From positions 1 to 32,406 of the IMG/VR virus record IMGVR_UViG_3300036766_000341: a stretch of DNA of 32,406 nucleotides. The stretch is one strand, 5' to 3'. The notes under the pieces were generated by a model. That model saw only the letters and a program-made list of their open reading frames with translations. It had not been told where the DNA came from and made no database searches. The first letter of the stretch is position 1. Every line of letters starts with the position of its first letter. The DNA is from a virus. A program made the translations under genes and the position numbers. Shown here one piece after another: positions 1-32,406 of the stretch.

Positions 1-86
1 GCGGCCCAGGCGGCCCCGGCGATCAGCACGTACAGGCCAGCGAAAACGACGCCGAACAGGGTGGCGATGACCAGAGGGTCGGTCAC
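1..86 (-). CDS. small membrane protein, second copy (cut by window edge)
   Basis: Only the first 28 codons are in the window. The GTG start at 86-84 overlaps the TGA stop of the upstream gene (83-85), as in the other genes of this leftward operon. The visible protein starts with MTDPLVIATLFGVVF and continues as a hydrophobic segment, about residues 5-29. It is identical at DNA level to the start of the gene at 1298-1462, which encodes a complete 54-residue protein with one membrane span and a basic tail. Its function is unknown. Whether the rest of this copy is intact or divergent cannot be seen. Confidence 0.6.
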   Translation of the reverse strand, partial: MTDPLVIATLFGVVFAGLYVLIAGAAWA

Positions 87-127
87 GGCGCGTCCCCCTC
101 GCCCGTCGGGGCCAGCGCGGCGCGGGC
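1..127. repeat. 127-bp direct repeat, copy A
   Basis: Bases 1-127 are identical to 1377-1503; the first mismatch is at 128 (a) against 1504 (c). The repeat covers the 3' end of one small gene and the 5' end of a membrane-protein gene. It begins at the very first base of the window, so it may extend further left. An exact 127-nt match at a sequence end is also what a k=127 de Bruijn assembly leaves where it breaks at a repeat. Confidence 0.95.
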
Positions 128-400
128 ATCTTCGTCCTCTGCAAGAATTCGTGCGGAGCAGCCGCATCGTTTGAGGGACACACATTGGTCCGTTCTCATG
201 TCGCCGCGCGCCGGACACATGCGCTGCATGGTCAGGTGCCGCCAGAAATCACGTCTTGCGCCGAGCCGCTCGATCTCGGCGTCGGCGGAGGCGAGGGCGC
301 GCATGATCTGTTCAGCCAGATCGAGCGTGGTTCCTGTATCGACCCTGCCGAGCTTCTTGCGCGCCTCGGCGATCAGCGCCCTGCGTTCGGCGGCGGTCAT
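83..400 (-). CDS. hypothetical phage protein, paralogue of 1459-1785
   Basis: A 105-residue protein of unknown function. The ATG at 400-398 overlaps the TGA of the pentapeptide-repeat gene (ATGA junction). The N-terminus is helical and rich in Ala and Glu. The middle has several Cys residues (a run including MCPARGD and KRCGCSAR) that could bind a metal, though no known motif is recognised. It shares its start (M-T/N-AAER-ALIA), an internal ALAxADAEI block and its last 14 residues (ARAALAPTGEGDAP) with the protein encoded at 1459-1785, so the two are diverged duplicates or recombinants with common ends. It is probably translationally coupled to both neighbours. Confidence 0.65.
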   Translation of the reverse strand: MTAAERRALIAEARKKLGRVDTGTTLDLAEQIMRALASADAEIERLGARRDFWRHLTMQRMCPARGDMRTDQCVSLKRCGCSARILAEDEDARAALAPTGEGDAP

Positions 401-1155
401 TCGTCGAACGCCCAGCCCCGGATTCGCGCGACGGTGACGGCGTAGTCGATCGCGGCCATCACCTCGCGGCGGTCATCATTGCCGGCCCAATAGGCGCGGG
501 CCTCCGCCAGCGTCTTGTCGCGGCACCCGACGCGGAACATCATGGTGCGATTTTTGATCCACGCGACGGCGGTCCAACCATTCGGGAAGCCAAGACCGAT
601 GACGCGGTCGGCGCCCCTCAGGTCGGCGCTCGTCAGGTCGGCGTCCCTCAGGTCGGCGCTCGTCAGGACGGCGCCCCTCAGGACGGCGCCCCTCAGGTCG
701 GCGCTCGTCAGGTCGGCGCTCGTCAGGTCGGCGTCCCTCAGGACGGCGTCCCTCAGGACGGCGTCCCTCAGGTCGGCGCTCGTCAGGTCGGCGCTCGTCA
801 GGTCGGCGTCCCTCAGGACGGCGTCCCTCAGGACGGCGTCCCTCAGGTCGGCGCCCCTCAGGACGGCGCCCCTCAGGACGGCGCCCGTCAGGACGGCGCC
901 CGTCAGGACGGCGCCCCTCAGGAAGGCGCCCCTCAGGACGGCGCCCGTCAGGACGGCGCCCGTCAGGTCGGCGTCCCTCAGGTCGGCGCTCGTCAGGACG
1001 GCGCCCCTCAGGAAGGCGCCCCTCAGGACGGCGCCCGTCAGGACGGCGCCCGTCAGGTCGGCCTTCACCCTCACCGCCGCCTCGGCGCACAGCTTCATGC
1101 TGTCCGTTTCGAGATCGAACAGGACAGCGCCGGTCAGCCAGGACGGAATAATCAC
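397..1155 (-). CDS. pentapeptide-repeat protein
   Basis: A 252-residue protein. Residues about 32-181 are 30 uninterrupted pentapeptides of the form A(D/V/F)L(R/T)(G/S/D). Such repeats fold as a right-handed quadrilateral beta-helix with four pentapeptides per turn, so about 7.5 turns are expected. Family members of known function (Qnr, MfpA) mimic DNA and bind gyrase; that role here is only a possibility. A unique tail of about 70 residues follows (VIGLGFPNGWTAVAW...). This tail resembles a small C-terminal domain often seen after phage pentapeptide repeats, but I do not assign it. The GTG start at 1155 overlaps the upstream TGA and follows the GGGGAC junction sequence used across this operon. 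Confidence 0.85.
   Translation of the reverse strand: MIIPSWLTGAVLFDLETDSMKLCAEAAVRVKADLTGAVLTGAVLRGAFLRGAVLTSADLRDADLTGAVLTGAVLRGAFLRGAVLTGAVLTGAVLRGAVLRGADLRDAVLRDAVLRDADLTSADLTSADLRDAVLRDAVLRDADLTSADLTSADLRGAVLRGAVLTSADLRDADLTSADLRGADRVIGLGFPNGWTAVAWIKNRTMMFRVGCRDKTLAEARAYWAGNDDRREVMAAIDYAVTVARIRGWAFDE
613..1062. repeat. 15-bp tandem repeat tract encoding the pentapeptides
   Basis: About 30 copies of a 15-bp unit (for example CTCAGGACGGCGCCC or GTCAGGTCGGCGCTC on the + strand) differ at only a few positions. Larger blocks are also duplicated: a five-unit block near 691-765 recurs near 766-840 (75-bp period), and a six-unit block recurs further right (90-bp period). The near-identity of units indicates recent expansion by slippage or unequal recombination. 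The units lack stops in most frames, which produces long spurious reading frames on both strands. Confidence 0.95.
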
Positions 1156-1301
1156 GCCGCGTCCCCATCTTCCAAGTTCGCCGTCGCCAGCATGTCGCGT
1201 GCCTTGATGACGGCACGGGCGGCGAGGAGTTCGTCGGCGAGCTCTCGAACGCGAACGCGCCGCGCTGGAATGTTGAATGGCCGATCAAGGTTGATCTTCA
1301 T
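1152..1301 (-). CDS. small hypothetical phage protein (49 aa)
   Basis: The ATG at 1301-1299 overlaps the TGA of the membrane-protein gene, and the stop overlaps the GTG of the pentapeptide gene. The product starts MKINLDRPFNIPARR and is then helical, with a basic/acidic amphipathic stretch. The last 15 residues, RDMLATANLEDGDAA, are nearly the same as the end of the larger protein at 2162-2602 (RDMLAVANLDEGDAA). The shared DNA runs about 52 bp (1152-1203 against 2162-2213, 6 mismatches by eye). This looks like a short protein carrying a tail module shared within the operon. Function unknown. Confidence 0.6.
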   Translation of the reverse strand: MKINLDRPFNIPARRVRVRELADELLAARAVIKARDMLATANLEDGDAA

Positions 1302-1462
1302 CCCCACCACCTTCCCGGCTTCGTGTAGATCGCCGTCACGGCGTCCTCGATCCGACGCCGGCGGATCACGGCCCGCGCGGCCCAGGCGGCCCCGGCGATC
1401 AGCACGTACAGGCCAGCGAAAACGACGCCGAACAGGGTGGCGATGACCAGAGGGTCGGTCAC
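1298..1462 (-). CDS. small single-span membrane protein (54 aa)
   Basis: The GTG start at 1462-1460 overlaps the upstream TGA, and the stop overlaps the ATG of the next gene. The protein begins MTDPLVIATLFGVVF. Residues about 5-29 form one hydrophobic helix, followed by a basic RRRR stretch at 34-37 and a soluble tail ending KPGRWWG. By the positive-inside rule the tail should be cytoplasmic. The first 28 codons are repeated exactly at the left window edge. Function is unknown; small membrane proteins of temperate phages sometimes act in superinfection exclusion, but nothing in the sequence proves that here. Confidence 0.6.
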   Translation of the reverse strand: MTDPLVIATLFGVVFAGLYVLIAGAAWAARAVIRRRRIEDAVTAIYTKPGRWWG

Positions 1463-1503
1463 GGCGCGTCCCCCTCGCCCGTCGGGGCCAGCGCGGCGCG
1501 GGC
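1377..1503. repeat. 127-bp direct repeat, copy B
   Basis: Identical to bases 1-127. It spans the last 14 codons and stop of the gene at 1459-1785 and the first 28 codons of the membrane-protein gene at 1298-1462, so the duplicated piece is a gene junction rather than one gene. Confidence 0.95.
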
Positions 1504-1785
1504 CTTATCGAGCGCTGTGTCGTTCCAATCCTGCTCGCTGGTCTCGACCGCATCCACCAGCGCCGTGAACGCCTCCACGAGTCGCGCGATCTCGGCGTCG
1601 GCGTCCGCCAATTGCCGATTTCTCATCCTCATATCTGCGTGAACTTCGGCGATCTCGGCGTCGGCGGCGGCGAGGGCGTCGGCCAGGATCAAGCACAGCG
1701 GCCGATACGTGGTCACGACTTCTCGTGCGAAGTTAATCAATTCCTGCCTACCGGCGATCAGCGCCGCGCGCTCGGCGGCGTTCAC
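1459..1785 (-). CDS. hypothetical helical protein, paralogue of 83-400
   Basis: A 108-residue protein that is almost entirely helical. Heptad-like Ala/Leu/Asp/Glu spacing and repeated ADAEI(A/E) blocks in the middle suggest a coiled coil. It shares its N-terminal block (AAER-ALIA) and its final ARAALAPTGEGDAP with the gene at 83-400. The GTG at 1785-1783 overlaps the upstream stop (TGA) and is preceded by GGAGGGAC as ribosome-binding site, inside the previous gene's last codons. Function unknown. Confidence 0.65.
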   Translation of the reverse strand: MNAAERAALIAGRQELINFAREVVTTYRPLCLILADALAAADAEIAEVHADMRMRNRQLADADAEIARLVEAFTALVDAVETSEQDWNDTALDKARAALAPTGEGDAP

Positions 1786-2165
1786 GCCGCGTCCCTCCGT
1801 TTCGCATCGCGCTCGTCAATGCAGCGCGCGCGGCACCAATCGGATGCAACCTGTTTGCTCTTATGCCCCGTGAACCGATCCCGTTTGATCGTGCCGTCCG
1901 CCGTCACGCGCTCGCGCCACGCGAGGTAGTAGCCTGCAACGTTCGGCCCCTTTGATCGTGCGTACCGAAGCTCGACCCGCGAGCCGCGCCGCTTCGGCCG
2001 CGCGATCCAGTAGACCGATCCCGTGGTGCCTTCCATGAATCTCGTGAGCCTGTGGGTCTCGGGGTCGCGGCGGGCAATCTCAATTTCCGCGGCGCGGATG
2101 TCGGCCATCATCCCGCGCATCAGATCGGCGATGCGTTCGGGCACCGCGAACCCTGTCGCGTTCAC
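1782..2165 (-). CDS. hypothetical phage protein (127 aa)
   Basis: I do not recognise a named family. The N-terminal third is helical (ERIADLMRGMMADIRAAEIE). The middle has strand-type segments (SVYWIARPKRRGSRVELRYAR, GYYLAWRERV, GTIKRDRFTGHKS) followed by a helix containing SDWCRARC. This arrangement of basic strands plus a helix is compatible with a small nucleic-acid-binding domain, for example of the integrase arm-binding type, but this is only a shape argument. The GTG start at 2165 overlaps the upstream TGA and is preceded by the operon's GAGGGGGAC junction sequence. Confidence 0.6.
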   Translation of the reverse strand: MNATGFAVPERIADLMRGMMADIRAAEIEIARRDPETHRLTRFMEGTTGSVYWIARPKRRGSRVELRYARSKGPNVAGYYLAWRERVTADGTIKRDRFTGHKSKQVASDWCRARCIDERDAKRRDAA

Positions 2166-2602
2166 GCCGCGTCCCCCTCGTCCAGGTTCGCCACCGCCAG
2201 CATGTCGCGGGCCTCGCGGCTCAGGGGCGCGGCGGCGACGGCCTGGCAGAGACGGTGCTCGGCCTCGGTGACCTCGACGTCGGCCGCGTCATAGGCGGCG
2301 AAGGCGTCGGCGATCATGCGGACGGCGAGGGCCGGCAGGGCGCGGCGTTCGGGGTCGGCCGCGAAGGCCGCCATGTTGAGCGCGAGACGATCGGCGGCAC
2401 TGGCGAGACGGCGGCGGTATTCGTCGAGGTGCAGCCGGGCCGACGTCGGGTTGCCGGTGCGGCGCATGTCCGAGAGCAGGGCCGGCAGGCGGTGCGCGTC
2501 GGCGCAGGCGGAGGCGATCTCGCGGTAGATGGTGGCGGCGAGAGAGGCGGGGCCGCTGGGGATGCGTCCGTCGTAGGCGGTGGTGGGGTTGGGTAGGGGC
2601 AT
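2162..2602 (-). CDS. hypothetical helical phage protein (146 aa)
   Basis: The product begins MPLPNPTTAYDG and is then Ala/Arg/Leu-rich and helical, with several amphipathic segments. The first eight residues, MPLPNPTT, are identical to those of the next upstream gene (2609-2968) because a 26-bp sequence is repeated at both starts. The last 15 residues match the end of the 49-residue protein at 1152-1301. So this gene has a borrowed head and a borrowed tail around a private core. Function unknown. Its stop overlaps the next GTG. Confidence 0.65.
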   Translation of the reverse strand: MPLPNPTTAYDGRIPSGPASLAATIYREIASACADAHRLPALLSDMRRTGNPTSARLHLDEYRRRLASAADRLALNMAAFAADPERRALPALAVRMIADAFAAYDAADVEVTEAEHRLCQAVAAAPLSREARDMLAVANLDEGDAA

Positions 2603-2603
2603 G
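2578..2603. repeat. 26-bp repeated gene start, copy A
   Basis: Identical to 2944-2969. It contains the ATG and the next seven codons (MPLPNPTT) of the gene at 2162-2602 plus one base upstream. Confidence 0.9.
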
Positions 2604-2608
2604 GGGGC

Positions 2609-2968
2609 CTAGCCCTCCCCGCTGTCGATCGCGATCAGGGCGGCGCGCATCTGCTCGCGCACGGCCTTGTCGCGACCAAGCCCGAAATCATCCGTCGACA
2701 GGTCGCTGTAGCATGCCAGCGCCGCACGCAGCGCTGCCGCCATCCTGGGCGCCGCCGCGATCAAGCGGGCGTTGGGCAGGTAGTAGCAGTCCGCGACCCG
2801 GCCCATACAGTTGTCGTCGTCAGGATCGTTGTTGCCGGGCGTGCCACACCAGACGGTGGGGCGAGGCTCGACATGGCCGATGTCTTCTGCGGGGTTGACG
2901 TGCCAAGGCCCAGGCGTCCATTGCGTCGTCGCGGCCGGCGGATCGGTGGTGGGGTTGGGTAGGGGCAT
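2609..2968 (-). CDS. phage hypothetical protein of the TPGPW...ARLIAAAP type
   Basis: A 119-residue protein containing WTPGPWHV near residue 17 and NARLIAAAPRMAAALRAAL in the second half. Both blocks are hallmarks of a widespread phage family of unknown function. The start chosen is the ATG at 2968, because it gives the same MPLPNPTT start as the neighbouring gene and has a GGGAG ribosome-binding site 10 nt upstream. An in-frame ATG at 3007, directly after the upstream stop, would add 13 residues and cannot be excluded. The middle carries an acidic DPDDDN stretch and paired aromatic residues. Confidence 0.75.
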   Translation of the reverse strand: MPLPNPTTDPPAATTQWTPGPWHVNPAEDIGHVEPRPTVWCGTPGNNDPDDDNCMGRVADCYYLPNARLIAAAPRMAAALRAALACYSDLSTDDFGLGRDKAVREQMRAALIAIDSGEG

Positions 2969-2969
2969 G
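2944..2969. repeat. 26-bp repeated gene start, copy B
   Basis: Identical to 2578-2603. It spans the ATG (2968-2966) and first codons of the gene at 2609-2968. Confidence 0.9.
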
Positions 2970-3007
2970 AGCGGGTCTCCCGAGGTGATGGCGACGCGAA
3001 CGATCAT

Positions 3008-3244
3008 CTACCTATACCCGGCTTCGCGTAGCCACGTCGCGGCCGCCCCGCGCCGTACCGCCGATACACGACTCAGCATCACGGCACCAAGCGGCGTCAC
3101 GTCAAGACCCCGTACGATCTGATCCGGGCCGACGATCAGGTCGCGGCAGTGTGAGTCTGTCTCTGCCCGCTCAACAATGGCGCGCCCGATCGCCTGGGTC
3201 GCGAGGCGGCGGTGGTTCAGGAATTGTTGGTAGCTGGTGGTCAT
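3008..3244 (-). CDS. first gene of the leftward operon, hypothetical (78 aa)
   Basis: The product starts MTTSYQQFLNHRRLATQAIG and is mostly helical, with a central segment DLIVGPDQIVRGLDVTPLG and a basic C-terminus. No family is recognised. The start has a good GGGAG ribosome-binding site (GGGAGAACGAAG before ATG). It is the promoter-proximal gene of the leftward unit, about 40 nt from the predicted -10 element, so it is probably the most strongly expressed early accessory gene. Its small size, charge and position fit an anti-host or regulatory protein, but this is inference. Confidence 0.65.
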   Translation of the reverse strand: MTTSYQQFLNHRRLATQAIGRAIVERAETDSHCRDLIVGPDQIVRGLDVTPLGAVMLSRVSAVRRGAAATWLREAGYR

Positions 3245-3285
3245 CTTCGTTCTCCCGTTCCCGGCCGGTCGTTGGCCTTGACGCG

Positions 3286-3314
3286 AATATGCAGCGCGCG
3301 CCTGGCCATGTCAA
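3286..3314 (-). promoter_or_regulatory. leftward promoter
   Basis: Read on the minus strand there is a perfect TTGACA (3314-3309), a 17-nt spacer and CATATT (3291-3286, 4 of 6 to TATAAT). It lies in the only AT-rich patch of this GC-rich region, just upstream of the first leftward gene, and would drive 3244 down to below 1. Confidence 0.65.
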
Positions 3315-3343
3315 CGAAAATATAACGGCCGTCAAAAAAACAT

Positions 3344-3371
3344 TTGACAGCCCTCCCCGCGGTGGTTTAAC
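3344..3371 (+). promoter_or_regulatory. rightward promoter with near-leaderless start
   Basis: A perfect TTGACA at 3344-3349, a 16-nt spacer and TTTAAC at 3366-3371. Transcription would begin near 3378, only a few bases before the ATG at 3381, and no ribosome-binding site is present, so the first message is probably leaderless. The palindrome ACGGCCGT at 3325-3332 lies between the two divergent promoters and is a candidate operator. Confidence 0.55.
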
Positions 3372-3380
3372 GTCGGCCCC

Positions 3381-3566
3381 ATGAACCGATATTGGTCCCT
3401 AATCGAAGAGCTTGCTCGCGCCCGCAAGGTGGCGCCGGGCACCATTCGGCAATGGAGATACAAGAGATCAGTGCCGCGAATGTGGCGCCATGATCTAACG
3501 CTCGATGCTAAGGCGATAGGGCGGCGATTGCCGCCTGACGCGTTCGAATCCGTGGCGAAGACATGA
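3381..3566 (+). CDS. small helix-turn-helix regulator (Cro/CI-like)
   Basis: A 61-residue protein at the divergent promoter region. Residues about 8-32 (EELARARKVAPGTIRQWRYK) look like a compact helix-turn-helix of the short phage repressor type, where a recognition helix with Gln-Trp is followed by a basic turn and a Pro-Arg-x-Trp segment (SVPRMWRHD). The length and layout match small phage Cro-like or carph-isopro-type regulators. It lies immediately downstream of its own putative promoter with no leader, as phage repressors often do, and likely binds the operator region at 3310-3350. Its stop overlaps the next start (ATGA at 3563-3566). Confidence 0.7.
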   Translation: MNRYWSLIEELARARKVAPGTIRQWRYKRSVPRMWRHDLTLDAKAIGRRLPPDAFESVAKT

Positions 3567-3643
3567 GCGGACGGGATAGCCAAGTCGCCGGGCTGGAGCA
3601 GGGGCCGAAGGCGACGCCGATCACCATACGGAGCCAGGCATGA
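3563..3643 (+). CDS. micro-ORF of 26 codons
   Basis: ATG at 3563 overlaps the regulator's stop, and its own TGA overlaps the ATG of the methyltransferase gene (ATGA at 3640-3643). The peptide starts MSGRDSQVAGLEQGPK. The only support is the perfect double ATGA coupling; there is no recognisable domain. It may be a real micropeptide or simply a translational bridge that carries ribosomes into the methyltransferase gene. Confidence 0.4.
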   Translation: MSGRDSQVAGLEQGPKATPITIRSQA

Positions 3644-4764
3644 GCGGGACCGAAATAGCGGCGGGGGCGGGTATCAAATCCGGTGCCGAGACGCCCAACA
3701 CGGTTCATGGGCGGCTGCTCGAAGCGGTGCACATCTCCGGCTACAGCTTCGAGCGGGCGTGCTCCGAGCTCGAATGGCTGCTCGACGAAGAGCGGTGGAA
3801 GCGGGTCGGCGGCGGGCTCGACGACATCAACGCCTTCCTGGCGACGATCGATCTCTCGGAGTTCCGGATCGCGATCGATCAGCGCAAGAAGCTGGCGAAG
3901 CGGCTGGCCGACATCCAGGCGTCGCAGCGCGCCACGGCGAAGATGCTGGGGGTGGATAAGGAAACGGTCGCCCGTGATCTTGGGGTGCGACCCGGTGCAA
4001 ATGCGCCACCTGTCCCGGAGCGGCCCACGGAAACCGGCGCCGTTGCGGAACCCCCTGGCGCAAATGCGCCGGCCGCCTGGTTCCAGAGCGACATCGACCC
4101 GGCGGCGCTGGCCCGGAAACAGACCGAACGCGAGGCCCGGATCGCCGGGCATGGCGACCGCCACGAAGCGATCAGGACAGCGGCCGCCGAAGCCGGGGCC
4201 GCCGTCGATCAAGCGGCCTTGGCGGGTCCCTTCGCGCTGATCTACGCCGACCCGCCTTGGGCCTTCGAGACCTATAGCTGGAAGGGCAAGGACATCTCGC
4301 CGGAGAAGCACTACCCGGTGCTGCCCGATGACGAGATCGCGGGCTTCACGGTCGCCGGGCGACCCGTCGCGGAGATCGCGCACCGGGACGCCGTGCTGTT
4401 CCTGTGGTGCACGTCGTCGAACATCCATCGCGCCCTGCCGATCCTCGCGGCCTGGGGATTCACCTACAAGACCCAGGCGGTGTGGGTGAAGGACCGGACC
4501 GGCACCGGCTACTGGTTCCTGAACCAACACGAGGTTCTCCTGGTCGGCGCGCGCGGCGACATCCCCGCGCCGATGCAGCCGCTACCCGCCTCGGTTTTCC
4601 AGGCGAAACGCGGCCGACACAGCGAGAAACCCCGGATCGTGCGCGCGACGATCGAACGCATGTTCCCGCATTTCGACGCGACAACCCGGCTCGAGCTCTT
4701 CGCTCGTGAGCCTTCCCCCGGATGGACGGTCCATGGATTTGAGGCCCATCGTCTCGCTTCCTAA
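3640..4764 (+). CDS. MT-A70 family adenine N6-DNA methyltransferase with N-terminal HTH region
   Basis: A 374-residue protein. The catalytic DPPW motif is at residues 204-207 after the strand FALIYA, and the downstream MT-A70 landmarks are in order: AVLFLWCTSSNIHRALPILAAWGF (251-274), then VWVKD, GTGYWFLNQHEVLLVG (288-303), and RGRHSEKP (325-331). The family transfers methyl groups from SAM to adenine N6. Residues 93-116 (ASQRATAKMLGVDKETVARD) form a likely helix-turn-helix, which could direct the enzyme to DNA sites. The linker contains GANAP twice. In phages such enzymes protect against restriction or alter host methylation signals; the specificity cannot be read from sequence. Confidence 0.9.
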   Translation: MSGTEIAAGAGIKSGAETPNTVHGRLLEAVHISGYSFERACSELEWLLDEERWKRVGGGLDDINAFLATIDLSEFRIAIDQRKKLAKRLADIQASQRATAKMLGVDKETVARDLGVRPGANAPPVPERPTETGAVAEPPGANAPAAWFQSDIDPAALARKQTEREARIAGHGDRHEAIRTAAAEAGAAVDQAALAGPFALIYADPPWAFETYSWKGKDISPEKHYPVLPDDEIAGFTVAGRPVAEIAHRDAVLFLWCTSSNIHRALPILAAWGFTYKTQAVWVKDRTGTGYWFLNQHEVLLVGARGDIPAPMQPLPASVFQAKRGRHSEKPRIVRATIERMFPHFDATTRLELFAREPSPGWTVHGFEAHRLAS

Positions 4765-5347
4765 GCATTGGGAGCGGCGCTGTAACGAGCACGGCGAACG
4801 GATCGTCGCCGGCTACGCGGCCGGGCAGAACGCGCGATCCAAGGCGTGCGCGGTTCCTGGTCGAGAGCCGATCCACGATAAGCCGGAAGAGCAAGCGCGC
4901 GGCCGCATGTATGAATGCGCCTTCTGCCTCTGGGCCGGGCTCGACCCCGCGGTCTTTCTCAACTGGACCGACTACGCCGATAGTGGGTTCGACCTGATCG
5001 CCGGGCGGACGAAGCAATACCGCTACGACATCAAGGGCAGCTGGTCACCGACTTCCACGGCGCTCATTTGGCCACTGTCGAAAAACCATTTCCTGAATGA
5101 ACTGCGGGCCGATCTTTTCGTGTTCGTTCGCCGCGCGCGGGAGCGGCGCGAGAACGACGAGCTTGCGTTCGAGCACGTCGGCTGGATCTCCGTGGAGAAC
5201 TTCCGCGAGTTCCATAGCATCGCCGATGCGGAGCGGCGGCCACGCTTCGAGCCGGGCACGAAATACATCGATCAATCATGGCTCGGGCCGATGTACGCCC
5301 TCCGCCGCGTCCTGCCGGTGATTGTCAACTCGGAGGCGGCCGCATGA
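4733..5347 (+). CDS. putative PD-(D/E)XK-type nuclease
   Basis: A 204-residue protein from the ATG at 4733; an in-frame GTG at 4706 would add nine residues. Glu61 in RGRMYECAF, Asp87 in SGFDLIAG and Asp99-x-Lys101 in YDIKGSW reproduce the E ... GxD ... (D/E)xK spacing of the PD-(D/E)XK nuclease fold, in which these residues bind the metal. The flanking helical and strand pattern fits. The N-terminal part (HWERRCNEHGERIVAGY) resembles phage proteins of unknown function that begin in the same way. It overlaps the methyltransferase end by 32 bp. A methyltransferase next to a nuclease could be a restriction-modification pair, but early phage clusters often hold both without that link. Confidence 0.55.
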   Translation: MDLRPIVSLPKHWERRCNEHGERIVAGYAAGQNARSKACAVPGREPIHDKPEEQARGRMYECAFCLWAGLDPAVFLNWTDYADSGFDLIAGRTKQYRYDIKGSWSPTSTALIWPLSKNHFLNELRADLFVFVRRARERRENDELAFEHVGWISVENFREFHSIADAERRPRFEPGTKYIDQSWLGPMYALRRVLPVIVNSEAAA

Positions 5348-5820
5348 CGAAACCGCGCCGGCCCGGCTCATTCGAGAACGCCATCGTTCGCATCATGGGC
5401 GCGCTCACGCCCGAGGGCGCGGCCGACGCGATCGGCAAATCCGTCAGCCTGTTGCGGCGGGCATCCGACAGCGACGACGACTTCCGGCTCTGCATCGATC
5501 ACTGCCTGAGCCTCGACAGCGCCTACGTGCGCGGCGGTCATGGACCCGCGCCGATCCTCGGGGTCTACAAACACCACGTCCTCATGCTGGGCCAGCCCGC
5601 CCACAGCCCGGCCGACCCCGCCGACCGCCTGGTTGATGTCATGCGGGAACTCGGCGAGTTGGCCGGCGAGGTCCGCATCGCCGGCGCCGACCGCCACTGG
5701 TCGCCGGGCGAGCGCGGCCGCGTCCTGGCCGCCATCGGCGAACTGCGGGAGGAAGTCGGCAAGCTGGAACGCGATGTCGAGACGGTCGAAGGCGTCGGCG
5801 GCCTGAGGGTCGCGCGGTGA
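5344..5820 (+). CDS. putative phage regulatory protein (158 aa)
   Basis: ATG at 5344 overlaps the upstream TGA. Residues 12-45 (AIVRIMGALTPEGAADAIGK then SVSLLRRASD) look like a helix-turn-helix in which the recognition helix reads SVSLLRRA. The middle covers a segment with HHVLMLGQP, and the C-terminal part (97-150) is a long helix with heptads (LVDVMRELGELAGEV, LAAIGELREEVGKLERDVE), suggesting coiled-coil oligomerisation. The overall plan is like phage CII-type activators, but I cannot name the family with certainty. It sits directly before the GcrA homologue and is coupled to it (GTGA at 5817-5820). Confidence 0.6.
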   Translation: MTKPRRPGSFENAIVRIMGALTPEGAADAIGKSVSLLRRASDSDDDFRLCIDHCLSLDSAYVRGGHGPAPILGVYKHHVLMLGQPAHSPADPADRLVDVMRELGELAGEVRIAGADRHWSPGERGRVLAAIGELREEVGKLERDVETVEGVGGLRVAR

Positions 5821-6251
5821 GCGACCGCGGCATCCACGGCGTCCGGCCGCCGCTCGTGCACTGGACCGACGTCGATGACGCCATGCTGCGCGATGCGTGG
5901 CGGGCGAACACGGCCGTCCCGGCGATCGCGCTTCGGCTTGGCCGCTCCGAAGGCAGCGTCTACATGCACGCGAGGGCGATCGGGCTGCCACAACGCGGGT
6001 TGCAACACCGCAGCCGCGCGCACAAGCCGACGATCGGCCAGCTTCAGGCCAAGGCGCTCACCGTCCGCATGGGCGGCACCATGCAGGCGGTGCGGCGGAT
6101 GGAGGGGATGAGCTTTCGCGCCTGCCAGTGGATCGAGGGCGAGGCGCACCCGGACGGGCACTGCGGGGCAAGGGTTGTGGCGGGCGGACCGTACTGCGGG
6201 GCGCATCGGGCGCGGGCCTACAAGGTGCGCGAGACGGGAGACGCCGGATGA
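5817..6251 (+). CDS. GcrA-like cell-cycle regulator
   Basis: A 144-residue protein. Residues 16-58 (HWTDVDDAMLRDAWRAN then IALRLGRSEGSVYMHARAIG) match the N-terminal DNA-binding helix-turn-helix of GcrA, including the opening W-T and the closing GLP. The C-terminal part (103-135) has the GcrA pattern C-x-W ... C-G ... P-Y-C-x-x-H-x-x-x-A-Y, the sigma-70-binding end of the protein. In Caulobacter GcrA is a sigma-70 cofactor that reads GANTC sites methylated by CcrM and controls S-phase genes. A phage copy could redirect host RNA polymerase to phage promoters or shift the host cell cycle. The central region is longer and more divergent than in host GcrA. GTG start in a GTGA overlap. Confidence 0.75.
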   Translation: MSDRGIHGVRPPLVHWTDVDDAMLRDAWRANTAVPAIALRLGRSEGSVYMHARAIGLPQRGLQHRSRAHKPTIGQLQAKALTVRMGGTMQAVRRMEGMSFRACQWIEGEAHPDGHCGARVVAGGPYCGAHRARAYKVRETGDAG

Positions 6252-6358
6252 CCGCCGCCCTGCTCCTGGCCCTCCTCTGGTACGTCGCCGTCGAGACCGC
6301 CGTATCGCGCGGGCCGGCGCGGCTGCGGTATCCGCCATGCGTGGGGGCGGGGCGATGA
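6248..6358 (+). CDS. small membrane protein (36 aa)
   Basis: ATG at 6248 overlaps the GcrA-like gene's stop, and the TGA overlaps the next ATG. The peptide begins MTAALLLALLWYVAVETAV, one short hydrophobic helix, followed by a basic tail with RGPARLRYP. The coupled junctions on both sides favour a real gene. Function unknown. Confidence 0.5.
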   Translation: MTAALLLALLWYVAVETAVSRGPARLRYPPCVGAGR

Positions 6359-6651
6359 AGGCAACGGTGCGTAAGCGCAACGTGCGTCGTCGCCTGGTCA
6401 AGCGACAAGGCGGTCGTTGTCATTATTGCGGCGTGGCGTTCACGCGGGACGGACCCCGACAGGCCACGATCGATCATGTATGGGCGCGGTATCAACACGA
6501 GCGTCTACACGCATCCGCCTTGAGCATGGAGATACCGAAGGTCGCGGCCTGCATGAGGTGCAATTCGCGGCGAGGCAGCAAGACGGAGACGGCCGAAGAG
6601 TTTGCCAGCCGATTCGCCTCTCGCCGCCCCGAGTTGGCGGCAACGCCATGA
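6355..6651 (+). CDS. HNH endonuclease-like protein (98 aa)
   Basis: A small basic protein with two zinc knuckle half-sites, C22-H-Y-C25 and C66-M-R-C69, around the catalytic-type ID-H41 in ATIDHVWARY, and Asn70 directly after the second pair (CNSRRGSK). This is the compact HNH core: the first Cys pair, the histidine strand, then Cys pair plus Asn on the helix. HNH proteins nick or cut DNA; in phages near early genes they may act in replication, recombination or as selfish nucleases. The usual packaging HNH lies beside the terminase, which is not the case here. The start at 6355 is fixed by the ATGA overlap. Confidence 0.8.
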   Translation: MKATVRKRNVRRRLVKRQGGRCHYCGVAFTRDGPRQATIDHVWARYQHERLHASALSMEIPKVAACMRCNSRRGSKTETAEEFASRFASRRPELAATP

Positions 6652-6818
6652 CCATCCGCTCCCATCTCGCGAACATCGGCACCAGTTTCGTCACGGTCCT
6701 ACGGATCGTCGGCTGGATCATGATCGCCGTGGCGTTGGGCGCCTTCGCGGTTCTGCGGACGCCGCACGGCGCCATCGGCACGGCCATCGTGGCGGCGGCT
6801 TGGATGCTGGCGAGATGA
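6648..6818 (+). CDS. small two-span membrane protein (56 aa)
   Basis: ATG at 6648 overlaps the HNH gene's TGA. The first 16 residues are soluble (MTIRSHLANIG). Residues about 17-36 (VLRIVGWIMIAVALGAFAVL) and 41-54 are hydrophobic, joined by RTPHG. It could be an inner-membrane hairpin protein. It has no holin-like partners and lies among early genes, so a lysis role is not supported. Function unknown. Confidence 0.6.
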   Translation: MTIRSHLANIGTSFVTVLRIVGWIMIAVALGAFAVLRTPHGAIGTAIVAAAWMLAR

Positions 6819-7000
6819 CCCGAACTTCAGAGTTGCGTGCGGCGCCCTGGGGCATCCACACGGCGCCCCACCCCCAGGATCACGGCCTACGGGAAGCGGA
6901 ACCCGAACATGGCGCCGGCTGGCCCGCCTGTCGGCCCGCACGCATACCGATCGCTGCAATAGGAGAAAGCCGTGAGCATAATCGACCAGGCGAAGCGTGA
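6815..7000 (+). CDS. doubtful small ORF (61 aa)
   Basis: ATG at 6815 overlaps the upstream TGA as in true genes of this operon. The product (starts MTRTSELRAAPWGIHTAP) is rich in Pro, His and Arg, without recognisable structure, and it overlaps the next gene by 29 bp. Kept because the coupling fits and there is otherwise a 150-nt gap, but composition argues against a folded protein. Confidence 0.3.
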   Translation: MTRTSELRAAPWGIHTAPHPQDHGLREAEPEHGAGWPACRPARIPIAAIGESREHNRPGEA

Positions 7001-7352
7001 ACTGAAGCTCATCAACTTCGGTGATGGCGACAGCGCTGTGATGATTGATATCCTGGACCGATTTTTCGATCAATGGGACAGCGGCGGCGCTGTATCGGTA
7101 GTTGCGTCGATCCTGCAACGACTCATTGCTGGGAAATGTCTTTCCCCATTGACTGGTGCCGATGATGAATGGAACGAGGTTGGCGAAGGTGTTTTCCAGA
7201 ACAACCGGGTTTCCACGGTATTCAAGGACCTACGCTACCATGACGGAAAACTTGCCTACGATCTAGACAATCCGGCGGGCTCTCGCGTCGCGATCGAGTT
7301 TCCATACTGGCCAGAGCGGGCGGATGTTCGATCACCCGTTATCGAGGTCTAG
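6972..7352 (+). CDS. conserved phage protein of unknown function (126 aa)
   Basis: GTG start at 6972 with a good AGGAGAAAG ribosome-binding site. The sequence SIIDQAKRELKLINFGDGDS at the start, then SPLTGADDEWNEV and GVFQNNRVSTVFKD in the middle and AYDLDNP near the end, are features I recognise from a widespread phage early-gene family with no assigned function. The fold is probably alpha plus beta with conserved acidic and aromatic residues. It is less GC-rich than its neighbours. It precedes a VRR-NUC gene, consistent with an early metabolic role. Confidence 0.7.
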   Translation: MSIIDQAKRELKLINFGDGDSAVMIDILDRFFDQWDSGGAVSVVASILQRLIAGKCLSPLTGADDEWNEVGEGVFQNNRVSTVFKDLRYHDGKLAYDLDNPAGSRVAIEFPYWPERADVRSPVIEV

Positions 7353-7544
7353 ATGTTTCTCGCTGCTCCCGCCGGTGGCGAAACGCGCCACGCCGTACCT
7401 CCCTACGGCAACCCCAAGCGCGACAATCAGGCGAGGTCGGCCGCACGGTCAAGCGGCAGGTTCTCCCCCAACTACCCGCCGCAAAAACGCTTGGGTTCGC
7501 CCGGGGCGGCGGAGCTTTTCTCGGGGGTGACGCATGAGGCGTAG
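7353..7544 (+). CDS. small ORF (63 aa), uncertain
   Basis: ATG at 7353 follows the upstream TAG directly and has GAGGT seven nt upstream. It ends inside the next gene (11-bp overlap). The product is basic and low in hydrophobics (contains NPKRDNQARSAARSS and NYPPQKRLG). It fills a gap of 181 bp. The Pro/Gly/Arg-rich composition is compatible with a short disordered protein or with a chance frame. Confidence 0.35.
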   Translation: MFLAAPAGGETRHAVPPYGNPKRDNQARSAARSSGRFSPNYPPQKRLGSPGAAELFSGVTHEA

Positions 7545-7905
7545 GCATCCAGAGGCCGATCTTCAGCGTGCCGTCGTGGCGTGGCTGATGCTGAACTTCC
7601 CGCCGGGGGGCGAGGTGTGGTGGACGGCGATCAACCCCAACCCGCCGAAGGGGCGACTACACGGGGCCATAGCCAAATCCTTGGGCGCCCGTGCCGGCTG
7701 CCCCGATCTCATGCTGGTTCATCGCGGCTGGGCGACCTTCATCGAGCTCAAGGCGGCTCGCGGCGGCGTCAGCAACGTCCAGGCGCTATGCCATCTCGAC
7801 ATCGAGAAGGCCGGCGGCCTGCGGGCGGTATGCCGCTCGGTGGAAGCCGTCGAGGAGTTCCTGGTGCTGCATGGTTTCCCCGTCCGTGCACGGGTGGCGG
7901 CATGA
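7534..7905 (+). CDS. VRR-NUC domain nuclease
   Basis: A 123-residue single-domain protein. Glu7 in HPEADLQRAV, Asp58 in GCPDLMLV, Glu71-x-Lys73 in FIELKA and Gln83 after GGVS give the full VRR-NUC (PD-(D/E)XK) active site in order. Related domains cut branched DNA such as Holliday junctions or flaps. Phage stand-alone copies are common beside replication genes, as here, and probably process replication or recombination intermediates. Length is normal for the stand-alone family. The next gene starts within its stop (ATGA at 7902-7905). Confidence 0.85.
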   Translation: MRRRHPEADLQRAVVAWLMLNFPPGGEVWWTAINPNPPKGRLHGAIAKSLGARAGCPDLMLVHRGWATFIELKAARGGVSNVQALCHLDIEKAGGLRAVCRSVEAVEEFLVLHGFPVRARVAA

Positions 7906-8099
7906 ACCCCGACCCCGGTCAGACCATCGCCGCCCAATACATCGCATGGCGGCGACGGCTCGGCTGGACGCCGGCGGAGATCATCGAGTCCGTCGAACAG
8001 CCCGACGTGGCGGACCCGACGTGGGATGACGCGCACATGGCGGTGTACCGCGCCTGGTGCGGGTTGGTGCGGCCGGTGGAGTTGAGGGAGGCGGCATGA
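7902..8099 (+). CDS. small hypothetical protein (65 aa)
   Basis: Starts MNPDPGQTIAAQYIAWRRRL and contains LGWTPAEIIESVEQPDV and a helical C-terminus. The pattern of helices (IAAQYIAWRRRLGWTPAEI) recalls a short helix-turn-helix, but the match is weak. ATGA coupling to the nuclease gene supports it being real. An ATG inside its stop at 8096 opens only four codons, and the next real start is seven bases later at 8103. Confidence 0.55.
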   Translation: MNPDPGQTIAAQYIAWRRRLGWTPAEIIESVEQPDVADPTWDDAHMAVYRAWCGLVRPVELREAA

Positions 8100-8102
8100 G
8101 CG

Positions 8103-8882
8103 ATGGCTAGGATCAGGAGCATCAAGCCCGAGATCACACAGTCTGAAAGTCTCGGGCGCGTGTCGCGGGACGCACGGCTGACATTCATCCTCCTCTGGAC
8201 CCAAGCGGATGATTCCGGAAAACTTCGGGGGTCCTCACGAATGCTCGCGAGCCTGCTCTATCCCTACGACGACGATGCGCGAGGGCTCACCGAGGTGTGG
8301 CTCAAGGAATTGGAGCGGGAAGGGTGCATCCGCCGATACCAGATCGGCGACGATCACTACATCGACATACCTAAGTGGTTGGATCATCAGAAGATTGCCC
8401 ACCCAACACCATCAAGATTACCGGAATTCGTGAAGCCTCACGAAATTATCGTGAAAACTACGGAAACCCTCGCCCCTGATCTGGACCTTAACCTTGATCT
8501 TGATCAGGAGGGGAGGGGAGATGATCTGTCGTCGCGCGAACGCGCTCCGACCCCACCCACGGCCCACGGCACTCGCTTGCCTGATGATTGGAGACCCAAT
8601 GGACTCGATGAAGACTTCGCTCGAACCCTCGACCTCGATCCCATCGTCGTCGCCGATCGATTTCGAGACTACTGGCACGGCGTACCGGGTCAACGCGGTC
8701 GAAAGGCCGATTGGCCGGGCACGTGGCGAAACTGGTGTCGCACGACTGCCGAGGATCAAGGCCGCGCTGTCAACGGTCATGGAAAAGGGGGAACCCAGCA
8801 TCGTGGATCAGGCCCTGGAAGCATCATGGAGGCAGCTGCTCGGGTCATCGCCCGTCGTCGAGCACAAGGACCTGTTCAGTGA
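8103..8882 (+). CDS. phage replication initiation protein (winged-helix plus DnaT-like C-terminus)
   Basis: A 259-residue protein. The N-terminal block (ARIRSIKPEITQSESLG, then ARLTFILLWTQADDSGKLRG, VWLKELEREGCIRRYQI, YIDIPKWLDHQKI) is the winged-helix start typical of phage replisome organisers and lambda O-like proteins. After a linker with an acidic LDLNLDLDQ run and Pro/Thr stretch, residues about 160-215 (LPDDWRPNG ... DRFRDYWHG ... DWPGTWRNWCR) form the DnaT-like or DnaD-like tail used to bind single-stranded DNA or helicase. The likely role is origin binding and helicase loading. The linker probably contains the phage origin, as in lambda O, but no clear iterons are visible. Confidence 0.8.
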   Translation: MARIRSIKPEITQSESLGRVSRDARLTFILLWTQADDSGKLRGSSRMLASLLYPYDDDARGLTEVWLKELEREGCIRRYQIGDDHYIDIPKWLDHQKIAHPTPSRLPEFVKPHEIIVKTTETLAPDLDLNLDLDQEGRGDDLSSRERAPTPPTAHGTRLPDDWRPNGLDEDFARTLDLDPIVVADRFRDYWHGVPGQRGRKADWPGTWRNWCRTTAEDQGRAVNGHGKGGTQHRGSGPGSIMEAAARVIARRRAQGPVQ

Positions 8883-9336
8883 TCAGTACGGTTGGGATCA
8901 GCGGGTCATAGGCATCCAGGCGCCGACGACCGACGATCAGGATGCACGCGATGCCATGATCGATCTTCTCGACATCGCCCTGGCCCCAACGCGAGCCGAT
9001 GCCGTGACCATCGAGTTGGCTAGGCTCAAGGCATCGACAGTGGGCCGAGCGGCAACGGACGTCGATCTCGATGCGTGGCTCGTCGCTATCGGCGATGCCA
9101 TCGAGGCCTATCCGATCGACATCGTGCGGGCTGCTTGTCGGCATCTCGCGATCGCCCAGAAATGGACCCCAGCCCTTGCCGAGATCGTGGCCAAATGCGA
9201 GGCGCTCGCTGTCTACCGCCGGCACATGCGGCGAACCCTCTCTCCCAAGCCCGCACCGCGAGGGAACGGACCTCGACTGCTGGGTGATTTCACCCGCGCT
9301 CTGATGGCGGAGTACCCGCATACCAAGGCGGTTTGA
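8779..9336 (+). CDS. putative replication accessory protein / helicase-loader-like
   Basis: The reading frame overlaps the end of the replication gene by about 100 bp. The start is uncertain: ATG at 8779 (185 aa) and GTG at 8803 (178 aa) are both possible, neither with a strong ribosome-binding site. The C-terminal half has alternating helices with YPIDIVRAACRHLAIAQKWT and PALAEIVAKCEAL. This YP.D.V..A.RH .. KW.P.LAEI pattern is familiar from phage genes following an O-like initiator, in the lambda P position. That position supports a helper role in helicase loading. No Walker motif is visible, so it is not a DnaC-type ATPase. Confidence 0.6.
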   Translation: MEKGEPSIVDQALEASWRQLLGSSPVVEHKDLFSDQYGWDQRVIGIQAPTTDDQDARDAMIDLLDIALAPTRADAVTIELARLKASTVGRAATDVDLDAWLVAIGDAIEAYPIDIVRAACRHLAIAQKWTPALAEIVAKCEALAVYRRHMRRTLSPKPAPRGNGPRLLGDFTRALMAEYPHTKAV

Positions 9337-9440
9337 TGCAACTCGCGACGCGCATCGAGGGACACGGCTTGGCGAAACGGGCGGCATTGGAACGGGCCAG
9401 GAATGTAACTAGCGTCCGCCCGATTCCCTCGCTACGCTAG
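9336..9440 (+). CDS. micro-ORF of 34 codons
   Basis: The ATG overlaps the previous stop by one base (TGATG). The peptide MQLATRIEGHGLAKRAAL... is basic and helical. Its end lies in an inverted repeat (CTAGCG at 9409-9414, CGCTAG at 9435-9440). The coupling is the only support. Confidence 0.35.
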   Translation: MQLATRIEGHGLAKRAALERARNVTSVRPIPSLR

Positions 9441-9444
9441 GCAA

Positions 9445-10737
9445 ATGCCGAAGGTAAATACCCAGGACGCAAAGAAAACCGCCATGCAAGTGGAAAGCTG
9501 GCCCATCGCTCGCGTGCGACCCTACGCCAAGAACGCCCGGCAAATCCCGCCAGATGCCGTCGCCAAGGTCGCGCGATCGATCGCGGAATACAGCTTCCGG
9601 CAGCCGATCGTGGTTGACGAACATGGCGTGATCCTGGCCGGACATACGCGCCTCATGGCGGCGGAGAAGCTGGGGCTGACGGAGGTTCCGGTTCACGTCG
9701 CGGCGGGCCTCACGGCTACGCAGGCGCGGGCCTACCGCCTCATGGACAATCGCTCGCACCAGGAATCCCGGTGGGACTTCGACCTGCTGGCGGTCGAACT
9801 TGGCGAACTCAGGGAACTGGACTTCGACCTGACGCTGACGGGCTTCGACCCGTCCGAACTGGAACGCCACCTGGGCCACGGCGACGGCCTGACGGACGAG
9901 GACGCGGCGCCAGGGCTGCCGAAGCACCCGATCACGCGGCCGGGCGACCTGTGGGCCTGTGGCGCCCATCGGCTGCTGTGCGGCGACGCGACGGTGGCGA
10001 CGGATGTTGAACGGCTGCTCGGCGGGGTGAAGCCGCACCTGATGGTGACGGACCCGCCGTATGGGGTGGAGTATGACCCGGGCTGGCGGGTGCGAGCAGA
10101 ACGAGCCTCCGGGAAAGCACCCACGGCTCACGCCGTAGGTCAGGTCCAGAACGACGACCGCGCCGACTGGCGCGAGGCCTGGGCGCTGTTCCCCGGCGAC
10201 GTGGCGTATGTGTGGCATGCCGGTTCGCATGCCAGCACGGTCCAGGAGTCGCTTGAGGCCGTTGATCTAGAGATTCGTTCTCAGATCGTATGGGCCAAGC
10301 CGCGCGCTCCGATCAGCCGAGGCCACTACCACTGGCAGCACGAGCCCTGCTGGTACGCCGTCCGCAAGGGCGCGACCGGTCACTGGTCGGGAGACCGCAC
10401 GCAGACGACGCTGTGGACGATCGAGCACCGCAAGTCCGATACCGGCCACGGCACCCAGAAGCCCGTCGAGTGCATGCGGCGCCCGATCGTCAACAACAGC
10501 CGCGAGGGCGATGCTGTCTACGACCCGTTCCTCGGGTCCGGGACGACAATGATCGCGGCCGAGACGACCGGCCGGGCCTGCTACGGGATCGAGATCGACC
10601 CGGCCTACGTGGACGTTGCGATCCTCAGATGGATGGACTTCACCGGCAAGGTCGCCACGCTGGACGGGGATGGAAGGACGTTTGCCGATGACCGAAGAAC
10701 TACAACCGAAAAACCGATCGCGGAACCAGTCGGCTAA
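9445..10737 (+). CDS. ParB-domain fused DNA methyltransferase (N6-adenine or N4-cytosine)
   Basis: A 430-residue two-domain protein. Residues 15-110 form a ParB/Srx-type domain (WPIARVRPYAKNARQ, then RQPIVVDEHGVILAGHTRLMAAEKLG with the GHT-R motif). Residues 165-400 form a beta-class methyltransferase: DPPY at 203-206 is catalytic and binds the target base, FLGSGTT at 362-368 binds SAM, and GTQKPVE precedes it. This fusion is common in phages and in integrated elements; the ParB-like domain is thought to aid DNA recognition and is not a partition protein. The product would methylate phage or host DNA. It sits just upstream of the terminases. Its tail runs into the small terminase gene (50-bp overlap). 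Confidence 0.92.
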   Translation: MPKVNTQDAKKTAMQVESWPIARVRPYAKNARQIPPDAVAKVARSIAEYSFRQPIVVDEHGVILAGHTRLMAAEKLGLTEVPVHVAAGLTATQARAYRLMDNRSHQESRWDFDLLAVELGELRELDFDLTLTGFDPSELERHLGHGDGLTDEDAAPGLPKHPITRPGDLWACGAHRLLCGDATVATDVERLLGGVKPHLMVTDPPYGVEYDPGWRVRAERASGKAPTAHAVGQVQNDDRADWREAWALFPGDVAYVWHAGSHASTVQESLEAVDLEIRSQIVWAKPRAPISRGHYHWQHEPCWYAVRKGATGHWSGDRTQTTLWTIEHRKSDTGHGTQKPVECMRRPIVNNSREGDAVYDPFLGSGTTMIAAETTGRACYGIEIDPAYVDVAILRWMDFTGKVATLDGDGRTFADDRRTTTEKPIAEPVG

Positions 10738-11110
10738 CAAGGGCGGGCGGCCTCCGAAGGATCCCAACTTGGCCGAACTGGAAAAGCTGGCCGCGATGGG
10801 CTGCACGCAGGAAGAGGCCGCCGCGTGGTTCGGGATGGCGCACCGGACGCTCAAGCTGAAGCTGGCGCAGGAAATCTACCGTGAGGCGTGGGAGAACGGG
10901 CAGGGTAGGGGTCGGGTGAGCCTGCGACGGGCGCAGTACCAGGCGGCCATGAAGGGCGATCGGACCATGCTGGTGTGGCTGGGTAAGACCCTATTGGGAC
11001 AGACGGAGAAGTCGATCCTCCAGGTCGAGGAGTTGCCGGTGCGGCTCGCCCTGACGGGCCAGATCGCGTCCATGTTCGAGACGCTCATGAAGGCTGCCAA
11101 GAGTGCCTAG
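10688..11110 (+). CDS. terminase small subunit-like protein
   Basis: A 140-residue protein from the ATG at 10688. It begins with a basic low-complexity stretch ending GGRPPKDPN, followed by a helix-turn-helix (LEKLAAMGCTQEEAAAWFGM, then AHRTLKLKL) and the block GRGRVSLRRAQYQAAMKGDR and MLVWLGKTLLGQTEK. These last blocks are typical of one family of phage small terminases, which recognise packaging sites and dock the large subunit. It overlaps the large-subunit gene by 8 bp, the classical order. Confidence 0.8.
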   Translation: MTEELQPKNRSRNQSANKGGRPPKDPNLAELEKLAAMGCTQEEAAAWFGMAHRTLKLKLAQEIYREAWENGQGRGRVSLRRAQYQAAMKGDRTMLVWLGKTLLGQTEKSILQVEELPVRLALTGQIASMFETLMKAAKSA

Positions 11111-12440
11111 CGCCGCCGCCATTCAAGTCGATGATGTGCTGGCCGGTCTCTCCGGCCTCGACCTCGCCGTCCTATCGGCCCGGATGCAATGGCTGGAAAA
11201 AGCGCGTCTTAAGCAACTCACGCCCGATGGCGATTGGTACACTTGGCTGATCCTGACAGGACGCGGCTGGGGCAAGACGGAGGTGGGTGCGAACTGGACG
11301 TGGTGGAATGCCTGGATGCACCCGAACTCCCGCTGGGCCGTTGTGGCTGCCACGAGCGATGATCTGCGGAAGACATGCTTCGAGGGCGAGACCGGTCTGA
11401 TAGCCGTAACGCCCAAGGAAATCATCGGCGACTACAATCGCCAGTTCCACGAGATCGCGCTCAAGAACGGCTCGCTCATCCAGTCCTACGCCGACACCGA
11501 GCCGAACCGCCTACGGGGACCACAACACCACGGCGCATGGGGCGACGAGACAGCAGCGTGGCTCAACATGGAGGACACGCTCGCTAACCTCCGGCTGGGG
11601 CTGCGGCTGGGAGACAAACCCCAGATGGTCATGACGACGACGCCGAAGCCGAGCAAGACGCTACGAGCGCTTGCTGTTCGCGACAGCACGATCGTTACGA
11701 CGGGGCCAACCGACGAGAACCTGGAGAACCTGCCTGACGAATTTCGTCGTGAGTTATATGACATCTACGAGGGCACGCGGCTCGGCCGGCAAGAACTGGG
11801 CGGCGAAATCCTCGACGACGCCGAGGGCGCGTTGTGGCGCCGCGACTGGCTGGATCGGGACCGCCGCAGGGTCGAGGACATGCCGGACCTCGGGGCGTTC
11901 GCCCAGATCGTCGTCGGTATCGATCCGGCCGCGACCTCGACGGAGAGTTCGGACGAGACCGGCATCATCGTATCGGCCGTCGATCATATCGGCCACGGCT
12001 GGGTGCTCGAAGACGTGTCCGGCCGCTACACGCCGGAGAAGTGGGCACGCGCCGCCATCGAGGCGTATCATCGGTGGAACGCGAACAAGGTGGTGGCGGA
12101 GAGCAACAACGGCGGTGACATGGTGAAGTCGGTCCTACGGGCCGTCGACGCGACCGTGCCGATCAAGCTGGTGACGGCCAGCCGGGGTAAGGCCGCGCGG
12201 GCCGAGCCGATCGCGGCATATTTCGAACAGGGTAGAGTGCATGTGGTTGGTACGTTCCGTGAGCTCGAAGACCAGCTTTGCACCTGGGAGCCGATGGGCA
12301 AGATGCGGTCGCCAGACAGGCTCGACGCGCTCGTGTGGGGGCTGTCGGAGATGATGGTGCGCCGTCGCTATGGTCAAGCCCAGCCAGGCGTGGCCGTGCT
12401 CGGCGGGATGGACCAGAGGGAGGAGCACTATGCCGCTTAG
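11103..12440 (+). CDS. terL: terminase large subunit
   Basis: A 445-residue packaging motor. Walker A is GRGWGKT at 53-59 and Walker B with catalytic Glu is GAWGDE at 144-149, followed by the coupling motif MVMTTTPKPS (175-184). The nuclease domain shows Asp274 in VGIDPAATS, Glu333 in VVAESNNGGD and Asp406/Asp408 in SPDRLDALVWG, the RNase-H-like metal ligands. The enzyme translocates DNA into the prohead and cuts it. The GTG start at 11103 lies inside the end of the small-subunit gene; no other start fits the length. All catalytic residues are present, so the protein is probably active. Confidence 0.95.
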   Translation: MPSAAAIQVDDVLAGLSGLDLAVLSARMQWLEKARLKQLTPDGDWYTWLILTGRGWGKTEVGANWTWWNAWMHPNSRWAVVAATSDDLRKTCFEGETGLIAVTPKEIIGDYNRQFHEIALKNGSLIQSYADTEPNRLRGPQHHGAWGDETAAWLNMEDTLANLRLGLRLGDKPQMVMTTTPKPSKTLRALAVRDSTIVTTGPTDENLENLPDEFRRELYDIYEGTRLGRQELGGEILDDAEGALWRRDWLDRDRRRVEDMPDLGAFAQIVVGIDPAATSTESSDETGIIVSAVDHIGHGWVLEDVSGRYTPEKWARAAIEAYHRWNANKVVAESNNGGDMVKSVLRAVDATVPIKLVTASRGKAARAEPIAAYFEQGRVHVVGTFRELEDQLCTWEPMGKMRSPDRLDALVWGLSEMMVRRRYGQAQPGVAVLGGMDQREEHYAA

Positions 12441-12741
12441 GCGCGTTATCTGGTGCGTCGCCGAGGTCAAATCTCGTTGCGGCGATCACGCTGTCTGGGA
12501 GTTCGGCGGGGTATTCTCAGCGCGGGAGGCGGCCGCCGCCGCGTGCCTGACGGAACGCCATTATTTCTGGCCGGGGTTTCTGGACGAAGCCGCTCCGAGC
12601 GAGACCGTCACGGAAGATCATCCCCTATTTCCGGGAGCGGCTTGGCCCAAACGGCATGGCGTGAATCGTCCGAACGATCCGCGCATGGTCGCCGCGTGGT
12701 GGGGGTGGGAAGGAATGGAGGGATCGGATCATGCCGCGTAA
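12430..12741 (+). CDS. hypothetical protein between terminase and portal (103 aa)
   Basis: ATG at 12430 has a strong GGGAGGAGC ribosome-binding site inside the terminase end. The protein is rich in Trp and aromatic residues (VIWCVAEVKS, HAVWEFGGVFS, RHYFWPGFLDE, VAAWWGWEGM). No family is recognised. It resembles small proteins often found at this site in Mu-type head operons. It ends within the first codons of the portal gene (11-bp overlap). Confidence 0.65.
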   Translation: MPLRRVIWCVAEVKSRCGDHAVWEFGGVFSAREAAAAACLTERHYFWPGFLDEAAPSETVTEDHPLFPGAAWPKRHGVNRPNDPRMVAAWWGWEGMEGSDHAA

Positions 12742-15169
12742 GCAGAGGCAGCGGGTCGCGAAGAATGCCATGACGACGCCCGCCCCTACCATTAGGAAGG
12801 CTCCGCCCTCCCTCAAGGTCCTGGATGGCGGCCAGGCCACGTCGCCTCCGCCTGAGCGCTATGCCGTCGCCGAGATGGTGCTGTCCGACGCATTCCGGCT
12901 GTACGGCGGGCGATTCAACGAGGTCTACAACCCGAGCAAGCTGGTCGGAAAGGACAACTATCGCTCGCTCACGACCATGCGCCGCGACGACCAGATCAAG
13001 GCCGCGATGTCGCTGAAAAAGCACGCGGTGCTGGCGAGCGGGTGGAACTTGGAGATGCCTCCCGACATGGAAGGTCATGACGAGCAGTCGTGGGGGCCGT
13101 GCGCGTTCGTGCAGAACCAGCTCGACGAACTCGATGGGTCGCTCCACGAGTCGCTATACCAGATCCTGATCGCCCTGGACTACGGGTTCTCGATCTCCGA
13201 GCGGGTGTACCAGGAGATCACGACTGGAGATTTCGCGGGCATGATCGGTCTCAAGGCGATCAAGTCGAAGCGGCCGGACCAGTTCGTGTTTCGGGTGGAC
13301 GAGTTCGGAAACATCACTGGGATCAGGCAGCCTGGCATTGGCGCGGTCGAGCGGGCCGTCAACACGGATGTCCCATTGTGGAAGATCGTGCTGTTCATCC
13401 ATCAGGGGGAGTTCGGCAATCCCTACGGCATCCCAGACCTGGAGGCCGCCTACGACCCGTGGTTCCACAAACAGAACACTATCCGCTGGATGATGCAGAT
13501 GCTGGAGCGATTTGGCATCCCGCCGATCGTGGCGATGTACGATCCAAATCAGATCCAGGGAGCGCAGCAGGAGCAACTCAGGACGATCTTCAAGAATTGG
13601 CAGTCGGCAACGAGCGCGTTGATCCCGCGTCCTGATCCGGAGGCGATAGAGATCCAGTTCCCCGAGCTGGCGGGCCAGGTCTCGCGGGTCTTCATCCCGG
13701 CGCTCGACAAGTTCAACCAGGACATCAGTCGGGCGCTCCTCATGCCGGGCTTGCTCGGTATCACGGCGGAGACAGGCTCGGGGTCCTACGCGCGGGCGAA
13801 GGTGCAGTTCGATGTGTTCATGCTGGTGGTAGAGAAGCTCCGGGCCGACCTGGAGCGCGTCGTCAACGAGCAGATCGTGAGGCCCATGATCGACCTGAAT
13901 TACGGCGACGGGCCGTATCCGCTGTTCAAGCTCAACCCGGTGGCGCAGGACGTGCGGCTCGACGTCATGACGACCTGGGCGCAACTCACGGGAGCCGGGG
14001 TGGTCCACTCGCTCCCGCGCGACGAGCTCCACTTGCGACAGCAGCTTGAGTTCCCGGAGGTCACGGAGGAGGAGCTCGCGGCGATCGCCGATGATGCCCG
14101 CGCGGTGGCGGAGGAGAAGGCATCGCGGGAGGCGGATGCTCGCGCGGGTACGAAGGGGCCGGCGGGTGAGGCCGAGCCCTCGGCGCGGGACGTACCGAAT
14201 GACATGATGGTGATGGCGGGGCGCGGTGTCGTCCGGCCGACCGTCGCGACAGCCGAGGTTCACACCCACGCCGAACGGGCACCGACCCGCTACGAGCGCT
14301 CCATCAACTTCGCGCTGGTACGTTCCGAACTGGACGAGGCGCAGGCGACCGCCCTAACCACCATTATGGCCGCCCTGCGTGGCGTGCGCGATAAGTTGCT
14401 GTCCGGCATTGCTCGCGTGATTGATGAACGCGAGATCAAGGCCGTACGGGAGCTGGTGCTGCCAAGCATGGCCGGGGTCGAGCGCGCCATCGGGGCGTTC
14501 CTGGAGGGGACGTTGGACGCTGGACGCGCGAGCGGGAGACGGGATCTGAAGAACGCGCGGACGTTCAGTTTCGATCCTTCCCAGCCGCGAGCCGACGACG
14601 GGAAGTGGACGGACGGAGGGGGCGGCGGTGGTAATGGTGACGAACGTGACCCGTCTTCGCCGGGGTTCAAGTTCGAGCACGCCGATGCCGTGACGGGCGG
14701 GCGGTTGAAGATCAAGGAATCGTTCACCGGCAACGCGACCACGAGCGATGAGCATGTCACGCTGCTCGGGGCGACGGTGAAGCGCGAGACGGACAAGGCC
14801 GTACTGGTCTCGACCGAGATAGACACGGCCGTCGGTCGGCGTGACTTGTCCGTGTGGCTGCCCAAATCCCAAATCGTGGTAGCGGAGGATGGCAGTGTCA
14901 CCGCGCCGAAATGGTTGGTGGACAAGAAAGACGAAGAGGCGCGCGCCAACTATCCCAGCGGCAGCTACTACGGTATCCAGTATCAGTCTGGCGAAGGCGG
15001 CGAGGGCAAGACCGTGTTCCACGTCAAGCTCAAGTACGATCCTGATACGGTGTCCGCGTTCAAGGCGGCCGTGGGCAAGCGAAGCTGGGACGGATACGAC
15101 AAGACGTGGACGGTGGACGGATCGGAACGCGACAACCTCCGCGCATTTGTCGCGACGTTGAAGGGATAG
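12731..15169 (+). CDS. portal protein (DUF935/Mu gp29-like) with extra C-terminal domains
   Basis: An 812-residue protein, much longer than the usual 450-550. Residues about 45-460 are the DUF935-type portal: YRSLTTMRRDDQIKAAMSLK, the crown/stem region with WMMQMLERFGIPPIV, then LLGITAETGSGSYARAKVQF. Residues 518-610 look like the front part of a MuF protein (YERSINFALVRSELDEAQ, LAGRASGRRD-type helix). Then come FDPSQPRADDGKWTDG and a poly-Gly linker (612-636), a domain with WLPKSQI (709-715) and TAPKWLVDKK, and a final VFHVKLKYD ... KRSWDGYDKTWTVDG module (762-797) that recalls HARP-like nucleic-acid-binding repeats. Good ribosome-binding site (GGAGGGATCGG). Confidence 0.85.
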   Translation: MPRKQRQRVAKNAMTTPAPTIRKAPPSLKVLDGGQATSPPPERYAVAEMVLSDAFRLYGGRFNEVYNPSKLVGKDNYRSLTTMRRDDQIKAAMSLKKHAVLASGWNLEMPPDMEGHDEQSWGPCAFVQNQLDELDGSLHESLYQILIALDYGFSISERVYQEITTGDFAGMIGLKAIKSKRPDQFVFRVDEFGNITGIRQPGIGAVERAVNTDVPLWKIVLFIHQGEFGNPYGIPDLEAAYDPWFHKQNTIRWMMQMLERFGIPPIVAMYDPNQIQGAQQEQLRTIFKNWQSATSALIPRPDPEAIEIQFPELAGQVSRVFIPALDKFNQDISRALLMPGLLGITAETGSGSYARAKVQFDVFMLVVEKLRADLERVVNEQIVRPMIDLNYGDGPYPLFKLNPVAQDVRLDVMTTWAQLTGAGVVHSLPRDELHLRQQLEFPEVTEEELAAIADDARAVAEEKASREADARAGTKGPAGEAEPSARDVPNDMMVMAGRGVVRPTVATAEVHTHAERAPTRYERSINFALVRSELDEAQATALTTIMAALRGVRDKLLSGIARVIDEREIKAVRELVLPSMAGVERAIGAFLEGTLDAGRASGRRDLKNARTFSFDPSQPRADDGKWTDGGGGGGNGDERDPSSPGFKFEHADAVTGGRLKIKESFTGNATTSDEHVTLLGATVKRETDKAVLVSTEIDTAVGRRDLSVWLPKSQIVVAEDGSVTAPKWLVDKKDEEARANYPSGSYYGIQYQSGEGGEGKTVFHVKLKYDPDTVSAFKAAVGKRSWDGYDKTWTVDGSERDNLRAFVATLKG

Positions 15170-15172
15170 GCG

Positions 15173-15829
15173 ATGTTCAAGCCATGTGACGAATGCCAGG
15201 ACCGAGAGGCCTGTGAGCTTCGTCAGCGATGCCCGGATGCGCCCCGCACGTTCGCCGCGGAACTGCCGAACGTGAGGCCCGCGTCCGCCGTCCGTTACCT
15301 CAAGACCAAGCGGTTCTGGATCACGGGCGTGATCGGCGACAACCTGCTCAGGGACGCGCGCGGCATCCTGCTGTCCGCCATCGAGACGGGCGAGCCCGCC
15401 AGCGACACCATGCGGAAGCTCAAGGCATCGTTCGAGCCGTATGTCGGAGGCGAGGACGGCGTGGAGGTTGACGGCGAGGTGGTCGGGCCGGCTCGGCTGG
15501 AAACGATCATCCGGACCAACGCGACGGACGCATACAATCGGGGGCGCCTGGTGGAGTTTCGGGAGAACGCCGATGTGGTGCCCTTTGTCGAGTACAGCGC
15601 GATCCTGGACGATCGCACGACGCAGGTCTGCAGGGAGTTGGACGGCAAGGTGTTCCGCAACGACGACCCGGAGCTCGACCGCTTCAAGCCGCCGCTGCAC
15701 TTCAACTGTCGCTCCGTCCTGGTGCCGATCACGTCGAGCGAGCCCGTGGACGACGCCGACCTCGCGACCGAAGGCGATCTGGGCCAGGCGCGCGATCTCA
15801 TGGACGCGGAGTTCGGCGGCGAGAAATAG
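15173..15829 (+). CDS. MuF-type head morphogenesis protein
   Basis: A 218-residue protein of the phage Mu F-like family. Residues 36-90 (PASAVRYLKTKRFWITGVIG, then LLSAIETGEPASDTMRKL) and 105-187 (RLETIIRTNATDAYNRGRL, VEYSAILDDRTTQVCRELDG, PPLHFNCRSVLVPI) are the core. MuF proteins are internal or injected head components and support assembly. The front half that normally precedes residue 36 appears to be on the portal gene instead (portal residues 518-610). The first 20 residues have four Cys (C5, C8, C14, C20), a possible zinc site not typical of the family. Starts three bases after the portal stop. Confidence 0.88.
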   Translation: MFKPCDECQDREACELRQRCPDAPRTFAAELPNVRPASAVRYLKTKRFWITGVIGDNLLRDARGILLSAIETGEPASDTMRKLKASFEPYVGGEDGVEVDGEVVGPARLETIIRTNATDAYNRGRLVEFRENADVVPFVEYSAILDDRTTQVCRELDGKVFRNDDPELDRFKPPLHFNCRSVLVPITSSEPVDDADLATEGDLGQARDLMDAEFGGEK

Positions 15830-15859
15830 TTTACGCGAGCGGCATGAGAAGAGTATAAT
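15830..15859 (+). promoter_or_regulatory. promoter-like element after MuF
   Basis: A perfect TATAAT at 15854-15859 with TTTACG (15830-15835, 4 of 6 to TTGACA) 18 nt upstream. It begins within the last base of the MuF stop region and is the only perfect -10 I noticed in this late region. Predicted start near 15866. It could serve a small RNA and, by readthrough, the sugar cassette. Confidence 0.5.
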
Positions 15860-15865
15860 CATCGC

Positions 15866-15952
15866 GTTCCCGCGTGGTCAGCCAGCCAGGCGCGAACATT
15901 GGTTCCTCTGGGGTGTACTCGGGGCTGGCTGTTGCTGGCCCCGTTTCTTTTT
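15866..15952 (+). ncRNA. candidate ~87-nt small RNA
   Basis: From the predicted start near 15866 to the U-run of the terminator at 15952. The interior has a second possible stem (GTTC...GAAC with a CGC/GCG extension, around 15866-15896) before the terminator hairpin. No start codon with a ribosome-binding site lies between promoter and terminator. It may be a real phage sRNA or the 5' attenuator leader of the downstream cassette. Confidence 0.4.
15920..15952 (+). terminator. intrinsic terminator
   Basis: A ten-pair stem with a TGTT loop (15920-15943, arms CGGGGC and GCCCCG closed inside by two G-U pairs and a GC/GC step), followed by TTTCTTTTT at 15944-15952. It separates the head genes from the carbohydrate cassette. 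Confidence 0.8.
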
Positions 15953-16101
15953 CAGGTGGGATGGTGGGGATCGTGGTGAGAAAATCAACAAGATCAGAGA
16001 TCTTCCGGCGAGCGGCCCCACCCTTGCCGGACGAGGCGCCGCGTGGCTTGTCCCCCGGCTCGCCAAGTTCGGCGAGCGGCCGTGGTTTCACCTCCCCCGC
16101 G
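15953..16101. other. non-coding leader before the cassette
   Basis: No convincing gene. It contains a 12-bp direct repeat, CGGCGAGCGGCC at 16007-16018 and 16070-16081, and a perfect 7-bp-stem hairpin at 16058-16077 (GCTCGCC, loop AAGTTC, GGCGAGC) without a following U-run. An open frame from a GTG at 15874 continues into the next gene but has no coding character. A promoter for the cassette should lie here or at 15830-15859; none is obvious here. Confidence 0.5.
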
Positions 16102-16494
16102 ATGCGGCCCGGCGCCATTCTCTTGCTCGCGGTGGTCTTGCTCCTGTCCGCGCCTGTCTGGGCGGCCGATTGCGTCCAGGCCCAGCTCCGAGGCCGGTGG
16201 GACGTGTACCTCGCCACGGTTTCGGGCACGCCGTCCGGCCTCCTGTTCTGCTCCCTCGTGATTGATGGGCATGGCCAGTTCGTCAGTGCGTCATCGTTCT
16301 GTGGCGACCTGACGACGCTTGGAAGACTGAAACTGGACGCAGCCTGCCGTGTCAACGGATCGCTCCAGGTCGGGGGTCATCCTGGTCTCTCGCGCTCCGT
16401 CTCGGCGACCCTCGCGCCGGATGGTGACACGTTCCTCGGGTTCGGACGCAGCTATTTCGGAGCACAAATGACGGTAGGAGGAGTGAGGCGATGA
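16102..16494 (+). CDS. secreted protein, first gene of carbohydrate cassette
   Basis: A 130-residue protein from the ATG at 16102. A clear Sec signal peptide (MRPGAILLLAVVLLLSAPVWA) is followed by a likely signal peptidase I site after VWA. The mature part has four or more Cys (C near the start, LLFCSLV, SSFCGDL, DAACRVN), suggesting disulfides in the periplasm, and strand-type sequence with GRW and DGHGQFVS. This pattern looks like a small beta-barrel or lipocalin-like fold, but it is unassigned. No ribosome-binding site is obvious, so an upstream start in the same frame is possible. A periplasmic or surface role, such as superinfection exclusion, is possible by analogy with phage morons. 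Confidence 0.6.
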   Translation: MRPGAILLLAVVLLLSAPVWAADCVQAQLRGRWDVYLATVSGTPSGLLFCSLVIDGHGQFVSASSFCGDLTTLGRLKLDAACRVNGSLQVGGHPGLSRSVSATLAPDGDTFLGFGRSYFGAQMTVGGVRR

Positions 16495-16894
16495 ACATCG
16501 ATGACGTACACACCCGCATCATGATTAAGACCGCGTCGAGTGGTCACCACTACGAGAGCTACTGCTTCTCTTCGACGGAGGACGCGCGCGCCGTCATGGA
16601 CGATCTGGTCGCGGCCATGCGGGCTACCCCCCCCCCAACGCGGCGCGCATGGGGCCCGATATGGGGCGTGTCCTCTTCTCCGAGAATCAGTCTCATCTGT
16701 GGAAGAGCGGCGAGTCGGCGCAGGAAACCATTGTCACGTTTGACCACCTATTCGGGCGACTTTCCATCCGGGCCGACACAATCATGGAGGTCGCCTGTCA
16801 GGCGTTCAGTGGCGAGATGGTGATGCACGAGTTCTACACGCGGTACAATCAGCAGGCGCGCGAGATCAAGGCCCGATATGGGGAGGCGACATGA
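16491..16894 (+). pseudogene. ORF split by a frameshift at a run of ten C
   Basis: The ATG at 16491 overlaps the previous stop. The first frame reads MNIDDVHTRIMIKTASSG... to about residue 47 and then reaches C10 at 16627-16636. After it the original frame becomes Arg/Ser/Pro-rich and ends at 16823. The -1 frame instead continues as a normal protein (NAARMGPDMGRVLFSENQSH, then FDHLFGRLSIRADTIMEV and a helical end) to 16894, whose stop overlaps the next ATG. So the intact product would have about 134 residues. No ribosome-binding site precedes the ATG at 16649. Ribosomal slippage, a phase-variable switch or a sequencing indel could each explain it. No family recognised. Confidence 0.7.
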
Positions 16895-18117
16895 TCTCCG
16901 TCGGTTGGGTCGGTCTCGGCAAGCTGGGCCTCCCGCTCGCCATCACGTACGCGCGCGCGGGCGTGATCGTGCTGGCGTATGACACGGATTACCCAACAGT
17001 CGAGAGTCTTGCCGCGCATCCGTCGCTCGCATACGAGCGCGGCGTTGCGGACTACCTGAGCGGGCACAGGCGAACGCCGGGCGGTCTTGGCATTGGGTCC
17101 TTGACTGACGCTCTCAAGGCCCGTGTCGTCTTCCTCGTCCTGCCGACGCCCGGTCCAGGGCTGGATCCGTCCGCCCTGTTCGAGTTCGTGGATGGTCTAG
17201 ACTCCGGATGGCAGGGTTCCATCGTAGTCGTATCGACGACTCTGCCCGGCACCTGCCGCGAGCTCGCCAAGCACCTGACCAAGGGCCAGCGGCTCTACCA
17301 CCTGTCCAGCTATGCCGGCATGGGGACCGTTCTGGCGGACGAGGGCCTATCCCGTGACATCGTGATCGGGTCGCTGGACGGTCTGACTGATCCGGACCTG
17401 GACGCCGTGCTGGACGCACGCTACGGCGCGGGCTGGCGCCACCGGGCGCGGGTTGTTTCACGTGAAACATCAGAGATGGCGAAGCTGGCGGTCAACGTCG
17501 TAGCCTCGCTCAAGGTTGGGTTTTCCAACGACATGACACGGCTGTGCCATGCCACCCCGGGGGCGGACGCGGACGCCGTGCTGGGCATCGTGGCGCGGGA
17601 CCAGCGGGCGTCGAGCGGGCGGTACATCGGGGTCGGCATGGCAGACGGCGGACCTTGTCACCCGCGCGAGGTCGAGGCGCTGGAGCGGATGATGCATGAC
17701 GGAGCCATGTTCCACGCTGCCCGCGCGGCCCGGCAGAACTACAACTACTGGCTGGCCTCCACTGTCATGAAGACGAGACTGCGGCGGGTACTGATCTGGG
17801 GCACCGGCTTCAAGGACGGCGTGCCGTTGACGGACAACTCAAGCGCCGTCGTGGTGGCCGAGACGTTGCGGGGGTTTGGTTGCGAGGTCCACGAGTATGA
17901 TCCGACGGCAATGTCGATGAGGATGCCTCAGGGAATGCTGGTCAAGGACGTGATCGCGAAGCCGGTGGCGATCCTGCTTGCGACGGACCAGGGATTCATC
18001 GGCGAGTGGATCGACTCCGTGGCGTTGGGCTCCGTCATCGTGGATGCTACGCGATGTGGTTGCCCTATCGCGGGTGATGGCGTGCGGTACGTGCGGCTGG
18101 GGCGGGGGCCGGTATGA
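16891..18117 (+). CDS. UDP-sugar dehydrogenase (UDP-glucose/GDP-mannose dehydrogenase family)
   Basis: A 408-residue NAD-dependent four-electron oxidase that converts a nucleotide hexose to the uronic acid. The Rossmann start is GWVGLGKLGLPLA (5-17). The central helix has EMAKLAVNVVASLKVGFSND (195-213) with the catalytic Lys208. The active-site Cys is C256 in GGPCHPREVEAL (the family has GG(S/P)CFPKD). The third domain shows GTGFKDGVPLTDNSS (304-318), matching GLAFKPxTDDxRESP. The most likely substrate is UDP-glucose or a UDP-HexNAc; sequence alone does not decide. The gene contains a perfect parS palindrome. ATGA coupling at both ends places it in the cassette operon. Confidence 0.88.
   Translation: MISVGWVGLGKLGLPLAITYARAGVIVLAYDTDYPTVESLAAHPSLAYERGVADYLSGHRRTPGGLGIGSLTDALKARVVFLVLPTPGPGLDPSALFEFVDGLDSGWQGSIVVVSTTLPGTCRELAKHLTKGQRLYHLSSYAGMGTVLADEGLSRDIVIGSLDGLTDPDLDAVLDARYGAGWRHRARVVSRETSEMAKLAVNVVASLKVGFSNDMTRLCHATPGADADAVLGIVARDQRASSGRYIGVGMADGGPCHPREVEALERMMHDGAMFHAARAARQNYNYWLASTVMKTRLRRVLIWGTGFKDGVPLTDNSSAVVVAETLRGFGCEVHEYDPTAMSMRMPQGMLVKDVIAKPVAILLATDQGFIGEWIDSVALGSVIVDATRCGCPIAGDGVRYVRLGRGPV
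17454..17469. promoter_or_regulatory. perfect parS partition-site sequence inside the dehydrogenase gene
   Basis: The 16-bp palindrome TGTTTCACGTGAAACA is identical to the consensus bacterial chromosomal parS, the loading site for the CTP-dependent clamp ParB. It occupies codons 188-193 of the dehydrogenase. Those codons and the next (GTT GTT TCA CGT GAA ACA TCA) all end in A or T, while those before and after end almost only in G or C. Confidence 0.85.
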
Positions 18118-19061
18118 AAGTCCTCATCACGGGTGGATGCGGATTCCTCGGCTCCGCTCTAGCGCGGCGGTTCCGAGAACGGGGGGACGAGGTAGAGACG
18201 ATGGACGTGGTCGGCGATCCTGATCGCCGCTGGGACATGACGCGGGCAAGCACCATGGTCGAGGGCAACACGATGGGGACGGTGGATCCAGGCGGCAGCT
18301 TGCTGGACGAGATATCGTGGGTCCATCCCGACCTCATCATCCACGCCGCCGCGATCAACGGCACGCGCAATTTCTACGAGCGTCCGGCCGACGTGTTCCT
18401 CGCGACAGCCCAGGGCACCATCAACATCGCGCAGGCGTTCGCGAGGTACGGACGCGGCAGGTTGATCTATTTGTCGTCATCGGAGGTGTACGGCCAGGCG
18501 ATGACGTTCCCCACGCGGGAGGACGCCCCTCTGACGATCCCCGATATGGGCAACCCGCGCTACAGCTACGCGGCCGGCAAGATCGCTGGCGAGGCGGCGG
18601 TGACATACTTGTGCGCCGGAAAGGACACCGTGATCGTGCGGCCCCACAACATCTACGGGCCGGGCGGCTCGCCGGATCACGTCGTCGTGTCATTGATCGA
18701 CAAGATCGCGGCCGGCGGGTTGCTGGAGCTCGACGGCGATCCCCGCTCGGTGCGGACGTTCTGCTACGTAGACGATTTCGTGTCCGCCATCGAGGCCATC
18801 GCCGATGCCGGGGCGCCCCCGCACGTCATGAACGTCGGGTCGTACTACACGTCCAGCGTCTGGGGGCTGGCGAGCACGATCGAAATGCTCATGGACCGCC
18901 CCGATCGCGAACCGATTAGTTTCACCGGAGTGGCCCAACCCATAGGCTCGCCGTTCGTGCGGATCCCGGACCTGAGCCGGCTGGCCGCGCTAGGGTGGGA
19001 GCCGAAGGTCTCGCTGGTGGAGGGCCTCAAGAGGACGATCGCGTGGCGCGCGGGAGCGTAG
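18114..19061 (+). CDS. NAD-dependent sugar epimerase/decarboxylase (extended SDR)
   Basis: A 315-residue extended short-chain dehydrogenase. TGGCGFLG at 6-13 binds NAD, HAAAINGT follows at 77-84, and the catalytic triad is Ser in YLSSSEVYG (119-127) with Tyr152-xxx-Lys156 in YSYAAGK. The SSSEVYG loop, with Ser-Glu where dehydratases have Asp-Glu, is the pattern of UDP-glucuronate decarboxylases such as ArnA and UXS, and RPHNIYGPGG and RTFCYVDDF are also in place. Following a UDP-sugar dehydrogenase, decarboxylation of the uronate to a 4-keto pentose or epimerisation is plausible. Specificity is not certain. ATGA coupling with the dehydrogenase. Confidence 0.85.
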   Translation: MKVLITGGCGFLGSALARRFRERGDEVETMDVVGDPDRRWDMTRASTMVEGNTMGTVDPGGSLLDEISWVHPDLIIHAAAINGTRNFYERPADVFLATAQGTINIAQAFARYGRGRLIYLSSSEVYGQAMTFPTREDAPLTIPDMGNPRYSYAAGKIAGEAAVTYLCAGKDTVIVRPHNIYGPGGSPDHVVVSLIDKIAAGGLLELDGDPRSVRTFCYVDDFVSAIEAIADAGAPPHVMNVGSYYTSSVWGLASTIEMLMDRPDREPISFTGVAQPIGSPFVRIPDLSRLAALGWEPKVSLVEGLKRTIAWRAGA

Positions 19062-20281
19062 CCGAGGGCGCATGCGAGGTATGCGGGGGCGCGCTGTGGG
19101 TCGTCCACGACTTCGGCTCCCAGCCGATGTGCAATGATCTCCGCACCGAGGCGCCGCGCTATCCGCTGGTGCTGGCGCGGTGCCGGACATGCGATCTGGT
19201 GCAGCTCGACGGCGCCTCGCGACTGGATCCGACGGCGGTGTTCCCGGCCAGCTATCCGTATCGCACCCGGCACAGCGAGCAGTTGAAGGCGGAGGCGCGC
19301 CTATTGTGTGGGTCGATCAACGAGATCATCTCGCGGAAGATCGGTCGTCCCCGGAGGCAGGACGAGATGATCGAGGTCCTGGACGTGGGCTGCAACGACG
19401 GCACGTTCCTGGACGAGTTCGCCCGGCACGGCTACGCGACCTACGGCATCGATCCCACGGACGCCGTGCTGGATTGCACGTCCTCGCACATTGTTGCCCA
19501 GAGGCCTCTGGACGATGCCTTCGTGACCGGGATACTGGCCGACAAGCCCAATGGCTTCGGCGTCGTTATGTGCAACAACGTCTTCGCTCACGTACCGGAC
19601 CCGATCGCGTTCGCCAATCTGATGCGGCGGCTGACCCACCAGCACGGCTTCGTGTCGGTGTCGAACCACTACCTAGGCGCCGTGCTGGACGGGCAGTGGG
19701 ACACCGTTTACCATGAGCATCGGCGGTACTACTCGGCGGAGACACTCACGCAGACGCTCACGAGTGCTGGCCTCTGGGTCTTCGCGCGACGGTTCACGGT
19801 GGTCCACGGCGGATCGATCAATCTGCTCGCCGGGCCGGCCCAGATCGAAAACGCGGACGTTCGGATCGAGGAAGAATCCACGTTCTCGACGGGACTCCAC
19901 AATTTCTCCGCCAGCGTCACTCGGCACGTCGAGACGATCCGCGCTCGCGTCCGCGACAATTGGGGCTCGCGCCCCGTCATCTTGGCGGGCGTTCCCTCGC
20001 GCGCCGGCACGCTCGTGGGTGCGTGCGGCTTCATGCGGGCCGATATCGCCATGGCGGTCGAGCCTGCGGGCTCCGCGAAGATCGGTGGCTTCCTGCCCGG
20101 AACGGACATCCCGATCATGTCGGACGACGCCGCGCCCGCCCAGGCGGTCGTGCTGATCGGGTCGCACCACCTGGGCGAACCCTTCATCCGCAAGATGGTG
20201 GCGCGCTACGGCGGCCCCGCCATCGTGCCTCACGGGTGGAGCGTGCTGACGGTTTCCGAGCACGAGGTGACCCGTGCCTGA
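19043..20281 (+). CDS. zinc-type SAM-dependent sugar C-methyltransferase
   Basis: A 412-residue protein from GTG 19043, with GAGGA seven nt upstream and a 19-bp overlap with the epimerase. C11-E-V-C14 and C47-R-T-C50 form the N-terminal zinc site. LDVGCNDGTF at 113-122 is SAM motif I, and YHEHRRYYS at 223-231 is the signature of the TylC3/NovU group of sugar C-methyltransferases (YHEHxxYxS). The C-terminal third with GVPSRAGTL completes the family architecture. These enzymes methylate C-3 or C-5 of keto-deoxy nucleotide sugars, so a keto-sugar intermediate in this pathway is implied. The length is normal (about 410). Confidence 0.85.
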   Translation: MARGSVAEGACEVCGGALWVVHDFGSQPMCNDLRTEAPRYPLVLARCRTCDLVQLDGASRLDPTAVFPASYPYRTRHSEQLKAEARLLCGSINEIISRKIGRPRRQDEMIEVLDVGCNDGTFLDEFARHGYATYGIDPTDAVLDCTSSHIVAQRPLDDAFVTGILADKPNGFGVVMCNNVFAHVPDPIAFANLMRRLTHQHGFVSVSNHYLGAVLDGQWDTVYHEHRRYYSAETLTQTLTSAGLWVFARRFTVVHGGSINLLAGPAQIENADVRIEEESTFSTGLHNFSASVTRHVETIRARVRDNWGSRPVILAGVPSRAGTLVGACGFMRADIAMAVEPAGSAKIGGFLPGTDIPIMSDDAAPAQAVVLIGSHHLGEPFIRKMVARYGGPAIVPHGWSVLTVSEHEVTRA

Positions 20282-20906
20282 TCCGATTCGCGCCGCGTTG
20301 TGGACGCCAGCGAACCATTGGGCCAACCCTGCGGCGGAAGCGATCTTCGCGCGGACGGCTGCGCTGCTCGGCTGGAACATCGCCGGGGCGCCGGACGCCG
20401 ACGTGCTGTTCAACTTCCTCCGGCGTCAGCGCATCCCGTCCGATCTCTGCCCCCGCGCCATCAACATCCACCCGGCGTCGTCGAAATATCCCGGCGTCGG
20501 CGGCGCGAGTCGGGCGATATTGGAGGGTGACACGGAGTTCGGGGCGTGCGCGCACTTCGTGACGGAGCAGTACGACGAGGGGGACGTGGTGTGGGAAAGC
20601 ACCTTTCGGCTCGATGCCGGCATTTCAGCCGAGCAGCTTCTTCATGTTGCTGAAATGGCAGCGCTCGCGGTTCTCCACGAAACGATGGCAATAGTTAAGA
20701 GGCACGGCGGTCTTCGCTATGCGTGGCCGTCGGCAGATTGCCGCCCATGGCGCGGCCTCTATTGCTCGCGCGCGCAACTCAGGGAGATGATGACGGCGAG
20801 GCCTGACGGCGACGTTGATCGTGTCGTCCGCGCCTTCCGCTTCCCTGGCAAACCCGGTCCTTATGTGCGGGTCGGCAAGCACCTGTTCTCGCTGGTGACG
20901 GAATGA
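20274..20906 (+). CDS. formyltransferase-like enzyme (sugar N-formyltransferase)
   Basis: A 210-residue protein of the formyltransferase fold. Asn64, His66 and Asp101 in INIHPASSKYPGVGG and EQYDEGDVVW reproduce the N...H...D catalytic triad of ArnA, methionyl-tRNA and sugar N-formyltransferases, including the HP and KYPGVGG-type loop. The donor would be N10-formyl-tetrahydrofolate and the acceptor an amino group, here best a nucleotide amino sugar because an aminotransferase gene follows directly. It lacks the C-terminal OB-type domain of tRNA enzymes, which argues against a role in translation. GTG start with an 8-bp overlap. Confidence 0.8.
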   Translation: MPDPIRAALWTPANHWANPAAEAIFARTAALLGWNIAGAPDADVLFNFLRRQRIPSDLCPRAINIHPASSKYPGVGGASRAILEGDTEFGACAHFVTEQYDEGDVVWESTFRLDAGISAEQLLHVAEMAALAVLHETMAIVKRHGGLRYAWPSADCRPWRGLYCSRAQLREMMTARPDGDVDRVVRAFRFPGKPGPYVRVGKHLFSLVTE

Positions 20907-21925
20907 ACCTGCATCGGCCTTGGGCCAAGCAATCAACGTTGTTCGTGGAGGCGGCTGTCATCGCCGGCACGCCGCATCTGTCGGCCACGGATCAGTTGAC
21001 CGACGACCTCGCCGAGCGGTTCGGCGTGAAACGCGAGCAGGTCGTCCTGACGTGCAGCGGGACGGTCGCCCTCGGGCTGTTGTGGAATTTCGCCTCGACC
21101 GCCTCCACATGGACTGTCCGGGTCCCGGCCTACGGCTTCGTTGCGACGGCGAACGGGGTGGGCCTGGCACCGGGGAATCGAGACGTGAGACTTGTGGACG
21201 TAGACCCCGCGACGGGGTGGATGCTGGGGACGAAGTATCGTTTCCAGTGTCCCGTCGCGTTCTCCGGGACCCTAGAGTCTTTTCTCGGGTATCGCGTTGA
21301 TCCCTCCTTGGAGGTGATTCTGGACGGAGCGGCGATCCTGGGGAACGAGAGAGCGAAGAACTTCTTTCGTATTTCGTCGAGTCTAAAGGGTGTCGCCCTC
21401 TCGTTCAGCGCGACGAAGTTGATCTCCGCCGGCATGGGGGGGGCCGCGATCTTCGCCGACGCCGACACGGCTCGCGAGGCGATGTGGTTCATCCATCAAG
21501 GCGGTGACTGGGCGGCCCCCGATGGACCCGGGCAGACGCACCCCGGCACGAATCTCCGGATGGGCTACTGGCAGGCGGCGCTCGCGCTTGCTCACCTGCG
21601 CCAGATCGACGACCTCCGGGCGGCGTGTGCGGATGCCCGCGAGGTGTTCGAGGCGGCCTACGGAGACCGCCTGGTGCCGTCCGCGCCGGGCGCCTACAAC
21701 ATCGTCCGTACCGAGCGTGCGCGCTCGCTGCATGGGGTCGCGGGCGCTCGCTGGAGGCTCCACCGGGCACTCTACAACCACGCCTTCTGGAACGACCTGG
21801 GAGACGACGCGACGTTCCCCGGCGCCGCCGAGGCGGAGCGGACGTACTTGTATCTCCCCTACGGTCCGGGGGTGACCCGCGAGGACGCCGAGCGGATCGT
21901 CGAGCAACTAGGAGACCTGGCGTGA
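20903..21925 (+). CDS. DegT/DnrJ/EryC1/StrS-type sugar aminotransferase
   Basis: A 340-residue PLP enzyme, a little shorter than the usual 370-400. LTCSGTVALGL at 49-59 is the phosphate-binding turn, Asp141 in EVILDGAAILG contacts the PLP ring nitrogen, and Lys172 in LSFSATKLISAGMGG is the Schiff-base lysine. The family transfers an amino group to keto nucleotide sugars (for example ArnB makes UDP-4-amino-arabinose). The run of eight G at 21436-21443 lies just after the lysine codon; the frame is intact here. ATGA coupling with the formyltransferase gene supports one pathway: keto sugar to amino sugar to formamido sugar. Confidence 0.85.
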   Translation: MNLHRPWAKQSTLFVEAAVIAGTPHLSATDQLTDDLAERFGVKREQVVLTCSGTVALGLLWNFASTASTWTVRVPAYGFVATANGVGLAPGNRDVRLVDVDPATGWMLGTKYRFQCPVAFSGTLESFLGYRVDPSLEVILDGAAILGNERAKNFFRISSSLKGVALSFSATKLISAGMGGAAIFADADTAREAMWFIHQGGDWAAPDGPGQTHPGTNLRMGYWQAALALAHLRQIDDLRAACADAREVFEAAYGDRLVPSAPGAYNIVRTERARSLHGVAGARWRLHRALYNHAFWNDLGDDATFPGAAEAERTYLYLPYGPGVTREDAERIVEQLGDLA

Positions 21926-22620
21926 CCCAGTCGCGCTACGCCGTTGTCATGCCGACGTACATCACGGAGCGGTGGCAACTCATCATGACCCGTGCCGCCG
22001 TGGATACCCTACGAGCGACGACGGACGAGCCATTCACGCTGATCGTTCCCAATCGAGCCGGGAACTTCGAGCGGGAACTCACGGAACTCTTGGCGGACGA
22101 CCACGTCATCAGCATCCCCATCGCCGAGAGCCGTAGTGTCAACCACGACACGAACATCGGGTTCCGTCTCGCGGCCGACGAGGGTCACGAGTTCGTCATC
22201 TACACCGGCAACGACGTGTTCACCCGTCCTGGATGGCTGGAGGGCCTGAGGGAGTGCTTCGCCCACGATCCGCGCTGTGGCATCGCGACCCTGATGCCAT
22301 CGGAGAACCGGCAACTACTGCACAACCCGCGTGGAATCCAGGAGGGTGTCTACGGTCCGTTCATGATGTTCCGCGCCGGATGGGAGTTCGACGCGGACGA
22401 GTTCCCAGGCGTGTTCGGCGACACCGATTTCGTCGTGCGGCACTATCGCGAGGGGTTCCGCGCATATCGGAACAATGAACACACGATCTACCACTTCCTG
22501 CACCAGACCGCGATCTTCGGGCCGGATGCGTACCAGGCTGCTTTGACGAAGTTCAAGGCGCGGCACGACGGGTGTGGGCTGGTGGTGCAGCGGCTCCTAG
22601 CCCAAGGGGGATTGTTCTGA
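21922..22620 (+). CDS. GT2-like glycosyltransferase
   Basis: A 232-residue soluble protein. The start YAVVMPTYITERWQLIMTR and the strand-turn VIYTGNDVFTRPGWLEGL (with Asn97-Asp98 in the position of the metal-binding DxD) are the nucleotide-sugar part of a GT-A fold. A later FGDTDFVVRHYREGFRAY region is the usual acceptor-side acidic motif. There is no membrane segment, so it does not look like ArnC-type transferases, which use a polyprenyl carrier. It is likely the enzyme that transfers the cassette sugar. GTG start in a GTGA overlap. Confidence 0.75.
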   Translation: MTQSRYAVVMPTYITERWQLIMTRAAVDTLRATTDEPFTLIVPNRAGNFERELTELLADDHVISIPIAESRSVNHDTNIGFRLAADEGHEFVIYTGNDVFTRPGWLEGLRECFAHDPRCGIATLMPSENRQLLHNPRGIQEGVYGPFMMFRAGWEFDADEFPGVFGDTDFVVRHYREGFRAYRNNEHTIYHFLHQTAIFGPDAYQAALTKFKARHDGCGLVVQRLLAQGGLF

Positions 22621-23543
22621 TGGTAGACGAGCGCCTGATCCGCCACCTGCTAGCGTGCTCGGATGTGGAGGGTGCGTTGTGGGCGCTGTCCACGATCAAG
22701 GAGAATTGTCCGTGGTCGGAGACCATTGAGAGTTACATCTTCCGGCACTGGCCGCAATCGGTCGTGTGGCCGGAGAAAACGATCAAGGCCGCGCACGAAG
22801 CCATCTACGCCGAGGCCGGTCGCATCGAGGCCGCGCTGCCGGGCGTCTTCTGGACGATCCCGCAGGGGTTGCGGTATCAGCTTCTCCGGGACTTCTTGGC
22901 GGCGAGACCCGGTCGCGCCCCGTTTCGGCTCCTGGACTACGGTTGCTCGCGAGGCTTCTTCTCGACGCATCTTACGAGACTTCAGCCGCGTGGCATTTTC
23001 GTCGGTCTCGATATTGACCAGACCTCCGTGAACCAGGCGAACGCCTACGCTCAGGTGTACGCCCCCGACGTGGTTAAGGAGGGTCGCCTGTGGTTTGACC
23101 AGGGGACGAGCGAAGATGGCTGGCGGCTTTCGTGGGGCGACGACGGCTTCGATTATGTCGTCCTGATGGAGATCCTGGAGCACGTCCCGGACGCCAAGGC
23201 ACTGCTCGATTGGGCGTGGGACCGGCTGCTCCCGGACGGCCAGGCGTTCGTCACCGTCCCGCTCGGTCCGGTCGAGTACCTGATGTGGCTGCGGGAACCG
23301 CACCGCAAACGCGAGCATATCCGGGAACTCCGGGAAGATACCCTCCGGCTCATGTTCCTGGGAGCTCGAGACGTGGAGGTGCAGACCTACGAGACGGGCG
23401 AGTGCCCCGTGACGGGGCTGAAAGTCGGCACCACGGTCGCGACGTTCCGTAAATCCGAGACGCGTCCGACATTCGCGCGGGATCTCTCGGCCGTGTTGTC
23501 CGTCGCGGTCCCCGAAGGGGCGAGATTGTCCCTCCCGACGTAG
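22620..23543 (+). CDS. class I SAM-dependent methyltransferase
   Basis: A 307-residue protein whose ATG overlaps the stop of the glycosyltransferase (TGATG) with AAGGGGGA as ribosome-binding site. Residues 1-95 form a helical N-terminal extension. LLDYGCSRGFFSTHL at 104-118 is SAM motif I, followed by FVGLDID, FDYVVLMEILEHVP (about 178-191) and GQAFVTVPLGP, the Methyltransf_23/11 pattern. It closes the cassette and probably O-methylates a sugar or the acceptor. It is similar in plan to the methyltransferase domain of the fusion gene at 30517. Confidence 0.82.
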   Translation: MVDERLIRHLLACSDVEGALWALSTIKENCPWSETIESYIFRHWPQSVVWPEKTIKAAHEAIYAEAGRIEAALPGVFWTIPQGLRYQLLRDFLAARPGRAPFRLLDYGCSRGFFSTHLTRLQPRGIFVGLDIDQTSVNQANAYAQVYAPDVVKEGRLWFDQGTSEDGWRLSWGDDGFDYVVLMEILEHVPDAKALLDWAWDRLLPDGQAFVTVPLGPVEYLMWLREPHRKREHIRELREDTLRLMFLGARDVEVQTYETGECPVTGLKVGTTVATFRKSETRPTFARDLSAVLSVAVPEGARLSLPT

Positions 23544-23593
23544 GTTTAATCTTTAATTATTCAGGGACGCGACGCGGGCTTAGTATTGGCCCC
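23544..23593 (+). promoter_or_regulatory. AT-rich gap before the capsid protease, possible promoter
   Basis: A 50-bp gap with TTTAATCTTTAATTATTC (23545-23562), strikingly AT-rich for this genome, and TAGTAT at 23581-23586 (4 of 6 to TATAAT). No strong -35 is present. It may hold the late promoter that restores capsid-gene transcription downstream of the inserted cassette. Confidence 0.3.
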
Positions 23594-24736
23594 GTGAGTA
23601 TCGTCATCAAGAATGCCATGTCCCCGAGCGCCACGCCCAACAGCGTGGACATCTCGGGCGTCGAGGTCTTCCGGGTGGGAACCTGGAACGGGAATACCTA
23701 CTCGTCCGAGGATCTGGACGATATCGTTGCCGCTTTCGGCGAGATCGGTTGGAAGCCTCCCCTCAAACTCGGGCACTCCGAGGACGACTCGGCCCCGGCC
23801 TATGGCTGGGTCGAGGGGCTGCGGCGGGTCGGTGATTGGCTGGTCGCGGACCTGTCCGCAGTACCCTCCGGCATGGCCGAGCAAATCCGGGAGCGCCGGT
23901 ACGACGCCGTCTCCGCCGAGATCTTCCACAATCTCAACCTGAACGGGAAGAAGTACCGTCGCGCCCTCCGCGCCGTTGCCCTGTTGGGGGCCATCACCCC
24001 CGGGGTTGACGGTCTCAAGCCGCTCTCCCAGGCGCTCAGCATGGCCAAGGGCGCCCAGTTCGAATCGATGAACGCCTATTCTCTAACCAGTAAGGAGCAC
24101 GCCCCCATGGCCGACGAAGCGAAGAAGCCCGACCCGGTCATCGTGCCGGCCGTTGTTCCGGCGAAGGAGCCCGAGATCGCGGATCTCAAGCAGTTCCGCG
24201 ATATGCAGGCGCAGAACGCCGCGCTGGCCGCGACGGTCGAAAAGCTGTCGGCCGACATCGTGAAGTTCGCCGGCCTGGCCGATCAGGTCACCGATCTGAA
24301 GAAACAGGCCGAGGCCGCCAACGAGGCGCGCCGGATCGAGAAAGTCTCCGGCAAGGTCAACGAGATCGTGATCCCGGCGTATCGGCCATTCTTCGCCGCG
24401 ATGTACGACCTAGCGACCAAGCACGAGACGACCCTGGTGAAGTTCACGGCCAGCGACGGCAAGGAGACCAAGGTGACGGAGATCTCCCCGGTCGCCGCGC
24501 TCGACGGACTCGCCGAGGTCATCAACCGCCATGCCAAGCGGCTCTTCACCGAGATGACGGGCAAAAGCGTGCTGCCCCGCGATGACGCGGCCATCATGGA
24601 GCGCGCGGCCGACGAGGTCGATCGCCTCACGAAGAAGCTGATCGGCGAGGGCAAAGTCAAGAACTACAAGGAGGGGATGGACGCGGTCCTCGCGGCCGAC
24701 CCTGACCTGAAGCAGCGCTACGCGGCGCGGCAGTAG
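23594..24736 (+). CDS. Mu I-like prohead protease with C-terminal scaffold domain
   Basis: A 380-residue protein. Residues 20-145 are the protease: PLKLGHSEDD (56-64, catalytic-type His61), PAYGWVEGLRRVGDWLVADL, RRYDAVSAEIFHNL (101-114, with Ser107) and YRRALRAVALLGAITPGVDGL. This matches the phage Mu protease I family, which cleaves the scaffold during prohead maturation. Residues 172-380 are helical and charged (MADEAKKPDPVIVPAVVPAK, long coiled-coil stretches), typical scaffold. GTG start; a possible in-frame ATG at 23618 (NAMSPSAT) is less favoured. It resumes the canonical head gene order after the cassette. Confidence 0.9.
   Translation: MSIVIKNAMSPSATPNSVDISGVEVFRVGTWNGNTYSSEDLDDIVAAFGEIGWKPPLKLGHSEDDSAPAYGWVEGLRRVGDWLVADLSAVPSGMAEQIRERRYDAVSAEIFHNLNLNGKKYRRALRAVALLGAITPGVDGLKPLSQALSMAKGAQFESMNAYSLTSKEHAPMADEAKKPDPVIVPAVVPAKEPEIADLKQFRDMQAQNAALAATVEKLSADIVKFAGLADQVTDLKKQAEAANEARRIEKVSGKVNEIVIPAYRPFFAAMYDLATKHETTLVKFTASDGKETKVTEISPVAALDGLAEVINRHAKRLFTEMTGKSVLPRDDAAIMERAADEVDRLTKKLIGEGKVKNYKEGMDAVLAADPDLKQRYAARQ
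24107..24736 (+). CDS. nested internal-start scaffold protein
   Basis: Inside the protease gene, in the same frame, the ATG at 24107 is preceded by AAGGAG (24092-24097) at nine nt, a near-perfect ribosome-binding site. The product is the last 209 residues (MADEAKKPDPV...): the helical scaffold without the protease. Mu (I/Z) and lambda (C/Nu3) use the same arrangement to make excess scaffold. Confidence 0.75.
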   Translation: MADEAKKPDPVIVPAVVPAKEPEIADLKQFRDMQAQNAALAATVEKLSADIVKFAGLADQVTDLKKQAEAANEARRIEKVSGKVNEIVIPAYRPFFAAMYDLATKHETTLVKFTASDGKETKVTEISPVAALDGLAEVINRHAKRLFTEMTGKSVLPRDDAAIMERAADEVDRLTKKLIGEGKVKNYKEGMDAVLAADPDLKQRYAARQ

Positions 24737-24755
24737 TCGAGGAGGAACCCAGACG

Positions 24756-25145
24756 ATGGCATCCGGAACTTTCGGCGACCAGGTCCGCATCAGCCTCCAG
24801 GCGGCGGCGTCGCTTACCGCGCAGCAGTTTCACATCGTTCGCATCTCGGCGGCCAACCAGTGCAACGTCGCGTCGAACGCCCTCGGGCAGACGACCGTCG
24901 GCGTGCTCCAGAATAAGCCGGCGATCAACCAAGCGGCCGAGATCGCGATCTTCGGCGAGACCAAGCTCGTGGCCGGCGCGGCTATCGCCACGGTTGGAGA
25001 CTACATCTCGACGAACGGGTCCGGTCGGGCCATCGCGGCTGTCTCGGGCAGTGCCGTCATGGGCATGGCCCTGACGAACCCAGGGGCGGACGGCGAGATC
25101 TTCCGGGCCGTCGTCTTCCCGCCGTACTTCACCGGCAATCTGTAG
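24756..25145 (+). CDS. head decoration / minor capsid protein
   Basis: A 129-residue protein with a strong GAGGAGG ribosome-binding site. It is beta-rich with little charge and repeated small residues (GDQVRISLQAAASLTAQQF, then VGVLQNKPAINQAAEIAIFG and GMALTNPGADGEIFRAVVF). The size and the KPAINQAAEIAIFGETKLV block fit DUF2190-type or head-stabilising decoration proteins, which trimerise on the capsid surface. Location between the protease/scaffold and major capsid genes supports this. It is a candidate acceptor of the cassette sugar (inference). Confidence 0.75.
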   Translation: MASGTFGDQVRISLQAAASLTAQQFHIVRISAANQCNVASNALGQTTVGVLQNKPAINQAAEIAIFGETKLVAGAAIATVGDYISTNGSGRAIAAVSGSAVMGMALTNPGADGEIFRAVVFPPYFTGNL

Positions 25146-25154
25146 GAGGCAGCG

Positions 25155-26162
25155 ATGCTCGACGATCTGGTACGGAAGTACGCGGGCTCGTACCCCACGG
25201 AGGCCGATGGTCACGTTGACCGGGCGCTGTCCAATCTCGCCATCATGGCGTTCGATATCGGGGAGGCGGGCCTGGTCGGGAATGCCCTACTCCCGGTGGT
25301 GCCGGCGGATTTTCAGTCCGACAAGTATTTCGTCATCGAGAAGGATGCCTTCCGCCGGGTGCCGGATCAGACCCTCCGGGCGCCGGGCACGCGCGCCAAG
25401 TCGATCCAGTTCAAGGTGTCGTCGGACAGCTTCTTCTGCAAGAACTACGCGCTCTCCCACGAGACCCCGCTGGAGTCCATCCGCAACGCCGACACGGCGA
25501 TCAGGTTCCGCGAGAACGCATCGGCCCTCGTGGTCCGCGCGCTACTCCTGGACCAGGAGCGTCGTATCGCCAACCTAGTCACATCGATCAGCAACATCGG
25601 CTCCGGCGTCGCCCTGACGGGAACGGCCAAGTGGTCGGATTTCGCCAATTCCAATCCATTGGCCGATATCAACACGGCCCACGCGTTCATCCGCAATGCC
25701 ACGGGTCTGCTGCCCAACACGGCGGTGATCGATTGGGACACCATGATGGTGCTCCGCCGTCACCCGCAACTCCTGGACTTCCACAAGTTCACGAGCGGCG
25801 GCGAACTGGCGGACAGCCAAATCCGGGACTTCCTCAAGGTCCAGACGTTGCTGGTCGCCCAGGGCACCATCCAGATGGACAACGAGTTCACTCCGGGGGT
25901 CACGGAGACGGCGTCGGTCGTATCGATCTGGGGCAACACCGTCCTGTTCGCCCGCACCGGGCCGAACACCGGGCTCCAGAGCCAGACGTTCGGGCTCCGC
26001 TTCCGCTGGCAGCCCGACGTGTTCCCCGCGAACATGGCCGTGGCGGTCAACCAGGACACCGGTCCGGGTCGGCCGAAGGTCGAGATCGTCGAGGCCGGGT
26101 ACTACCAGGACGAGAAGGTGGTCGCCCGCGATCTGGCCTACGCTCTCACGACCGTCCTGTAG
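25155..26162 (+). CDS. major capsid protein
   Basis: A 335-residue protein with AGGAGG seven nt before the ATG, one of the strongest ribosome-binding sites here, as expected for the most abundant virion protein. Size and position after protease and decoration genes match Mu-like HK97-fold major capsid proteins. Features include the N-arm (MLDDLVRKYAGSYPTEADGH), the E-loop-like VIEKDAFRRVPDQTLRAPGT, and the core with NTAVIDWDTMMVLRRHPQLL and LFARTGPNTGLQSQTFGLRF. No obvious N-terminal delta domain, which fits a separate scaffold. Confidence 0.88.
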   Translation: MLDDLVRKYAGSYPTEADGHVDRALSNLAIMAFDIGEAGLVGNALLPVVPADFQSDKYFVIEKDAFRRVPDQTLRAPGTRAKSIQFKVSSDSFFCKNYALSHETPLESIRNADTAIRFRENASALVVRALLLDQERRIANLVTSISNIGSGVALTGTAKWSDFANSNPLADINTAHAFIRNATGLLPNTAVIDWDTMMVLRRHPQLLDFHKFTSGGELADSQIRDFLKVQTLLVAQGTIQMDNEFTPGVTETASVVSIWGNTVLFARTGPNTGLQSQTFGLRFRWQPDVFPANMAVAVNQDTGPGRPKVEIVEAGYYQDEKVVARDLAYALTTVL

Positions 26163-26172
26163 GCGCGCCATC

Positions 26173-26427
26173 ATGGAGCGCATCTTCACCCGGGACGTGG
26201 GGCGGTTCAAGAAGGGCGAGGCTCGCGATTGGCCCTGGAATACCTGGACGCAGTTCGGGGACCCGGCGAGCTTCTCGACCACGGCCGGCGAACTCGCGTC
26301 CTCCCTAACGGTGGCGCGGCCCATCCCATCAACCACGCTACTGGCCGACTCATCGCCGGTACGGCGCGGTCGCCCGGTCGGCTCCAAGAACAAGAGGGAG
26401 AAGGTCGATGCCCGGCAGACCGCTTGA
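26173..26427 (+). CDS. small virion-region protein (84 aa)
   Basis: Starts MERIFTRDVGRFKKGEARDW. The first 35 residues form a small beta-type domain (WPWNTWTQFGD), then a Ser/Thr-rich stretch and a basic tail (RRGRPVGSKNKREKVDAR). The basic tail could bind DNA or the inner capsid. The position after the major capsid gene fits a head-completion or neck component, but no family is recognised. It ends 20 bp into the next gene. Confidence 0.6.
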   Translation: MERIFTRDVGRFKKGEARDWPWNTWTQFGDPASFSTTAGELASSLTVARPIPSTTLLADSSPVRRGRPVGSKNKREKVDARQTA

Positions 26428-26734
26428 GGAACTCTTCGGCCCCCATTTCAGGGGTCCGCCGCTAACCCAGCTCACGACGCTCGGCGCGTGGGCCGGGCGC
26501 ACATCCCTCGGCTCGGCGCAGGCTTCCGTCACGGTCTCGACGGCGGTGGTCAACTCGGACAGCGTCTTCATGATCGCGTCGAATCCCGGGTCCGTCGGGG
26601 TTGGCGCCAACTCCGGCGGTGCCGTCGTTGTCAACTCGATCGTGTCGGGTGTCAGTTTCGCCCTGGCCCGCGCGACGGCCGTCGGAGCGCCTTGGGATTC
26701 CACCGTCAGTTGGATGATCTGGCGGACCTCGTAG
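26408..26734 (+). CDS. small structural-type protein (108 aa)
   Basis: ATG at 26408 with GGGAGAAGG upstream inside the previous gene. After a short N-terminal region (MPGRPLEELFGPHFRGPPL) it is a beta-rich, Ser/Val-rich domain (QASVTVSTAVVNSDSVFMI, then GGAVVVNSIVSGVSFALARA and WDSTVSWMIWRTS). This looks like a small beta-sandwich of virion decoration or fibre proteins. No named family. Confidence 0.55.
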   Translation: MPGRPLEELFGPHFRGPPLTQLTTLGAWAGRTSLGSAQASVTVSTAVVNSDSVFMIASNPGSVGVGANSGGAVVVNSIVSGVSFALARATAVGAPWDSTVSWMIWRTS

Positions 26735-26747
26735 CGGGGGCCGCTCG

Positions 26748-27083
26748 GTGGCGTTCAACCAAAACATCTTCGTCACGGTCGCGAGCGGAGGAACGCTGTC
26801 CGCGCCATTCAATATCGCGCGTATCGGCGAGGTCTCGATTTTCGCACCGACCGTCAACTCGGCGGCGATGTTCCTTCAGACCGGATTCCAGAATGCGGCG
26901 GGATCGCTCCGGCGGGCCTGGAAGGAGGATGGCACGGCTCAATGGACATGGCTGCTCGCGGCCGGCTCGGCCTCGCTCACCATGACGCGGGTGTTGGGCG
27001 GGCACGATTGGGCCGCGATCGAGCTGACGCAGGCGCAGTCCACCGACACCCGTACCTTCGTCGTCAGCGTGAAGGGGTACTAG
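26748..27083 (+). CDS. small beta-rich structural-type protein (111 aa)
   Basis: GTG start (MAFNQNIFVTVASGGTLSAP). Alternating strands with IARIGEVSIFAPTVNSAAMF, LLAAGSASLTMTRVLG and TFVVSVKGY resemble its neighbour at 26408 in style, so the two could be related beta-sandwich proteins. Function unknown; the context suggests a virion surface component. Confidence 0.55.
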   Translation: MAFNQNIFVTVASGGTLSAPFNIARIGEVSIFAPTVNSAAMFLQTGFQNAAGSLRRAWKEDGTAQWTWLLAAGSASLTMTRVLGGHDWAAIELTQAQSTDTRTFVVSVKGY

Positions 27084-27086
27084 GTC

Positions 27087-27575
27087 GTGCGAGAGTTCAG
27101 GGACTACCTGTCGATCAAGGAGACCGTCATCGTCCAGGTCTTCCGGGCCAACGACGGGCCGGAGGGCGGATGGCTGCCACCCGAGGACGTCGAGGTCCAG
27201 GACCTCGTGGTCACGGCGGGCCGGACGTTCCTGGCGCAGCGCATTGGGGCCAACGTCAATTCGCCGATGGCCTATATGGCGGTCGGGTCGGGATCGACGG
27301 CGGCGGCATTGGCCGACACAGGATTGTTGTCGGAGCAGAAGCGGAAGTTGCTGGCGGTCAATTCCGCTCTGTCCAACAACGTCTACACGGCGACCGCGAC
27401 GTTCGGTGGCGCGGCCGATACGTTGACCGGCGTGGTGCTCCAGGAGGGCGGCGTCCTGAACCACGCGTCGTCCGGGCAGGGCACGCTGTTTCAGCGAGTG
27501 ACCTTCTCGTCCGTCACCCTGACCGATAGCGATCTCCTCAACCTGACCCTGACGACGAACGTCGGATCGAGTTAG
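27087..27575 (+). CDS. phage virion protein with VGSGSTAAA motif (162 aa)
   Basis: GTG start shortly after the previous stop. The sequence YMAVGSGSTAAALADTGLLS and later GVVLQEGGVLNHASSGQGTL is a pattern I recognise from small phage structural proteins near the tail-fibre end of late operons, annotated as hypothetical or as fibre-associated. The fold is probably beta-sandwich with trailing strands (TFSSVTLTDSDLLNLTLTT). The exact role cannot be fixed. Confidence 0.6.
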   Translation: MREFRDYLSIKETVIVQVFRANDGPEGGWLPPEDVEVQDLVVTAGRTFLAQRIGANVNSPMAYMAVGSGSTAAALADTGLLSEQKRKLLAVNSALSNNVYTATATFGGAADTLTGVVLQEGGVLNHASSGQGTLFQRVTFSSVTLTDSDLLNLTLTTNVGSS

Positions 27576-27586
27576 GCGGGGGCCGC

Positions 27587-27979
27587 ATGGCCGACCTCCT
27601 GCATCGCACGACGAAGCGGCTACTGCTCTCGGTCAACACGCCCACCTATGTGCCCGCATGGCGCAAGGGCGAACCCGCGCCGGAGGATGGCGATTGGATC
27701 GTCAACCCGGATCTAGCGGCCGTGAAAGGCCTGCCGACTAAGTATTGGCGGCTCGACGGCAACAAGGTGTCGCCGATGGATGACGCCGAGCAGGCGGCTG
27801 TGGATCAGGCCGAGGCCGATGCACGGAAGGCCGATGCCATCGCGGCCAGTAAGGCGGCGCTCACCGACGACCGCCTCACGCGCGCCATCGTCAAGGTGAT
27901 CGCCGATCATGCTGGCGGCGGCAAGACGGCGGACGACATCAAGGCGGCCATCGGCGCCGCGATCGACGCGGAGGCCTAG
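27587..27979 (+). CDS. phage hypothetical protein, fibre-region (130 aa)
   Basis: The N-terminal half (LSVNTPTYVPAWRKGEPAPE, then DGDWIVNPDLAAVKGLPTKY and WRLDGNKVSPMDDAEQAAVD) is a small beta domain seen in many phage tail-region hypotheticals. From about residue 65 it becomes a long Ala/Asp/Lys-rich helix (EADARKADAIAASKAALTDD), probably a coiled-coil stalk. The combination suggests a connecting or assembly protein for an elongated virion structure. Confidence 0.6.
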   Translation: MADLLHRTTKRLLLSVNTPTYVPAWRKGEPAPEDGDWIVNPDLAAVKGLPTKYWRLDGNKVSPMDDAEQAAVDQAEADARKADAIAASKAALTDDRLTRAIVKVIADHAGGGKTADDIKAAIGAAIDAEA

Positions 27980-27981
27980 CG

Positions 27982-28494
27982 ATGGCATCCGGTCAAATCT
28001 TCGCGCTCACGCGGTTTCCCCCAGCCACGCTGGCGGCCACCCTCGCGACATTCGCCGGGACATCGGCACCGGTGGAGACATTCGGCGTCGAGGATTTCGA
28101 CGACACGACGGCGGAGTACGCCGACTACATCGGCTGTGCGCGCGGCTACGGCGGCGGCGGGTTCACGATCGATTTCAAGGCCGCGTCGGCCGCCGCCACG
28201 TCGGGAACCTACGTGCTACGCGCGGCCTTCCGTCGCATCGAGGATGACGGCGAGGATTTGAACACGACGGCGTTCACCTACGACTTCAACTCGACCGGCG
28301 CCATCACGGTGCCGTCCGCCGCTGGCGAGGTCGGGTACGACTCCCTGACATTCACGGACGGTGCGGACAGCGACGGCGTCGCCAACGGCGAGATGTTCCT
28401 GCTTCGCATCGGCCGCAACCCGGCGGACGCCAACGACAACCTGACCGGCGATCTCCGGCATCATTTCCCGGCGCTCGTGCTGCGCGAGACGTAG
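27982..28494 (+). CDS. beta-rich virion protein (170 aa)
   Basis: Starts MASGQIFALTRFPPATLAAT and continues with Gly/Asp/Thr-rich strands (FGVEDFDDTTAEYADYIG, FRRIEDDGEDLNTTAF, SLTFTDGADSDGVANGEMF, LRIGRNPADANDNLTGDLRH). The acidic NDNLTGDL-type loops suggest bound calcium. It looks like a phage surface or head-fibre protein common in environmental phages, without an assigned function. Stops four bases before the LamG gene. Confidence 0.55.
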   Translation: MASGQIFALTRFPPATLAATLATFAGTSAPVETFGVEDFDDTTAEYADYIGCARGYGGGGFTIDFKAASAAATSGTYVLRAAFRRIEDDGEDLNTTAFTYDFNSTGAITVPSAAGEVGYDSLTFTDGADSDGVANGEMFLLRIGRNPADANDNLTGDLRHHFPALVLRET

Positions 28495-28497
28495 GCC

Positions 28498-30192
28498 GTG
28501 TCGTACAGTCTCGATGGCGCCGGCGACGAAGTAGAAACGGCCGACGGTGCCGTAGCGGGTCTCAGCACCAGCACATTCAGCGCCGCGCTGGATGTCAATG
28601 TTCGCTCGATCCCAGGCGCGGGGTTGACCGAAAGCATCTTTGTTACCTGGACTACCGCTGCGTCCGGCGTCCCGCGAAGAGCTCTGCGAACTCTTGAGTC
28701 ATCGTCGTCACCACAATTCAAGTTTCAGTGGACTCAGCGTGGCTCTACGGCCGGCGTGTGGCAAACCGACAATAATTTCTCGGTGGGCACTTGGTATAGT
28801 GTCATCGTTACGCACAATCGCTCTAGTGTGTCGAATACCCCGATCATCTATGTTGACGGCGTGTCGCAAGCCCTCACCCAGACGAGCGTGGGCGTTACCT
28901 ACACGACAGACGACGCTACCGTCAATTTCGGTCAGGCGGTAGGCTCCACACAAGATTGGGACGGCGAGATCGCCGAGTGCGGCTTCTACAACCGTATCCT
29001 CACCGCTGATGGGGCCGCTTCATTGGCGGCCGGGTACACGCCGGAGTTTCTACCCAACGGGCTGATCGCCTATTGGGACATGAACAGCAACATCGAGCGC
29101 ATCGTCGGCGCGGTCCTGACACCGACCGGCAACGCGACCATCACGGCGCACCCGCCGAAGGTGATCCCGTTCATAAGGACGCGGGGTGTGTTCGTGCCGG
29201 CGGCTGGTGGTTCCATCTACACACGCACGGGCGACGACTTCATGTTCGTGCCGGACGATCGCCGTTCCATCATGAGCTTCCTGCGGGGCGACACGTCGTT
29301 CCTCCTGGACCAGAGACGATCCGTGACCGAGTTGCGGGCGTCGGACTCTCTCCTGATGAACGACCAGACGCGCCGTGAAATCTATCTGCGGGCACTTGAT
29401 CTCCTGTTCCTCCTCGATGAAGCGACGGCCAGTTCGTTCGGCGTGACCGTCGTCACCGTGGCGGATACCCTCCTCCTCCTCGATGCGGTTCGTCGGGAAA
29501 TCCTCCTGACGAGGCCGGACCAAATCTTGCTGCCTGACGAAGCACGGTCGCAGGCGATCCGTCAGAGGGCCGAGCTCGACACGCTCCTGCTGAATGACCA
29601 GCGACTCTCCAAACTGGAGCTCAGGGCGTTTGACGCGTTGTACGTCGCGGATCGGACGGTCAGGGAGATCTACCTCAGGGCCATCGACCTCTTGTTCCTG
29701 CTGGACGCGGCGAACGCCCAGTTCGTTCCCGCCGGATCAACCATCTACACCAGGACGGTCGAGGACGCCGTCTTCCTACTGGACGAGTTGGTCCGGTTGA
29801 CGCAAAAGGTCTCGGGCGAACAGATCCTGATGTTCGACAGCGCTGGTGCGCGGGCGATCCGCAACGTCGTCGGATCGGATAGGTTCATGTTCTCCGACGT
29901 GACAACGCGTCTGATGGAGAAGATCGCGACCGACCCGCTCTTGATCGTGGACTATGCTGTCCGGCAAATCCTGCTCCGGATCGTGGACAACCCGGTCTTG
30001 TTCCTCGATACCGCCCTGGCATCCTTCATCCAGATTTCGGCCCAGGCTCTCGTTTACGCCCGTCTCGCCATCGCCAACGTCATCCCGTCGGCTGTCGGTG
30101 TCGTGGGCAATTTTATGGGGGTCGCGGACGGTCGCGACAGGTTAAACTATCTTCGCTCGGAGACCGGGATCATCCGGTCGCAGGACGCGTGA
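28498..30192 (+). CDS. LamG-domain virion protein with fourteen 18-residue repeats
   Basis: A 564-residue protein from GTG. Residues 1-195 are a concanavalin/LamG-type jelly roll (WYSVIVTHNRS, IIYVDGVSQAL, WDGEIAECGFYNRILT, LIAYWDM), probably binding host carbohydrate. Residues 247-514 are a repeat shaft. Each 18-residue unit follows D-x-L-L-L-x-D-x-x-x-R-x-I-x-L-R-A-x, with units starting at 247, 265, 283, 301, 323, 341, 361, 379, 397, 423, 441, 461, 479 and 497. The longer spacings are two insertions of about 4 and 8 residues and two of 2. (S/T)IYTRT occurs at 239-244 and 415-420, marking block boundaries. A glycan-binding fibre or surface protein is inferred. Confidence 0.75.
   Translation: MSYSLDGAGDEVETADGAVAGLSTSTFSAALDVNVRSIPGAGLTESIFVTWTTAASGVPRRALRTLESSSSPQFKFQWTQRGSTAGVWQTDNNFSVGTWYSVIVTHNRSSVSNTPIIYVDGVSQALTQTSVGVTYTTDDATVNFGQAVGSTQDWDGEIAECGFYNRILTADGAASLAAGYTPEFLPNGLIAYWDMNSNIERIVGAVLTPTGNATITAHPPKVIPFIRTRGVFVPAAGGSIYTRTGDDFMFVPDDRRSIMSFLRGDTSFLLDQRRSVTELRASDSLLMNDQTRREIYLRALDLLFLLDEATASSFGVTVVTVADTLLLLDAVRREILLTRPDQILLPDEARSQAIRQRAELDTLLLNDQRLSKLELRAFDALYVADRTVREIYLRAIDLLFLLDAANAQFVPAGSTIYTRTVEDAVFLLDELVRLTQKVSGEQILMFDSAGARAIRNVVGSDRFMFSDVTTRLMEKIATDPLLIVDYAVRQILLRIVDNPVLFLDTALASFIQISAQALVYARLAIANVIPSAVGVVGNFMGVADGRDRLNYLRSETGIIRSQDA
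29236..30039 (+). repeat. 54-bp-period repeats in the LamG gene
   Basis: The fourteen 18-codon units of the shaft. At protein level the units at 283-314 and 379-409 are almost the same (REIYLRA-LDLLFLLD), which suggests block duplication of about 95 codons, but the DNA of most units has diverged. Confidence 0.8.
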
Positions 30193-30193
30193 G

Positions 30194-30496
30194 ATGCTCC
30201 AGACCAAGGTTGATGCCTACGAGGCCGGCAACACTCTCCAGTTCACCTGGGTCGGGTCGGTGGCTCCCGACGCGGCGCCCCGGTTCTCCGTCACTGACCC
30301 CACCGGAACCGTGACGGCTTCGTTCACGGCCGTGCAGTCCGCCACGACGGCCTACTATGCGCTCTTCACCAACCCGACTAGCCCGCTAGGCTATTTCCTC
30401 GCGGAGTGGAAAGCGGTAAAGACGGTGAACGGTTCGGCGTACAACTTCATCACCAGACAGAGGTTCATGGTCGCTCAGACCGAAGTAGTCCCCTAA
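30194..30496 (+). CDS. small virion accessory protein (100 aa)
   Basis: Starts one base after the LamG gene's stop. The sequence LQFTWVGSVAPDAAPRFSVT, then TTAYYALFTNPTSPLGYFLA and TVNGSAYNFITRQRFMV is a small Ig-like beta fold of a type common in phage head-tail or fibre regions and usually annotated hypothetical. The final FMVAQTEVVP closes a strand. A partner of the LamG protein is plausible from position. Confidence 0.6.
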   Translation: MLQTKVDAYEAGNTLQFTWVGSVAPDAAPRFSVTDPTGTVTASFTAVQSATTAYYALFTNPTSPLGYFLAEWKAVKTVNGSAYNFITRQRFMVAQTEVVP

Positions 30497-30516
30497 TCAG
30501 CCAAGGGAATCAGCCA

Positions 30517-32406
30517 GTGACGAACGTGTTCGAGATCGCATTCTTGGTGCCGGGTATGAACTTTCAGGGTGACACGCTGGAGACGAAGAGCCTGGGGGGC
30601 TCGGAGACGGCGGCGCTCTGCCTCGCGCGCGAGCTCGCGCGACTCGGGAACAACGTCTGGGTGTTCAACAACTGCGACAAGCCCGGTGTCTACGACGGGG
30701 TCTCCTATCTGCCGCATACCGAGTGGGGCCGGTTCGCGACCAAGGTGCCGTTCGATCTGGCCGTGATCCAGCGCGTCCCCGAGGCGTTCGGGTCGAATCT
30801 GAACTCGAAGTTCAACGTCCTGTGGGTTCACGATCTCGCCCTTGGCCGCGCGACACCGCAGTTCCGCTCGGTGCTGTGGAACCTGGATCGCGTCGCTGTC
30901 GTGTCGCGATTCATGAAGGATCAATACAAGGCGGTCTACGCCCCGCGCGATGATCTGTTTTTCGTGACCCGCAACGGGATCGATCTCGGCATGTTTCCCG
31001 AACCCGGCTCGGTCGCGCGTCGGCGCAAGACGCTGATCTATGGCGCGCGGCCGGAGCGCGGACTCGATATTCTGCTCGGCAAGGTCATGCCCAGGCTGCT
31101 CAAGACCGACCCGGACATCCGTCTCCAGCTCGCCAGCTACGACAATTTCCCACCTCACATGGAGGCGTTCTATCGTCAGTGCGCCGCCCTGGCCAACGCG
31201 CTCCCCGAGGGTACGGTGGAGAACCTCGGATCGCTGCCGAAGCGAGATTACTACCGGGCGCTCGCGGGCGCGGGTGCCTACGTGTACCCGACGCCATCGG
31301 ACATCATGCCGGTTTTCAGGGAAGTCTCCTGTCTAAGCACCATGGAGGCCCAGGCGGCGGGCACGCCGTTTGTCAGCTTCGCGCTGGGCGCCCTGCCAGA
31401 GACGCTGTCACCTGGCGCCGGTCACTTGGTGGATGGCATGCCGAGCGACGACGGCGCGATCGACCGTTTCGTGACCGAGGTTCAACGGCGCATCTACGAC
31501 GGCGCGCTTCACGCACGCGAGTCGGAGGCCGGGATCGCGCACGCGGCGGGACTTGGGTGGGACGGCGTCGCGCGCGACTGGATCGGCATGTTGGAGGGGT
31601 TGTTCGATCGTGACAACGGGGACGAGCACCGGCTGGTGACGCATTTCGTCAAGCATTCCGATATCGACGCCGTGCGGCACGTTCGCGATACGACGATCGA
31701 CGAAAAGCTGAAGACGGACCTGGGAACCTATATCGACGGGACCTACGGGTTCCTGGAGGACGACGAGAAGTTCCGCGATCACTACGTAGGTCACGGCGAG
31801 GAGACGCTCAAGCGATTGAACGGCATGTCTCCGGAAACGCGGAAGTCGATGGCGACGACGACGAGGGAGATCCGATTCGACGTGATCCAGGGTTTCCTGA
31901 CCGAGCATCCGGAAATGAAGCACGTTCTGGACTATGGCTGCGGTCACGGCTGGAGCACGGTCTACTTCCACAATAGGGTCGGTCGTCGGTGGACCGGCGT
32001 TGACGTGGACCCCGGAGCGATCGCGTGGTGCCGTCGGTTCGCCGATGACCATGCCGCTCATCCGGCGGACCTGGAGTTCGTCGAGGGGAACCACGCGATG
32101 CTCCCCGAGGCGGCCTACGACGGCGCCATCGTGAGCGAGGTCCTGGAGCATGCGCGGGACCCCTACGCGGTCCTGGAGGCGGTGGAGCGCGCGGTTCGGC
32201 CCGGCGGCTGGATCATGGTGACCATGCCGGCCGGTCCGGTCGAGTTCGGGACATACAATTGGGTGCAGTTCCGCAACCAAGTCCGCGAATGGACCGGACA
32301 GGACCTGCGGGACGTGTTTGGCGGCAAGCGAGCCCTGGTGAACTACGTGGCCGAGTCGGTGAATCCCATCACGGGCGATCAGCAGGGGTTTCACTGCGTG
32401 CGATAC
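30517..32406 (+). CDS. glycosyltransferase (GT4-like) fused to SAM methyltransferase, cut by right edge
   Basis: A single open frame of at least 630 codons from GTG 30517 (AAGGG upstream) to the window end. Residues 1-365 form a GT-B glycosyltransferase: the N-terminal LGGSETAALCLARELARLG (26-44), VLWVHDLALG, FVTRNGIDLGMF (149-160), then LIYGARPERGLDILL (173-187) and the donor-site helix CLSTMEAQAAGTPFVSF (272-288), all typical of GT4. Residues 440-630 are a methyltransferase: VLDYGCGHGWSTVYF (470-484), GVDVDPGAIAWCRRF, AIVSEVLEHARDPY and GGWIMVTMPAGPVE. One polypeptide would add and methylate a sugar, or methylate the acceptor. It lies next to virion genes. Confidence 0.88.
   Translation, partial: MTNVFEIAFLVPGMNFQGDTLETKSLGGSETAALCLARELARLGNNVWVFNNCDKPGVYDGVSYLPHTEWGRFATKVPFDLAVIQRVPEAFGSNLNSKFNVLWVHDLALGRATPQFRSVLWNLDRVAVVSRFMKDQYKAVYAPRDDLFFVTRNGIDLGMFPEPGSVARRRKTLIYGARPERGLDILLGKVMPRLLKTDPDIRLQLASYDNFPPHMEAFYRQCAALANALPEGTVENLGSLPKRDYYRALAGAGAYVYPTPSDIMPVFREVSCLSTMEAQAAGTPFVSFALGALPETLSPGAGHLVDGMPSDDGAIDRFVTEVQRRIYDGALHARESEAGIAHAAGLGWDGVARDWIGMLEGLFDRDNGDEHRLVTHFVKHSDIDAVRHVRDTTIDEKLKTDLGTYIDGTYGFLEDDEKFRDHYVGHGEETLKRLNGMSPETRKSMATTTREIRFDVIQGFLTEHPEMKHVLDYGCGHGWSTVYFHNRVGRRWTGVDVDPGAIAWCRRFADDHAAHPADLEFVEGNHAMLPEAAYDGAIVSEVLEHARDPYAVLEAVERAVRPGGWIMVTMPAGPVEFGTYNWVQFRNQVREWTGQDLRDVFGGKRALVNYVAESVNPITGDQQGFHCVRY

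Follow-up and report, generated by a model that had tools for sequence, protein, structure and literature searches.

The phage genome fragment analysed here (the window, a whole linear IMG/VR record of 32,406 bases) carries an exact parS palindrome. This palindrome has probably been kept for its DNA sequence, as a host-ParB docking site for positioning, segregation or retention of the phage genome. Hundreds of other phage records share the motif, far more than expected by chance, an excess suggesting that many phages make use of the chromosome-sorting machine of their hosts. On balance, we favour the view that phages without ParABS, which range in size between 5-kb microviruses and 140-kb myoviruses and mostly infect hosts with chromosomal ParABS, use host-consensus parS, often coded as V-S-R-E-T, to recruit host ParB. 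Such use would be widespread and largely undescribed, and the window would be one instance of it.

ParB is seen as a factor that segregates chromosomes and plasmids. If many ParB-less phages keep host-type parS, ParB would also be a common host factor of infection, positioning or persistence. This would account for the presence of VSRET in phage proteins unrelated to one another and would provide a one-motif predictor of phages that use the host segregation machinery. We find the recurrence and conservation of host-type parS in ParB-less phages more interesting than the single site in the window.

A consensus parS site in a phage sugar gene

The window is a GC-rich fragment of a tailed phage, with the following features around the site.

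11103..12440, + strand: terminase large subunit, upstream phage context (phrog_979, 1.9e-39)
12731..15169, + strand: Mu-type portal protein (Portal_Mu, 166 bits)
15173..15829, + strand: Mu F-like (MuF) head morphogenesis protein, bordering the accessory slot on its left (Phage_Mu_F, 67.9 bits)
16891..23543, + strand: accessory sugar cassette, inserted in the head module
16891..18117, + strand: UDP-glucose/GDP-mannose dehydrogenase-like gene, carrying parS (PF00984, 52.4 bits, from residue 192; PF03721, 39.9 bits; PDB 3gg2, E=3.6e-21)
17454..17469, no strand assigned, 16 bp: parS palindrome TGTTTCACGTGAAACA, identical to the chromosomal consensus and proposed to load host ParB
23594..26162, + strand: conserved block of protease, small decoration-like and major capsid genes, in this order, right neighbour of the slot (putative roles, from tblastn synteny with relatives L253, L255, L264 and others)

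A scan of the 32,406 bases returned one exact copy of TGTTTCACGTGAAACA, the 16-bp palindrome of chromosomal-type sites and the consensus parS bound by chromosomal ParB. A first reading of the window from its letters alone (the sequence-only reading) had claimed a perfect parS at this place, and the claim was correct. No other match with three or fewer mismatches was present, at a laxity where 0.03 matches are expected. Markov models of order 1–4 built on the window gave an expectation of 1.5×10−6 to 3.4×10−6 for an exact copy. The earlier figure of 7.5×10−6, stated for uniform base use and said to be less in GC-rich DNA, was somewhat higher. The presence of parS in the window by chance is very unlikely.

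The gene carrying the site is intact, and both Pfam and PDB matches bear out its earlier description as a phage sugar gene. The palindrome extends from the third codon base of residue 188 to residue 193 (V|VSRET), directly before the central-domain motif TSEMAK. Solved homologues of the dehydrogenase in the PDB have different residues at this domain junction. Besides the dehydrogenase, the cassette encodes an NAD-dependent epimerase, two methyltransferases, a formyltransferase-like protein, a DegT aminotransferase and a protein 34% identical to one in the related locus L255.

The block to the right of the cassette had no Pfam match. Relatives L253 and L254 have the MuF gene directly next to the protease gene; in L255, L261, L263 and L265 the two are ~3–7 kb apart. 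Because this spacing varies among relatives, we regard the slot as accessory and parS as sitting in cargo. Across L253, L255, L261, L263 and L265 the slot holds different accessory inserts or none, the mark of a hotspot for cargo within the head module.

Codon usage at the site

The site is read in frame as CGG / GTT GTT TCA CGT GAA ACA TCA / GAG (peptide V V S R E T S). Seven consecutive codons end in A or T, as had been pointed out earlier, and G-ending codons flank them on both sides. Frequent A/T-ending codons elsewhere in the gene would have spoken against selection on the DNA; they make up 19% of the codons of the dehydrogenase gene overall, and the run at parS is its longest. Among the genes tested, a longer run (8) occurred only in an AT-richer replication gene.

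We recoded the phage proteins at random by the phage's own codon usage. Given V-V-S-R-E-T, synonymous recoding produced parS with P = 9.2×10−7. The dehydrogenase spot was the only place where the proteome could encode parS (26 genes tested), so that the total probability lay there. The relatives of the window phage are all remote, and in the window itself a possible synonymous constraint shows as the codon anomaly (P = 9×10−7). Together with the conservation in other phages described below, it supports the earlier proposal that the DNA rather than the protein is selected.

Occurrence of parS in phage collections

In IMG/VR, at least 120 stretches contained exact TGTTTCACGTGAAACA. Two control palindromes that equal it in length and composition, namely its reversal and TGTTTGACGTCAAACA, were found once each. 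The 18-mer flanked by A...T also occurred at least 120 times, and 43 of the first 120 parS loci had the A...T form. From these two numbers the IMG/VR total extrapolates to ~330 or more, and some of these contigs could be host DNA. Among the 50,697 phage records of INPHARED, 378 matched a 30-mer with the parS core and 402 a 30-mer with other flanks, compared with six for the reversed core and 23 for the second control; these counts include many near-identical isolates, and the independent groups number tens rather than hundreds. Nineteen of the 23 second-control records were true parS at two mismatches.

The parS-bearing phages in INPHARED include Listeria P100-like, Microbacterium, Arthrobacter, Gordonia, phi29-like Bacillus, Lactobacillus, Pseudomonas, Roseobacter and Vibrio phages as well as Microviridae. 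No Escherichia, Salmonella or Klebsiella phages were among the ten commonest names in the matches. Enterobacterial phages are plentiful in the phage collection. Enterobacteriaceae lack chromosomal parABS (PMC7022226). In Pseudomonas phages the site had the form TGTTCCACGTGAAACA. Half of this sequence is the Pseudomonas-type half site. Full-text searches of the literature turned up no account of parS being common among phages.

Of the 48 sites that fall within long open frames, 10 were read in the other frame, and many sites were intergenic. Both observations make it unlikely that VSRET is kept for the protein.

Microviridae contributed 18–20 records to the 30-mer matches. In the same family MG945707, a 5.3-kb circular genome of a single-stranded DNA phage (L290), has an exact parS at 3419–3434. 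Vibrio phage phi 3 (L285) carries an exact parS at 1004–1019 in its terminal repeat, between A1- and A2-like genes, and phiPsa374 (L284) has a one-mismatch parS at 1004–1019 in its terminal repeat. By analogy with T5, the phi 3 site would lie in the first-entering DNA.

Conservation of parS DNA in other phages

The phi29-like phages B103, Goe1, BSP4 and Chedec 11 all have a first site towards the end of the connector gene (gene 10) and a second within the endolysin gene (gene 15), at offset 446 in each of the four. In gene 10, six of six parS codons were identical in every pair of these phages, and within the gene 15 site all codons for identical amino acids were identical (5/5 or 6/6). Outside parS, divergent pairs shared 40–53% of codons at positions with identical amino acids, and the close pair B103–Goe1 shared 77–83%. 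The longest invariant run in gene 10, 22 nt, surrounds parS (GAAAATGTTTCACGTGGAACAT). As judged by codon identity, these comparisons show that selection acts on the parS DNA in phi29-like phages.

Arthrobacter phages are distant terminase relatives of the window (~39–42% identity) and have parS as VSRET in the head protease gene. Arthrobacter phage BruhMoment reads TVSRETF where its relatives have AASTEEF, in an otherwise conserved stretch. Its capsid protease gene (L165, 838–3633) contains three parS-like sites, all VSRET and in the same frame. Microbacterium phages have the site within a gene whose product is a helix-turn-helix protein. Five of these phages encode DVSRET with unchanged codons, and Metamorphoo has an exact parS elsewhere in the same gene. 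Across unrelated phage genes, parS in the form of VSRET thus arises independently.

Candidate ParB proteins and known systems

The ParB DNA-binding domain HTH_ParB was found in none of 18 parS-bearing isolate genomes, and ParB_N scored above cut-off in 3 of 80 parS-bearing IMG/VR records. We considered phage ParB-like proteins as readers of the site and rejected them; the ParB_N proteins inspected (Microbacterium, Arthrobacter and two IMG/VR records) lacked a ParB helix-turn-helix in Pfam. Among the window proteins scanned, the product of the gene at 9445–10737 has the only ParB_N-like match, which is sub-threshold and fused to N6_N4_Mtase, and Pfam detected no ParB DNA-binding domain in its product. 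The remark made at first sight, that this ParB-domain methyltransferase may be unrelated to the site, was therefore right. The window encodes two DNA-methylase genes (3640–4764 and 9445–10737), one of the MT-A70 type and one the ParB_N–N6/N4 fusion.

No parA or parB was recognised among the window proteins scanned, the record being a fragment. Within that scope the window resembles phi29 in having parS but no partition ParB. A phage-plasmid with its own ParABS is disfavoured for the same reason. Since the parS phages tested lack a ParB helix-turn-helix, host ParB is the natural reader. Host ParB recruitment, put forward by the sequence-only reading as one of several meanings, is now the best reading: ParB would bind a site also carried and conserved by further phages that encode no ParB DNA-binding domain.

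According to PMC9437464, which cites Meijer et al. (2005), phi29 relies on Spo0J, the ParB of its host, to have its DNA trapped in spores. The window resembles this type as a phage without recognised ParB; the phi29 relatives B103, Goe1, BSP4 and Chedec 11 have two to four parS or one-mismatch sites, coded as N-V-S-R-(E/G)-T within genes and in the same reading frame as the window site. The window differs in being GC-rich, with a host that is probably not spore-forming and one site in an accessory sugar gene, so that spore trapping is not implied.

Compared with parS of chromosomal ParABS, the 16-bp sequence is identical, but the window site lies on a phage genome, not near oriC, and no parA or parB was recognised in the fragment. 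A host-type site would also segregate an episomal phage, as in the phage-plasmids (P1, N15 and mycobacteriophages with parABS). However, those encode their own ParA and ParB and have centromere sequences of their own, whereas the window has a host-type site only. SGI1 hijacks the parABS of IncC plasmids (PMC10954446). It is likewise a mobile element using a partition system not its own, but the system belongs to a plasmid and not to the chromosome.

Proposed role of host ParB

We infer host-ParB binding, spreading and a benefit in the window phage. After infection, host ParB would load on the phage parS as a CTP-dependent clamp and spread across neighbouring phage DNA. The phage genome would thereby be linked to the origin-segregation apparatus of the host (ParA, polar anchors, SMC). 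The likely gain would be positioning, or that phage genomes are kept and passed on during a non-lytic, delayed or episomal phase. The site itself would be hosted as a harmless peptide, V-S-R-E-T, at the domain junction of an accessory cargo gene. This reading is weakened by the single site, which lies in cargo and not in core genes, and by the lack of the site in 58 relatives, though all are remote.

Alternatively, host ParB may serve no partition but be recruited to load SMC/condensin on incoming or replicating phage DNA, to compact or organise this DNA, or as a decoy that perturbs host chromosome segregation and division. We regard this as possible but rather unlikely. It would suit the presence of parS in phages that are commonly taken to be virulent (P100, phi29-like phages and the T5-like Vibrio phi 3) and in 5-kb Microviridae. 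The terminal-repeat sites, exact in phi 3 and with one mismatch in phiPsa374, suggest an early event after injection. On the other hand, one or a few sites per genome are few for titrating ParB unless the phage replicates, and the phi29 evidence is about genome trapping.

Relatives of the window phage and other origins of the site

We collected relatives of the window phage by terminase and capsid, and no parS with two or fewer mismatches was detected in 51 IMG/VR records or in seven genome loci (mostly Rhodobacteraceae). These 58 relatives share 27–52% protein identity with the window (the nearest ~50%), and nearly all lack the sugar cassette. Absence from homologous phages had been named in advance as evidence against a selected site. 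It was indeed observed, yet it is not decisive, because the relatives are so remote and nearly all without the cassette.

The examined relatives without the site would agree with a chance 16-mer match that was noticed because the motif is famous, and so would a scan that covers many windows and many known motifs. Such a coincidence is highly improbable in view of the codon anomaly and of the control palindromes in IMG/VR, by which the random share should be well under 5% of the exact matches.

Capture of the dehydrogenase from a host chromosome near oriC, with parS as a functionless passenger, was another meaning offered by the sequence-only reading. Sugar genes are often acquired horizontally, and parS sites often sit within genes near oriC. 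However, searches by seed patterns, with tblastn for genomes, retrieved no close relative of the dehydrogenase, whether from the viral contigs of IMG/VR or from 84,980 genomes of bacteria and archaea, and in those genomes no bacterial orthologue was found that has parS at the codons in question. Moreover, the PDB homologues differ at the parS junction and the VSRET form recurs in unrelated phage genes, where it arises independently. We give this origin very little credence.

Reading of the palindrome by another factor, as an RNA hairpin or the operator of a phage regulator, would fit a 6-bp stem possible in the RNA and the Microbacterium site inside a helix-turn-helix protein gene, but is hardly credible for a sequence that is the exact ParB consensus, takes the TGTTCCACGTGAAACA form in Pseudomonas phages and has a local RNA fold no stronger than that of shuffles (z = −0.44), by which we rejected the hairpin.

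Further observations on the window

Terminase relatives of the window phage in named genomes are mostly from Rhodobacteraceae. No integrase was recognised in the window fragment. A weak CII-like protein is encoded at 5278–5820, which hints at a temperate phage. A 15-bp repeat is present in thirty copies (609–1062) inside a pentapeptide-repeat gene on the minus strand (397–1155). Upstream of the cassette, a small gene contains a run of ten C (16627–16636); its frame (16491–16640, MNIDDVHTR...) seemingly resumes in another frame at 16649–16894, and the run is either a sequencing or assembly slip or a frameshift.
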